Below, piece by piece: positions 1 to 64,000 of a stretch of 64,000 nt of DNA; position 1 is the first letter of the stretch, and every line of letters starts with the position of its first letter. Position numbers and translations under genes: made by a program. The stretch spans positions 336,001 through 400,000 of the forward strand of contig CAMXCT020004090.1 of NCBI GenBank assembly GCA_947184155.2, read 5' to 3'. This DNA comes from Cladocopium goreaui (lineage: Eukaryota > Sar > Dinophyceae > Suessiales > Symbiodiniaceae). The notes under the pieces were generated by a model that was not told where the DNA came from, ran no database searches, and saw only the letters and a list, made by a program, of their open reading frames with translations.

Positions 1-1
1 G

Positions 2-1372
2 AACCCGCAGGAACAGAAGCTCCAGGTCTCACAGAAGACGCCCGTCAGTCTGGCCAAAATGAGCGAGCACTGTCTGGAACTCCAGGACGGCTTCAAGGAT
101 CCAACCTTGATTCAGAAGTTCCACTCACTGCCGGCAAAACCGGACTCAGCAGTGACACCATGGAGACTTCAGATGTCATCCCGGGAGGCCAGGACCTACG
201 AACTCATGCTCCATCTTGCGTACTCCCAGGTCTGGACGCTCTTGGCCACCAGTCTCAAGCAGCACAACCTGTACCAGAGTTCCCTGGCGGCCACCATCGA
301 GCAGAATCTGGGACTCCGCCCCAAGGGACAGGGGAAAGGGAAGCAGAAAGGGAAGGGTCACAAGGCCAACCAGGCCAAACCAGCGCCTTGACTGGTGACC
401 TTCACATGCAGCCTGGTGAGTTGACACACATTGTGTCCCATATGGTCCTTACCAACCCGAACAATTGGTGCTTCTGCAATGCTGCGGCGTACTCCTTGTT
501 TTGGACGGTCCTGAATCTGAGCTGCTACACACCTGAGCTTTGGGGTAGACAATGCCATGAGATCATGCGGTTTTTGGGCACTGCCAAAACACAACTCTCT
601 TGCCACCCAAGTTTTCTTCCAAGATCTCACGCGTTGCTGGGGACGAGATACGCTTGGACAGATGTCCTCTTCAATTTCTCAACAGGACTCTTCGGAGTTT
701 GTTCAAGTTTGGCTGAATGAGCTACAGTCTTCTGCCTTCCAAATGCAGTGGGAAAAGCGGATGACAGTGACAGAATATACTCATACGCTTGATTCTAGCC
801 ATGAACCATATGCTCCGATTTGCTTGAAGTTTGATGAAACCCAGATTCTCTTGCCACATTGCTCCATGAATTCACTGATCGGCACCTGGCAGCAGGTGGA
901 TGGGATGCACACGGCTCTGCTCCATCCGACCACCTGTATCTGCGCTCACGTGGACAGATGCGTGATGGGCCCAGATATGACAGTTCACAAGTGCCTGAGC
1001 AGGATTCAGCTTGATGAAGAGTGTTTCTTTCCGGTCTTTGCAGATGGGACGATTCAGAGTGATTTTCATGCCTACACTGTCATTGCGGCAATGGCTCATC
1101 TGGGACATGATGGCTCCGGGCATTACAGGGCTGCTTTGCGTCTTCGTCCCATGGTCCAAAATCACACAAATCCCATTCAATGGCTGGTCACAGATGACTG
1201 GCGTGCACCGGAGGCGGTCTGGACCCTCCAAGATTGGTTGCTTGAGAATGTGACGTTGGTTTGGCTGGCGAGATCAGATTCCATTCGCCTGCCATTTTAC
1301 CGACAGGACATGCAGCTGCCTCGAACCTCAGTGACTGAATTTTTGGACATGCTTACGGACCCAAGCACGTGA
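2..1372 (+). pseudogene. C19 (ubiquitin-specific protease)-like coding fragment, frame-broken
   Basis: The reading frame is already open at the window edge, so the 5' part is missing. It runs in frame 2 to a stop at 389-391, ending in a Gly/Lys-rich tail (KGQGKGKQKGKG). The sense continues in frame 1 with NNWCFCNAAAYSLFW, which resembles the Cys box of C19 peptidases. Near 585-600 it returns to frame 2 (QQDSSEFVQVWLNEL). Further on, GHDGSGHYRAAL followed by WLVTDDW resembles the His box. The stop is at 1370-1372. Two opposite frame changes about 200 nt apart indicate a decayed copy, or less likely programmed shifting. C19-type domains do occur at the ends of non-LTR retroelement polyproteins in dinoflagellates (from memory), so a LINE-like tail is the favoured origin. 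No reverse transcriptase is visible because the window starts too late. Deubiquitinase activity is not claimed. Confidence 0.55.
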
Positions 1373-1542
1373 AACTTCCATGGCAGATCCAGCTCTTTTG
1401 CCTGCGGCTTCTTTCAATTTTTTCACCCATTTTCATTTTTCCATGTGGCCATGAATGATTCCGAAAGGGACCGTCAACACAGTTTGACGTTTGGCTGGCA
1501 TTGACCTTGCAGTTGAAAAGGCGTGTGCGCAAAAAAAAAGAG

Positions 1543-2166
1543 CCACACACACACACAGACAGAGACACACACACACAGACAGAGACACACAGAGACACAC
1601 AGACAGAGACACACAGACACACACACACAGACAGAGACACACAGACACACACAGACAGAGACACACAGACGCACACAGACGCACACAGACAGAGACACAC
1701 AGACGCACACAGACAGAGACACACAGACAGACGCACACAGACAGAGACACACAGACGCACACAGACAGAGACAGACAGAGAGAGACAGACAGAGAGAGAC
1801 AGAGAGAGACAGAGAGAGACAGAGAGACACAGAGACACAGAGACACAGAGACACAGAGAGACAGAGACACAGAGACACAGAGACACAGAGACACAGAGAC
1901 ACAGAGACACAGAGACACAGAGACACAGAGACCCAGAGACGCAGAGACCCAGAGACGCAGAGACGCAGAGACGCAGAGACGCAGAGACACAGAGACACAG
2001 AGACACAGAGACACAGAGACACAGAGACACAGAGACACAGAGACACAGAGACACAGAGACACAGAGACACAGAGACACAGAGACACAGAGACACAGAGAC
2101 ACAGAGACACAGACACACAGACACACAGACACACAGACACACAGACACACAGACACACAGACACAC
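1543..2166. repeat. (CACAGA)n-type microsatellite, about 620 bp
   Basis: Almost pure ACACAGAG/ACACAGAC repeats change register along the block: CACACA-rich at first, GACAGAGA-rich near 1760-1860, AGACAC-rich to about 2105, then (CACAGA) units. No stop codons occur in several frames, so long Thr/Gln/Arg/His or Cys/Val/Leu ORFs on either strand are artefacts of the repeat. Confidence 0.97.
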
Positions 2167-2251
2167 GCCACCGGTGCCAGCGGTGCCAGCGGTGCCAGCG
2201 GTGCCAGCGGTGCCACCCCACCACCACCACCACCACCACCACCACCACCAG
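2167..2251. repeat. GGTGCCAGC 9-bp array followed by (ACC)n
   Basis: Five copies of GGTGCCAGC are followed at about 2212-2251 by a run of ACC trinucleotides. It directly abuts the CACAGA block, so three different simple repeats lie head to tail. Confidence 0.95.
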
Positions 2252-2640
2252 GTTGAGGGGTCGTTTTTACACGCCAAAAACGGGTTCGTCTGTACACGCG
2301 AGAAGGATCCTCTTCATCCAATTCGTCTATATAAATTCATAATGTTCTACAACATCACCTTTTATTTTCTCCATGTCTATCCTCTACAACATCACCTTCT
2401 TTTTATTTTCCACATCAACAGCATCATCCACATGTATTCGCAACAACCATGTTATTTAAATTTTAAATTATTCACAACCTGCAGGGTACTACTGGCATCA
2501 TCCATCATTTACAAGCAGCAAACCAAGAAGTCGGGGGGCGTACGGTTCCAAGATAAAAACCTATAGGGTTGCAAATGTTCAAAGGACAAGTGCCTATAGA
2601 AAACGGTTGTGGGCCTTGAACAGGGCATACTAACATCTCA
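2252..2640. other. A+T-rich spacer, no feature seen
   Basis: I see no coding exon here. It includes two imperfect copies of a CTACAACATCACCTT(T/C)TTTTATTTTC-like stretch near 2347 and 2387, a short local duplication. Confidence 0.5.
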
Positions 2641-3212
2641 CCACCCACCCCACCCCACCCCACCCCACCGGGTAATGATCATGAAAGAGTAGTGCCTGTG
2701 TCTGCTGGAGAGCAAGAAAGATGAACAGGTTGGGTGTGCTTGTGTGTGAACAGGAACATGAACGTTATTACCCCACCCCGCCCCACCCCACCCCAGCGGT
2801 AACTGATCAGCCAAGAGGTTTGGTTTGCCTGTGTGTGCACAGGAACATGAACGTTATTAGCGCACCCCACCCCACCCCACCCCACCGGTAACTGATCATG
2901 AAAGAGTAGTAGTGCCGGTGTCTGCTGGAGAGCAAGAAAGATGATCAGGTTGGGTGTGCCTGTGTGTGAACAGGAACATGAACGTTATTACCCCACCCCA
3001 CCCCAGCGGTAACTGATCAGCCAAGAGGTTTGGTGTGCCTGTGTGTGCACAGGAACATGAACGTTATCACCCCGCCTCACCTTACCCCATCCCCAGAAAG
3101 GTGCCTGTGTCTGCTGGAGAGAAGAGAGGTGATAAGGTTTGCTGTGTCTGTGTGTGCACAGGAACATGAACGTTATTAGCCCACCCCACCCCACCCCATC
3201 CCCAGACAGCTC
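2641..3212. repeat. Complex minisatellite with CCCCA runs and a shared AGGAACATGAACGTTAT core
   Basis: The core AGGAACATGAACGTTAT appears five times (about 2751, 2841, 2971, 3051, 3160). Each copy is followed by (CCCCA)n and separated by two alternating spacers, one with TGCTGGAGAGCAAGAAAGATGA and one with AACTGATCAGCCAAGAGGTT. The result is a higher-order repeat with uneven period of roughly 80-130 bp. Confidence 0.9.
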
Positions 3213-3302
3213 TATGTGTACAGATGAACCCGATATGTGTGTACAGATGAACCCGAAATGTGTGTACAGATGACCCTGATTTGTGTGCGCAGATGACCCT
3301 CC
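3212..3302. repeat. Short tandem repeat, about 22-bp unit, four copies
   Basis: Four consecutive variants of TGTGTACAGATGAACCCGA occur, the last two changed to GATGACCCT. The array follows the minisatellite directly. Confidence 0.85.
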
Positions 3303-4609
3303 ATCCTTTGGGGTCATATTCTGAAGTGACACTTACTGGGAAGCACACTGACAACATTGTTGTAGTGTCGACGCTATATTGCGGTATATTGCGGCATATG
3401 CCCGTTTTGTTCATACTTGTCAATTTCTCCGCCGCCATATGCCTCCATAGTGGCCATGCCTTCTTCATCAAAAGGCGCTGCGCTGCGGTGGCCAAATGTC
3501 ATGGAATACTTCGAATAGCACAAGAAGAGCCAGCTTGGATCCAGATTTGCCTGGACGGTCCCGGATCCAGTGAGCGTAGGAAACGCGAAGAAGGCTCTGA
3601 ATTTGGAGAGAAACAAATCAACAACCACAATCCAACAACCACGGCAAAAGCTTGGGATCATTCTGAAACCACAAGGTGCTCTCTGCACCTGAGTTGACTT
3701 TGCAGTCCATTTGTGGCCCAACTCCAAGGAAAGATACGTAGGCAGACGTAGGCAACGATACAGGGCAGGAAACAATGATGTTAGCTGAGTATAGTTGAGT
3801 CATTGAGCAGAACAAAACTGTTTGTAAGTCACTATATGGTCAGAGTTAGAAAACAAAAAAATAAAACAAACTCACAGACATGTTGTCTCATTCTGACAAG
3901 CGGTCTGAAGCTTGCGCTTGCAATGGCGCGCATTACTGTCCTTGGTCTGCAAAAAGTAAATCAAATAGACATCTCAGAGCAATGCCACCGATTGATGACA
4001 GGTATTCAAAACGATTCCAATCAAATGATCCGATCAGAGGATTGCGAAGGCAATTGCTTGCCAGCCCAGGTGCTGCCTGAAAGCGATGCTATCGGCGTGG
4101 TGGATGTCGCTTGTTTGCGCCTATAGTTTGTACACTACCTTGGGCCAAGTTGGCCGCTCCGGTGTCCTTTTCCAGGTGCGGGATTTGCTGGAAGGTCGAG
4201 GGCCATTGCACGCGCCTCATTGGCCCCAACCTGGGGGCCAACGGGGTTGCACTTGCTGCATGATTTGCGTTGGGGGAGTGCGGTTTTGAACACCGGTGCC
4301 TGATGCATTTCCAGTGGCCCGAAAACATGGGACCATCATGGCTTTTCTTGCTGCAATGTTCTATGCCAACCAAGGTATGTCTTGACCAGCCGATAAGAAT
4401 GTACCAGTTTCACAAAGGTCTGATACACCTACCAAACTGGCAGACACAGCGCGCAGATCTCTGACTGTATGCTAGCACGCCCACACACAAAAACAAAAGA
4501 GCGCGGCAAGGTCATGCTCACCCCTGTGTGATGCTTAGGCACCCGTTGGCAGCAAAACTATGCAATTGCATGATTAAATGATGTTAACTGGTATTAACTT
4601 GCAATCAAC
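3303..4609. other. Unresolved region, possible isolated exons
   Basis: No convincing gene. A stretch on the - strand around 3500-3410 reads like protein in one frame (AAPFDEEGMATMEAYGGGE) and also in a second frame, so it may be a single exon, but I find no partner exon. A + strand stretch at 4165-4260 (VRDLLEGRGPLHAPHWPQ) is another weak candidate. The rest looks intergenic or intronic. Confidence 0.3.
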
Positions 4610-4769
4610 ATGATGAAAAAGGACATGGGAGGTTCGTTTGCGCAGTTTTTTCTGTGTCTCACGTTGTGGCTTGCCTCGGCATGGCGTTGCTGCCTGGCCA
4701 GCAGCTCCATGGCAAAACAGGACGAAGATGCTTGGCTGCATCAGGCTGCAGCTTGGATCTCCATACCAG
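4610..4769 (+). CDS. First exon of the 4.6-12.1 kb gene model, signal-peptide-like
   Basis: ATG at 4610 opens 53 codons plus one base before a consensus donor, CCAG|GTCAGT. Residues 9-32 are hydrophobic ([19 protein letters not shown]) after a basic start (MMKK), as in a signal peptide or a single membrane anchor. A TGA follows five bases into the intron, so the frame closes if unspliced. The small exon at 4832-4857 accepts the phase and hands on phase 0 to the exon at 4929. That agreement is the main support. Confidence 0.45.
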
Positions 4770-7700
4770 GTCAGTGAGTTCCAACATGTTCCAACAGTTT
4801 CCAACATATGGAAGGGTCATGTAGGGTCAAGATTCGGGACATCAACCCCACCTCATGGTGTATTTGTTTAAGTCTTTATTTCTACTTGTATTGACCGCTC
4901 TTCCCATACTGAATTCAGAAAATCCAAGGGAGAGACTCAAGATGCCACCGTGTTTGGAACGCCTGCCAACTTCAGGAAGATCTCAATCTACCTGTCCCTG
5001 GTCAAACTTCGTTTTGGTCAGTCCACGACTCTTTTCGTGCAGGTTCCTTGTTTTTGTATTCTTCCTGGGGGGCGGCCATTTTCATCCAAGCTTTGTGATA
5101 TCTTTGTGATCATTGCACTTGGGAACGCGGTTGAACCCCCGCCAGGTCTGAGAGATGAACCGCGGAATCCAAGGACTGTGTGTTTACCATTGCTAGAGGT
5201 AGTATAGCTGTTGCGTCGTTATGAGAGAGAATCTGTCATGGACCAATGGAATTAGACGATAACTACTCAGAGTGCCAAGGTCCGTGCTGAACTTACCTGG
5301 TGATTCAACTGACTATACAGGTAACGATACCCCATGAGATATCATGAGATCCAATTTGTCTAAGCCTTCCATGTCATGCCGACGCCATACTTGGTCAGGA
5401 GCACATCCAAGCGAGGGGAGAGGCAGCAAGCTTCCACGCCGCGGCGAGCGCAAGCAGCGCAGGAGGCCGTGCAGCTTCAGGTCAGGCAGTTGGAGTTGAA
5501 ACAGCTGGAGTCGGGGCCGCAGTGAACGTTGGGGCAAGTGGCTACTGTGGCAAACCCGAGTTTAAACCATACTGGTTTGCACCGGCAATGGGTGGTTAAA
5601 GCTCCAAAATTGGAGGTTCATTATTGGGTTTGTCACCTTACATCATTTGCTTTTTAGGTTTGTTGCGAAGAGTGGGATGGACAGATCAAGTGGACAGTGA
5701 TTACTGAGGCTCCAAGTGAAATTGAAACGCCGTTTGGAAGAGCAGGCCATTCACTCCGCTTTGTGGTTGACTGGTGGGGACTAGTGATGTGGACCCTTGA
5801 CATCCCTTGACCATTGCCATTGTGCATGCAACGCGGAGGCAAAGGAAGCCAAAGAAGCCCTGTCGGCCAAGCAACAGCAGGTGGAGCGCTTGAAGCAACA
5901 CGCTTTCCTGGAGGTGCACTGCGCGGCGGTTTGGGATAGCCACTTGAGATGACTTGACATCGCCTGACTCATCGCTCGACAGTGGCACCTTGTGTATTTG
6001 AAGTCTTTGGTATTCTTTGTTGCCATAGGCAGGCGCCCTTGCTACTGCGTGTCATGCAGAGCCAGAGTCATACGTGTAAACGTGTGCAGGCTCGGGAAAG
6101 AGAGCGTGACCTTTCCTTGCGGCGAACAGGTGCAGTGGGAAACAGACGGCGAGGTGTCCTCAAATGAAGCGAAATATAAAGATCCTACAAAGATGAACCG
6201 AATATGGAAACAGGTACAACCAGGTACAGGAAGTCGCAAGAATTTGGACCAGCCTCATCCGGCCACCATTAAGTTGCAGTAACTATAGACTATAGACTAT
6301 AGGTATTGCATAGGGTTATACCATAATGTGGCCTGCTTGCATTTTTCAAACGGTATATTCTGTATCTATAGCATGTACAATATCATGCACAACTTGACAC
6401 ATCAAGTGGCACTTATACTTGGTCCAGTCCTCCGTTATCCTATTGTTGATGCTACTGCTAGCTAGCTACTCAAACATTGCTTGCTATGTAGACTACCCAG
6501 GTACCAGTCAGGTACCGTCTCACATATTTCTTGAATTTTCTTGAGACATAATTGAGACCTATACGCTGGCTATATACCAGTTGCGTGCTATTTGAATTTG
6601 AATGCTTCTTGATTTCCCAAACAGTGTGTCCACACTGAGGGGTTCTTACGGTAATCGTAAAGGCCGGTGCCTGATCAGGGTGCTCCAGCTCGGCCGCGGC
6701 ATTTTTCTTGTAATTTCCGTACAAAGTGGCTTTTGTATGCTTTTGTGAAATGTTGACTTGCATTTCGACTGCGCAGGCTCGCACAAAGTGTGGGCCGCGG
6801 TTCTGGGCCGCGGCACTTTTCCTGTGAATTTCCGTACAATATGGCTTTTGTGACATGTTGACGTGCATTTCGACTGCACAGTCTCGCACAAAGCGTGGTC
6901 CTAGGTCTTGGGATCAGTCCTCCTCCTCAACATCATCATCCCCCACATCATCATCTTCCTCCCCCTTCACAGCATCACCCTCAACTTCATCCTCCTCCAC
7001 CTCGTCTTCCGCACCATCATCATCATCATCATCATCCTCCTCCTCCTCCTCCTCCTCAGCATCATCGTCCTCAACATCATGATCTTCCTCCTTCTCAACA
7101 TCATCCTCCTGCACCTTGTCCTCCTCCACTTCATCTTCCGCATTCGCATCCTCATCCCCTCATCCTCATCCTCATCCTCATCCTCCTCAACATCATCACC
7201 ATCACCATCACCATCACCATCACCATCACCATCACCATCATCATCATCATCATCAACATTATCCATCATCCTCCCATTTCCCCACACACTGTTTGGGGTC
7301 TCTTGCCGGGATGATGTTTTTTTTCTGCTTAGCGAGTGGCATATTCAACGTACACATCCTGCCAACCGGCCAGCCCCAGCTGCGGTGTTGACAGGGTCCA
7401 TGCCCACAAACATGCACTCGCATACATACACGAATGAACAGACAACCGCACAGACAGAGACAAGTGCACAGACACAGGCAGGCAGAGAGCCCGTCAGTCT
7501 GCCAGTTGTTCATTCCTTCACTCAACCATTCACTCATCTCCGTTCAGACTCTTTCAGCTAACAGTGACCACAGCCATAAATCCTCCCTATGGTTGCCATA
7601 TGTTGCTATAACCCGTTCCTATTTTCTCAACTTCCGCCCTGCCTTGCACCGGGAGGAGCCTCCCGCAGTGGCAGTGCCTCGCCCCGAAGCCGTGGCGGTA

Positions 7701-10700
7701 GCCCTGGAAGCCGCAGTTTCGAAGCGTTTGCAGCAGAGGATGCGGAATCTTTGTAGCCACCAGTAGCCACCATTAGCCACCCAGTGCCGACTTTGTCCTG
7801 GCACATGGTTTCCGGAAATCGTTGCATTTTTCAACATCATTTTTCGTCTTCTTATGTTAAAAAAACTAATACCTTGCTCCTCGTGTGGCAATTTCACAGC
7901 TGTTTTCAGGAGCTCTCAGTGGCTGACTCAGAGGAACGCGAGGCAAGACAAACCGATCGAGCAAGGAAGGTTGAGAAAGAGAAACTCAGAGGCACTTTAT
8001 CAACTTGGTGATCTAACCATTTCGAATGGGGCATAGTGGGGCATATAGCCATTGATGATCTGGTTGGTACTTTCGAATGACCCCCAACTGACAGCCGCAT
8101 GTGCAAAGGGTGTTGGCGTAGGCATGCCCAAGCGGGCTTCCTCCTGCGCTCACTAAGGCATTCATTTGGAAAGTGGAAAACTGACGGATATTTTTCAGGG
8201 GTTGGCCCAACAACCAGCCAGTCAAAAACCTCTGCATGTTTGACACCCAACGATTTGCTGGGAACCCTCTGTGAAGCTGGTCATAGCTGGTCACCAAGGC
8301 GGGAAAAGATTGCCTGGCGCGCCATGCAGGAGGAACAGGCTGAGAAGAGAAAAGCCGTTGCCCGCGAAGGGCCATGGTCTTCTGCCGGGTTGGGCCCGTT
8401 GGGCCCGTTGGGCCCGTCAGGCCCGTCGGGCCCGTCAGGCCCGTCGGACCCGTTGGGGCCCGACGGGCCCATTGGGCCCGACGACAATTTGGGGCAGCAT
8501 GAGGTTCTTGGAAGGGGATCTTGTAGGGATCCTGTCGAGATCCTCGAAGATTCCTGATTTTGTAGAAGTCCTTGCGAGGAGATCTTGTGAATATCCTAGT
8601 GAAATCCTTTGTTGTAGAGGTGTTTGTGAGGAGATCTTGCGCACATCCTGCTGGAATCCTCTAAAAGATATTTGCGCGAAGATCTAGAAGGTGCTTGTAT
8701 GAAAGTTTGCAAGGGAAGCCTTCAAGAGGTTCTTGTACAAAGATCTTGTCAGATCCCCTCTATCAGGTCCTTCTTTGACGACTGTGTGAAATTCTCATTG
8801 AGGTCCTGGCTTGAGGTCCTGGAGTTTTTTTCACAGATGTTTTCCTCAACGCTGTTAGGGCCTTTTTGCCGGGGATGATTGTCTCTATTTTATGTTTGAA
8901 AAGGTAGAGAGCCGTGCAGCGTTTGACAAGTCGGGTGGGCGGCCGCCGTTGTATTTGGGTCGGACATGTCAAGCAGATAGACGCAGATATGCATATTTGT
9001 TTTTTTTGGTTTTTGAAGGGGTGCCAATCAGATATGTTAGCAACCACATTCTTTATCCCTGCGTGATAGAAGGAAAAATCATCATGTAAGTTCCAAAGGC
9101 ACCATCACCTCTCATCATGGTCACAAAAGGATGAAGCGAAGCACGGGATTTTTTTTTGTGGCCGCTGTCTAGGAAAGAATCGCAGAATCTGCAAACGGCA
9201 CCGCTTGACAAATCATACCCCGAGTGGATCCGAAGGATTTTGTTTCACCGGTTGGTAGTCAACAGCTGGTGCCGAACTAATCAACATCTGGTGGAATAAT
9301 ATCAGTAACCAAATGAAGAACAGAAAGCATGTGCATTAGCCATGGATGACTGAAGCAGGAAAGCGACGAAAATTGGAAACATGATCCCAATGGCGTGCTG
9401 GAATCATACATTTTTTCATCTACAACCAGATGTAATTAGGTATAAGATATACATAAAGAACAATCACTCAATAAATAAATATTTATGTGTGTATACGCAT
9501 TAGAAAGATACAAGATGCATACATTTATGTATATACACATATGTTGAAATACGGCTAATGCCTGGGTTTTGCCTGGCAGGGCAACGACGATGGGCAACGA
9601 ACCGTCGTCATCATCATCATCATCCCTTGTTGATCTTTCCAGTCGAAAGCAAAAGCAAACGAGAGTGGGATTTTTTATATTCCTAATACCTGTTGTGATC
9701 TTCCCACTTGAATCTAAAAGTTCAAGCAGGGTGGGCAATTATGTTTCTAAGGGAGCTTTTATTCTAAATACCTATCGGTGATCTTCCCAATTGAATGTAA
9801 AATTCACAGGCGGGGAACTTATATGCCAAATAATTACCCTTGTTGATTTGCCTGCTTGAATGTAAAGTTGAACAGAGATGTGATTCTAAATTCCTAATGC
9901 CTTTGTTGATTTTCCCCATTGAATATTAAGTTAGCCGGGGGTGGGAATCTATATTCCCAGTACCGTTGTTGATCTTCCCAATTGAATGTAAAGTGTAACG
10001 CCAGCACCAGAAGGGATGATGGGTTAATTCAGCGCCACGGTCTCTCGAGCCCGTCGAGCCCGTTGGGCCCGTTGGGCCCGTCGGGCCCGTTGAGCACGTG
10101 AAGCAGGCCCGTTGGGGCCCGTTGGAGCCCGTTGGGCCCGTTGGGCCCGTTGGGCCCGTCGGGCCCGTTGAGCCCGAACCTAGGAAAGGACTATTCTCCC
10201 GCGAAGAGGCTAGAGCATCGATTCCGGGCTTTATTGGGTTTTGGTGTCTCTAATGCATTGAAGACATGTCAAACTCTGGGTAGTTTGAGATCTAATTAAC
10301 CTTGAATTATCATGGATTAGCATTTGTTGTAATGCTTGGAGCACTCCAGGCGGCCAAAAAAGAACAAGCAGCGCGAAAGCTTCAAACCTTCAGAAGTGCA
10401 AGTGGGTGGCCTGTCGGATGAATTGAATAGTATCGAAAGATGCATATTCGCATCGGGAAGAAACTTGTTGTGGTATGATGCAGGTGCCTTAAGCTACTTG
10501 CATGTGACAGGGCTTACTGGGCTTGCCTCATGAGCATGTCATTTGAGTGATAACCCAACACATTCCAAAGCCATCTCTCCAGGGCAGTAGCCGCAGGATA
10601 ATGGATTGACATGGAAATAAATTGTGTTCACAGATATGGCATATGAGGCATCAGCGGAACCAAGCTCGGGCTTTCGGAGAAGCCCGCAAAACGGAGCTTC

Positions 10701-12056
10701 AAAAAGCTGAAAGAGGCGAGCTTTCGTTTGTGCCGTAAGGTTTTGCAATCATATCACTTCAGTCATGGCCGGTGGCCTACCCAGGAAGTGCATCCACACC
10801 CCTGCGCGAGGACCCAGCCAGGCGCCGCAGAAAGTGAAGCCCAAAGTCGCGGTGGTTGAACGAGATGCGTGGCTGATCACTGTTGAAACTGGTGGGTGTA
10901 CAGCCAAATTTTTTGGGGCCATGCAGGATTATGCAGGCTTTTCAACCAAGAATATCCAAGGGTTACTCCCATAATATCTCTTTATCAGGCTATAGATTGT
11001 AATAATATTGTAATATTTGATAATATTTGTAATTCTGCATTCTCTTCTTTGTTTTGAGTCCAGGCTGTGCTGGAAGCACAGATGTGCAAAGACCCATGTG
11101 CTCTCAACATTTGCGCACCACATTTATTTATATATGGGATGAATCTAGCCATATCCTGGTTAAACCATGTTATATACAGTATATAATATATATATATATA
11201 TCTATCTATTTTTGATGGTTGAATGCCGGGCCCAAGTGCCAACTTTCGATCTCCAAGGAGCCAGCACGGCGGCCTTTTCGGGCAGCTGCATCAGCCGTGG
11301 AGCCGGTGGAGACACCACGGTCACACGGGTGGGGTTCGCGAAGTGACTCACCGGGAGCTACCAGCAGAACTGCCAGCTGCTTGTCTCAATTGGTTTTGCA
11401 GTTGTGCACCATTCAGTTTTTCGGGGAGGACCATCCCTAATCATCCGATCATCCCTGAGCACGTCCAGTGATGTCCAGTGGATAGAAGCACCTGAGGCAG
11501 ATCAAGGGCCAACAGTCCAGAGGCAAGACCACAAAGTAGCTCAGCTGAATTTGTTGATGGCTTCAGAGGTTGCGACCACGGTCTCACTTGTGAGACTTTA
11601 CCCAAGGTGGGGCATGAGGCTCCCAGTAATTTTTTTTCACCAGTTTTAACCATTCAGTTCTTCGCCACGAGGCCGAAAAAGAGCAGGACACCAACAGGCC
11701 ACTGAAATCTCTCAGGCACGAGTGGTGCAGAAATCTTTTCAGCGAGGCGGGATACATCGCGATACGTCCTCGTCCTTGGTGATGATGTGTAGCCGGAGTG
11801 ATATGATTCTCTTCCGTTTCTTCTTGTTGTGGCTGTGGTTTTATGTTCAGTAACTTGCCAAGCGCTTCACGCTTTCATCGCAGGTCAGACGAAAGCATCA
11901 TCACCACCACGTTCCCCTTCCAGCCGGTCACAGAGCCCCAGACTCCCGAGCCAAGTCTCGCGGAGCTTTGGCACCGGCTCACCTGCTGCCTCACCACGGA
12001 CAACCTCCAGAACGCCTAGCCCCAGGAAGGAAGGCGGGCAAAATCAGATGCCGTGA
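4610..12056 (+). CDS. Multi-exon host gene: N-terminal hydrophobic leader, coiled coil, Ser/Pro/Arg-rich C-terminus (model)
   Basis: Proposed exons are 4610-4769, 4832-4857, 4929-5042, 5399-5485, 5658-5768, 5839-5913, 6090-6129, 7656-7752, 8299-8369, about 10648-10735, about 10783-10890, about 11258-11360 and 11884-12056. From the first exon to 7752 the phases agree (1,0,0,0,0,0,1,...), every acceptor but one is AG|G (4832 is AG|A), and donors are GT, GC or GA, as in dinoflagellates. The protein would start with a signal-peptide-like hydrophobic stretch. It continues through a compact-looking segment ([15 protein letters not shown]), a Glu/Lys/Gln coiled coil and Ser-Arg/Ser-Pro repeats. I recognise no enzyme family. 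Exons after 8.3 kb are joined only by strand and character. The gene could end earlier, or two genes could be merged here. Confidence 0.4.
5658..6129 (+). CDS. Middle exons with coiled coil (5658-5768, 5839-5913, 6090-6129)
   Basis: The first exon follows TTTTTAG|GTT and encodes a well-mixed segment ([20 protein letters not shown]) ending before a GA donor. The second is AG|GCA to GAG|GT, exactly 25 codons, and encodes a Lys/Glu/Gln helix ([16 protein letters not shown]). The third is 40 nt and Arg/Glu-rich ([12 protein letters not shown]), leaving phase 1, which fits the Ser/Arg-rich exon at 7656. The helix is a likely coiled coil, so a structural or scaffold role is possible but inferred. 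Confidence 0.42.
6692..6897. repeat. Imperfect tandem duplication, about 100-bp unit
   Basis: Two copies (about 6692-6795 and 6805-6897) share GGCCGCGGCA, AATTTCCGTACAA, TGGCTTTTGT, TTGACNTGCATTTCGACTGC and CTCGCACAAAG. They differ by small indels and substitutions, so the duplication is not recent. Confidence 0.85.
6915..7262. repeat. (TCC/TCA)n and (CATCAC)n trinucleotide tract
   Basis: About 350 bp of CATCATC, CTCCTC and ATCACC repeats, ending in a purer (CACCAT)n-(CAT)n run near 7196-7255. Ser-, His- or Asp-rich ORFs in all six frames come from the repeat. Confidence 0.95.
8388..8482. repeat. GGGCCCGTT/C 9-bp minisatellite, copy 1
   Basis: About ten 9-bp units alternate between GGGCCCGTT and GGGCCCGTC. 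Read in one frame this gives collagen-like Gly-Pro-Leu/Ser triplets. The same unit recurs at 10046-10177. Confidence 0.95.
8510..8830. repeat. Degenerate tandem repeat around GAGATCTTG
   Basis: Recurrent pieces of the form GAGGAGATCTTGTGNATATCCTNGTGGAATCC repeat at roughly 55-65 bp with heavy divergence. Copies are clearest at 8575-8695. No coding exon is apparent. Confidence 0.6.
9612..10005. repeat. Degenerate tandem repeat, about 70-bp unit, six copies
   Basis: Each unit contains TTGATCTTCCCAATTGAATGTAAAGT or a close variant, then a G-rich stretch, then TATATTCCTAATACC or a variant. Copies begin near 9620, 9695, 9780, 9842, 9910 and 9972. The spacing and divergence look like an old satellite-type expansion. 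Confidence 0.8.
10046..10177. repeat. GGGCCCGTT/C 9-bp minisatellite, copy 2
   Basis: About fourteen units, including GAGCCCGTT variants. Same unit as 8388-8482 but 1.6 kb away, with a different spacer on each side. Confidence 0.95.
11884..12056 (+). CDS. Terminal exon, Ser/Pro-rich tail
   Basis: Acceptor TTTCATCGCAG|GT leads into a frame rich in [17 protein letters not shown] repeats and RTPSPRK, closed by TGA at 12054-12056. The composition matches the Ser/Arg segment at 7656-7752 ([17 protein letters not shown]), so I place it at the end of the same gene. Such tails are usually disordered and often phosphorylated. Function unknown. Confidence 0.4.
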
Positions 12057-13032
12057 CATTTTCTTGTAATTCCACATAATCCCACATGGGGATGGGTCAA
12101 AACCCTGGCACCTAGTGAACATCAAAATAGCTGGTAAATGGATGTTCATCCCCTTAAAAATGGTATTAATAGGTCGAATAGGTATTGATCCATACCCACA
12201 TAGACATAATCCCACATAACCTCACTGCTGTTCCTGTTGGTATTTCTTGATCAGAGCCGTAGGCCCAGTGGATCAACGACCTCTGTGGCTCCCGGTGGGC
12301 CGTTCTAGGAGCCAGCAGGAGCTGGCAGGCTTGGTGACACTTGAAACGCTTGAAAGATCTTTACAAGAAGAGAAATGACAAGAATCGGAAAAACAAAAAT
12401 GACAAGGATCATGATTCATGATTGTAATACATAATTTACTATATCAAAAAGATTGTGATAACATTAGCAATGCCAGTATCAATATCACTATCCAAAAATA
12501 ACAACAATAACATATAGCACAAGACATCTCTATCATGGTAATGAAACCATTTTCCATCATAGCAGCAGTACAAATATATAACATGCATAATAAGAGCTAG
12601 TGACAGCGATAACACTGGCTAACTAGCTAGCTGGCCAGCTGAGTAGTCAAATGCAGAAACCGAGAACAAGTAAAAAATAGTACACACGAATATTGAATAG
12701 ACAGAATACATAACACGTTCACATGACAATATCATGTGTTGTTTATTTACGCTAGAGAACCACCATCATGAGTATCATCATCACCATCTCCATCTCCATC
12801 TCCATCACCATCACTTTCATCGCCAAGAAATGCACGTCCAGACCACTGATTTAGACGGCAAGTGACCCCACGCCTTGTGAATCTAATGCATGGACACTGT
12901 TCTTCACATGGATACTTCGCGCAAGTGAGATGAAACATCAAACTGACAAGCAGGGGAGAGGATCATTTTGTAATTGTTTGAGCACTTTTTGGACAGTTTT
13001 TTGAAGGTGAAAAGATGTGAAAAGCTTGTTGG
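12057..13032. other. Intergenic or intronic A+T-rich stretch left of element 1
   Basis: No exon seen. A short (CATCTC)n/(ATCACC) run lies at about 12766-12820. The last bases before the retroelement (AAAAGCTTG then GTTGG) join, once the element is removed, to GTGACTCCTCAGAGG in an open frame (SLLGDSSEEQFQAMG). The insertion may therefore lie in a small exon, but that reading is only about 40 nt long. Confidence 0.4.
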
Positions 13033-13201
13033 TGTGAAAGACAAAGGTAGGTAGAGACTAGCTTGGTGTGTAGCAGTTGCATGTTTCTTTTGCACTTGCG
13101 CATACTCACCGCAGACTGGACCAGTCAAGCTTAGCGCTAAAAGATTGCCCCGCTGCTTTTGCTTTTTCGTGTGAGCCCATTAGCTGCCTTTGCACTCCGC
13201 A
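13033..13201 (+). repeat. 5' LTR of element 1 (169 bp)
   Basis: Begins TG, ends CA, and is identical over its whole length to 22682-22850. Transcription should start inside it. No TATA-like box is obvious, which is usual for dinoflagellates. Confidence 0.97.
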
Positions 13202-13202
13202 T

Positions 13203-13214
13203 TGGTAGCGGAGC
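13203..13214 (+). promoter_or_regulatory. Primer-binding site of element 1
   Basis: TGGTAGCGGAGC lies one base after the 5' LTR. Its complement, GCUCCGCUACCA, has the form of a tRNA 3' end with CCA; an A1:U72-type initiator tRNA-Met is the usual Ty1/copia primer. The same 12 nt stand at this position in all three elements. Confidence 0.9.
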
Positions 13215-13220
13215 TGGGTG

Positions 13221-16200
13221 ATGCTTTCGAAGCCCCAGCGACCAATGGCATCGGCGGAGCCGAAGCGGTCAGCGACCGCGCGAAGGGCAGCGCCCAAGAG
13301 TGAGGCCGAGCCTCGAGGGAAGGAGAAGCTCTCCACCAGCCCTGCTGCGAAGATGGGTGCCGATGCACTACCGCATGGCCGAGGACCTGGTTCTATATGC
13401 TCGGAGCCTGTAGGCGCCGCGAAGAACACCAAGGCCGCTGAGAGAGGCTATCCGGTTGGGATGACAATGCCTGGATTCCAGTTGCACTATGGCCCCAATG
13501 GACAGCCTTGGTACACCGACGGGAAGCAATGGTGGCCGGTGTGCTACAATCCCATGATGGCTTCCCAACAGTGGTCAACGCCGTTCTCTTCCTGGACTAT
13601 GCCGAGCCAGCAAACGCCCAGTCAACAAACGGCGGTCAATCCGAAGGAGTTAGACTTGAAAGGAGTCAAGCAGAATGCAACGAGAACTCGAGTGAAGACA
13701 GAAACCAAGGAGGAGAAAACTACGAAAGGAGACAAGAAGGACAAATCCTCCAAAGAGAAGGATAAGGGTGACCGCGGAGAGAAGAAGAAGAAGCCGGACA
13801 AAGGCCCACCAGAAGATGTCCCCGATTGGGGAGGTGACGATGAGGGTGATGAGCCAGATCCGGAGGATGACACGGAGTACACTTATGAAGAAGAGAGCGA
13901 GGAAGAGGAGGAGCATGAACCAGACCAATCGGTCGATGTGACGCCGCGGTCAGCGACCGGAGTGACGCCTCGCTCAGGCACAGGAGGCGAGCCCCGAGAA
14001 GGTCCGCGACCTGGGCGGCGACCTGCGGAGCGTGACACGCATCACACGGGCAGCGGCCCACGGAGGCGGAGACCTCCAGGTGGCGGCGGCCCACCTTCGA
14101 TGCCATCCAGAGGATCGCAAGCCTCTTCCAGCCACAGGACATCGTCCGTCAGAACAGAGTCGGTACGACAGCTGCTCAAGGAGCGTACCGACCAGCCTGA
14201 AGGACGAGCTCGTGCTAACCTTGGACAAGTCCGGCTGGAGACCTTCTCAGGTGACAGGTCTCAATACAGGAACTGGATGAAGACGATCCAAGCTCAGAAG
14301 CAGCTCTACCAGATCCAAGACAAGGAGCTGGCGGTCTTGCTGTTCCTGTCCTGCACCGGGGAGGCAAGAGAGGTTCTCAACCAACTGGAGATAGCGGACA
14401 TGCAAGAGGAGGGCGGCCTTCAACGCATCCTACGTCTCTTAGAGGATGCGTATGGGAGCAAAGCAGATGAGAGATTCGAGGAAAGACAAAATGCTTTCCT
14501 GAGTTTCCGCCGCTCTCCCGGACAAAGCATCGCTGCTTACTTAGCGACCCTGAAGAGACTCCGAAATGAGTACTTGCGTGAAGACCCGGGGTCAGTAATC
14601 AGCGACCGTGCATTTGCCCAAAGAATGCTGACCCGTGCTTCCTTGACACGGCGCGAACGGTACGACTGCTTTTTTGCAGCCGGCGGTTCTTACCGTTCAG
14701 GTCCCTTGGAGAAAGTCCTCAGGTTCCGGTGCGCGAACGTGCACCTTGAGGAAAGACCAAGCGGCGGCCGCCGCCAAGAGGAACGTGGCTATCAACAGGT
14801 TGCTCGGCCGCCGCCGAAGAGGAGAACCTACAAAAGGTCCGATCGTCGAGCCCCGTATCGTGCCACTCGCCATGCTCATGTGGCCGATGAAGAAGACCTT
14901 GAAGGGGACTATGAAGAGCACTATGGAGACAACACGGATGACGAGGACCTGGAGCAAGAAGCACTGATGGCAGAGGAGGAGATGCCCGAAGAAGAGGAGT
15001 GGAGCCATGACGAAGAGGCCGAGTATGAGGAAAGCGTCGAGGCCGTGGACCAGGCTGCCTTGCAAGAGGCATTCGCTGCTGGTTGGAGGGCCAAGAACCA
15101 GACGGCCCAAGCCCGGCAGAGCCGTGGCTACCGTGACAGTGGCAAATCCCCAAAAGGGAAAGGAAAAGTGAAGCGACAAGACAGTCGCCGGCCTGACGAT
15201 CGGAAACGCAACAGCACGTGCGCCTCATGTGGCCAAAAGGGACATTGGAGAGGCGATGCAATCTGCCCCAATGTGAAGTCAGGCAAGGACGCTCCACATC
15301 GGAAGGAAAGTGCAACCCATTATACAACAGCATCGGGTGCTGGGAAGGGCAGCGCCTTCCAACCCAAGCGGGACCGCGCCCCCTCTCCGGCCAGAGAACC
15401 GGAGCGAGCACCGCTGCCGCGGAGGAAGAGCTCAGAGAGCCAAGCAAGAGACCAAGCTGGCGATGTAACGGGCGCTACGCCCAAACATCCCCCGATGGCA
15501 CCTCCACCAAATCCTCCTCGACGAGGAGCGGTAGACAAGTCACCGATGGAGACCTATGTGGAGCCACCATCAACCCCAAGGGGGCATGAAAGACCACCAG
15601 AGCCAGCAGTGCCACCTCGAGTCAAAGAAGAAGTCGGTCGATCTCCTAGCAGAAAGGAACCTGAGAGAGAACCCAAGGCGTCTCCGGAGGAGAAGGCCAA
15701 GAAGAGGAGAAGACGCTCACATCGATCAGACAGACCGAGAAGGTCCTCAGGTGAGCACAGGTCTGACAGAGATCGCACCCGTGAGCGAAAGTCACGGGAG
15801 GAAGGTGCAGAGACACCTGCTGACACGCCTCGTGAAGGGACAGAAGAGGCCTTTGTGGCACAGCCTTCAACTGGCACTGCAGCACGCCAGTGCAACTGGA
15901 CATACATGGTTGGTGGCTGGGACGTGATCAAGGACTATGATTCTGACAGTTCCGACACGATCTCATCTCACCAGTTGGCAACCGAAAGTGAAGAGGACGA
16001 TTTGGTCCGCAAGTACCAGTTGCAAAATTCCCCAGCCCCCAAGTCAGCCGCTAGGGAGAAGCTTAAGGTCAAGCTGATGACGGTCTTGAGATCTTTGGCT
16101 GAAGAGGAGCAAGACGATGAGGTCAAGAGACGACTTCAACGGAAACAAGATCGCCTTCGAGACAAGATCTCAGCACGGGCCGTGCGATCTCAAGCCTCGG

Positions 16201-19200
16201 GCTCGGAAGCTCCGGCCAAAACAAGGCCCAAACATGAAACCCGAGATCCCAAGTTGGACGAGGAAATGTGTTTGTCCACCCAGGATCTGCTGCAGATCTT
16301 ACCAAATATGTCCAAGGAGGAGAAGAAATTGCTCTATAAGCAACTCAAGAAGGAACGAGAAGATGAAGCCCTCAAGCTCTTTGGAACGGGGCAGCCGCCC
16401 ACCTCAGCAGCAAAGCTCAAGAGGCCAGATCGCCGCCGAGACGGGTACTCGGCTGCGTCCGTACCCATGGCCTCTGCGGGCCGCAGCCTGAGGAAGGATG
16501 AGGTTGAGGAGCCACCGGATCAAGAGGAGAAGGTACCGGTGGGAGTCAAGAAGAAGCGCATGGAGAAGTTTCGCAGACAGCTCTACGAGGCGGCCAAGAA
16601 CCGAAAAGGGAAGATCGTACCGTCAGAAGCCGCAGATCTTCCCAACGTTGCCCAGGAGAACTGCGAGCATCCATATGAGCGTTTGCTCTGGGGTGCAAAT
16701 ATCCATGCCCATTGGGCAAGCTGCAAGGATTGCAAGCTGAGAAAAGTCTTGTACTACTCAGCTATGCATGGTGCAATGACGTCCAACCAGTGCATCCATG
16801 CCCATGACCATGAACATGAGGCCTACCAGGCCAATGTGCTGTCCCCTGGACATGTCATTCTTGACACTGGGTGCAGAACAGCAGTGGCTGGACGCAAGTG
16901 GCACATGACCCTGCAGTCTTTGATGCGCCAGAAAGGCCTTCCGTTCTACAAGACCAACCACGAGGAGGTCTATCGCTTTGGAGCAGGTGCACCGGTGCTC
17001 AGCACTGAGGCGTTCCTCTATGCAGTGCAGATCTATGATCACAAGTCTTGGGTGCGCATCGCAGTGGTTGACAACACACCGGATGATGGCCGTGTGGCAG
17101 AGTGTCCTGGACTTGTGGGACCTGCTGAACTTGCCCGTTGGAAGGTGCAGATTGACTTCGCCAAGTTGCAGGTTGCAATTCATGGCAAATGGCAACCCAC
17201 AGTTTTGTCGCCTTCAAGGCATCCAATCCTCAATCTGCTCAACGTCGGCAAGAAGCCTGATCCAACAGCATGGGAGACCGGGGAGCTCAAGGAGCTGAGG
17301 CTGCGCCTCACAAACGACCCGCATTCCTTTGCCCTCTTGCAGGAGGCATTGGATGATCTGAGCTCTGATGACGGCAGCGCCGCAGAGCCAGACCCAACTA
17401 CGAAAGAAGCCGTCCATTGGACGGGACCCCAATTCGAGACGATGGCCCGCTGGCAGAAGAAATCCGAGTCAGAGACCATCAACCTGCTGGATGTGCTGGG
17501 TGTGGACTGCTTTCGAGCCACAACCAAGGAACCGGATGACAGTTCCACGGGTTCCATCAGCGAACGCGAAAGTGAGACTTCTCACGAAGGTGGACTTCCG
17601 ATGGGTTTCAACAGTTCTGATGAAGAATCCACGGAATCGGAAGATGGCATGGTTGATGAAGTGATGATAGCTGGCAGCGCCGGCGACACTGAGTACCTTG
17701 GAAAAGGGCAGAAGCGAAGACTTTTGGCCGCCGCCAAGAACATCAGTGAAGCTGTGGAGGTGGAGCGCACCAGTTTCAAGAAGGAGAAGGAGGTTCCAAG
17801 AGTGCGCCGGCTGCGTACTGGCTTCAAGATCTTGGAGATCTTTACGTGGTCCTGCATGCTGTCAAGGTTTGCCTACGGCCTGGGCTGGGAGTATCTTGAA
17901 CCAGTGACCCTTCCAGGCTGGGATCTGACAGACCCCAAGGTGCAATGGGAGGCCCACCAGTACATTGATCGAGTCGACCCTGACTTCATCATGCTGGCAT
18001 GGCCGTGTGGACCGTGGTCGCCTCTGCAGCGACTTAATCAAAAGACTTGGACCCAGCGAGAGGCCCTCAAACACAAACAGAACACCTCGAAGAAGTTGCT
18101 GAAGTTTTCTGCACAAGTCTCTTTGAAGAGACAATGGAATGGCCGCGCCATCCTGGGTGAGAATCCCCTGCTGAGCCTGGCATGGAAGCAAGATGATATC
18201 ATTGATGGCTTTGGTGATCTGCCTGAAGGGGTATGCGACCAGTGTCAGTATGGCCTCCGCCATCCCGAATGCGGCATGCCTCTGAAGAAACCAACCCGCT
18301 TTGTGGGCCAAGAGGAGATCGTGGCTGAGCTCAGGAAAAGATGCCCTGGGGATCACCAACATTTCTCCATTGAAGGTTCAGTCCGGACGGAGGAGTACGG
18401 GACTATATCTCTGTCATCCTGGGCTGGAGGATATCCGATCCCCTTGTGCAAAGCCATCATGAGGGGAGCCTTGAGCTTCCTGCATCGGCCGGCAGCTGCC
18501 GGGAAAGAGACCTACGTCCTGGAGGAGTACGTCACCGAAGAATCTTTTCAGGATGGGCAAGAAGGAATTGAAGAAGAAGAGCAACGAATGGCACAGGAGA
18601 AAAGGCGAGAGGAAGAGGTGATCGAGGAAGATGATCGACGCCCTGTGCCAAAAGAGATTCAAAAGGCAGTTGAATTTGCCCATCGGCAACTTGGACATCC
18701 CAGCAGAGATACTTTGGTCCGGATGCTGCGCATCTCAGGAGCGACAGAGGATGCCATCCGTCACGCTAGACGATGGCAGTGCGATGTGTGCCGAATGCAG
18801 AAGGCACCAGCACATCCTCTTGCTACAACGCCAAGCTTGAGACCCTATGGCTTCAATCGGAAGCTTCACTTGGACATCAAGTTTGTGTTCGACTCACGGG
18901 ATCGCAAATATCCTTGTTTGAGCATTGTGGATCTTGGTACTGCGTACCATGGCGCCTGTCTTTGCAAGACAAGGAGGTCCGACTATGTGGCGCGCAAGTT
19001 CATGATCCATTGGATCCAGATCTTTGGAGCTCCAGAGCATGTTAGCCACGATCAAGGTGGCGAGTTTGAGCTGGCCTTCACCTCGCTTTTGGAGGACATG
19101 GCGGTGCCAACTACGGTGACAGGATCACATGCACCTTGGCAGCTTTCGGTGGGAGAAAGACATGGAGCTATCTTGGGCACCATGATCTCAGCTATCACTG

Positions 19201-22200
19201 CAGAACACTCCACTGAAGGATTTACAGCCATGAAACTGGTGGTGTCATCCGCTGTCGCAGCCAAGAATATGACAGTGACTCGGGACGGATTCACTCCCAA
19301 TCAACGATTGTTTGGAGCTGAAATCAAATTCCCCAGTTTGACAGAAGACAACGCCAGGCCAAGCTTTGCAGAAGCATTGGACTCTGAATCAGAGTATGCA
19401 CGCGCTCACAGAATGCGCATCACGGCCAGGCTGGCTTTGATCCGTACGGACGTCCAAGACAAGATGCGCCGTGCGATTCTGAGGAAGCCAGTGCATGAAA
19501 ATGATGGCCCATTCATGCCGGGAGCACAGATTTACTTCTGGACACCAAAGAAACTTTCAAAAAGGTATACCCGAGGTGGCCAGTGGCGTGGACCTGCTAC
19601 AATCCTTGTGCGTGAGGCCAAGGAGAGATACTTTGTCAGCTGGCGAGGCCGCGCCCTCCTGTTGGCTGCGCCCAACATCCGACTGGCTACTCGTGAAGAG
19701 TTAGCTCTCAACAAGCCAGCCAAGGAAGATGCCGACAGTTTGGGTGAACTACTTCGGGACCCCATCCGGGAGAAGACCTACAAGGACCAATCACGACTGG
19801 CACCTCCGCCGAGGACGAGAAAACGTCCAGCGACCGCGGATACGCCAGAGAGGAAAAGAGCAAGGACGATGTTAAGAGGCACCAAGTCAATTCGACAGCT
19901 CCTGAAGGATCGCTACGCTGATCTTCGAGCACAGCTCAGGAAGAGAAAGGTGCCCAAAGGTATTGAGGACAAGCCGGCAGCGCCGCGCCCTGCAAAAAGG
20001 CCAAAGGCCTTAGAAGATGGACAAGTGCCCCCAGAGGAGATCCCTGAACTACCTCAACCACCGGCACTACCAGGACCTGGAGGAGGCGAAGAGTCTGATG
20101 GCTACAGCGCCACATCACCTTATGATGAGCATGAAGGGCCTCCCCAAATGTCAACCGATGAGGAGCCACCTCACATTCCTACAGATGATGAAGGACTGGA
20201 TGAGCCATCCAGAGCTGAGGCAGAGCCTCCAACGGAGGTACCACCGCATGAGGTACCTGTCCCGCCGGACAATGAGGACGAATGGTTAGAGGAGTTCAGG
20301 AAACTGTCCGAGGAAGATCGACGCAAGATGTCTCTTGACGACGTTCCTCACACCCTCAAGAGGAAACAGCAGCTTATGGACCCTGCTCGGGCGGATGCTG
20401 CCGTCAAGAAGCTGCGTGCGAACTTCTGCGCACAGGTGGCAGCGACCACAGTGTATGTGAGCCTTCAAAATGAATGGGTGTCGAGATACGAGGTGGAACT
20501 TCTTAAGCAACTGACAGGCTTGCCAGTTACGGCGGCCAGAATCCACCGGACACCCAGGAAGCGTTTCCAAAAGCCTCCAAAGATGGTTAGTCGCTCACGA
20601 CTTTCCATTTTAATTGGCAAAGATCCTGCCAACACCTTCATTGTCAACGAGGACGAGGAGGACGTGAAGCAGAACCCTCGCCGTCGTGCCAGCTTTCTTT
20701 GGAAAGGCATGACGATTTTCTACAAGACTGCCAAGGAGACCGACACCGAGCCGGTATACATCCAGCTTCCAGATGGATTGTACCGTGCGGATCTGACTGC
20801 CCAAGCCGCCCAAGATTTCGAAGCTTTGTGGACGGAAGAAGTTCGAGATTTGCTCACCACTGAAGCGCTGCTATTGAAGATGAAGCAGGGTGGCAAGGAG
20901 TTGGACCCTGCCTTCTTTGATCAGAAGGAAAGAGCAGCATTTGATACGGCTGATGTCAAGGAGTGGTCTGAATGGATCAAAAACGGAGTGATTGAGAGGG
21001 TCAGCCCTGAGGAAGCGGCCCGAGTTCCCAAAGCATCCATTTTCAGAGCACCACTTCATATGCTCAGGGTCAACAAACAGACCAATCAGCTCTTGCCGTT
21101 GGTGGCAAAATCCCGACTTATTGTGCCAGGTCATTTAGACCCCCAGCTTGGTGAATTCCGGACAGATTCGCCAACCTGCCCTCAAGCAGCTGTCTGTGCA
21201 GCCAAGAGCGTGGCAGCAGCCCGTGGATGGGGTGGCACAATTTTTGATGTCACAACAGCTTTCCTCAGCGGAAAGAAGTTGCAACGACAGGTTTACATTC
21301 GAGCCCCCAGAGAAGGTTTGCCTCCAGCTGAGAATTGGTCAGCTGTGGAACCTGGAGAGCTCTTGCGCATCCTCAAGAGCGCATATGGACTGACAGAGAG
21401 TCCCAGGTTGTGGTACCTGGAAGCCCTTGACAGGATCAAAAAGACTGATCTCCAGGAGCTCGAGATGTCGCGATCTACCTTCGTTGCAGGTGGTGGAAGC
21501 AGTGGCAGCGCCACATATGCTATCCTATGTCTCCACGTGGATGACGGACTGCTTCTCGGTGATTTACAGGACAAGCGTGTCCAGAATCTCAAGCGGCAGA
21601 TTGATGGTATGTTCAAGATCAAAGCCTGGAAGACCCTATCTGCCAAAGAACCAGTTCAATTCTTGGGCGTGGACGTAACTTTGGATTCAAATGGTATCCA
21701 CGACGACATGACGCAGTACATCAAGCAGATCAAGGTGGAACCTTTGAGTGGCTCTGGACCACTTAATCCAAGGGAGTTGACGCTCTATCGTCAGCTCGTC
21801 ATGCGCCTTCGGTGGCCGGCCCAACAGGCCATGCCACACTTGCTGTATGAGGTTTCGGCCCTAGCACAACGTGTGAGCCGCGCTCAACACAGTGACTACA
21901 AGGAAGCTGTCAAGCTTCATCAAAAGTTTGTGGAGGAAGCTTCCCAGGGCCGCGCCCAATTGACCTATCCAAAGCTGAACGAGAAGGAGAAGCTATTCTA
22001 CATCAGCTTCTTTGATGCCTCGGTTGGAAAAGAAGAAGACGGAAAATCTCAGCTTGGGTCAATTCACTTTCTCACAACAGAGAAAGCACGGTCAGGACCA
22101 GCATTGGCATCGGTGGTGGAATTCTCCACCAATAAAAGTTCTCGAGTTCTGAGGAGTTCAATGTCTGCTGAAAGCTGTAGCATGTCCATCTGTGTGGACC

Positions 22201-22703
22201 GTCACTTGTACGGCCGCTTGGTTTTGGATCGTTTGCTCTACGGCAACAGACCCTTGGATGAGGATTGGCGATTGTCAATGGGTCTTGATGGAGGCGTCGT
22301 AACTGATGCCAAGAGCCTCTATGACCATTTGAATACAACAGGTCAGCTCCCCACGGAGCGTCAGACCATGCTGGACTTGCTTGTTGCACGACATCACTTG
22401 GAAGCTGGAGCGTATATGTTGTTTTGGGTCCCTACTCATCGACAGCACGCCGACGGCCTAACCAAGAAGATGGTCAACCTGTTGTGGCAGGCATTCTGCC
22501 GAAAGCCTATGGTGTCCCTACGTGAGACTCCAGAGGAGAAAACGTTAGAGGATCACCGGCGCAAACTGCGCCAGGGGCAGCGACAGCGTCGCAAAGAAAA
22601 GCTGAAGGGCCGCGTCCCAGCACTGGCATCGGCTGCGCCGTGCCATAATTTGCGCAACACACCAACACGTTTCCCTTCCGATGTGAAAGACAAAGGTAGG
22701 TAG
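13221..22703 (+). CDS. Gag-Pol polyprotein of element 1 with embedded methyltransferase-like domain
   Basis: One uninterrupted 3160-aa frame starts at ATG 13221, just after the primer site. Gag-like helical region at about 348-502. CCHC-like knuckle at 667-682 with an unusual CX2CX4HX6C spacing. Aspartic protease DTG at 1215. Methyltransferase-like domain at about 1533-1756 (ILEIF, then PCGPWS with C1596, then GENP with E1647). Integrase with H1821, H1826, C1854, C1857 and the D1885, D1944, E1979 triad. Reverse transcriptase with D2676 (FDVTTAF) and HVDDG at 2774-2775. RNase H D2932, E2984, D3029 and D3078. Linkers are acidic or Arg/Ser-rich. No frameshift separates gag and pol, so stoichiometry must be set another way. 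The last seven codons and the TAG lie inside the 3' LTR. Confidence 0.96.
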   Translation: MLSKPQRPMASAEPKRSATARRAAPKSEAEPRGKEKLSTSPAAKMGADALPHGRGPGSICSEPVGAAKNTKAAERGYPVGMTMPGFQLHYGPNGQPWYTDGKQWWPVCYNPMMASQQWSTPFSSWTMPSQQTPSQQTAVNPKELDLKGVKQNATRTRVKTETKEEKTTKGDKKDKSSKEKDKGDRGEKKKKPDKGPPEDVPDWGGDDEGDEPDPEDDTEYTYEEESEEEEEHEPDQSVDVTPRSATGVTPRSGTGGEPREGPRPGRRPAERDTHHTGSGPRRRRPPGGGGPPSMPSRGSQASSSHRTSSVRTESVRQLLKERTDQPEGRARANLGQVRLETFSGDRSQYRNWMKTIQAQKQLYQIQDKELAVLLFLSCTGEAREVLNQLEIADMQEEGGLQRILRLLEDAYGSKADERFEERQNAFLSFRRSPGQSIAAYLATLKRLRNEYLREDPGSVISDRAFAQRMLTRASLTRRERYDCFFAAGGSYRSGPLEKVLRFRCANVHLEERPSGGRRQEERGYQQVARPPPKRRTYKRSDRRAPYRATRHAHVADEEDLEGDYEEHYGDNTDDEDLEQEALMAEEEMPEEEEWSHDEEAEYEESVEAVDQAALQEAFAAGWRAKNQTAQARQSRGYRDSGKSPKGKGKVKRQDSRRPDDRKRNSTCASCGQKGHWRGDAICPNVKSGKDAPHRKESATHYTTASGAGKGSAFQPKRDRAPSPAREPERAPLPRRKSSESQARDQAGDVTGATPKHPPMAPPPNPPRRGAVDKSPMETYVEPPSTPRGHERPPEPAVPPRVKEEVGRSPSRKEPEREPKASPEEKAKKRRRRSHRSDRPRRSSGEHRSDRDRTRERKSREEGAETPADTPREGTEEAFVAQPSTGTAARQCNWTYMVGGWDVIKDYDSDSSDTISSHQLATESEEDDLVRKYQLQNSPAPKSAAREKLKVKLMTVLRSLAEEEQDDEVKRRLQRKQDRLRDKISARAVRSQASGSEAPAKTRPKHETRDPKLDEEMCLSTQDLLQILPNMSKEEKKLLYKQLKKEREDEALKLFGTGQPPTSAAKLKRPDRRRDGYSAASVPMASAGRSLRKDEVEEPPDQEEKVPVGVKKKRMEKFRRQLYEAAKNRKGKIVPSEAADLPNVAQENCEHPYERLLWGANIHAHWASCKDCKLRKVLYYSAMHGAMTSNQCIHAHDHEHEAYQANVLSPGHVILDTGCRTAVAGRKWHMTLQSLMRQKGLPFYKTNHEEVYRFGAGAPVLSTEAFLYAVQIYDHKSWVRIAVVDNTPDDGRVAECPGLVGPAELARWKVQIDFAKLQVAIHGKWQPTVLSPSRHPILNLLNVGKKPDPTAWETGELKELRLRLTNDPHSFALLQEALDDLSSDDGSAAEPDPTTKEAVHWTGPQFETMARWQKKSESETINLLDVLGVDCFRATTKEPDDSSTGSISERESETSHEGGLPMGFNSSDEESTESEDGMVDEVMIAGSAGDTEYLGKGQKRRLLAAAKNISEAVEVERTSFKKEKEVPRVRRLRTGFKILEIFTWSCMLSRFAYGLGWEYLEPVTLPGWDLTDPKVQWEAHQYIDRVDPDFIMLAWPCGPWSPLQRLNQKTWTQREALKHKQNTSKKLLKFSAQVSLKRQWNGRAILGENPLLSLAWKQDDIIDGFGDLPEGVCDQCQYGLRHPECGMPLKKPTRFVGQEEIVAELRKRCPGDHQHFSIEGSVRTEEYGTISLSSWAGGYPIPLCKAIMRGALSFLHRPAAAGKETYVLEEYVTEESFQDGQEGIEEEEQRMAQEKRREEEVIEEDDRRPVPKEIQKAVEFAHRQLGHPSRDTLVRMLRISGATEDAIRHARRWQCDVCRMQKAPAHPLATTPSLRPYGFNRKLHLDIKFVFDSRDRKYPCLSIVDLGTAYHGACLCKTRRSDYVARKFMIHWIQIFGAPEHVSHDQGGEFELAFTSLLEDMAVPTTVTGSHAPWQLSVGERHGAILGTMISAITAEHSTEGFTAMKLVVSSAVAAKNMTVTRDGFTPNQRLFGAEIKFPSLTEDNARPSFAEALDSESEYARAHRMRITARLALIRTDVQDKMRRAILRKPVHENDGPFMPGAQIYFWTPKKLSKRYTRGGQWRGPATILVREAKERYFVSWRGRALLLAAPNIRLATREELALNKPAKEDADSLGELLRDPIREKTYKDQSRLAPPPRTRKRPATADTPERKRARTMLRGTKSIRQLLKDRYADLRAQLRKRKVPKGIEDKPAAPRPAKRPKALEDGQVPPEEIPELPQPPALPGPGGGEESDGYSATSPYDEHEGPPQMSTDEEPPHIPTDDEGLDEPSRAEAEPPTEVPPHEVPVPPDNEDEWLEEFRKLSEEDRRKMSLDDVPHTLKRKQQLMDPARADAAVKKLRANFCAQVAATTVYVSLQNEWVSRYEVELLKQLTGLPVTAARIHRTPRKRFQKPPKMVSRSRLSILIGKDPANTFIVNEDEEDVKQNPRRRASFLWKGMTIFYKTAKETDTEPVYIQLPDGLYRADLTAQAAQDFEALWTEEVRDLLTTEALLLKMKQGGKELDPAFFDQKERAAFDTADVKEWSEWIKNGVIERVSPEEAARVPKASIFRAPLHMLRVNKQTNQLLPLVAKSRLIVPGHLDPQLGEFRTDSPTCPQAAVCAAKSVAAARGWGGTIFDVTTAFLSGKKLQRQVYIRAPREGLPPAENWSAVEPGELLRILKSAYGLTESPRLWYLEALDRIKKTDLQELEMSRSTFVAGGGSSGSATYAILCLHVDDGLLLGDLQDKRVQNLKRQIDGMFKIKAWKTLSAKEPVQFLGVDVTLDSNGIHDDMTQYIKQIKVEPLSGSGPLNPRELTLYRQLVMRLRWPAQQAMPHLLYEVSALAQRVSRAQHSDYKEAVKLHQKFVEEASQGRAQLTYPKLNEKEKLFYISFFDASVGKEEDGKSQLGSIHFLTTEKARSGPALASVVEFSTNKSSRVLRSSMSAESCSMSICVDRHLYGRLVLDRLLYGNRPLDEDWRLSMGLDGGVVTDAKSLYDHLNTTGQLPTERQTMLDLLVARHHLEAGAYMLFWVPTHRQHADGLTKKMVNLLWQAFCRKPMVSLRETPEEKTLEDHRRKLRQGQRQRRKEKLKGRVPALASAAPCHNLRNTPTRFPSDVKDKGR

Positions 22704-22850
22704 AGACTAGCTTGGTGTGTAGCAGTTGCATGTTTCTTTTGCACTTGCGCATACTCACCGCAGACTGGACCAGTCAAGCTTAGCGCTAAAAGATTGCCCC
22801 GCTGCTTTTGCTTTTTCGTGTGAGCCCATTAGCTGCCTTTGCACTCCGCA
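22682..22850 (+). repeat. 3' LTR of element 1 (169 bp)
   Basis: Identical to 13033-13201, and followed at once by the target duplication GTTGG. The bases just upstream (TTTCCCTTCCGA) are pyrimidine-rich, not the expected purine tract. Confidence 0.97.
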
Positions 22851-22855
22851 GTTGG

Positions 22856-23785
22856 GTGACTCCTCAGAGGAACAGTTCCAGGCAATGGGTTGTAACATGT
22901 TGTGATCAGGCGGAAGGCAATGGTGGGAAAGCAACAGCCCTGAACCTTATGGTCGAGATTTCTCGCGCGACCGCCAGTCCCTGGACTGCAAGTTGCAGAT
23001 TGGAACGAATCCAAAACGATAAAAACGCTGTGGTTTCTGGGCATGTCACTGTTCAAGAAGTCATGTAAGTCATGTTAGAGTTGCCTTGAATCCAATCTAC
23101 CGAGTGCAAACATCAGTGATTGCATGTTGGATAAGGATCAGGACGCCCAGACCGGAGCAGGGTATCTACACAGATTCCAAGGCGGGATGATCGGGTGTGC
23201 TGCTTGCCTGTGCCCATCCACCTGCCACTAGGAGCAGAAGGCACAGATGGAGGCACCTGCCACTAGGGTGCGAGAACATGCGAGAACGCTCGGAAGGGGC
23301 TGATGCTCAGGATTGAAATTTTGAAGTCGTTTTCAGCTGCACAACTTCGGCCTAGCTTCAGCCTAATTGCATTTGCTGGAGAGCAAACTGGTACTGCAAA
23401 CATGTGCTTGAGAACCTTCTGTCATCTTCTGTCAATTTTCAAATGTATAGGTCATATTCCCATATCATATCATGTCATATCATATCATATCATATCATAT
23501 CACATCACATCATATCATATCATATCATATCATATCATCATAATATCGTATCATATCATATCATATCATATCATCATATCGTATCGTATTGTATCGTATC
23601 GTATCGTATCATATCATATAATTATACAAACATACATATATATATATATACAATCACATACACACGTATAATTTCATATAATCATATATTGACATGTATA
23701 ATATTGCATAATACACATGTACATCATATACATATTACATAATTCATCTTATTTCATGATCTTTTTACTCCTGGAGCCATTGGAG
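22856..23785. other. Spacer with a TCATA pentanucleotide microsatellite
   Basis: No exon is convincing. From about 23459 to 23625 the sequence is (ATATC)n with CATATCATATCATATC runs, ATCGT variants in the second half, then TATATATA to 23650. Confidence 0.7.
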
Positions 23786-26700
23786 GTGACCTTTGGTGCT
23801 CCAGCTGCACGGCCCGTGCGGCCGGCGCAAGCTGAAAGCTATGGCCAGGCGCACAAACACAAACTCGTCATACAGATAAATATGGAGGATTTCTTGTGTG
23901 ATAAATAGAGAAATGACGTCCATAATGCCCAAAAACAAAGAAATAAGATGAAATAAGATTAGAATAAAGAGAGATCAATAGTAACTGATGCCTTGCTAGT
24001 AATATCATACCAACATGCAGCTCTTGCAGGGTGACCGCCCTGGTCCCTCCACTCCTCGTGCTGAGTCCGGAGCTCAAGATGGACTCCAATTTGTTCATGG
24101 TTTCTGAGATTTTCTGAGATATTTTACAGTCACCCAGCACCATACATCCGTGGGCCAGGGGTCTTCGATGAATCATGATGCACACCCCAAGACTTGAGGC
24201 TGCGGATGCAACAGATACCCAGGCAGCAAGCAGACGTCTCGCGGCAAACGTCTTGGAAGGTGTGCCCTCATCCATCCTGATCCACGGTCCGAATGGTGCT
24301 GAATACTGGTGCTTTCAGTCTTGTTTTGTGAATCTTCAGAGAACTTGACTGCTTTGTCATCATCCTTTTTCATCCTTACCTGGGATGATAGATGATGATT
24401 GAACCAACCACCAAGCGGTCGGGGAAATGTTCCAGGACGTCGCTTCCTCGACCTCAAGGGCGGAGTGCAGAGCCCAGCCTGTTTGAGAGCCAGACAGCAG
24501 CCCTGGCAGACCTTCTTTTTGCATCTTTTTTTGCCACCAAGGATGGGGCCTCCACGCCAACAAGTTGATGTGTCCCCAACATCTCCACAGGTGGCTTTGG
24601 CTTAGACATGCTTAGACATATCATGACATATCTCATCAATGTGGGCATTAATTGTGGTGTCTTTTTTCTGGGGGGTACATATCAATACATATCATGCATC
24701 CTTTTCATATTTCATTCATATTTCAAATGTTCAAAAAGGAACAAGTTTTTTCGACAAGTTGCATTTTCTGCTGAAACCTTCCTGGACCTGGGCGTCCAAG
24801 CTCCGCAGGATCTCATGGGTGCGGCTGGACCCTGGAGTCTCGAACCGCATGGACGGAGTCCCACGGAACCACAGAGGCATCCTGTCACTAAGTGGCTGAG
24901 AACGGTGGTAGCCATGGCAAGGAAAAAATATGGAAAACATATGGGAACATGGAAACCCAACCACTAGAATCCGGATCTGAGATGATCTGAGATCATTTGG
25001 TTTCGTTGTGATATTTTGTCATCATTCCTGCACTCATCTCCGTCAGGTGCAACGCCTGGTGGGTGGATCTTCAAGGTTCTTCCCTGCCGGCATCACCTGG
25101 CACGGCGAGTGCGCCTGGGCCAAGCATGGCAGGAGCTTCTCCAAGCGTCACTGAGCCCATCGAAAGGAGCTGGGTAGGGGTCAAAGTGTCAGACCGGGGA
25201 CCATACCCACAGATTGGATGGGATTTTCATCGAAATACAATTGAATTTTGGGATATTTTTGGATTTCTATGAAATCCATAAGAGGCAAAAAAGTAGGTCG
25301 GCCATGGTCTGGGTCTGTGCGGTTGGACGGTGCCAAGTCTTCTCCATGCAGGAGTTTGGCGTCTTCACAACAGCTACCACAATTTCCATCACAGCCATTA
25401 TCCGAAAGCTATTCATGGTGACTTGGCATTGCTGGAACTTGGGGTGACCAAGGAATGTATACGCTTGTAGTTGCTTGGGACACTTGGTGCAACACTGGGT
25501 GAAACAAGCATTTTCCCGTTGTGTCCGGGGGACTCTGTTCCAAATGCAAGGATGCGTTTGCCTGTTGCCATCATCACGAGCCCAAAATGAGGTCAGCCAG
25601 TCCAGCCAGTGCAGACAGACCGGCTGCTTGGCAGGCCGCCAGAAATTCAATAGAGAGAATACAATAGTTTTTCGTTTTCCCTCCTTCAGGTTGCATTTAC
25701 CTTGTCTTGAATGCAAACATTCATGCCAGCTACGACGGAGATTGATTGACCTGTCCTCAGGAAAAAACAATATCCATTTGCTCCTCTCAGAACATCTCAG
25801 AACTCCCAACACTCTTGGAACTGCTGCAGCCGGCACTAACATCCTTCTCTCCTCCTCCTAATCATCCTGGTTGTCATCGTGTAACAGTTTGGCGTCATTA
25901 TGTGTCGTTTGTTCTTGGTTTCAGCATGCAGGCCCCCATTTGGCAAACGTAGGACTAATAAATACTAACAAGATAGTAGTGCGAACAGAGCGTGACAGAC
26001 ATGGTTCCCAATTCTGTCACCAGCATGAGGACCAAAGACTAAAAAATGGAACTTGACAAAAAACGAGGGAGAGGTAGATAGAGAGAGGACAAACATGATG
26101 GTTTTTACTAGTGATTCAGTATACTTTCGACCACTCTGAATCACTTTCAAGCACTTTATCATTTTAGGCCTCCAGGCCTCAAGGTTCAATTTCTCATAGC
26201 CAGGATGGTCCCCGTCTTGGCGATCACTTTGCGGAGCGTTTGGGCTTGGATGTGCACGGCTTGCCACTATCAGCACCTTGGATGCACTGGGCAGGGCGTG
26301 GTGAGAGACAATCACTCAATGGAAGACATGGAAACGGACAGGATGAGCTGGAGAGAGAAAGGAAGGAACAGCGCTTTTTTCACACATAGTAATTATCATG
26401 ATATCATGTATTGATTGCATGAATGTAACATAAATATACATAACTCACATAACTATGATGTACTTAAGATGGCCAGGTAGGGAGAGATGCCAGACCTTGC
26501 TCCCTCAGCGGCACCAAGGGAACTCCAATGGCAACTCCAGCAGAAGTGTGGCAGCACCTTGTCCTATTGGTGGAGATTAATGGATATAACAATGGATAGC
26601 GATGGACAATTGGATATCATATCCCCAATCTATCCTCAGAATGTTGTGATGATTGGCGATGATTGTTGGTTCATGTTGTTTCAACTCTCACGTTCTTAAC

Positions 26701-26870
26701 GGCGTCAGCCATGAGGCAGCGTGTGCGCCTGGCAGATCATCAGCTCTTATCCTTGCGGCAGGTTCGTTCTCAGTCTCCTGGCGTTCAGACTTCTTGGGAG
26801 CTGATGCTGGGATTTAGAGATTTTAGCGGCCTTGGCATACACCATGATCCACATAATTATATTATGTAAT
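23786..26870 (+). CDS. Scattered host exons between elements 1 and 2 (gene model incomplete)
   Basis: Exon candidates with AG|G acceptors: 23786-23848 (21 codons, Pro/Ala/Arg-rich, donor CAG|GC); 24030-24099 (phase 0 to 1, donor ATG|GT), which accepts the first in phase; about 24197-24277 (ATDTQAASRRLAANVLE); about 25063-25200 (Ser/Pro-rich); about 25590-25645 (RSASPASADRPAAWQAA); 26204-26300 (FAERLGLDVHGLPLSAPW, the best one); and about 26490-26550 (AAPRELQWQLQQK). I do not recognise a family. Element 2 begins 300 bp after the last candidate, so the gene may have been split by it. Other frames are possible for several of these exons. Confidence 0.3.
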
Positions 26871-27162
26871 TCTTATGTTATCTTTAGGGACAATCAAGAC
26901 TGTGAAGCACCATTTTACCTCAACAACATCTCTTAGATCTGATTACTCAACAAATCCCAGCCAATTTGAGATATACGACATTTCAACATCGACATATTGC
27001 GAATATATTAAACATTATTAAACCATTCATTGTAAACCACCCTCAAACTAACGATATTTTTTTTCGAAATCATGGGACATGTATAAAGTGTATATGGTAT
27101 ATATATTATATATACATATTATATATTTGATATATATAATATATAATATATAAATGCATATA

Positions 27163-27499
27163 TGTGAGTTTCGTAACTTGCTGCTGCCGCATACACCTTC
27201 GATTGTTTCCTGTCAGGGGAAAGCACATTCATTATGTGCCTTTTGACTCGTGGCTCAAGGCCAATTTCAGCGAGATAGGGGAAAAATCTCGAGTGCCGCC
27301 ATAGGATTGGTTGGAAGGTGAAGAGTGGACTCTTTTGGGATTTGGTTGGATAGATATACATTTTTGGTGTTGTGGACAACACTGTTGGAACGACTTTACT
27401 TTGGTTGAACATCAACTACTTTCTGGTGATCAAGGAGGACCTTGAACCATTCAGGTGGGAACTGTTATCAGTGGAGTTGTGATCTACGATCCAACGACA
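27163..27499 (+). repeat. 5' LTR of element 2 (about 337 bp, end inferred)
   Basis: Matches 34994-35310 up to 27478 (GTGGAGTT). The next 21 bp end CCAACGACA, after which one base precedes the primer site, as in element 1. I therefore put the true LTR end at 27499 (TG...CA) and regard the 3' copy as shortened. An LTR of 27163-27478 with a 22-base gap before the primer site is the alternative. Confidence 0.8.
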
Positions 27500-27500
27500 C

Positions 27501-27512
27501 TGGTAGCGGAGC
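27501..27512 (+). promoter_or_regulatory. Primer-binding site of element 2
   Basis: TGGTAGCGGAGC, identical to the sites of elements 1 and 3. The sequences after it differ in all three. Confidence 0.9.
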
Positions 27513-27578
27513 CTAGAGGCTCGTGCTACTTGCACGCAAAGCCGGCCCGCTAGTTTTGTGGCTTCTGGATAGTGAGCA

Positions 27579-28784
27579 ATGCCTCCTAAAGAGTCTGCCT
27601 CAACCGATGGGAACGGTGACTCCCAGCAGGGTTCCAATTTTTGGAATTTGCTGCCCAGTTTTGACCCGAGTGAAGATGACATACGAGAGTTTTCACAGAA
27701 AGCCAGGTTCATCCACGGTGTCATGCCCGAGAAGGACAAGCCCAACTGAGCTCCCAGGTTAGCTATGTTGTGTAAAGGGACAGCTTGGTCCCAGGTGCGT
27801 CAGTTAGATCCGAAGAAGCTCACCAAGGCCGACTCAGGTGTTGAATACTTGTTGGCCGCTTTGTCAGCTTGGGAAGAAACATCAGAGATGAAAACGTATG
27901 AACTGTTTGAACGAGCACTCTACAAGGTAGTACAGAAGTCTGATGAGGCCTCCCATAGTTTCTCACTTCGCCTTCAAGCTGCATTCAATGAGATAGGTGA
28001 TGATGCCACTGTCAAACAAATGCAAGCCTTCGTGATGTTGAGACAGTCAGGTTTGTCGTCCGAAGACAAAAAGAAAATCCTGACGATGACAGTTGGTAAG
28101 CTGGATCTGACCGCAGCCGCAGTTGACCAAGCCATGAGGTCGTTGTCCACACGTGTGTTGATGGGTCCTGGTGAAGCCAAGAAAAAGATTTACCCGATCA
28201 ATTTCTCAGAGGTGGAAGAGCCACCTACCCAATCCGATGAAAGCCTTCCGGTTCAAAGCACTTACGTTGCATACCATGAGGAAGAGGATGTTTTGACAAC
28301 CGAGCATCTGGAATACCTAGTGTCTCAGGGAGATGAGGATGCCAACGTAGTGCAACAGTTTGAGCGTGATTTCGAAGAGATGCTGCAAGAAATTCCTGAC
28401 ATGCAACAAGCAATGGTCTCATACAATGAGGCTAGGCAGAGGATCAATGATCGCCGTCGCAGCCGAGGGTTTTGGCCCACTGGAAAAGGAAAAGGGAAAG
28501 GTGGGTTCAAAGATGGCTCCCGGCCATACCGCAAAGGTGTTGGAAAGTCTGGAAAAGAAGAGTTGTTGGCTCGCATTGCAAAAACGCATTGCAAGCTCTG
28601 CGGCGCCCTTGGTCATTGGCGCGCAGAATGCCCTCAGAGGAAAGAAGCCCGTGAAACTGCCAACGTTGCCTTCTCCATGCCTTCCGAAGCATCCGATGCC
28701 GAAAGTGCACCCGTTGTGAAACATGTTTCGTTGCCTCATGCTACCGAAAACCAGTTTTCTGCGAGCAAAATGTTGAAGACGTGA
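27579..28784 (+). pseudogene. Gag of element 2, interrupted by an in-frame TGA
   Basis: ATG at 27579 opens a frame that reads PSFDPSEDDIREFSQKARF and then meets TGA at 27747-27749 (codon 57). The same frame continues without a gap (APRLAMLCKGTAWSQVR) for 344 more codons to TGA 28782-28784. It has a helical capsid-like region and a canonical CX2CX4HX4C knuckle (C338, C341, H346, C351). An ATG at 27765 could give an N-terminally short Gag. TGA may come from CGA by C-to-T change; readthrough cannot be excluded. Confidence 0.85.
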
Positions 28785-28941
28785 AAGCCTTTTGGGGTAA
28801 GAAACTGAATAAGCCGGGTTATAAGCGGGGTAATAAAGGGGTAATTGGGGATAAAGGGGTAGCCAAAAAAACAGTGGTCCAGAAAACAGCCTGAACCCAG
28901 CAGTGGTGACCTCAGCACCCAACACCCGTGCCGTCAGGAAG

Positions 28942-31900
28942 ATGCATCCGAGACCAACCAATAGAGCCGATGGTTTTGTCAGCCAGAATCACTCAGATGC
29001 CATGCAAAGTCAAGGAATGGCCATACTGGACACAGGTGCCAGTCGCAGTGTGATCGGACAAGACCATGTCCCCGCGATGCTCCAAAAACTGCCAGCCAGT
29101 GTCCGTGACCAAGTCGTGGAGAAACCCAGCAGAGTAGGTTTCCGTTTTGGAAATAACCAAGTTGCATATAGCTACAAGCAGTTACGCATACCATTGGTCC
29201 ACAAGGGAATCGGAATTTGGTTGCTAATTGAAGTAGTGCCGAAAGCCACACCTTTCCTGCTGTCAATTAAGACCATGAAGAGTTTAGGAGCTATGATAGA
29301 CCTAGGGCAAAACACATGTTTTCTCAAGACGTTGCAAAGGTCATTGTATTGGAAAGAAAACAAGAATGGGTTGTTCATGATTGACATGTCCGATCTTTGT
29401 CAACCTGATGTCAAGTCCAATGCAGCAGCTTTTGTCGCATCAAGTGTCTGTGCCCCGCCTCCAGGTCTGGAAAGTGAAATTCCTGCCAGTCAGGCCGACC
29501 CGTCAGGAAGTGCTCGATGCTCTTCGCACAGTGGCAGAGGAAGTGTTAGCCAGTCTGAAGCTCCTGATGACCATCGTGTTCACCATGACCAGTGCGATCG
29601 ATCCGAACCAAGAAGCCACGGAGCTCCAGATGAACCCTGTGAATCAGTTGATTCACGAAGTGGCCCAGCAACGTCGGACGATCGACCAGTTGGGGAATCT
29701 GATTCAAGCTCAGTTCCAACAGAAGCCACCCACATGTCCAGGACCTATAGTGAGCCCTGTGAACCACGTTCCAGGATCAGAAGATTTCGAATGGGAAGCC
29801 GAGATGGTGCCGTCACAAGGCCAAGCGGCATCAACGGTGCCAAATTCTTCCCAATCGATGCCTGCTGTGATGATGAATGTCAGAGCTCCCAACAATCAGC
29901 CTCCTCCAATGCCAGTGAGACAGCCCATGCCGCACGTGTCAATGACACCAAGTGCCCGACCGCCAGCTGCAATGATGGGAAGCCCAGGATCGTCTTACGC
30001 AGCTTCCGAGATTGGAAGCCAATTGATGGTGACTCAAGCATCCCTCGAAAGCTGGGGAAACAAGATCGTGGGCTTTGGCAAAAAGCACCTGAGGTCTCGT
30101 TACGCCCATGTGTACGAGTCCGACCCAGGTTACATCAAGTGGATCTTGGCCAGAGCCGACAACCTTTCCGAGGATGTGGCGGATTTCGCAAGCTATGCCC
30201 GAGCTCGCAATCAACTGGAGCAATTGGCCAACAACCCGGTTCCATGAGAGGCATTTGGGAGGGATTTCAAGATTCTAGGATGTCACATAAATCTAGTTTT
30301 AAAGAAAGACAATTGTGGACTGAGATGCAACAGTCAGAATGTGGAAAGAGCTTTCACAAGTCAGAACAGTTGGACATCCTAGAAGTGTATGCGTTCCCTA
30401 ACAGCATGTTGACCACTGTGGCACAAGAACATGGTTTGCGAGCAAGGAGGTTTACATATGAAGATGGGGATTTATCGACATCTACTGGAAGAAGAGCTTT
30501 GTTTCACATCATCAAGACACAGAGACCAAAACATATTTGGCTTGCCCCGGAATGTGGTCCTTGGTGTGCCTGGAACCGCTTTAATTCCATGCGAAGCCTT
30601 TCTGGTTATGAACAAGTCATGCACCAACAGCGTCTTGCCAAAGAACACTTGGTATTGTGTAATGTGGTAGCTCAGATTCAGCATGATGAGGGTCGACACA
30701 CCCATCTCGAAAGCCCCAAAACCTCCGGCGTTTGGAAGCAGCAGGAGATACAGCCGTTTTTGAAGCGTTCCATTCCGGCCCAGCTGGACCAATGTGCTTT
30801 TGGCCTGAGACATCCAAGTGAAAATCAGTTGATGAGAAAATCCACTCGCATACAAACCACCTCAGTTGAAATGTTTTCTGTTTTGGACTGCCGTGTTTGC
30901 AATCGTGAACATAGTCATAGTACCATAGCAGGAAGATGTCAGTGGAAGGGCCATAGCATTTCCGTGTCCAGGTTTGCTGCTTTCTATCCACGCAAGCTTG
31001 CGCTGACCATTGTCCGTGGAATCATGCAAACATCCCAAGGCCCCTATGAGGCGCCAATTTGCCATGTAGATGAAATAGAGCCGCCTGCCAAAAGGGCACG
31101 TACCAACTCTGGTGAAGCCTCTGCACCACACGACACCACGAACGTGTGGAAACCAATGTTTGAATTTCTACAGAGAAAACTTCCCAAATCAGGTGTTGTC
31201 ACTTGGGAAGACCCGCAAGATGAAGTCTTCCAGGAAATTCAGAAACTGTTTCCACATGAGAACATTGGTGCAGTCAAAGCAGGAAAAGGCCTAGATCGTC
31301 TTTTGTTGGGCGAAGAGGCTTGGAGAGATCAGCTGCCGAAAAGACATAGCATAGTACAGAAAAGATTCACTCATGAAATAATTGACCTAGGACTTGAAGT
31401 TTGGAGTGAATTAACTCGGAAAAGGGCTTGTCGAAAAGAGGTGCCAAGCCATATCATGTTGTGTTTGTTTTCCAGAGATGACAGCCGACCTGATACACCT
31501 ATAATGCCAGCAGCCGATCCCGCCAATGGATCAATTGAGACAAAAGCCGCTGAATCAACAGCCAGTCCACCAGTGCAGGTAGATGTGCCCAGCTGGACTC
31601 CTTTAAGTGCCACTGTTTCAGGCCCAAATTTCCTGAAACTTACTCGAGAGCAACAGTCCATGTTGCGCAAGATTCATAATAATCTAGGACACCCCACAGC
31701 CGAAAGACTGGCCCGACATCTAAAGGAATCCAAAGCACATGAACACCTGGTGGAAGGTGCTGCCGACTTTGTGTGTCCGTCATGCGCTGAGAGACACCCA
31801 CCACAAAAGACTACTCCCGGCCAACTCAAAGACCCGAAGGATTTTAATGAAAGAATTCTTTTGGATGGTTTTGACTGGTGTAGTCAAAGGGGTATTCAAA

Positions 31901-34900
31901 TCTATGTGTTCCATATCCTAGATGATGCTACCCGTTTCCATTTAGGTCAAAGGATAACCCGGGATACCCAAGCCTCCATCCGTACAACGAAAGAGATGTG
32001 GATTCAATGGGCAGGATCCCCACAGGAAATACTACATGATCAAGGTGGAGAGTTTGTATCCCAGCCATGGAAAGATTTTTTGCAAGCCCACAGCATTCAG
32101 CCAGTGCTCAGTGCCGCTCCGTGGCAACTTGGTCGTGTCGAGAGACATGGAGGTGTGATCAAGGAAATGCTTGAAAGAATGGACCATGCACAGAACTTCA
32201 CCAGTCTAGCTGAAATAGATGAGGCTCTTAACCAGTGTTTCCGAGCGAAAAATTCTATGATAGTGAATAACGGATATAGTCCAGAACAAGCTGTACTAGG
32301 TAAGGCCTCTAAACTTCCTGGGTCACTACTCTCAGACGAAGAATCAACTGCTCATCACATGTGCCTTTCACCCGACCCAGCATCCGAGCAGTTTAAGCGA
32401 AGTCTTGAATTGCGGACAGCCGCAAGAGCAGCTTTCTGGCATGCTGACAATCATGCTGCAATTCGCAGAGCAGCCCTTCATAGGTCACGAGGTGTGATAC
32501 ATGAATGGCTGTGTGGACAGTTGTGCATGTTTTGGGATAAACGAAAAGCCCCGAACATATTGGAGAAAGGACGATGGTGTGGTCCAGCACAGGTAGTTTG
32601 CCAGGAATCAAGAACAATCATATGGATCACTCACATGAATCGGTTGTTAAGATGTGCCCATGAAAATCTCAGACCAGTTTCCATGCGTGAATTTCAAAGA
32701 CACTCCACTTTTACAACTTCAAATGCCCAAGAAGAATTGAAACAAATGGCACAACGTTTACAGACACAGTTGAAAGAAAAGAGTGGCATGTTTCAATACT
32801 CCGATTTATCTGAGGTGAATCCTCCAACAGAAGAAGAGGCAAACGATGGCAATAGCGAACTTTCGACCTCTCGACAACCAGAGGAAGAACCAATCAGACG
32901 CCAACGAGGTGAGATCGAAATTCCTGACGAAACCATGCACGACCCTGCGGTCGAAACGCCTCTTCCAGACTCCCCGTTTTCTTCCAATAGCGAAGAAAGC
33001 CCTGAATCAATGGTTCCAAGCCCGAGCCTGGCACAATCTGCTCCTGACACTGCATCATTGGACACAGATCAGTCGGAAAATGAAACTCCGAGTAACATGG
33101 AACCTGTGTATAATGCTGTTATCATCGAGAAGAATACCGAGACGACAGACTGTGTTCATGACGATGGCGCTCTTTGGTCAATGCCCGACCCTTGCGAAGC
33201 AGCATGTGTGTCTTTTGAGTTTGAAATGCCAAAACAACAATTCCATAAGTTCCTCAAATCTCCCAAAGAGCACCTGCCAGAGGTCAATGCCGCAGCCCGC
33301 AAGTTTGGGAAAGAACTTGTTTACAGTGACTTGACACCCCAAGAGAGAGAGAGGTTCAAGCAAGCCAAGTTGAAGGAATTGAATTGTTGGTTGGATACTC
33401 AAACGGTAAGAACCATAGTTCGGGATAAAATTCACCCCTCCAGAGTTTTAGCCTCTAGATGGATACTGACTTGGAAGGAAGATGAAAATAGCGAAGATGG
33501 AAAGAAACCAAAAGCACGACTTGTGGTAAAAGGTTTTCAGGACCCCGACATTGGGGAATTAGCATCCGATAGTCCCACTCTCACCCGAGATGGTAGGATG
33601 TTATTACTCCAGACAGCTGCCAGCCACAAATGGTGTATTGAAAGCTTTGATATCACTACTGCCTTTCTACGAGGGAAATCCGATGATCGTCAACTAGCTA
33701 TGGAACCCCCAAAGGAGTTGAGAGAACTGCTTGGAATGGAAAAACATCAGATCTGCCTACTAGAAGGAAATGCTTATGGACGGGTAGATGCCCCTTTGTT
33801 ATTCTATCGCGAATTTCGGAAATGCTTAGAAGAAGTAGGTTTCACCGCACATCCCTTGGACAATTGTTTGTACTTGTTAAGAGACCCCAAAGATCCAAAG
33901 ATCCTCAATGGGATAGTGGGTACTCATGTGGATGACGGTTTGGGGGCAGGTAACCACAAATTTAGCTATGCCCTACAACAACTTCAGAAAAAGCTTCCTT
34001 TCGGCTCACATGAAAAACGCAAATTCCGTTTCACAGGACTTGAAATAGAACAGTTGCCGGATTTTTCTATCAAAGTTAGCCAAGAAAAATATGTCCAAAG
34101 AATAACTCCCATAGACATCCCTAAACTCCGTAGAGCAGAAGTTGATAGCCCTATCACTCCACAGGAGTTAAATAAACTAAGGGGGATTTGCGGGAGCCTA
34201 CAATACGCCGCAGTGCATTCCCGGCCCGATGTGGCCGCAAAAGTTGCGCACCTGCAGAAGGGTATTACCAAGGCGACCGTGCAAACTCTGCTAGATGCAA
34301 ATCGAGTACTCAAAGAAACCCAAGAGTTTGCCAACACCTCTGTGATCGTACGTCCGATCCCCATGACGGAGCTCTGTTTCGCAAGCTTTGGTGATGCAAG
34401 CTTCGCTTCGGCCAAGCAGATGTCAGCCCAGCAAGGGATTTTTATCATGGCATGCACACGGAAACTAGCAAACAATGAGACGACAGACTTCTCTCCAGTT
34501 GCATGGCATACCAAACAGATTGGTAGGGTGGTTCGTTCTACTTTGAGTGCCGAAGCATACGCTATGTCCAGTTCACTAGATAAGTTAACGTGGATTAGAT
34601 GCATGTGGGGTTACATAAAGGATCCCTCTTTTGCTTGGCATAAACCTGAAAAGTCTCTTTGTGTAGAACCACCAGGGTTAATGATCACTGATTGTAAATC
34701 CTTATATGACTTAGTCACGAAGACTGCAGTGCCAAATTGCCAGGAGTGGCGTGCCACCATAGAAGTCATGTTGCTGAAGGAACAATCAGCTAACCATACC
34801 CAATGCCGCTGGATCAGCACTGCTATCATGTTGGCAGACTGCCTAACGAAGTCCATGGACTCAACTTTCTTACGCACCGTTTTGCAGTTGGGAAGATTCA

Positions 34901-34998
34901 GAATCTACGATGAAGAAGTGACCCTCAAACAGAACTCGAATCGAAAATATGGTGTCACATGGGTGAAACAATCGAACATAGAAAAGAGACCAGTGTGA
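28942..34998 (+). CDS. Pol of element 2: protease, methyltransferase-like domain, integrase, RT, RNase H
   Basis: The frame is open from 28855 and its first ATG is at 28942 (2018 aa), one frame from gag and 118 bp past its stop. Protease DTGAS at residue 30. Low-complexity Ser/Arg/Asp segment at about 170-430, which overlaps another ORF. Methyltransferase-like domain at about 475-698 (ILEVYAF, PECGPW with C538, LESP with E590, DQCAFGL, CNREHSH). Integrase H912, H917, C945, C948 and D975, D1033, E1067. RT D1570 (FDITTAFLRG) and HVDDG 1664-1665. RNase H D1818, E1871, D1917, D1966. The TGA stop occupies bases 3-5 of the 3' LTR. AGAAAAGAGACCAG just upstream is a fair polypurine tract. How pol is started is unclear: reinitiation, frameshift or splicing. 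Confidence 0.95.
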   Translation: MHPRPTNRADGFVSQNHSDAMQSQGMAILDTGASRSVIGQDHVPAMLQKLPASVRDQVVEKPSRVGFRFGNNQVAYSYKQLRIPLVHKGIGIWLLIEVVPKATPFLLSIKTMKSLGAMIDLGQNTCFLKTLQRSLYWKENKNGLFMIDMSDLCQPDVKSNAAAFVASSVCAPPPGLESEIPASQADPSGSARCSSHSGRGSVSQSEAPDDHRVHHDQCDRSEPRSHGAPDEPCESVDSRSGPATSDDRPVGESDSSSVPTEATHMSRTYSEPCEPRSRIRRFRMGSRDGAVTRPSGINGAKFFPIDACCDDECQSSQQSASSNASETAHAARVNDTKCPTASCNDGKPRIVLRSFRDWKPIDGDSSIPRKLGKQDRGLWQKAPEVSLRPCVRVRPRLHQVDLGQSRQPFRGCGGFRKLCPSSQSTGAIGQQPGSMRGIWEGFQDSRMSHKSSFKERQLWTEMQQSECGKSFHKSEQLDILEVYAFPNSMLTTVAQEHGLRARRFTYEDGDLSTSTGRRALFHIIKTQRPKHIWLAPECGPWCAWNRFNSMRSLSGYEQVMHQQRLAKEHLVLCNVVAQIQHDEGRHTHLESPKTSGVWKQQEIQPFLKRSIPAQLDQCAFGLRHPSENQLMRKSTRIQTTSVEMFSVLDCRVCNREHSHSTIAGRCQWKGHSISVSRFAAFYPRKLALTIVRGIMQTSQGPYEAPICHVDEIEPPAKRARTNSGEASAPHDTTNVWKPMFEFLQRKLPKSGVVTWEDPQDEVFQEIQKLFPHENIGAVKAGKGLDRLLLGEEAWRDQLPKRHSIVQKRFTHEIIDLGLEVWSELTRKRACRKEVPSHIMLCLFSRDDSRPDTPIMPAADPANGSIETKAAESTASPPVQVDVPSWTPLSATVSGPNFLKLTREQQSMLRKIHNNLGHPTAERLARHLKESKAHEHLVEGAADFVCPSCAERHPPQKTTPGQLKDPKDFNERILLDGFDWCSQRGIQIYVFHILDDATRFHLGQRITRDTQASIRTTKEMWIQWAGSPQEILHDQGGEFVSQPWKDFLQAHSIQPVLSAAPWQLGRVERHGGVIKEMLERMDHAQNFTSLAEIDEALNQCFRAKNSMIVNNGYSPEQAVLGKASKLPGSLLSDEESTAHHMCLSPDPASEQFKRSLELRTAARAAFWHADNHAAIRRAALHRSRGVIHEWLCGQLCMFWDKRKAPNILEKGRWCGPAQVVCQESRTIIWITHMNRLLRCAHENLRPVSMREFQRHSTFTTSNAQEELKQMAQRLQTQLKEKSGMFQYSDLSEVNPPTEEEANDGNSELSTSRQPEEEPIRRQRGEIEIPDETMHDPAVETPLPDSPFSSNSEESPESMVPSPSLAQSAPDTASLDTDQSENETPSNMEPVYNAVIIEKNTETTDCVHDDGALWSMPDPCEAACVSFEFEMPKQQFHKFLKSPKEHLPEVNAAARKFGKELVYSDLTPQERERFKQAKLKELNCWLDTQTVRTIVRDKIHPSRVLASRWILTWKEDENSEDGKKPKARLVVKGFQDPDIGELASDSPTLTRDGRMLLLQTAASHKWCIESFDITTAFLRGKSDDRQLAMEPPKELRELLGMEKHQICLLEGNAYGRVDAPLLFYREFRKCLEEVGFTAHPLDNCLYLLRDPKDPKILNGIVGTHVDDGLGAGNHKFSYALQQLQKKLPFGSHEKRKFRFTGLEIEQLPDFSIKVSQEKYVQRITPIDIPKLRRAEVDSPITPQELNKLRGICGSLQYAAVHSRPDVAAKVAHLQKGITKATVQTLLDANRVLKETQEFANTSVIVRPIPMTELCFASFGDASFASAKQMSAQQGIFIMACTRKLANNETTDFSPVAWHTKQIGRVVRSTLSAEAYAMSSSLDKLTWIRCMWGYIKDPSFAWHKPEKSLCVEPPGLMITDCKSLYDLVTKTAVPNCQEWRATIEVMLLKEQSANHTQCRWISTAIMLADCLTKSMDSTFLRTVLQLGRFRIYDEEVTLKQNSNRKYGVTWVKQSNIEKRPV
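29381..30247 (+). CDS. ORF overlapping pol of element 2 in the +1 frame
   Basis: It is 288 codons wholly inside pol, between protease and the methyltransferase-like domain. From about 29480 it reads like real protein: a helical stretch (EVLDALRTVAEEVLASLKLL), another (QLIHEVAQQRRTIDQL), a Pro/Met-rich linker, then a compact segment (FGKKHLRSRYAHVYESDPGY and IKWILARADNL). The pol frame over the same bases is Ser/Arg/Asp/Gly-rich and shows no fold. The usual start is uncertain (TTG at 29381, ATG at 29408). It may be a separate protein, or be joined to pol by shifts. Element 3 has a similar overlap at the same relative place and frame. Confidence 0.6.
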   Translation: MTCPIFVNLMSSPMQQLLSHQVSVPRLQVWKVKFLPVRPTRQEVLDALRTVAEEVLASLKLLMTIVFTMTSAIDPNQEATELQMNPVNQLIHEVAQQRRTIDQLGNLIQAQFQQKPPTCPGPIVSPVNHVPGSEDFEWEAEMVPSQGQAASTVPNSSQSMPAVMMNVRAPNNQPPPMPVRQPMPHVSMTPSARPPAAMMGSPGSSYAASEIGSQLMVTQASLESWGNKIVGFGKKHLRSRYAHVYESDPGYIKWILARADNLSEDVADFASYARARNQLEQLANNPVP

Positions 34999-35310
34999 GT
35001 TTCGTAACTTGCTGCTGCCGCATACACCTTCGATTGTTTCCTGTCAGGGGAAAGCACATTCATTATGTGCCTTTTGACTCGTGGCTCAAGGCCAATTTCA
35101 GCGAGATAGGGGAAAAATCTCGAGTGCCGCCATAGGATTGGTTGGAAGGTGAAGAGTGGACTCTTTTCGGGATTTGGTTGGATAGATATACATTTTTGGT
35201 GTTGTGGACAACACTGTTGGAACGACTTTACTTTGGTTGAACATCAACTACTTTCTGGTGATCAAGGAGGACCTTGAACCAGTCAGGTGGGAACTGTTAT
35301 CAGTGGAGTT
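34994..35310 (+). repeat. 3' LTR of element 2 (317 bp, probably short of its last 21 bp)
   Basis: Matches the 5' LTR apart from CTTTTCGGG versus CTTTTGGG and GAACCAGTC versus GAACCATTC. It stops after GTGGAGTT, where the 5' copy continues for 21 bp to a CA end. ATATA follows. Confidence 0.9.
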
Positions 35311-36020
35311 ATATATCATACTAAATAAATAAGTAAATGCATGAAACAATGAATATATATATATATGTAAACACATAATAATAAACATAGATATAAATAT
35401 GAATATGAATAAAAACGTACACACGTATATGTATAGCTGGCCATCATTTCCCCAAACAAACTGCCACCAGGTCTGGCTTAGCTTCTCCTGGCCACGGCTC
35501 TACTCGAAGCGTCAGCCCACGACGGAGTCCAGCGTTTGGCACAAGCGATCCCATCATCCCGGCCCTGAAGGCTATCAGATCTATCAGAGAATCCCGGCCC
35601 TAAGTGGTAACATGTGGTAACTATGGTAACTATACAGCAATAAAAATGGGGTCTAACCAGGAAGAACTGATTTTTTTTGGTGCTAGAACACAATTTTTGG
35701 GATTGACCATAAGACATGGCGGTTTAAGCGACAAGGATTGAATCGTTGGTGTTAAAACATCAAACATCTAAGAACTATGATTCCAGAACTGCGAGTTAGA
35801 GTTTTTTTCTTCCTTCGATATCATGGAAATTGCGCAAACATAGCTGCGGCGGAAGTGAGATTTATATGCACGTGGGCACAAAGCTATACCTTATAAGGAT
35901 AGATCATGATAGATCAGAGAATAATCAAAGCAAAAGATCTAATGTTATATGACATTGCATGTAAATATTGACCTTACAATCTTACATGCGGTTGTCTTCC
36001 AGAACATAGGAATGCCTATG
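35311..36020. other. A+T-rich spacer right of element 2
   Basis: Microsatellite-like TATATATA and TAAATA stretches to about 35415, then unremarkable sequence. No exon seen. Confidence 0.5.
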
Positions 36021-36053
36021 CCTATGCTTTCGCGTAAAGCAATGTTCCATTGC

Positions 36054-36848
36054 GCCCTGCAGATCATCCAGAAGTACTCAGATTACTTTGTGTCTTCGCC
36101 CAGCACGCCACCAAGTGGGAGCGCCTCCCCGAGTCCTTCAAGGCCAAGTTCACGGCCCCGGCGTCCTCCAAGTCCCCCAAGACCTCCGAGTCCTCCAAGG
36201 TCTCCTCCAGTCCCAGCGAGATACTCTGCCGGATGATGGATGTGTCTATACTCCGTTTGCCACGGGTTTGATATAAGATAGATAATCATAGATAATCACA
36301 CACACAGATATTATATGTATACATCTAAGTCATATAAGTATTTCCATCTATATCTAGGTTTGACTTTGACGGTCTTGTGCTGGATGTGTGACCGATGTGT
36401 GTTGGACACATCAGATGGCTAACAAGCAGTGGCGAGCTGAGGAGCACCGGCAAAAGTAGCCCCCAAAGCGAAAGCATCGAAGGTGGCTCGGTGCAGAAAC
36501 CACCTGAAACCGGACGTTTGAAATTGTGATGTCGGACGATTTCTTCCAGATGAACAGAAACAATGATGGACCCGGTGTTTCCAAGTATTCCGACCAACAG
36601 CAGCATTTTTGGGCCCAGCAGAAGTCTGCGAGAACCCCATCCATTCCCATCCTATCAGGGCAAGGGGCATAAGGAGTTGCCGAGTTGCCCAGCCAAGGCC
36701 AGTGCTGTGGTATATCCACGGTCCAAGGAGGTCTTGAGCTGGCAGGCGGCTGGATTCCAAGCCTCAGGCAGCAGCTACCGCGGGGTCAAGGATGCAGTCC
36801 CTTGGCTTAAAGAATTGACTGGGGATAGCCGGATAGCCCTAGCAAAAG
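36054..36848 (+). CDS. Host exons immediately upstream of element 3
   Basis: Three coding-like stretches. Around 36054-36222 there is a frame with C/G third positions (FAQHATKWERLPESFKAKF, then Ser/Lys-rich); a second frame over the same bases is Ser/Pro-rich. Around 36426-36540 there is a Ser/Gly-rich frame (GKSSPQSESIEGGSVQK). The clearest is 36659-36848 (acceptor CCTATCAG|GG), which reads KEVLSWQAAGFQASGSSY and then DAVPWLKELTGDSRIALAK, and runs to AAAAG|GTCAAG two to six bases from the element. Family unknown. They are probably the upstream part of the gene that continues at 45.9-47.5 kb. Confidence 0.45.
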
Positions 36849-36854
36849 GTCAAG

Positions 36855-37016
36855 TGTAAAGATTCACCATTGTGTTCCAATGTATCAATTGACCAAGGAT
36901 GAACATGTGAAACTGCCTTCTCGCCACCGCCGTGGCTCAAGGCCGAGAACCAAGGACGCTTGCGATGCCATGCGAGAAAACAGTCTCTTTGGCTTGGATC
37001 ACCCGGTGCATCAACA
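36855..37016 (+). repeat. 5' LTR of element 3 (162 bp)
   Basis: Begins TG, ends CA, identical to 45748-45909. Contains CGTGGCTCAAGGCC at 36931-36944, a 14-mer also present in the LTR of element 2. Confidence 0.97.
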
Positions 37017-37018
37017 GT

Positions 37019-37030
37019 TGGTAGCGGAGC
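37019..37030 (+). promoter_or_regulatory. Primer-binding site of element 3
   Basis: TGGTAGCGGAGC, two bases after the LTR. Same 12 nt as in the other two elements. Confidence 0.9.
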
Positions 37031-37102
37031 ACTGAGAGATGGACCTGGACACCCTGGATGAGGACATAGGGGATCCAGTTGGAGAGACTAGAGCCGCAGG
37101 TG

Positions 37103-39142
37103 ATGGCAGGCTGCCGAGGTCTAGGACAGCAGCAGAAGAAGAGACATGGAGATGGAGACAATGGGATTGGTCGTGGTACTGGTGGGACTGTGGTTCCGGT
37201 CCACGTGTGGAACTACAGCACGACTGCAGTGCAAGGGCCTGGGACGTCGAATGGGGTCACGTCCTCCTCTGCCCAAGCTGAACCAGGGGCAGATCCCTGG
37301 CAAGATGGCAGGGATCCTTGGGGCACTGTGGGAACTGCACCCACGGGTACTACGTCAACCAGTTCCCCTACTACCTCCTCACCTGACTGGCGTGGAGCCG
37401 ACCATGAGCCTTGGAGATGGTCAGACCGAAGCTGGCAGCATAGGGGATGGCATGAAGGGAGCTGGAACAGCGGCTACAAGCCGGACTATGCAGACCCTCC
37501 ATCGTTTCCTGGATGGGGACACCGGAGGCTGTGGGTGCAAGCAATTAGACGCTGGGACAAGCAGACTGACGTCCCAGTCCATCGAAGAGCGGAGAAACTG
37601 CTTCGCACCCTGGGCTGGGAGATGCAGGTGGACTTTGAGCACCTGCCTGAGGACGTACTCACGTCCCCTGGCTATCTGGATGCGATCATTGAAGTGATGA
37701 ACAACAAGGCCGGCGTCCGGGAAGACGATGATCGAAGAAGGGCCTACAGGCAGGCCATAGTGGAGAATCAGCGTCGCAAAGACGAGACCCTAGCTCAGTT
37801 CTCAGTCAGACGGCTGCAGGACTTCAGGGCTGCTGCAGCATATGGCATCAGTCTTCCAGACGAGCTGAGGGCGATGTTACTTCGTGAAGGAGCTGGACTC
37901 TCTGACCAAAGCCAACAGAACCTCACAGCAATGACCCAGGGGCGAGAGAACGACCCCGATGCTGTGGCTCGCGCTTTGGGCAGAATGGATGTGCGGCATG
38001 ATCGCCTGACTGCCTACGCTGATGGCCCAACTTTGGAGTCCAACTACTTGGCTGAGGTTGACGACACGTCTGCCGATGAGGACGCGATTGACGAGTCCGA
38101 GGTCTTAAAGGAGCTAGAGCCCTTGGAGTTGAACGAGGACCAGATCACTGAAGTGTTTGCAGTGCTGGAGCAAAGACGCCGCTCTTGGCGTGAGAACAAG
38201 ATCTACAAGGCCAACATGAGAAAGGATCGTGGTTCCTTTGTGAAGGATGGGGGCAGCTCCTTTCCGAAGGGGCAGACTGGCGGCATCCCGGGGGCGGCAC
38301 GTGAGCCTCCCCGGGCCAAGCTCAACAGAGAGCAGCTCAAGAAGATCAGTCGCTGCAGACTGTGCGGAAAGAAGGGCCATTGGGCAGAAGACTGCAGTCA
38401 GCGGAAGAAGCCAGCTCCTGGTCCCACTGGCTTTGCATATGGTGGTGATGGAGGATGCTTCGCCCATTCTGCCTTTTCCTTTCTGAGTCTTTGTGAGCTT
38501 CGAGAGGCGGTGCACTCAGTGGTTGGTGGCTTGGATCAGTGGGCCTTTCTTTCATTACCACAAGGAGAGGCGATCATCGACACCGGGGCCACACAGGACC
38601 TTATCGGTGTTGCCGCCTTGACGAGCTTGAGCGAGAGCTTGAAGCTGGTTGGACTGCAGCCGATCAAAATTGATCGTCCGGTGGTGACTCCAGCCGGCAT
38701 CGGAGGTGCAGCAAAGGCACTTCATGCGGTGCTGATACCCATCTCCATGGAGCAGAACACTGGCGTCCTGGAAATGACGGTGCTGGATGGCAGCATACCA
38801 CCTTTGCTGTCAGTTGGATTCCTGGAGTTCCTGCGAACCAAGATGGACTTGGAGAAGAACACCATTTCGTTTGGGGCACTAGGCTTAGAACTTTTGATGA
38901 AAAAGCTTCCAACGGGACACCGTTCAATCTCCTTGAATGATTGGAAGGGGGGAAACTTCCCGATCCCGGAGGCTGTGATTACAAAGTATCAGCTGGCTGA
39001 CCACGCCTTCAACATTCCAGGCGTTTCTTGCGCGTACACAAAAGAGTCAGCTGACCGCAGTTTCAGCAAGGTTTTGAGAGAGAGAGAGACCAGGGTGTCA
39101 CTAACCAGGGAATTGAATTTGAGCCCAATGTCAAAGTTTTGA
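37103..39142 (+). CDS. Gag-protease (ORF1) of element 3
   Basis: From ATG 37103 the protein has 679 aa. The N-terminal third is Trp/Gly/Ser-rich. A helical gag core follows (AIRRWDKQTDVPVHRRAEK, then DDDRRRAYRQAIVENQRRKD), then a canonical CX2CX4HX4C knuckle (C418, C421, H426, C431) and an aspartic protease DTGA at 493. A second frame starts at ATG 37039, nearer the primer site, and also looks coding for about 50 codons (MDLDTLDEDIGDP), so a small indel near 37150 may have displaced the true N-terminus. The TGA at 39140-39142 lies 8 bases before the first ATG of ORF2, and the two frames overlap by about 88 nt. That layout suits reinitiation or a -1 shift. No canonical slippery heptamer is seen. 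Confidence 0.9.
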   Translation: MAGCRGLGQQQKKRHGDGDNGIGRGTGGTVVPVHVWNYSTTAVQGPGTSNGVTSSSAQAEPGADPWQDGRDPWGTVGTAPTGTTSTSSPTTSSPDWRGADHEPWRWSDRSWQHRGWHEGSWNSGYKPDYADPPSFPGWGHRRLWVQAIRRWDKQTDVPVHRRAEKLLRTLGWEMQVDFEHLPEDVLTSPGYLDAIIEVMNNKAGVREDDDRRRAYRQAIVENQRRKDETLAQFSVRRLQDFRAAAAYGISLPDELRAMLLREGAGLSDQSQQNLTAMTQGRENDPDAVARALGRMDVRHDRLTAYADGPTLESNYLAEVDDTSADEDAIDESEVLKELEPLELNEDQITEVFAVLEQRRRSWRENKIYKANMRKDRGSFVKDGGSSFPKGQTGGIPGAAREPPRAKLNREQLKKISRCRLCGKKGHWAEDCSQRKKPAPGPTGFAYGGDGGCFAHSAFSFLSLCELREAVHSVVGGLDQWAFLSLPQGEAIIDTGATQDLIGVAALTSLSESLKLVGLQPIKIDRPVVTPAGIGGAAKALHAVLIPISMEQNTGVLEMTVLDGSIPPLLSVGFLEFLRTKMDLEKNTISFGALGLELLMKKLPTGHRSISLNDWKGGNFPIPEAVITKYQLADHAFNIPGVSCAYTKESADRSFSKVLRERETRVSLTRELNLSPMSKF

Positions 39143-39150
39143 GAAAAGAA

Positions 39151-42100
39151 ATGCATGGTAGCTTTCATGGAAAACCTTGTGAAACTCCTTTGATCTCAGT
39201 TGTGCCAGCGTCAGCCGTCGGTGAGTCGAACATGTTGCAGTTTGAAAGGTATCAGGTCGTAGGTGAAAACGGAAACGAAGAAACAGACGGCATGAGGGTC
39301 TTTGAACATGAGGGTCGTGAGCATGAGCATGGTAGGAAGTGCGACATGAGGGTTTCATGGGATGGCCAGTCACTCACTCATCCAGATCATTTTCATCATT
39401 TGGTTTATCATCAGGCAGTTGCAGGTAGTGAGATTTGCCACGACACGACCATTCATGTTCCACGTCATGACATGTCCACGCATGTTTCACGCATGAAAAC
39501 GTCGCATGGGGCTGATCCACAGCACCAGCAGACTGGAAGTTCAAGTGACCACATGGGTGGTAAGCACAGCGTTGATCAATTCGAACCCCTGGCGTCTTGC
39601 AATGGAAGGCCGCTCTCGTACGAGCGACGGGACACCAGAGCAGAGAACGGTGCGCCGGCTGAATCTATGGGCGCGCCTGGTGGAGGAAATTGTCAGCACC
39701 TGGATTGTCCAAAAGAATCAATTCCTGATGCTGGCTCGGGCGGAGATGAACACCAAGGCCAATCATGCCAGCGCGATGAAGCAGCTGGTCCACCCAGGAC
39801 ATCAGGTGGGATCGTGCCTGCATCCTCGATCGCAGATCATCCACCGGTCCAATCAGTACGCCGCCTGGAGCGTATGTGGGAAGTGCAATGCCCGACTGAG
39901 GTACCAGTCCAAGAGGCTTCAAACCTCCACACCAAAGGCGAAGGCGGCTTCGACGAGGGCATCCGCCCCACTGGAGCCAATGTATCAACCAGTGGAGAGG
40001 CCTTCATCCACTCCAAGCAGGGCATCCCACGAGAATTCTCACCCAGCGAGCGAGTCGGATCAAATACTCCTGGAAGCCCTGCAGAGCTTTCAGCTTCAGA
40101 ACTCGCAGTTGGGTCAGGCGATCATGCAGGTGAACTACTCGCTCAGAGAACTTTCTCAGGGCCAGTCTCAGATGATCATGATGATGGGACAGGATTTGAA
40201 TCCTCATCTCGACCAGGTTGTCCCCGGCGAACAAGCCGGGTCCGACACGAGCATGCACGAGTGGGCGGTTCCGGAGACTGTGGAGGAGGACGAAGTACCA
40301 GATCATGTCTTCCAGAGCCTGGGCAACCCAAGCGAGCACATGTGAAGCTGAACTGGCCGGCGTGGATGCTGGCACTGGGGGTGACCACGTCCTCCAACAT
40401 TCTGACTTGGCAGCACTGCTCTTCCGATTTTCGGGAGATCTTGAATGCACATGGTGTGACTGATGAGTACTATATGTTTCAGTATGACTTGGGGCAGGGA
40501 TCCCTTGACGATGCGTTTCAATCTCATCCAATTCGTCTTTGTCCTAAAGAATTTCTAGGTGGACAAGAATGTCAAGATCCATGTGTATTAGCAGACTGCG
40601 CAGAATGTCAAGGCCCTAACGAATGTCAGGGTGATTCAGAATGTCCTGAAACTGCTCTACCTCATCGCTCTTTAGATTGTCTTCAGGAGGTGGATGTGGA
40701 GCTCAACCAGGAGCTGCGGGCTTTTCCCTCTTGGCTTCCGGAGTTTGTGCAGAGCAAGGAGCGTCATCTCCCAAGAGCAAGCTCACTGGAGGAGGACTCG
40801 TTTGATGGTTGGTGCACAATTTGGAGGAGGGTCGTGGACTTGCAGACCCTAGAAGTTCTTGAAGACAGTCCTGGACCTCACCAACCTTTGGACTTTCATC
40901 GACCTTTGGATTTATGGGTCTGTTGGTGGGGTCTGCCATTGGACTTTGTGGCACTGTCTTCCTTCTCCTCCAATGCATCTGATCCAGTACAAATCCCTCT
41001 CCCAGGAGAGGAAGGCCAGCCAGGCCGAATCATCTGGGCCTTCCATACAGACCAGATCGACCACGAGAGCATCAACATTGATAGTGAAGGACGGGGTGAA
41101 GTTGGAGCTGAATCAGACTTGAAGAGATGCGCCAACAATTTCATGACGATGTCAAAGCAGCGAAACACAGGTGGGGCTCAGCAGGTCGACTTTGTGGAAT
41201 TATTTTCCCCTCCAAGGGTCGCCCCTCATGCTATTGGACTTGGGCTGAGGGTCGACACCAAACAAGTCTTCGACCTCACCTCTGGCTGGGACGTTAGAAA
41301 GGAGGAACATCGTCGCAAATTCCGACAGTTCCAGAAGCAGAAGCGACCAGCTATGATGATGGCATCACCAGAGTGCAGGGCTTTTTCCCCGCTCATGGCG
41401 TTGAACAAGAACAAGATGAAGCCAGAGGATCTTCGTCGTCTCCTACATGAGGGACTGCTCATGTGGGATTTCTCCCTCGAGGCCATTGAGGAGCAGCTTT
41501 CTTCGGATGGTTGGTTTGGACTTGAACATCCAGGCCCTGCTTCATCATGGAAGTTGCCCAAGACTCAGAAGATGATCCGGCGCCCAGATGTGGCCCTCAT
41601 CAACTTCGACATGTGCGCCTGGGGTCTGCCTGTCACTCCTGATGGTAAGCTCTCACGAAAGACCACTAAGATAGCCACGAACAATCCATGGTTGGCCAGG
41701 GAACTTTTGAGGGCACAATGTGATGGACGACACCAGCACCGACACCTGATTGGGGGACTGCCTGTCTTGGCGCAGGAATATCCAGTTGCCCTCTGTCAAG
41801 CAATTGCCAGCAGCACTCGAGCCGCCGTAGCCTGCCAGCCAGTGCCATCCTTCCTGACCTGGGTCGATGAGGAAGGGGCGGTTCTTCGCAGCACTACAAC
41901 ATCATCTTCTTTTCATGGCTATGGGGAAGAAGGATCTGACGAAGAAGAGCCAGACCCCGACTCGACAGGCACTAGGGCATCTCCCCCTCCTCGTGTCTCG
42001 GAGTCTCAGAAGCGTCTGGTGCACAAGATCCATGTGAACACTGGTCATCCACCCAAGCATCGATTTCTCAGAGCTCTACGTGCTGCTGGAGCCCTTCCAC

Positions 42101-45100
42101 AAGTTCTCCACTATGTCCAATCAGAATACCAATGTGATGATTGTCAAATGAAGCAACGACCAGACTTCCACCGAAGGGCACAATTGCCACGAACGTTCTC
42201 CTTCAATAAGGTGGTCTGCATCGACTTCCTGTACCTGAAATGGCGTGACCTCAATGTGGCCATCCTCAACATGGTCGACCTGGGCACTGGCCTTCAGGTG
42301 GCAGTGCGATCTCCTCCTGCTGAGGGAACATCCGGTGGGACACCCACTGCTGAGAATGCCTGGAAGGTCTTCGTCAACTCATGGGTGAGATTTTACGGAG
42401 CTCCTCAGATGGTCATCTGCGATGCCGGGAACGAGTTCCGCGGCTACTTCGAGAGGAGCCTGGAGAACATGGGCATTTTGCAGCATGTGATCCACCCTGA
42501 GGCACCATGGGAGAACGGCAAGGCTGAGAGACATGGAGGATGGCTGAAGACCAGGTTAGAGAGGGAGATCCACAGTGGCAGGTCCGTGATCCAGACCATT
42601 GATGATTTGGATGAACTGCTGAGTGCCCTCACTTCCACAAAGAATAACTGGCTGAACAAGGGAGGCTTCACACCGTCTCAATTGGTCTTTGGGCAGATGT
42701 GCAGGATACCTGGAGAATTGCTCGCTGACGATGATCTCTCATTGCATGGACTTCAAGACGCCTATGACGACCCCATGGAGGTGGACGAAGCAGCAGGTGA
42801 GTATCGCCGACGACATGGCATACGAGAAAGAGCCCGTCAACTTGCCATGGAGCAATTCAGCAAGGATGCAATTCGCAATGCACAACATGCATCGACACAA
42901 CAGACTCGAAAGTGGGCACCTGGACAATGGGTCTATGTCTTCAGAAGGGCAAGGGCCAATCAAGAACTACATCTTCGCAACCGCTGGGTGGGACCAGGAC
43001 TAGTGATTCTCGACAACAACGGAACCACCTACGTGGCTATGCGATCTAGATTGTGGAGATGCAGTAGCTCACAATTGAGGGCGGCCTTACCCAGCGAGAT
43101 TCTGGGCAAGGACATTGCCAGTGATCCTGGCCTTGCAGCTCTTCTCCAACGAGTCGTCTCTGGGGCGCGAACTGGCGCGGTGGACGTGGCAAGAGAGGGA
43201 CCACCATCAAATGAAGGGCAATTAGCCCCTGTTGAGCGAGCTGAAGAAGGAGTACAACTTGGAGATGCGCTGCCCGGCTCCCTGGATTCCAATGAGCCAG
43301 TGCAGCATCAAGCCCCCCAAGTCACTCCTCCCATTCCTCATGGAATTCTTCCAGTTCCCTCCGAGCCAACTCCAGTTCCTCCGGCACCCCTGTCTTCTGG
43401 ACCTTCCTTCAGGAGATCATCTACCCAAGAACCTCACAGTGAGCCCGACATGCCACCAGTCACACTCCCTCCGCCAGGACTTGAAGCAATTCGAGAAGAA
43501 GAAGAAGAGGGAACAAGTTCTGGTGGTGAGACTCAAGAGCCCTCAGCTAAGGTTGCCAGGCTCAACAGTGAGGAGCCAGAACAACCCAGCGCGTCAGCCT
43601 CCTCGTCTGCCACCACGGAAGAGTCGGTCACTCGGGCTCCCGGCACTCCAGTCAGGAGGCTGCTGGAGAATATCCCGAGACAGACCATCACACCAGGAGA
43701 GCAGATCCAGAGGCCAGGAGTAGTTGAGACACTCTCCCAGCAGTTTGATCAAATGGCGCAGAGACACCTTCAAGAACAACAACAACAACAGCATCAAAGC
43801 TTCACATCACAGGGCTGGAGCGGCAGTTTCTTCAACTACTGCCGTGGAGATGAGGAGCTCACACTATCATCCTCTGGCCAATGGACTTTGATGGCCAAGA
43901 GGAATGATGAGATATCCCTTAAGGAGCTCTCAGCACAAGAAAGGAAGATGTTTGAAGAATCTGATGCACTGGAGTGGAGAAACATTCTCAAGACCAAAGC
44001 CGTCCGAGTCTTGACAGGAGCAGAGGCCGACAAGATCCGCAGAAAGTATCCGGATCGTATCATCAGCTCCCGCATGGTCCGAAGAAAGAAACCACTCCCA
44101 GAGCTCCACTCTTGGAAGGCAAAGAGCAGATGGTGTTTACATGGGCATCACGATCCCGACACAGGAACGTTGATGACTTATGCTCCGACACCCCAGAGTG
44201 AAGGGCTTATGCTATTCCTGCAGACCGGACTCAACCTGGATATGCTCTTCGCTTTCGCTGATGTGAAGAACGCTTTTTGCCAGAGCCATCCACTGAGGCG
44301 ACCCCGGGGGCCTATCTACGCTGAGCCTTGCGAAGGTCTTGGGTTACCTCCAGGAGCCTTGATTGCCATCGACATCCCGGTGTATGGACTTGATGATGCA
44401 CCTGCAGCTTGGCGAAACACGGTTGCTTCATTCCTAGTGGATGACCTGGGATGTGTCCGCAACATTGTGGAGCCATGCTGGTATTCTCTGTTTGACGATG
44501 GCGGCAACTGCTTAGCACAGATCTTAGTGGAGGTGGATGACTTCATCGTCGCAACAACTCCCAAGTTTTACCCAACACTTCAACAGAAGATGAAGGAGCG
44601 CTTTGATTTTGGGAAGTGGGAGGAGGGCTCTGCCGAGTATGCTGGAAGACGCATACGATGTACCGCTGATCATATCTTGGTCGATCAGTACAAGTACATT
44701 CACGAACAGATCCACCCCATCGCCTTGGCCAAAGGTCGCAGGTCTCAGCCCAATGAACCCTTGACTTCCGAGGAGTTCAGCGCTCTCCGGTCGTTGACCT
44801 ACAAGATCAACTGGGTGGCCAGAGAAACGCGTCCAGAGGCGGCTGGGCTGGCATCTATCACAGCCTCAAAGCTTCAGAGCGCCAAAGTCTCTGATCTTCT
44901 GATTGTCAACAAGTTTGTGAACTTCCTCCGCACTACAGCTGAGAGGCCACTGAAGATATGGCGATTTGACCCCAAGAACATGTGCTTCATCGTTTGCTCA
45001 GACGCAGGCGGCATCAACACGAAGGGGGCTGAGCTATTAGACGAAGAGGGCTTACCCTCGGACGCAACCCAAGGGGCCTGGATGGTGATGACTGCCGCTC

Positions 45101-45795
45101 ATCTTCCATGCGGCCAACAACAAGTCCAGGTCAGTCCAATTGCCTGGCGCAGTAGCAAGCTGAAGCGCAAGGTCTTTTCAACGTATGGTGGAGAAACTCA
45201 AGCCATGCTTCAGGGCGTCAATGAGGTGGACTGGTTGCAGATCATGTACCGCGACGCCACTTCCCACGATGTTCAACTTAGCAGCTGGAGGGCATCCCTC
45301 TCACCACATATGGTGGTCATTCGTGGCCAGTGCCAGATGGGAGGACGCCTCCAGCAATGCTCAGTGACGGATGCAAAATCACTATATGACTGCCTGCTAC
45401 GAGAACATCCCAGCGGAAAACAAGATCGCAAATCAGCACTTGAGCTAGCGATAGTGCTGAGAGATCTGCAAGAGACACAGTCCATGGTGAGGTGGGTTCC
45501 TCATCAAAAGATGGTAGTTGACTGCATGACACATGAAGATCCATTGCGAGCGAATGATGCGATGAATCATGTACTGAGAAGCGGCATTTTAAGCTTGGTA
45601 GATGTGTCAGAAGAACTGCAGGCCAGGAAGTCAGATCCAGCCTACAGAAAGCGTAGTCATGCTGCAAGTAGAGAGAGGTTGCTGAAGGAGTATCACAGCA
45701 GCTATGTACAGTATATGGCATCCTTGGTCAAAGATATTTGGGGGAGCTGTAAAGATTCACCATTGTGTTCCAATGTATCAATTGACCAAGGATGA
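39151..45795 (+). CDS. Pol (ORF2) of element 3: methyltransferase-like domain, integrase, RT, RNase H
   Basis: From ATG 39151 there are 2214 aa; the frame is open from 39055. The N-terminal 450 residues are low-complexity and overlap another ORF. Methyltransferase-like domain at about 677-900 (VELFSPP, PECRAF with C742, LEHP with E792, DMCAWGL, CDGRHQH, YPVALC). Integrase H961, H966, C995, C998 and D1025, D1091, E1126. A long Pro/Glu/Ser linker includes PPPGLE. RT D1704 (FADVKNAF) and EVDDF 1796-1797. RNase H D1951, E2015, D2074, D2124. The last 15 residues and the TGA are encoded by the 3' LTR. Protease is not in this ORF. Confidence 0.95.
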   Translation: MHGSFHGKPCETPLISVVPASAVGESNMLQFERYQVVGENGNEETDGMRVFEHEGREHEHGRKCDMRVSWDGQSLTHPDHFHHLVYHQAVAGSEICHDTTIHVPRHDMSTHVSRMKTSHGADPQHQQTGSSSDHMGGKHSVDQFEPLASCNGRPLSYERRDTRAENGAPAESMGAPGGGNCQHLDCPKESIPDAGSGGDEHQGQSCQRDEAAGPPRTSGGIVPASSIADHPPVQSVRRLERMWEVQCPTEVPVQEASNLHTKGEGGFDEGIRPTGANVSTSGEAFIHSKQGIPREFSPSERVGSNTPGSPAELSASELAVGSGDHAGELLAQRTFSGPVSDDHDDGTGFESSSRPGCPRRTSRVRHEHARVGGSGDCGGGRSTRSCLPEPGQPKRAHVKLNWPAWMLALGVTTSSNILTWQHCSSDFREILNAHGVTDEYYMFQYDLGQGSLDDAFQSHPIRLCPKEFLGGQECQDPCVLADCAECQGPNECQGDSECPETALPHRSLDCLQEVDVELNQELRAFPSWLPEFVQSKERHLPRASSLEEDSFDGWCTIWRRVVDLQTLEVLEDSPGPHQPLDFHRPLDLWVCWWGLPLDFVALSSFSSNASDPVQIPLPGEEGQPGRIIWAFHTDQIDHESINIDSEGRGEVGAESDLKRCANNFMTMSKQRNTGGAQQVDFVELFSPPRVAPHAIGLGLRVDTKQVFDLTSGWDVRKEEHRRKFRQFQKQKRPAMMMASPECRAFSPLMALNKNKMKPEDLRRLLHEGLLMWDFSLEAIEEQLSSDGWFGLEHPGPASSWKLPKTQKMIRRPDVALINFDMCAWGLPVTPDGKLSRKTTKIATNNPWLARELLRAQCDGRHQHRHLIGGLPVLAQEYPVALCQAIASSTRAAVACQPVPSFLTWVDEEGAVLRSTTTSSSFHGYGEEGSDEEEPDPDSTGTRASPPPRVSESQKRLVHKIHVNTGHPPKHRFLRALRAAGALPQVLHYVQSEYQCDDCQMKQRPDFHRRAQLPRTFSFNKVVCIDFLYLKWRDLNVAILNMVDLGTGLQVAVRSPPAEGTSGGTPTAENAWKVFVNSWVRFYGAPQMVICDAGNEFRGYFERSLENMGILQHVIHPEAPWENGKAERHGGWLKTRLEREIHSGRSVIQTIDDLDELLSALTSTKNNWLNKGGFTPSQLVFGQMCRIPGELLADDDLSLHGLQDAYDDPMEVDEAAGEYRRRHGIRERARQLAMEQFSKDAIRNAQHASTQQTRKWAPGQWVYVFRRARANQELHLRNRWVGPGLVILDNNGTTYVAMRSRLWRCSSSQLRAALPSEILGKDIASDPGLAALLQRVVSGARTGAVDVAREGPPSNEGQLAPVERAEEGVQLGDALPGSLDSNEPVQHQAPQVTPPIPHGILPVPSEPTPVPPAPLSSGPSFRRSSTQEPHSEPDMPPVTLPPPGLEAIREEEEEGTSSGGETQEPSAKVARLNSEEPEQPSASASSSATTEESVTRAPGTPVRRLLENIPRQTITPGEQIQRPGVVETLSQQFDQMAQRHLQEQQQQQHQSFTSQGWSGSFFNYCRGDEELTLSSSGQWTLMAKRNDEISLKELSAQERKMFEESDALEWRNILKTKAVRVLTGAEADKIRRKYPDRIISSRMVRRKKPLPELHSWKAKSRWCLHGHHDPDTGTLMTYAPTPQSEGLMLFLQTGLNLDMLFAFADVKNAFCQSHPLRRPRGPIYAEPCEGLGLPPGALIAIDIPVYGLDDAPAAWRNTVASFLVDDLGCVRNIVEPCWYSLFDDGGNCLAQILVEVDDFIVATTPKFYPTLQQKMKERFDFGKWEEGSAEYAGRRIRCTADHILVDQYKYIHEQIHPIALAKGRRSQPNEPLTSEEFSALRSLTYKINWVARETRPEAAGLASITASKLQSAKVSDLLIVNKFVNFLRTTAERPLKIWRFDPKNMCFIVCSDAGGINTKGAELLDEEGLPSDATQGAWMVMTAAHLPCGQQQVQVSPIAWRSSKLKRKVFSTYGGETQAMLQGVNEVDWLQIMYRDATSHDVQLSSWRASLSPHMVVIRGQCQMGGRLQQCSVTDAKSLYDCLLREHPSGKQDRKSALELAIVLRDLQETQSMVRWVPHQKMVVDCMTHEDPLRANDAMNHVLRSGILSLVDVSEELQARKSDPAYRKRSHAASRERLLKEYHSSYVQYMASLVKDIWGSCKDSPLCSNVSIDQG
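39506..40345 (+). CDS. ORF overlapping pol of element 3 in the +1 frame
   Basis: It is 279 codons starting at ATG 39506, wholly within pol and in the same frame as ORF1. It reads like protein: WARLVEEIVSTWIVQKNQFL, then an H...C...C segment (HRSNQYAAWSVCGKCNARLR) that could bind zinc, a Ser/Pro linker, and a Gln-rich helix (ILLEALQSFQLQNSQLGQ). The pol frame over these bases is Gly/Ser/His/Arg-rich without a fold. It is the counterpart of the overlap at 29381-30247 in element 2, although the two proteins do not look alike by eye. Confidence 0.6.
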   Translation: MGLIHSTSRLEVQVTTWVVSTALINSNPWRLAMEGRSRTSDGTPEQRTVRRLNLWARLVEEIVSTWIVQKNQFLMLARAEMNTKANHASAMKQLVHPGHQVGSCLHPRSQIIHRSNQYAAWSVCGKCNARLRYQSKRLQTSTPKAKAASTRASAPLEPMYQPVERPSSTPSRASHENSHPASESDQILLEALQSFQLQNSQLGQAIMQVNYSLRELSQGQSQMIMMMGQDLNPHLDQVVPGEQAGSDTSMHEWAVPETVEEDEVPDHVFQSLGNPSEHM

Positions 45796-45909
45796 ACATG
45801 TGAAACTGCCTTCTCGCCACCGCCGTGGCTCAAGGCCGAGAACCAAGGACGCTTGCGATGCCATGCGAGAAAACAGTCTCTTTGGCTTGGATCACCCGGT
45901 GCATCAACA
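45748..45909 (+). repeat. 3' LTR of element 3 (162 bp)
   Basis: Identical to 36855-37016, followed by TCAAG. Encodes the C-terminal 15 residues of pol. Confidence 0.97.
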
Positions 45910-45914
45910 TCAAG

Positions 45915-47500
45915 GCAGTCGAACGGATCTCCAAAAAGTGCGGATTTGTTTTTGATCACATTGTATCTAGTTTCAAGAACCCCGACGTAGTGAAATGCTG
46001 GCCCAGGTTCATGCAAGTTTTCATGCTTTTTGGGTTCTTGCTGTCTCACTAAGAAAACTGCAGAATTTGAGCCGATGTGAGTGAGAGATGCCGATATTAG
46101 TTGCCTTGAGGCTGGCGTGCGTGATGGTTGGGGTATGCTGAACCAGAAAGATGGCACCACCTATGCTGGTCAATGGGTCTCAGGCATCAACTGAATCAAC
46201 TGCAACGGAAGGGATGTCCAGTCCAGGACTTTGGGGTATCTTGGGGTATTCCTTTCCCTGGGGTGATGATACCAACTGGATCATACTCTTCAGGAGGGTG
46301 CCTTAAGTACCCGGAATCCTATACATCCTATGCTTTTTACTCGCCAGGGAAACGCCATGGAGCTGGAACTCTGATGTTCGATGGTGGCATTTTCGAGGGT
46401 CAATGGGCACGAGGAGAAGCAAGTGGAAGTGGCATTGCCACTCAGCTGGCATCAGATTAGGCCCAGCATGCCCAGCTAAAGTTGCTCAAGGGATATCCGT
46501 GCCCAAAGCTAGGTATACAGGTATACCCGTTATACCCACTGACATTCTATGGCATCCCGGAACATCCCCATGAAACCGAGTCACGTCATGGTCGTTCATC
46601 GATTTTTCTCTCTGTTTTTTGGGTTGACATTTGTAGGGGTAGACCACACGCTTCAGATTGAGGGTGCCAGAGTGTTGCGATAATGTATGGGCACTGTATG
46701 GGCTTTCTGGATAGGGTAGCTATGGTGAAGTCCAAGCCTGCGGCTTTGCAGAAAGGGGACAGCATAATCTCGATCACGGGATGACCTCAGGAAACGATCT
46801 GAACCTTGCGATGGGACACAACACAACTTTCAATTCTTGATAAAGGATATTAGATGATTAATTTTTAAGGATTAGAAAGAAAGGACCTCCTACACTCTGG
46901 TTCTGCTGCTTTCTGAAGGTCCGTTTCCACAACGGCGACACGTTCGAAGGCAAGGGAGTAATTTTGCATCTCCGTCATGATATGGCAGCACAGTCTACAT
47001 GGTCTGGAAACTCGAGATTCTTCGCATTTCATGGAAAGCTGCGGCATGCGGCTGGTGTTGCAGGCCAGTATATCAGCAATCGGAAGCATGGTTTTGGCGT
47101 GTATTCCTGGGCGGATGGAGCTACAGAAGAGGGACAGCATCCTCGCTGCACACCTTCGTCAATGACATTTTTTGCAAAATTCCGTTGAGGCAAACTCAAC
47201 AACAAACCCTTCCCACTTGGGGTTAACTATTGGGTATACCTATATAAATGACCCCAAAATGGTTGGTTACTGGGATCTTTTATGGTTAACCACATTATAG
47301 GAAGTGGCACTTTGATGAATTTTGACGTATCTTCGAGTCTCCGGTCCAGGTATTTCAATGGCCAAAAGAATGACTGGCACGTGTGGGCGAAGGGCGCTTC
47401 TATGTGGAATTTGCGTCGCCTAGCTGCAACGTCCCCATACTTCCACCTCCACCTTTGTCAGTTCTGGCTTTGCAGCTGGCAGTGACATGTAATGGCCATC
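45915..47500 (+). CDS. MORN-repeat protein exons, downstream part of the gene cut by element 3
   Basis: Right after the element a frame reads AVERISKKCGFVFDHIVSSF to about 46020. Exon 46111-46183 (AG|GCT to TCAG|GC, phase 1) encodes GWGMLNQKDGTTYAGQW. It joins in phase to 46348-46454 (GKRHGAGTLMFDGGIFEGQW). Together they give two adjoining MORN repeats (YxGxW..G...G.G). The exon starting at 46919 adds VRFHNGDTFEGKG and, in the same open frame, QYISNRKHGFGVYSWADG to about 47133. A possible last exon lies at about 47340-47500. MORN repeats bind lipids or proteins at membranes and the cytoskeleton. The intron after 46183 begins GC, the next GA. Function beyond the repeat is unknown. Confidence 0.65.
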
Positions 47501-47675
47501 TCAGGCTATGAAAGCGGTGCCCTGGTGGAGGCTCTACAGGCGACTTATCGCAACACTGGGAGGGCTCCATAGTTTGCTCTGGACTCTTTGGCTTTTGCTT
47601 GAACCAAGGTGAAAGGCAAGAAAAAGGAGAAGCCCAGAAGTCTTCCCTACCCCAGAGCAAAAGAGTCAAAGGAGC

Positions 47676-48130
47676 CTAGCCGGCAATCCTCGCAGGGAGC
47701 TTAAACCTTGCGAGCGTGATGAATTGGAACTGGTACCCTGGACCCTGGTTCTTCATCACAGCGATGAAGCCTGCCCCGGCAGCCTTACCCATCTCGTCAA
47801 ACGCTGCGAGGCCAAGATCGCTGAAGACTTCAGCCAAAATGGCAGCAAGGCACAAGGGAACCATAGGGATCCATAGGGAACTGAGGTGCCCGATCCACCC
47901 CTACTTTCAACCCATAGGACACTATAGTCACTATATGGGCACCCATATTGTGGGACACTTGGACTTGCTCTTCCACATGCCGCAGGCCTAAAGCAAAGGT
48001 CACGCCAGCCAAGGCAAAAGTTCCAGTCAACGAGGATTCAGCTCTGATGGTAGCGGGAGAGGGGTTAGCACTTGAGATTCGCGCCCCACTGGTTTTGATG
48101 TGAATGACATACAGTAGGTGTTTCGGAACC
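47676..48130 (-). CDS. Two terminal exons of a - strand gene, unknown family
   Basis: Reading leftward, the first exon (about 48100-47960) encodes NPSPATIRAESSLTGTFALA and GVTFALGLRHVEEQVQV. The second (about 47865-47676) encodes LAAILAEVFSDLGLAAFDEM, then GKAAGAGFIAVMKNQGPGYQ, ending KLPARIAG and TAG. Both are well mixed and helical and read better than any + frame. The junction is not certain: a CTCAG acceptor lies near 47880. I do not recognise the protein. It would be convergent with the MORN gene. Confidence 0.45.
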
Positions 48131-49265
48131 AAGGCAAGGTTCAGCCATATTTCATGAATAATTCATGGTAGACATCAGCCATCATCAGCCTGAGATATCC
48201 GAGTTTTTCTACCCTGGCGATGGCGTGTGAGTCTGATCATAGGACCAGGATCCCACTTTCACCTCAGACCTGATGAACCAACTGCAACCGCAGCACCTGG
48301 AGCCACCAGCCGCCTGGAACAATGGGGATGTTGGAGTTTCTGACGGCTGAGCCCATGGCATGGACTGCCAATGTTGGCCAAATGGGAAAGATCAACTATG
48401 ATCAACTTGTTCCAAAAACCACAACTGATTGCAGTCTGATCATTCTGGGACTAGAAGCATCCTGAAGCACTCTGCCACTTGGAACATGCAATGCCTCGAT
48501 TCTTGGAGCATTACAATGCCAAGGCTGGGGCTGACCTCGATCACCTGGAAGTGGCTCTTCCCAGCGATACTGGGCAGCACAGCAAAAAAGGCGCTCGCTT
48601 CGGAACGGCGTCCCAGGGCCCTCCCTGTCACCAAGGAAGCGCACCAGATGTTCTGAGGATTTCTGAGGATTTCTGAGGATTTCTGGATGTGATCCGATGC
48701 GCCAATACCCAAAGATATCCACATCTGGTCATAGTGGTCTCAGTGGCCACGGCCAGGCAGCTAATGAAGTTGCTGGGGGAGTGTCCTGCTGAAGGCAGGA
48801 TGCTCCTTACATCAGCTTGCACCATGTAGATGTTGACCTGGTGTGCAGGAGAAATGCCGGGAAAATACTGGCAAGAATACTGTAGGACTGTAGGATGTTG
48901 GGGAAGCTTCTATTCTTGGATGAGGTATACCAACAAGCATCGGCATCCCTCCTGCTAGCCACTTCTGTAGGAGCATGGCAACCAAGCCTTTCGGTGCTTA
49001 AGCCAAAAATATGGGCTGGGAATGGTTGGTAGATACTTGTAGCTCCATCTTGAGTGAACCATGGCGATCCTTTGAATCAGATCTGTTTTTCTGCCAACAT
49101 CCGTCCATTCGCGGTGTGGCCACAGCTGGTGGCCTTGCTGGTGCCTTTCCGCAGCTTCTCAAAACTTGTTTTTGTGCAGCGCTGGTAACTCTACAATCAC
49201 CTCGCCCAACTCACAAGGACCTCATCATTCACCCATGGATCACCTCTGGGCACCCGTGCGTAGTG
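48131..49265. other. Mixed region with weak exon candidates
   Basis: Possible + strand exons are about 48560-48655 (KALASERRPRALPVTKEAHQ) and 48732-48825 (SVATARQLMKLLGECPAEG). A GGATTTCTGA 11-bp tandem repeat sits at about 48652-48686. Nothing here can be joined with confidence. Confidence 0.3.
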
Positions 49266-49412
49266 CTATGGCAGCCATGGTTTAGCAGGGTGCTTCATGG
49301 GAAAGTTGGCCAGCAGCTTGGCGATAGTTACATAGTCTTTGCATTTTTCCGCGGCTTTTTCCTCCATGATTCTGGTCGGACCGGCACCTGCAGTTGGTTG
49401 GGAAACCATCTT
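49266..49412 (-). CDS. Possible terminal exon of a - strand gene
   Basis: Leftward after a CTAAAG acceptor at about 49412 the frame reads MVSQPTAGAGPTRIMEEKAA, then EKCKDYVTIAKLLANF, ending in TAG at 49266-49268. It may belong with the - strand exons at 47.7-48.1 kb if the stop is intronic. Family unknown. Confidence 0.35.
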   Translation of the reverse strand, partial: KMVSQPTAGAGPTRIMEEKAAEKCKDYVTIAKLLANFPMKHPAKPWLP

Positions 49413-49956
49413 TAGCTGAGGAAGGAGACCAGGCTCGGTGAGTGTCAAGGAACTGGTAGAGCCTTGGCAAATGATGGGAAAAGATGAAGAATGATAAAGA
49501 TGGTAAATGCTGCAGACCCAGCGAAGCTCAGCTACAGAGCACTGAGGAGCAAGCAAAGTCTGCCAAGGATGCAGGTGCGGAGGGCCACCATTCCATGCCA
49601 CAACCAGTTGGAGTTTAGACAAGCAGGTTCCGACTGAGACTTTGCCTTTGCATTTGCTACCTGTGTATCCCTGAGACACAGAAATGGTCACGCAGAACAC
49701 ACCGATTCTCACAAATGGCCAGGGATAGCCAATGATTTTAGATGCCTGAATGAAGTCTATAGATGTTTATAGGCTGAAGCTGAAGGTTGCCAGGGCCAGG
49801 TGAGGAAGCCATGAACTTGCATGATTGCATTCGGTGTTTTGGTGTTCTCCTCGAAAGATCGATTTTTTGAGTTTCCCAATCATATTGTCAGCGAGCATAT
49901 GTTGTGCATATTTGTCCAACTTCGCGCATAGTGCATCCCTTTTCTGTTCTTTTAAG

Positions 49957-51020
49957 GGGCCTTCCCTCAGGCAACAATGAGAGTGCTCTAGAGAAACTTC
50001 TGCAAGCTGCTAAGCGAAAGGTTGCATCGCCGCAAGTGCAGGCAGGTTGGGGCCTCCTGGACTGGTGCAGCCTTCAAACTAGTTCACAGCCAGTAAGCAG
50101 ATGTCAAGAGTCTGTGGTCCTCACAGTGAAGCAGCAGTAACCCCAAGGCAACCAGAAGATGTTGGGGTTACTCAACATTTTGGCCAGATCGCCATCTACG
50201 AGTTGGCCCTTCTGTATGCCCAACTGGGAAGGCATGAGGCAAGGCGTAGCGCATAGCGGCGTAGTGGCGGAGCTGCCTTTCGCTATTCCTTGTGATCAAA
50301 CACAGTTTCAATATGTTTCAACAGGTTTCAATCAGTTTCAACAAGTGTTGAGATGTTGAGGAGATGACTGAGCCCACCAGAAAGGGTACGTTCCACACAG
50401 AGGGACTGGTATGATCTTGTAAATCTGGTATGATCATGCGGAAAATACAGCCACAATCGATTCTGCAGGATTCAGACCAGTGGCTTCAGCAGCTGGGCTT
50501 TGCTTGGAAGCTGAATCCAGTTGTGCTGGATAGCAGCTGCCTGCTTGGAAACCGCAGCCAAGGCAATGTGTAGCACCGTCCAGGGATGTCTGGGAAGTTG
50601 GAGGTAGAAGAATTTGTGGGATGATGTGCGTGCCTGATGTGGTTTGGTGGCTTACAGTTTTGATAGCGCTGAAGATTCTGAATGGACTTTATTCTGGGTG
50701 CCAGAATGAGGAGCCCGGGTTCAATATACTTGCAATAGATTCACTGTATTAGGCGCGAGTTTCTTATACGGTTGTGCCAGCAGGTGAGAGCAATCTGGTA
50801 GTTGCCTTTGACAACGCATTGCCTCTGCAGCTTCTTGCAGCGCTCCAGGCACATGGTGAATGTGCCGAATTTTGCACCAAAAAGATGTGTTCGCTGCTTG
50901 ATTGTAATTGATTGATATTGTATGTTTCCAGTACTGAAACCTCAACAAGCTAGGAAGCCTTCAAGCCTGATGCTGCATTTTGGACAGAGCAACTTGGCTG
51001 CAACACCGGAAGGAAACTTC
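49957..51020 (+). CDS. Multi-exon host gene of helical repeats, unknown family (partial model)
   Basis: Candidate exons are 49957-about 50090 (NNESALEKLLQAAKRKVASP), 50159-50231 (HFGQIAIYELALLYAQLG, donor AAG|GC), 50469-about 50547 (DSDQWLQQLGFAWKLNP), 50784-50855 (SNLVVAFDNALPLQLLAALQ, donor ATG|GT) and about 50970-51015. All but 50159 (AG|A) follow AG|G, and all have well-mixed, helix-forming composition, with repeated 'WLQQL...', 'LLAAL' patterns as in PPR or TPR-type superhelices. No motif is strong enough to name the family. Expected from the strand and spacing to be one gene. Confidence 0.42.
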
Positions 51021-51139
51021 ATGTGACCTTAAGATGGGTTCCAACATGTTAACTATACTGCTACAAAGTACGGTAGTAACCCCGGATCAGAAGTCAGTTA
51101 CTCCGAAAAGGATGTCAGTAAACCAGTAACTACGAAAAA

Positions 51140-51632
51140 ATGATTGCATTTGAAATATCACTCCTTTCTATCTCAAAATACATTCCTTTGGAGCTCTCCA
51201 TTCCATTCTATTCCGAGATACAATTCCGCCTTCAAACCATTCCTCGGACAGCCAAAATCTGTATTGGAAGCCTTCAAACCATTCCGCGGACAGCCAAAAT
51301 CTGTACGCAGCCTTCGGGTGCCGCGGAATGGTTTGAACGCTTCCAGTACAGCCTTGGTTTGAACGCTTCCAATGCGGATTTTGGCGGTCCGAGGAATGGT
51401 TTGAAGGCTTCCAATGCTTCCAATATAGCTTTCGGGTGTCCGCGGAATGGTTTGAACGCTTCCAATACAGGTTTCGGCTGTCTGCGGAATGGTTTGAACG
51501 CTTCCAGTACTGATTTTGGCTGTCCGAGAAATGGTTTGAAGGCGGAATTGTATTTCGGAATAGACCGGAATGGAGAGCTCCAAAGGAATATGTTCTGAGA
51601 TAGAAAGGACTTGTTTTTGGAATGCAATAAAT
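51140..51632. mobile_element. Foldback element with about 105-125-bp terminal inverted repeats
   Basis: The left arm (from CCTTTCTATCTCA at 51163 to about 51270) is the reverse complement of the right arm (about 51500 to 51611) at roughly 90 per cent identity by eye; both contain TTCCTTTGGAGCTCTCC and ACAATTCCGCCTTCAAACC. ATTGCATT/AATGCAAT just outside extends the arms. The centre is filled with repeats of GGAATGGTTTGAACGCTTCCA (about 54 bp apart). No transposase is encoded, so it is non-autonomous. The many ORFs on both strands (repeats of FGCPRNGLNAS type) are consequences of the repeat. Confidence 0.75.
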
Positions 51633-51735
51633 TGCAAGGCGAGTACAACAAATTGTACTTCGAATACAATAAATTCTGGTTCGAATACAACAAATTATAA
51701 TGATTACAATGCGAATATAATAACCCTGCTTTTCC
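51622..51735. repeat. Short A+T-rich tandem repeat, about 22-bp unit
   Basis: Four or five variants of TTCGAATACAACAAATT directly follow the foldback element. Confidence 0.7.
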
Positions 51736-54080
51736 AAAACCGAAAAATTGCCAGGCGTGAGGGGTAAACACGGGTTTTACCGGGTAAAACCGGGTTTTGC
51801 CCTTTTAACTGCAGATTGTAGCTGGCTGTTGTTCTAGAAGATCCACGAGGTATGTTGAAGTAGTGGGCCGATATGTTCGGCTCTTTCGACGGGACTGCCC
51901 GATCTTAAGGGTTCGACTCGCGCATCCATGCCTTTTTTAAAATTAAAATGTCATAAAGAAGATTAAACACAAGTGAAAAAGTATCAACACAGTTAGGTGG
52001 CCCGAACCCGTGTTTCAAAACATGGGTTATCACGGGTAAATCATGGTTATATCACGAAAAAATACGGGTTGTGGACAATCCCGTTTTGTACAGAAACTGC
52101 CCCAAACCAGCGTTTTGGGTGCAAATCACGGTTATATCACGGGTAAACCACGGTTATAACACGGGTAAATCATGGGTTTGAGGTTGGAAGCAATCCCCAC
52201 CCGAGGTTTACCTGCAAAAAAATTGAAGAAAATATGCCGTCTGTCGATTATCATTTCTGGTGGAGTCTACCAAAAAAACACAAAAAGAGATGGCTTCAAA
52301 CAGCACCCATGCTTGTCAAATCAAATGAACAGAAGCTTAATGTCAAATTCATTTGGATCTGTTCGCATCCGCAAAAAATTGGGTAAATCCAGGGTTTTGG
52401 CCAAAAACCAGGTTTTCCGGGGTAAAACCGGGTTTTACCTTCCATTGCCCGTCAAAACTGAGGTTTACTCACAAACCAGGGAAATTTCCAGGGTTTGGAG
52501 GTATATTGAAATTTTATTTCTAATACCTAGCGCATGAAGAACCCACAAATTTGTAGGTCTTTTTCCAAAAACCTGGCTTTTTCTTCAGTTATGAAAAAAA
52601 CTCGGTTTTTCTCAATTAATATGTGTTTTTTTCTTTACTAGGGAAAAAACCTACTTTTTCTCACACTTGGTGTCATGACATCTCATGATTCGTTCCCTTA
52701 GACGATTCAGACCCCTTTATTGATACCAGCCTTGGATCTATCCCTCTCAGTACCCTTCATGTTGATTATACTTCCACCCTGCTGGCTTTGGCTGGCAGTT
52801 CTCACAAGAAAGGGACCAATGCTCTTGGAACATGTCGGACAACATTAAGTGTGATCACAGTCAATCTGAAGTCGTTGGATGATTTTTTCCCAAGAACCAC
52901 CCCTAGAATCCTAGAAGCATAAATTGAAACATGGCATAACATGGCTGTATTTTTTATCACTGGGAAAAAATGATTTTGGATTGCATAAGTCCAACAAACA
53001 GTCGAACAAAAGTATCGAAAAAAAACAAAATCATGAAACATCAATCGAAATTTTCGGTTTTTAATCATTTCGGATGACAATTTTAGGGTCTGTACCCAAA
53101 AAATGCCAAAAACCATATTTAAGCCGTACTAAGCCGTACTAAACCCATATTTAACCCGTACTAAACCCATATTCTGATATTGTAAAAAAAAGATCCGTTT
53201 TTTTGGAACCCATATTTAAACCATATTTAAACCATATTTAACCCATACTAACCCGTACTCAAAATATGTTTTTTTTGCCTCTGCGAATTGACGGCGCGAC
53301 GTCGAGTTTTAAGGCTCCGCTTGTGGTTTTGCAAGATCGAACCGGTAATTGCCCGATCCAGACAAAAAGAAAACAATGCAGATTACGGAGCTATTGTCAA
53401 TTTACTGGGTTCATATCTGAAAAGCTGACTTTTGAAATGCCATGCATATCCATTGCGACTTTTTGACTGCCTCCAGTCCCGCTGAAGGGAAAATTCGCAG
53501 CATAGGAGGCAACTGCAGCTGGTGGAGAACGCGCGCATCGTGTCTGATAACGCTTTCTTCGGTTTCGATCGCGCGTTCTGTCTGACAGATTTCACAAGCT
53601 GTCAGACATGTAATGAGGAGAAATTTGATACGGGTCCACCCGATTTGGACAAATTTGCGCAAATCCAACAAAAACCAAAATATTGGTTCTTTACAAAAAC
53701 CCGGCTTTTCTCGAAAACACTATATAGGTTTTTTTTTTCTCCTCCTCACTGGACCTACAATTTTTTGGGTCTTTGAAGCTCCTGGTACGATAAAGTCAAT
53801 TTTTTCGTAGTTACTGGTTTACCTTTTTCCGGGGTTGCTGGCTCAACATGTTTCGGGGTTACCAGTCTTCGATTTTTTAGCGGCTACCGGGGGTCCTCAT
53901 ACTGCTATTGTAACTATACTAAGGCACGGCTACCCAACACCAAGTTTCTTTTCTTACAACCAGCCCATTGAGCAGGACCTGTTGACATTTTTTTTTGCTT
54001 CTGGGAAGCGCTGCAGTGGCATAGAGTCACCTTAGAGAAACTCAATTCCTCAAATTTTCCGCAACTTACCTGCCCGAGAA
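51736..54080. other. A+T-rich repeat region with GGGTTTTACC palindromes
   Basis: At 51765-51800 and again near 52410-52440 GGTTTTACC and GGTAAAACC alternate, giving hairpins. Between them (52010-52180) CACGGGTAAATCATGGTTATAT-type units recur. At 53120-53260 there are many copies of ACCCATATTTAA and AACCCGTACT. I see no reliable exon in this stretch. Confidence 0.65.
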
Positions 54081-54082
54081 AA

Positions 54083-56648
54083 TAGCATCAAAATTGAACC
54101 TGTGCTCAGACCTGAAGGACTCAAACTTGATCACATCAGCAGCCAGATGTTTGGAACGTTTTGCTGCTGAGAGCTTCGGAAAGATTCTTGCGAACGACCG
54201 CGTTGTATCAGTTGAAACTTGGTCAAGGTTTGGATGCTGTGTGTCGAAACTAATTTTGCTGCTGCATTTCGTGTTTAAATTTATGTTATTTCATTTTTGT
54301 ATTTTTGATCCGCATCAATTTGCATCGTCTATTCGATCTTCGATTATGTTCAATTAGAGTGCAGCCATTGCCATTTGCAAGGAATGGTGGGCGCACTCTC
54401 GGCCTTCCGGCAGTGGGAGCGGCCATCAGCTACATTTCGACCTGGATGAAGTGGACTTGAAGACCCTGGAGGCGTCAAGTTTTCAGCAGGCCCCTATGGG
54501 CGCTTCATGTTTTTGAAGAATGGGTCTCTACCGAGGAAACGGCTATACCAAAGCATCCCTTGGTTTCATGTGTGCTGTATCTCAGTTGATGCTTGGCTTG
54601 ACATGGAGATTGGACGCACTTGTTGGGGGCAACCATCTACCAGTTTCAGGAAGTCAATATTTTGCACAAGCAGGGTGAGCAACGATTCATTTTCAACTTC
54701 AGCATCAAGCCTTGCATCATGCCCTGTGAGCAGTCTGAGACAAGAAGCTCAGGTGAGCCACATTCTAAACCTCGCCTTCATGTTTAGGAAGGGGCCCCGT
54801 GTAAAGGTGTGGCGTAAGCAAAACTCTGGTGAGCGTAGGCCAGCGTAAACTCATGCGTACGACAAGATATACGCGTAAGCAAAACCTGTGCGCAACGGCG
54901 TAGGCATTTCCTTTTGTGGTGGATATAAGACATTTTTCATGGCTCAGGTGGGTCCTCCTGCTCCACAACCATGGTCAGACGCTCAAATCTGTGGGCAGCT
55001 ACCACAACTGATGGTCCAAGAGCCCGCTGAAAATACGCCGCGTGAGGTCACGGATCAGAACTTGGAGCCGCAAAGCCGGGCGAAACGAGCCTGGCTATGT
55101 GAACCCAAAGTGAATCGAGCGACTTGAACGTGACATTTTATCATGCTTATTTGATCTTATTTGTTCTTGCGGTGGGGTCAAGTTTATCAAAGAACGTTTG
55201 GCAGCATTTGGGAGATGGTGGATGAGACTCGAGGCGCTGCTGTTCAATGGCAGCTTGCTTCATGGTGTCATCCCCAACCTTGCTTCAGCAAGTGCACCCT
55301 GGCTGCAAGTGTCACGGGACTAGACCGGACTCATCGCATCCTACTATTAAGCACCCCCTATAAGTGTTCCCAAATAGGATAAATAATATAAATAGGTCTA
55401 AATCACCTACAAAACTAAACCATGGTTTATGGGGGATGTTTATGGATGTTTAATGTCAGGAGATGGGATCGCGTTGAGATATTTTTATCACAAGCCACGT
55501 GTTGACAAGCAAAGTTTTGCAGTCCAACCCTGCACAAGGAAAGTCAGGAGCCTCGGACCACCCTCATGCTGGGTCTGTGGGGGCGGCAGCCGTCCTGCGC
55601 CTGGGCTGCATTTTTCCTGTGGGGTTTTTGGACATGGTCAATCATCAGCACCTATAGCACAAGGTTCCCCACCGCCAGAAGCCCCTGGAGGAGGATTAGG
55701 ACCTGGCCAGGGATGCAAACTTGTTTGGTTCAGTACATCCAGTGATGCTGGCCTTTTGAGGTGGAAAGCTTTGTTTCTGAACCATGTCCTTTCACTTGTT
55801 GCTGCTTGAAGCGGATGGAGTGGACATATGTCTCATGCTCATACTTGGTAAGAATTAATTAGAAATGGCATCTAAGAATCCTGGCAACTGCAGGACCCAA
55901 CATGCACCTTGCCTGCAAACCTCTGGCCCAACGCAATGGTGGGATGGGATTCACCATGATTCGCATCTGATTCACCTCAGTGAGGCGCCTCCCAGAGAAG
56001 GGCTTTGATTGGCCATCCTCCCTGCAAGCAGCTGAGAGCCTGACAAAATGCCCCCGTTTGGAGGCGCGATCGCCGCGATCGTGGCCAGGTTACACTGATG
56101 TACAATTACAATGTGAGAATGGATCATGGAAACAGATGCAAACATCTTCAAGTTCAAGCATGCTGAGCACAGCTTCAGCAAAGGCGTGAAACATCTAGGA
56201 TCAGCCAATATTATATGATATTATATGATATTCATTGATCTTATATTTATCTGTCACTGCTGACCGAGCCCTGGAGAATGCCAGGTGTCTCCTGTCAACT
56301 TGGCTGGACCTGTGAGCCCCGTGTGGTGCTCAGTACCGCAGCCCAGCGAGCCAAGCAGCTGCAGCGTGGACTTCATCGGCAAGTGGTTCCTGCGGGAGGT
56401 GCGGCGCAGGATCTGGGGAATCAACATGAATCAACCATATTATATTTTTATTTATATCACATCAATGATATAATATATATATATATATATATCAATACAT
56501 CCTTTTTTGTTTTTGTTCTACGGCGCACACACACATATAATATATATATATTATATTATTTTATTATTTTTTATTTGATATTAGTGTTATATTATATTGT
56601 TATAGTTATGTTTTGTTATGTTATGTTACGTTTTTATCTTGCGCGCTG

Positions 56649-56691
<43 letters not shown>

Positions 56692-56830
56692 TTCTGCGTC
56701 TCTAGGATCTAGCTGGTCAGACACCCTGCCGCGAAGGCGCCCGAAGAGTTGCAACGGATGGCACCTACCCTGGAGGCCCTGGAGGTTGAGGCACTGCAGG
56801 GGGTGGGGCCCCATCGCCAGGTCATGACAA
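54083..56830 (+). CDS. 2-oxoglutarate/Fe(II)-dependent oxygenase-like gene in small exons (model)
   Basis: Exon candidates: about 54083-54235 (SAARCLERFAAESFGKILAN); 54371-about 54450, with HQLHFDLDEVDL, which supplies a possible metal-binding HxD; 54554-54585 (HPLVSCVLYLS); 55233-about 55310 with LLFNGSLLHGVIP, a possible distal iron-binding His; 55548-about 55600 (EPRTTLMLGLWGRQ); 56285-about 56423 (VDFIGKWFLREVRRRIWG); about 56705-56830 (APEELQRMAPTLEALEVEAL). The order HxD ... VLYL ... LLHG follows the double-stranded beta-helix of this superfamily. The assignment rests on these motifs and memory of similar dinoflagellate proteins. The substrate is unknown. Only some junctions were phase-checked, and exons may be missing around the 54.6-55.2 kb gap. 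Confidence 0.5.
56440..56700. repeat. Intron microsatellites: (AT)n, TTTTAT-rich and (TC)n
   Basis: ATATATAT runs near 56472 and 56538, TTATGTTATGTTACG near 56610-56630, and a (CT)n tract at about 56648-56695 interrupted by two TTT. They sit between two coding-like exons. Confidence 0.9.
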
Positions 56831-57113
56831 GTGTTCCAGCCTGTTGGCAGGGTCTGTTGGGTGATCAGCCTCAAACAAATGAGAGTACAAGAGGGCACCA
56901 TCAGATTCAGAGATATCCCTACTGCTTGATTTTGCCTCACACTTTCCTAGCATTCAACTTGCAAAGAGATCCTTGTCAAGTCTATCAATCACCCAGGGCT
57001 TTCAATTGAAATGCTTTCAATTGAAATCACATGCAGCCATTCGTTGGTGAACGAGGCATCCTTGCCCAAGGGGCACGCCACAGCCAGGGCCAGTTGTGGC
57101 TCAATGGCTCGCC

Positions 57114-59428
57114 ATGGCTCGCCACACTGCAGCAATGGTTGTGGCCCGTGGCATGTTTTCCCCATTGAGATGTGGCCACTGCAGGAACTTGGGCAAGCGC
57201 CGTCAGATCAGAAACGCATCCTCCAAGCGCCCCAAAGTTCAGTCAGCTCGCCTCATCGCAGAGGCAGGAGCTCATAGCAACTGGCCACAGGCACTCCACC
57301 TCTGGAAAAGCTTCAAAGATATCACTGGCTCAGATCATGCAGCAGATGCCACCATCAAAGCTTTGGGAAGAGGAGTGCAATGGGAACGAGCTGCCGAATT
57401 CCTGAGCAAACAGATGGCCTCCTCAGCTGGACATGGTGTGACCCTGTTGGCCGTTGCTGAAGCAACTGCTTGGAGCCATTGCCTGTCCATCCTGAGCACC
57501 ATGCATCTTCGGAGGGTTGATGCAACTCCAACATCTTTGAATGCGACCATTGTCTCATGCGGAAGGCGTTTCATGTGGCAAAGTGCTTTAGACCTGCTCT
57601 TCACATATGATCAGCAAGCAAGCCACCAATCCATCATGACCTCAGACTGCGCTATGGCTGTGTTAACAGCGTTGCAAGTTGCCCACCAATGGGAACAAGC
57701 CATTGCTATGATCGCCACTCTGCCCGATCCCAACGAATCTCACATGACTGCAGTCGTGGAAGCTTGCAAACGTAGTCATGCTTGGGAGGCATCCTTGAGA
57801 TTCCTTGGGACAGCCATTGATCAGAATGCCTGTGACGCTGCCATGCGAGCTTGTGCCATTTCTTCCGAATGGCAAGCGACACTTTCCTTGTTGTCAAGGC
57901 ACACTGAGGCTGAGCCCTCCGGCGTCTCTACAGCTCTTTCAGCCTTAGCAAAAGCTATGCAGTGGCAGCGTGCAATTCATCTCTTCAACCAGACTCAACT
58001 GCTTTGGACCCTGAAACCGGAAGAAAACCACAGAAAAGCCCAAAAAGGCAAGGAAGAGGATGACAGCTGGGAGATCATCAAGGATCGTAGCTTGCTACGG
58101 GCTTTGGGTGCTGGACATCTCTGGGAAAGCGCGCTGTTTCATTTTCAGTCAGCGAATCCCCAGGATGCTTGGAATTTGAGCGCTGCAATTTGGGCATGCC
58201 AAGTAGCAGGGCAGAGCGTAGCACGTGAGCTTTTATCTGAGCACTTGCGTCAACACCAGAGAAGGCGAAGCAAGCGTAAGGAGTTGCGTCTGTTGGAACA
58301 TTTGTCAAAGTTGAGTGATCCAGATGCTGTGCAGATTTTGGCCTCCATTGAGGATTTTTCCAAGGAGAATCGCTGGCTAAAGGTGGCTGGCGGGGAGAAA
58401 GGTCAGATCTTGGAGTCCATCATCAGCCCCGGGGATCGCGTGCTCGAAGTCGGCAGCTACATCGGCTTCACCGCGTTGCGCCTGGCACAGCATGGCTGCG
58501 AGGTGGTGACCATCGAAGCTGATCCTTTGAACGCGGCAGTGGCACAGGAAATCGTAGAGATGGCCAGTTTGGCCACCATGGATGGCACCGGCACCCGGGG
58601 ATCACAGATATCATCCAGGGTGAAGATTTGTGTGGGCCGAGCCAGCGATTGGTTGTCCTCCGGCTTGTTGGATCCGGTGGATGTGATACTTCTGGACCAC
58701 CGTGGTACCATCTACCATGAGGAGCGGAGATAGTTCAAGATACTTTAAGTATCTTTAAAGAATGTTAAAGAGACTTTTAAGTAGTTTAGGAATGTTTAGG
58801 ATTGTTGAAGTAAGATATATTGAAAATTAGTAATGTTTGACCAACTGGTGGATGGCCCATGTCCAAGGACTTGGAGATAGCAGAGCCTCTGCTGCGTCCT
58901 GGCGGGCGTGTCATTGCGGACAACGTGCTGCACCCAGGGGCGCCCCTCTTTGTGTACGACGTGAGGGACAGATACAACCTCCAGGCACCTTAGATTCCCT
59001 ATGGTTCTATGATGTTCTATATGGTTCTCTGAAGTTTTTGAATCCAAAACATCTGAAGATCATTCAACAATAAATGTGATGAAAATTCTATACCCAAATC
59101 ATTGCAGCATTTTCCCCGCAAAAAAAAGTGTCAGGTCCACGTGCTGGAGGAGTTTGGGATGCCAAACATCGAGGATTGGCTTTTCGTTTGCCATCCTAAG
59201 ACCCGGCCGTGGCCATTGCCATTGCGCAGACGGATGCAACTGGCCTCCGGTGGCTGTGCGGCCTTGAGACAATGGGGGGCCGAGGTGAATCGACTCTGCC
59301 ACGAGAGCAAGTTTGGGCCAGTGGATTGGGAGGAATTTCAGGGCCGCCTCCGGCCCATGCTCTTGGAAATGCTTGGTGATGCAGTGGAATACCACATCCA
59401 CAAGCCAGGAGTTGCTGGAGAGAATTGA
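57114..59428 (+). CDS. Pentatricopeptide-like repeat protein fused to a catechol-O-methyltransferase-type domain
   Basis: Exons 57114-58721, 58868-58984 and 59135-59428 keep one frame and give 672 aa. Introns are GA...AG and GC...AG, each acceptor followed by G. Residues 1-45 are basic and hydroxylated, possibly organellar targeting. About 60-390 consist of degenerate 35-residue helical repeats with 'W..AL.L' and 'N..I' signatures (SLNATIVSCGRRFMWQSALD). From about 420 a class I methyltransferase starts: GEKGQILESII, VLEVGSYIGFTALRLAQHG (SAM-binding), VVTIEADPLNAA, VILLDH, then across the first intron VIADNVLHPGAP, matching the metal-binding Asp-Asn of catechol O-methyltransferases. The C-terminus (about 575-672) is longer than in the animal enzyme. 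Start: the first in-frame ATG; a GTG lies 18 bases upstream. RNA binding plus methyl transfer in an organelle is inference. Confidence 0.85.
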
Positions 59429-60103
59429 AGAAACTTAAAGCTTTTAAGCTTTGCCTGCTGTTGGATGTCGATGGATGTCGATGGATGTACTGGACGGGGC
59501 GTGCTTTTCTGGGTTTTCGGGCGTAAGAGTTGGCACTACTCCCTCTTTGGTGCACATGGCAAAGAAAAGGGGAGTGCGCAGAGGTTTTTCTTGTTCGATG
59601 CGAGTCCTGGAAGCACAGGCTCGTACCATGAAATACCCGTTCATGTCCAAACTAAGCACACAGATGTACATAGAAGCTGGTGTGGGAAAGGTCCGGAGGT
59701 GCTTTTAAATTTTAGTTGAATGGATGTTGAAGGATTCCAACATCATTAGCAAAGATAAATTGACACTTGAAAAGATATGGAAGGTCTAAGAACAAAATCA
59801 AAGAGTCGCAAGATCCGCAGCTCAGGGAGGCAGTTTATGGAGCAGTTTTCTGGCAGCACGGCCTGGCATCCCGCGCGGATCCGCATGGTATTTATCAGTG
59901 TTTGCGACCCATCGTAATATGTAGCTTCAAAATATTTTATAATTTATAATGATTTGATAATGGATTATGGATCATATGTAGCTTTATATAATTTATATAT
60001 TTTATAATATTTGTAATATTTACAATGTAATGAATGGATTTAGCACATGGATCATGTGCTGCCAATAGCACGTCCCTTGATGCATCGCTGATTCATGTGC
60101 CAG
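59429..60103. other. Intergenic spacer
   Basis: It has a GATGTCGATG triple repeat at about 59462-59485, and a weakly coding-like stretch at 59500-59700 without splice sites I trust. The rest is A+T-rich. Confidence 0.4.
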
Positions 60104-63100
60104 GAAGTCTCCATGGAAGAACTGCAACGACTCCGGGAAACGCAGCTGGAGCGGGAAAATGCTGAAAAATGGAGCGACCTGCATGCTACTTTTACTACGG
60201 TGCAGCCAGCACGTGCGCGGCATTTCTATTTCTCAAGTGCCTGGCAACGTTGCAAGTGGGAAATCCAACTTCCGAATGATCACACAACATCATCTAAAGC
60301 CAATAATGATAATTATATATAACACAATACCCTGACCAAAATAATCAAAATAAACCAATCAATAAATGCATATAAATATTTTATATGATAAATATAATAA
60401 ATATGATATGCAATGATATGCATCAAAACCATAAATCACCCATCGCCGAGGCCACCGGTGGATGCCAAGACCTTGGCCCCCACGGGGCTCAGGAGCTTCG
60501 TGGTGCACGAGGAGCCCCGGATGGTGGCCGTGCCGCAGTTCCTGAGCCCGGAGGAGTCCCTTGGACTCGGTTGACCCGGTGATGTCCAGGAGTTCATGGT
60601 GAAAAAACCCGTGAAACATGGGGAAAGTCATGGTTTTCACCATTTTAACTATGGTCTTAACCATGAAAATACCATGAAATATGGGGATTGAAGTGATTTA
60701 AGCGTGAAAAATGGGGAAGTGCACCAGTCAAAATGGGGATTTGGAAGATTTTGGAAGGTTCTAAACCATCGAGAAATAGGAATTTAATTCGTTGAACATT
60801 CGGGATTTCATGGGATATTGCTGGGGATATGATGGGATTTAATTGCGATATCATCGGGATTTAAAAAGGCTTGCATAAAACCAACCATGATGCGGTGAAA
60901 TGCGATCAACCAACAATAAGATTGAGTTTTTTCAATTTATGGTCATTTTTTAAATAGGGCAATACAAGCAACATGATGAAATGCTGGTTGTGGCTAATAT
61001 TAACCATCACATTTGGGGGTTTCCACCCATGGGCCAACCCCATATTTGGAAGAAAGATACGGATACGGGCCAAATGGCCAAACGGCCAAACCATGGTGAA
61101 AAATCGTGAACAACTGTGGGGCTGTGAGGGAACATAGGGACATAGGGCATCTTGGTGATCAGATCATGGCTCGTTGATCAGCTGGGCTCAAAGCGTGGCA
61201 GCGTTCTGCCGGAGCCAAGCTGGAACATGCTGCTTTTAAAGGTGCCTCTGCATGCAACGCAGTGGATGTTTGACTTGTAAATTGTAAATGCTGTTGGGAT
61301 AAAACATCCTGTGTGCTGGTTCTTCCATGTTCTTCCATCTCCATGGTTGAAGTCCTTGGTATTTTTCAACCTGAAACCATGCCACAAACTTGTGGGATTT
61401 TGTGGGTTGCAGTGCATGTTGGACCTTTTTTTGGGGGGTTCGTCCAATCAGATAATCAAGACTCACAGCCTATGTCGTCCAGGGCATGGTTTAAATGGGA
61501 CACTAAGGGCAGATGACACATGGTACAGCCGCGCCTAATAGGCCAGCTGGGTGTTGGATGCACGGGATCCTGAGCTTCCCAGATGCGTCTTTGACAAGCC
61601 CGAAATTCAGGGCACGTGGACCTTGCAGGGGCCTTAACGACACGAATGAAAGATCCGCATCTATAGCCTATCAATCTTGATATAGAATCAGTAACAGCAC
61701 GATTTTCGATTCCAAGGTTGAGGAGTCACAAAATCAATCTGCATCACAATGGCACCATTCACATTTTTTGGCGGTTTCACCAACATGTTTGATTTTGTAT
61801 TTCCTTTTGGGACCCCTTCTGCAACTGACAGCTGAGCTGGCAGGCCTGCTGGCCGCCCATTTTGCTTCGTCGGATCTGAGCCGTGTAGAGCGTCTGCGGC
61901 GAAGCTGGGATCTGCAATGAGGCTTTTAGGCAAAAAAGTGATGATAAATATCTATTTACATGAAATTTATTGCCAAACAAATAGCTTCCCATTGTCAGAT
62001 CATTGCCCCTGCGAACACGTTAGTGTTGCGTCACATTCTACTTCACTTAGTTGATCATATCCCAATTTTGCTTGGTGATTTCCTCCTTTGAGATCCTATA
62101 ATCCGATATAATCTGCATATCATCATGAATCCAGATGAATCCAGATCTAGCTATATCAGCTATGAACATATCTCAAAATCTCTTCACAATGGCCGCACCA
62201 GCGCCTTGGCACGTGGCCAAGGACTGCTTCACTCGGTGGAGGAACAGACCTGGCGGGTGCCTCTGCTGGTGAGCTGGTCTGCGGAAGACGCCTCAGGCGG
62301 AGCGGGCGGAGCAGGCTACGGCGTGGCGGAGAAAGCCCAAGCGGTCTTGGAAGAGTTCCAACAGAGGCCCGAAATGCTCCGAAATGATCCAACACATTCC
62401 AACACGCTCTTAGCAAAGATGTATTATACATATATTACATATCTACATGTCTGTATTCAAGTCAATGTGAATGTTTGATATACCTTCATTGACTTGAATA
62501 CAGACATTTTCTTTGCCCTCGGCTGTTGTCAGCAGCTTTGTTGATACCTTTGGCTCCGTTCAGGGGCGTCCTTCATGCCATGCCACGCTTGCGTGGTCGC
62601 CGTTCGCAATTCCAGCACTATGGGCGGCTAAGGGACAGCTGGTGGCAGTCGTAAAGTGTTAAAATCTTTCAGGGCTGATAGGGACAACTCACCTTTAGTC
62701 GATCAGTTCTCTAACATTCCTTATTGATTTTCTATTGTTTTGGCTTGAAGCCATAAACAAAAATCCATGAATGAACCATAATCAACCCAATGACCCCCCA
62801 ATTGTCACCACGTTGACCCATTTGGCGTACAGATGACCAGGAGAGCCTCAAGCGCCACATCACGGATCAGCCTTGGGTTTTCTTCTCTGATGATGATGTG
62901 TCTCAGTTGCAATGCCTGGCATCAGATGCCAAAATGCGTTCACTGTTGGCTTTACTTCACCACTAGCACTATAGTTGAAGAATGTTGAAGAGAAAGACAA
63001 TTCGATCCTGCAGCTGAGCTGTGCACTTAGGCCATCGGCAGATGGATGGCCTCTCTTAAATACTATTTATATCTATTTATTCAATTTATTCAGACATATT

Positions 63101-63967
63101 TCTACATCTTTTTGTTTATCATATTTTATCATCTTTTTGTCGTTCTATTCCACTGTCAACTCCATCCTCCGTGCCCTTTTACGTGAGGACCTGTGGCATC
63201 CCAAACGTGCGGAAGAGTATGCCACCGCCATCCAGGAACCGAGCCGCTGTTGATGGTTGTGGCTTCCAGGGTTCAGAGGTGACACACCTACAGGAACAAC
63301 CATGGTGACAATCAGGATGAAACCACTAGTGACAACATGTGACAACATGTGACAACTATAGTTTGCAAGATTCGTAACAAAGTGAAATCCATGATGAAAC
63401 TGCGAAGTCGCTGGCGCAGGCAAGGCCGAAGCAAGAGCCAGTGGTGCACTCCAGGTGCTCGGTGGATCACATAGCTTCAATGGGAAAGCAATGTTCGAAT
63501 GGCACTCACCTTTGGAAGATCTGTTGAGCGCGTACCTGGAGAACATGTGAGAGCTTTCATATTTCAGCTGCAGCCTTCTCAATATCCAGCTCTTTACATC
63601 CTAGACTCCCAGATGGCCAAACACCGGATGGACTATCGCCATACACTGAGATGTTGAGTGTTTTTGGGATTCGATGGGTTTACCATTTATCCGATTTATC
63701 CAATCAAAAAGTAAATCATAGTTAAACTAGTTGCAGGGTGTCCACAAATGTCAACAAACCACCAAGAACAAGGCACCTGTCGTCACCTGTCGTCACCTGT
63801 CGTCACCTGTCGTCACCTGTCGTCACCTTTCAGCCCCTTGGAGGATTCATTTGACGCCGGGCCTGGGGCCTCGACTGCCGCTGACTGCAACGGCGGCACA
63901 AGTGACGCAGATGGAAGCGGATGGTCTGCTACGGGTAGCCATCAGTGCAGAAGAGGCAGTGGTTTGA
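60104..63967 (+). CDS. Multi-exon host gene, second exon prolyl-4-hydroxylase-like at its start (model)
   Basis: Exon 60104-60243 (acceptor CCAG|G, donor TG|GC) encodes a charged helix (ELQRLRETQLERENAEKWSD). It joins in phase 2 to 60451-about 60569, which encodes TLAPTGLRSFVVHEEPRMVA and then VPQFLSPEES. 'P-R-x-V-x-V-x-x-F-L-S-x-E-E' is how prolyl 4-hydroxylase domains begin. Later candidates: about 61808-61918 (LTAELAGLLAAHFASSDLSR), about 62220-62360 (VEEQTWRVPLLVSWSAEDAS), 62836-62958 (KRHITDQPWVFFSDDDVSQL), about 63153-63250, about 63400-63547 (GSHSFNGKAMFEWHSPLEDL), 63570-63650 and about 63836-63967. No iron-binding HxD has been found, so the fold is tentative. More than one gene may be present, and the last exon runs to near the window end. 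Confidence 0.4.
60570..61800. other. Long intron or spacer in the last gene
   Basis: Dominated by short ATGG/TTAAC-rich sequence (repeats of CCATGAAAA and ATGGGGATT at 60600-60760). A possible exon lies at 61190-61260 in the + frame, but nothing supports it beyond composition. Confidence 0.35.
62447..62507. repeat. Perfect 21-bp inverted repeat with 19-nt loop
   Basis: TGTCTGTATTCAAGTCAATG (62448-62467) has its exact reverse complement at 62487-62506, extended by one more pair (A62447-T62507). The loop is 62468-62486. The hairpin lies in a presumed intron, about 100 bp after a coding-like exon. Confidence 0.95.
63772..63832. repeat. GTCGTCACCT 10-bp tandem repeat, about five copies
   Basis: The unit CACCTGTCGT repeats without change, the last copy ending TTTC. 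It sits between two coding-like stretches and could be exonic or intronic. Confidence 0.92.
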
Positions 63968-64000
63968 CCATTGGGCAATCAGGGAGGTGGAACAAAAATG

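Follow-up and report, generated by a model that had tools for sequence, protein, structure and literature searches.

The stretch analysed here, called the window below, comprises 64,000 nucleotides of a Cladocopium goreaui contig and holds three complete Copia insertions, all in the same orientation (Table 1). Long terminal repeats (LTRs) bounded by target-site duplications (TSDs), together with the protease–integrase–reverse transcriptase (RT) order and RVT_2 matches, place them in the Ty1/copia class. They share the LTRs with a 5-bp TSD and the protease–integrase–RVT_2 order with canonical Ty1/copia elements (Pseudoviridae), from which an additional ∼230-aa domain, inserted between protease and integrase, sets them apart. 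In elements 1 and 2 a protease-like DTG motif is followed by this domain and then by an integrase HHCC-like motif, and in element 3 a DTGA motif sits in the ORF upstream of the Pol ORF; we take DTG to mark the protease and HHCC the integrase. Each has the appearance of a recent insertion and carries the extra domain within an open Pol frame.

The joining of Gag and Pol differs among these neighbouring relatives: element 1 has a single frame, element 2 has different frames with a gap (27765-28903), and the two frames of element 3 overlap by 4 bases (39139-39142). In elements 1 and 3 the 5′ LTR is directly followed by TTGGTAGCGGAGC (13202-13220 and 37017-37035), which is presumably similar to TGGTATCAGAGC, the Met-tRNA primer site in plant Copia; element 2 differs at this place.

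Table 1. Features of the three Copia elements, in window coordinates
Feature	Position	Strand	Remarks
Element 1 5′ LTR	13033..13201	+	169 nt, TG...CA; 100% identical to 22682-22850; TSD GTTGG on both sides
Element 1 Gag-Pol, single open frame	13218..22703	+	3161 aa
Element 1 protease-like motif DTGCR	16863..16877	+	aa 1216
Element 1 C5-methyltransferase-like domain	17817..18500	+	aa 1534-1761, model residues 8-235; AlphaFold, Foldseek, VIA-align, HHalign
Element 1 putative catalytic Cys C1597 (motif IV)	18006..18008	+	conserved column; profile alignment
Element 1 motif-VI Glu E1648 (ENP)	18159..18161	+	conserved column; aligned with phage IENP
Element 1 Cys/His cluster C1676, C1709, H1713, H1715	18243..18362	+	possible metal site (hypothesis)
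Element 1 integrase HHCC-like start HRQLGH	18681..18698	+	aa 1822
Element 1 reverse transcriptase RVT_2	21084..21731	+	E 3.7e-14, aa 2623-2838
Element 1 3′ LTR	22682..22850	+	100% identical to 5′ LTR over 169 nt
Element 2 5′ LTR	27163..27478	+	two blocks; 3′ copies 99% identical; TSD ATATA
Element 2 Gag-like ORF	27765..28784	+	weak zinc-knuckle match, below Pfam cut-off
Element 2 Pol ORF	28903..34998	+	rve, RVT_2 (E 6.5e-18)
Element 2 C5-methyltransferase-like domain	30364..31035	+	Cys 30553-30555, Glu 30709-30711
Element 2 3′ LTR	34994..35310	+	two blocks, 99% identical to 5′ copies
Element 3 5′ LTR	36855..37016	+	162 nt, 100% identical to 45748-45909; TSD TCAAG
Element 3 Gag/protease-like ORF	37079..39142	+	zinc knuckle at cut-off
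Element 3 Pol ORF	39139..45795	+	RVT_2 E 2.4e-7, 31.0 bits (cut-off 31.6)
Element 3 C5-methyltransferase-like domain, approximate ends	41179..41808	+	Cys 41374-41376, Glu 41524-41526; sequence homology
Element 3 3′ LTR	45748..45909	+	100% identical to 5′ LTR

Elsewhere in the window, a 271-aa frame (557-1372, +) gives a borderline match to PF00443, ubiquitin hydrolase (23.8 bits; cut-off 23.9), and an array of ∼80 copies of the 8-nt unit AGAGACAC occupies 1539-2166, probably accounting for the way in which ORFs of the two strands overlap in that stretch. A 545-aa frame (57096-58733, +) consists of helical repeats, which look to us like PPR repeats, and ends in an O-methyltransferase-like part (PF01596 at E 0.0019, short of the cut-off).

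The initial annotation read the extra domain of element 1 as a cytosine-C5-methyltransferase (C5-MTase)-like module built into Pol, from the motifs ILEIF, WPCGPWS, GENP and YPIPLCKAI. The motifs lie where it placed them and the putative catalytic Cys and the Glu are 51 residues apart, as it said; its residue numbers were off by one, the pair being C1597 and E1648. The counterparts that it saw in elements 2 and 3 are indeed homologous: in phmmer searches of a 55-protein set, domain 1 matched element 2 at E 1.4e-18, and element 3 matched domains 2 and 1 at E 3.1e-9 and 9.8e-7. Searches confined to the domain region added 33 and 16 public proteins. Among relatives with species names, the one nearest to the element 1 domain belongs to Cladocopium goreaui (90% identity), and others come from Effrenium voratum, Symbiodinium sp. 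KB8 and Durusdinium trenchii; these names point to a Symbiodiniaceae dinoflagellate as the host. One D. trenchii gene model, P0036 (residues 1441-1511), keeps only both ends of the domain, the middle being deleted or else covered by a predicted intron.

Conservation was counted over 84 rows (3 from the window, 48 public sequences and 33 loci of the same genome), among which element 1 enters twice (P0001 and L012 are the same place) and many are near-copies. Pieces covering fewer than 180 profile positions, the two L037 halves among them, were left out of this count, as was P0036, in which the domain is almost absent, from the 51-row alignment. Despite divergence down to 23–29% identity, the putative catalytic Cys, the motif-VI Glu and the Pro of ENP are each conserved in 82 of 84 rows. 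Further near-invariant positions are C1676 (84/84), G1679 (84/84), K1691 (83/84), T1693 (84/84), C1709 (82/84), H1713 (82/84) and H1715 (84/84). The Cys/His cluster may hypothetically be a metal site, and several of the phage proteins show a counterpart (YCQYG...C.NG..CH).

Motif I, the SAM loop, is altered in the window elements. Its Phe/Tyr is retained in all 84 rows. F-A-G is the reading in M.HhaI and in most phage proteins; elements 1–3 read FTWSC, YAFPNS and FSPPR, lacking the glycine of F/Y-x-G. In the column of the first SAM-loop glycine, 58 of 84 rows have W and five have G. A canonical motif I occurs in L058 (YVGAGR), L061 (YAGAGR) and P0037 (YSGSGN), and L059 is canonical also. By these alignments the family holds both ordinary and remodelled SAM loops, those of the window elements being of the remodelled kind. 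The missing glycine is the main reason why we file the window domains as C5-MTase-like rather than as proven C5-MTases.

AlphaFold models the element 1 domain, which lies ahead of the integrase in Pol, with pLDDT 90.5 and pTM 0.86, and the Foldseek and VIA-align matches of the model include M.HhaI and DNMT3. A SAM-binding Rossmann fold had been required beforehand, and both separately modelled domains are predicted to be of the C5-MTase type: C5-MTases are the top Foldseek matches of each and fill all 50 VIA-align rows shown for each, with Foldseek TM-scores that are low across these matches (0.33–0.43). The catalytic residues, the other point on which the claim had been made to depend, were placed by profile alignment: the Cys coincides with that of the PC motif in phage C5-MTases, and the Glu with that of EN. 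Since the phage profile in turn matches C5-MTases of the PDB (4.4e-5 to 2.6e-4, including M.HhaI and a Dcm-like enzyme whose printed letters nearly equal E. coli Dcm), both residues are anchored, and the correspondence with M.HhaI Cys and Glu is reached through the phage enzymes. DNMT2 and tRNA(cytosine38) methyltransferases are also among these PDB matches. E1561 and D1569 are at most tentative candidates for the motif II/III acids, presumably E40 and D60 in M.HhaI numbering, by an alignment ambiguous by ∼2 residues. The likeness to the catalytic domains of M.HhaI and DNMT3A thus lies in the predicted fold and the Cys/Glu pair; the Copia domain has no target-recognition domain of M.HhaI size, and the window elements lack the motif-I glycine of both enzymes.

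Profile comparison shows homology along the whole domain length to small phage C5-MTases of the phrog_757 type, which share the near-invariant Cys/Glu pair. HHalign of 26 Copia domains against seven phage proteins gave probability 97.5 and E 6.8e-12 over 208 columns, and of 51 domains against eight phage rows 97.2 and 3.1e-11 (a Pseudomonas phage 8P segment is in the 8-row phage alignment and was left out of alignment A3). The score was 78.6, against 17.3 for the best of 50 column shuffles; reversing the alignment gave 12.6, and an alignment of RTs 13.3. Either main Copia subgroup on its own still matched the phage proteins (probabilities 92.5 and 66.9). Alignment A5, of three phage and six Copia domains, has eight invariant columns, among which are those of the Cys and Glu, of the glycine in YG and of both K-x-T residues; phage CM1 is 16–21% identical to the Copia domains in it, and three of its nine members, CM1 among them, match TIGR00675 (dcm) of NCBIfam (best 5.6e-8).

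The phage and archaeal-virus proteins concerned (for example those of Bacillus phages CM1 and BM15, Haloferax tailed virus 1 and an Inoviridae contig) are, like the Copia domains, ∼220 aa long and without a large target-recognition domain. Both have the ENP motif, a C-x-YG ... K-x-T block, the Cys/His cluster and a C-terminal IP..LC, and their Cys-to-Glu spacings agree (52 in CM1, 50–52 in elements 1–3). Unlike the Copia domains, the phage enzymes are stand-alone genes and keep the first motif-I glycine.

Pfam and PHROG gave no methyltransferase match on the window proteins and domains. With PF00145, the three window Pol proteins had no match at E≤1, and so none at the Pfam cut-off, one of 26 domains matched (at 0.12), and L059, L060 and L061 did not match; three phage proteins tested match it at 1.9e-10 to 5.6e-9. 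With PHROG, six of 26 domains matched at E≤1. Here the divergent members P0037 (4.9e-6) and L061 (3e-6) hit phrog_757, annotated ‘DNA methyltransferase’, elements 1–3 matched nothing at E≤5, and L059 and L060 nothing at E≤1. Sequence searches of the PDB with a single domain and with a 26-row profile found no C5-MTase. tblastn of the P0039 and P0037 domains against phages stayed at chance level, the top P0037 matches (E 0.4) being annotated as DNA methyltransferases and so opening the route to the phage family; scans of viral contigs with two domains found no relative. A search for stand-alone relatives with profile A2, in which the best 7998 candidates were scored, gave 30 matches at E≤10 that were all free of Pfam domains, and the seven inspected look like pieces or decayed members of the Copia-domain family.

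The domain is widespread in its own genome (1.17 Gb, 6202 contigs). Searches with domains 1, 2 and 3 scored the best 136 of 3629, 150 of 4201 and 150 of 4923 first-look candidates and returned 136, 150 and 150 places, the weakest at E 1.1e-17, 2.4e-43 and 4.2e-23. By eye, 124 of 136, 147 of 150 and 144 of 150 of the listed matches are free of stops, and 13 places are common to the lists of domains 1 and 2. The domain is therefore present at hundreds of places at least, and we infer thousands. Integrase follows it in 51 of 56 domain-bearing frames and RT in 40 (the others have no RT match in the same frame), and a loosely defined DTG-like pattern lies within 700 aa upstream in 40. Among 12 Copia loci selected by RVT_2, four have the domain and in eight it was not seen, so that Copia as such does not need it; the loci, mostly with long frames, were hand-picked from 40 shortlisted of 150 listed, and 4/12 is therefore no estimate of prevalence. 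The domain was not found in L050-L057 of this genome; for L056, whose frame extends beyond the stretch examined, its absence is only probable.

An unrooted RT tree of 43 rows with long branches separates 35 domain-bearing from eight domain-less elements by one branch (support 92/94, just under the mark for strong support), and is consistent with one gain or one loss of the domain. Domain distances track those of RT (Mantel r 0.937, 34 elements; 2000 permutations gave no higher value). Near-identical P0007, P0009 and P0011 were left out of the tree, and P0039 besides from the Mantel test. The domain is under constraint and is kept in open frames at high copy number. Its dN/dS was 0.040 and 0.042 in two pairs, with 0.041 for the following 311 codons, a thin result since the two pairs share L012, their partners L018 and L020 are near-identical and dS is high (1.2 in the domain, 2.1 downstream). 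None of the other 11 among the 13 pairs computed gave a ratio, ten being saturated at silent sites and one having none.

The initial annotation wondered whether this was the family of retrotransposon cytosine methyltransferases reported in 2018, and the class of element speaks against it. In the accessible text of de Mendoza et al. (PMC5890265), a PF00145 search places DNMTs in SymbioLINE, SymbioDIRS and KnitGypsy, that is, in dinoflagellate LINE and DIRS and charophyte Gypsy elements, and Copia, the most abundant class in Symbiodinium, is said to lack ‘any DNMT domain’. The window elements, with their LTRs, TSDs and RVT_2, belong to none of these three classes. SymbioLINE-Dnmt, SymbioDIRS-Dnmt3 and KnitGypsy-Dnmt3 are likewise C5-MTases within retrotransposons, the first two with dinoflagellate hosts; in DIRS and KnitGypsy the enzyme lies inside Pol, as in Copia, and in SymbioLINE in ORF1. 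By that account the published enzymes are recognised by PF00145, belong to Dnmt3 or orphan lineages, conserve the key residues and are reported to methylate CG (PMC5890265), whereas the Copia domain is PF00145-negative and phage-like, with an altered motif I and a putative activity. A 2025 paper (PMC12344493), as far as its accessible passages go, names DNMT3 in ‘LTR Copia and DIRS’, citing the 2018 work; ‘LTR Copia’ may be a slip, the LTR class with a DNMT in 2018 being Gypsy. Its PF00145 search at E<1e-4 would not see the present domain, which is PF00145-negative. The accessible portions of PMC9998398, PMC11453091, PMC12477816 and PMC3145265 hold nothing like it, and titles, opening parts of abstracts and passages of the open-licence literature yielded no report of a C5-MTase-like domain in Copia.

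The same genome has 125 PF00145 matches, many of them ordinary methyltransferase frames, of which L001-L008 were examined; several places are equal in score, as near-copies would be, which is expected if SymbioLINE or DIRS elements are present. HHalign against four of these loci and part of E. coli Dcm gave probability 3.5 and E 0.012, making a recent loan from enzymes like the tested PF00145 proteins unlikely, as far as such small alignments go.

Many Copia elements here, then, carry a conserved C5-MTase-like domain unseen by the standard family search. That it is C5-MTase-like and homologous to the phage enzymes we regard as close to certain. That short motifs merely resemble each other by chance on an unrelated fold would agree with the empty direct PDB searches and with TM-scores below 0.5, and is nearly excluded by two confident models that both match C5-MTases and by a profile homology far above its shuffled controls. 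It is scarcely less improbable that the domain descends from the SymbioLINE-Dnmt or SymbioDIRS-Dnmt3 lineages: the host group is probably the same and PF00145 matches abound elsewhere in the genome, but the elements are of another class (LTRs, RVT_2, copia order), which according to the accessible 2018 text lacks a DNMT (PMC5890265), and the domain, invisible to PF00145, is far closer to small phage MTases than to the PF00145 proteins of its own genome that were tried. Chance, the published family and a wrong fold were accordingly set aside as readings.

The CpG content bears on what the domain does. The ratio of observed to expected CpG is 0.718, 0.623 and 0.589 in elements 1–3 and 0.607 in the remaining window, its median is 0.671 in 30 domain-bearing loci (element 1 included) and 0.554 in four more, and eight domain-less Copia loci have a median of 0.453. 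A CpG depletion left by self-methylation was thus not seen among these loci, domain-bearing copies being if anything higher than domain-less Copia, which disfavours simple CG self-methylation. This would suit a former C5-MTase that no longer methylates, having lost SAM binding in most lineages, whose fold and Cys/Glu pocket bind nucleic acid or hold integrase or cDNA; so would the absence of the motif-I glycine from 79 of 84 rows, all three window elements included. Such a loss is conceivable and on balance rather unlikely, because binding would not need the nucleophile, and Cys and Glu have each been kept in 82 of 84 rows at 23–29% identity, with canonical glycines persisting in L058, L059, L061 and P0037. 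The undiminished CpG would also fit an RNA C5-methyltransferase, comparable to Dnmt2 (same fold, acting on tRNA), that modifies genomic RNA or primer tRNA in the particle. Retroelement particles hold RNA, and the fold class includes RNA enzymes, which appear as DNMT2 and tRNA(cytosine38) methyltransferases in the phage-profile matches; the closest annotated relatives are, however, DNA methyltransferases of phages by name, and we consider an RNA substrate improbable.

The reading we prefer, and hold to be reasonably probable, is a divergent, compact, phage-type C5-MTase-like domain captured long ago by one dinoflagellate Ty1/copia lineage. The capture would have happened once, the domain having been inherited with Pol since. 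Built like the enzymes that methylate cytosine, the domain may let Copia elements mark their own or host DNA. It would be made as part of Gag-Pol and packed into the particle beside the integrase, a proximity suggesting action in the particle or at integration; there it would bind SAM, form a Cys-C6 adduct and methylate C5 of cytosines in the new cDNA or in DNA of the integration site. In the accessible 2018 text most of the genome is CG-methylated in this host group (PMC5890265), so a self-methylating element would blend in, and the new copy could then resemble the heavily methylated genome around it. Catalytic cytosine methylation somewhere in the family is probable, and for the window's own three domains the chances look about even; members with a glycine motif I (L058, L059, L061 and P0037) are the likeliest to function as ordinary enzymes of this kind.

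A bolder version, which we advance tentatively and think rather doubtful, is that an ancient C5-MTase of phage type, numbering hundreds to thousands of copies, is carried by a large part of Copia and acts during integration. It would supply the methyl marks of new copies and account in part for the near-saturating CG methylation of these genomes, and in some lineages Gly would have given way to Trp in a motif-I SAM loop refashioned for altered chemistry or another cofactor. The graded series from canonical to altered motif I offers a test bed for the fold without its usual SAM loop, and divergent methyltransferases can escape surveys based on PF00145. If a Copia lineage does carry a C5-MTase of separate origin, retrotransposons would have captured this function at least one more time, and on a larger scale, and dinoflagellate hypermethylation would gain another candidate source.
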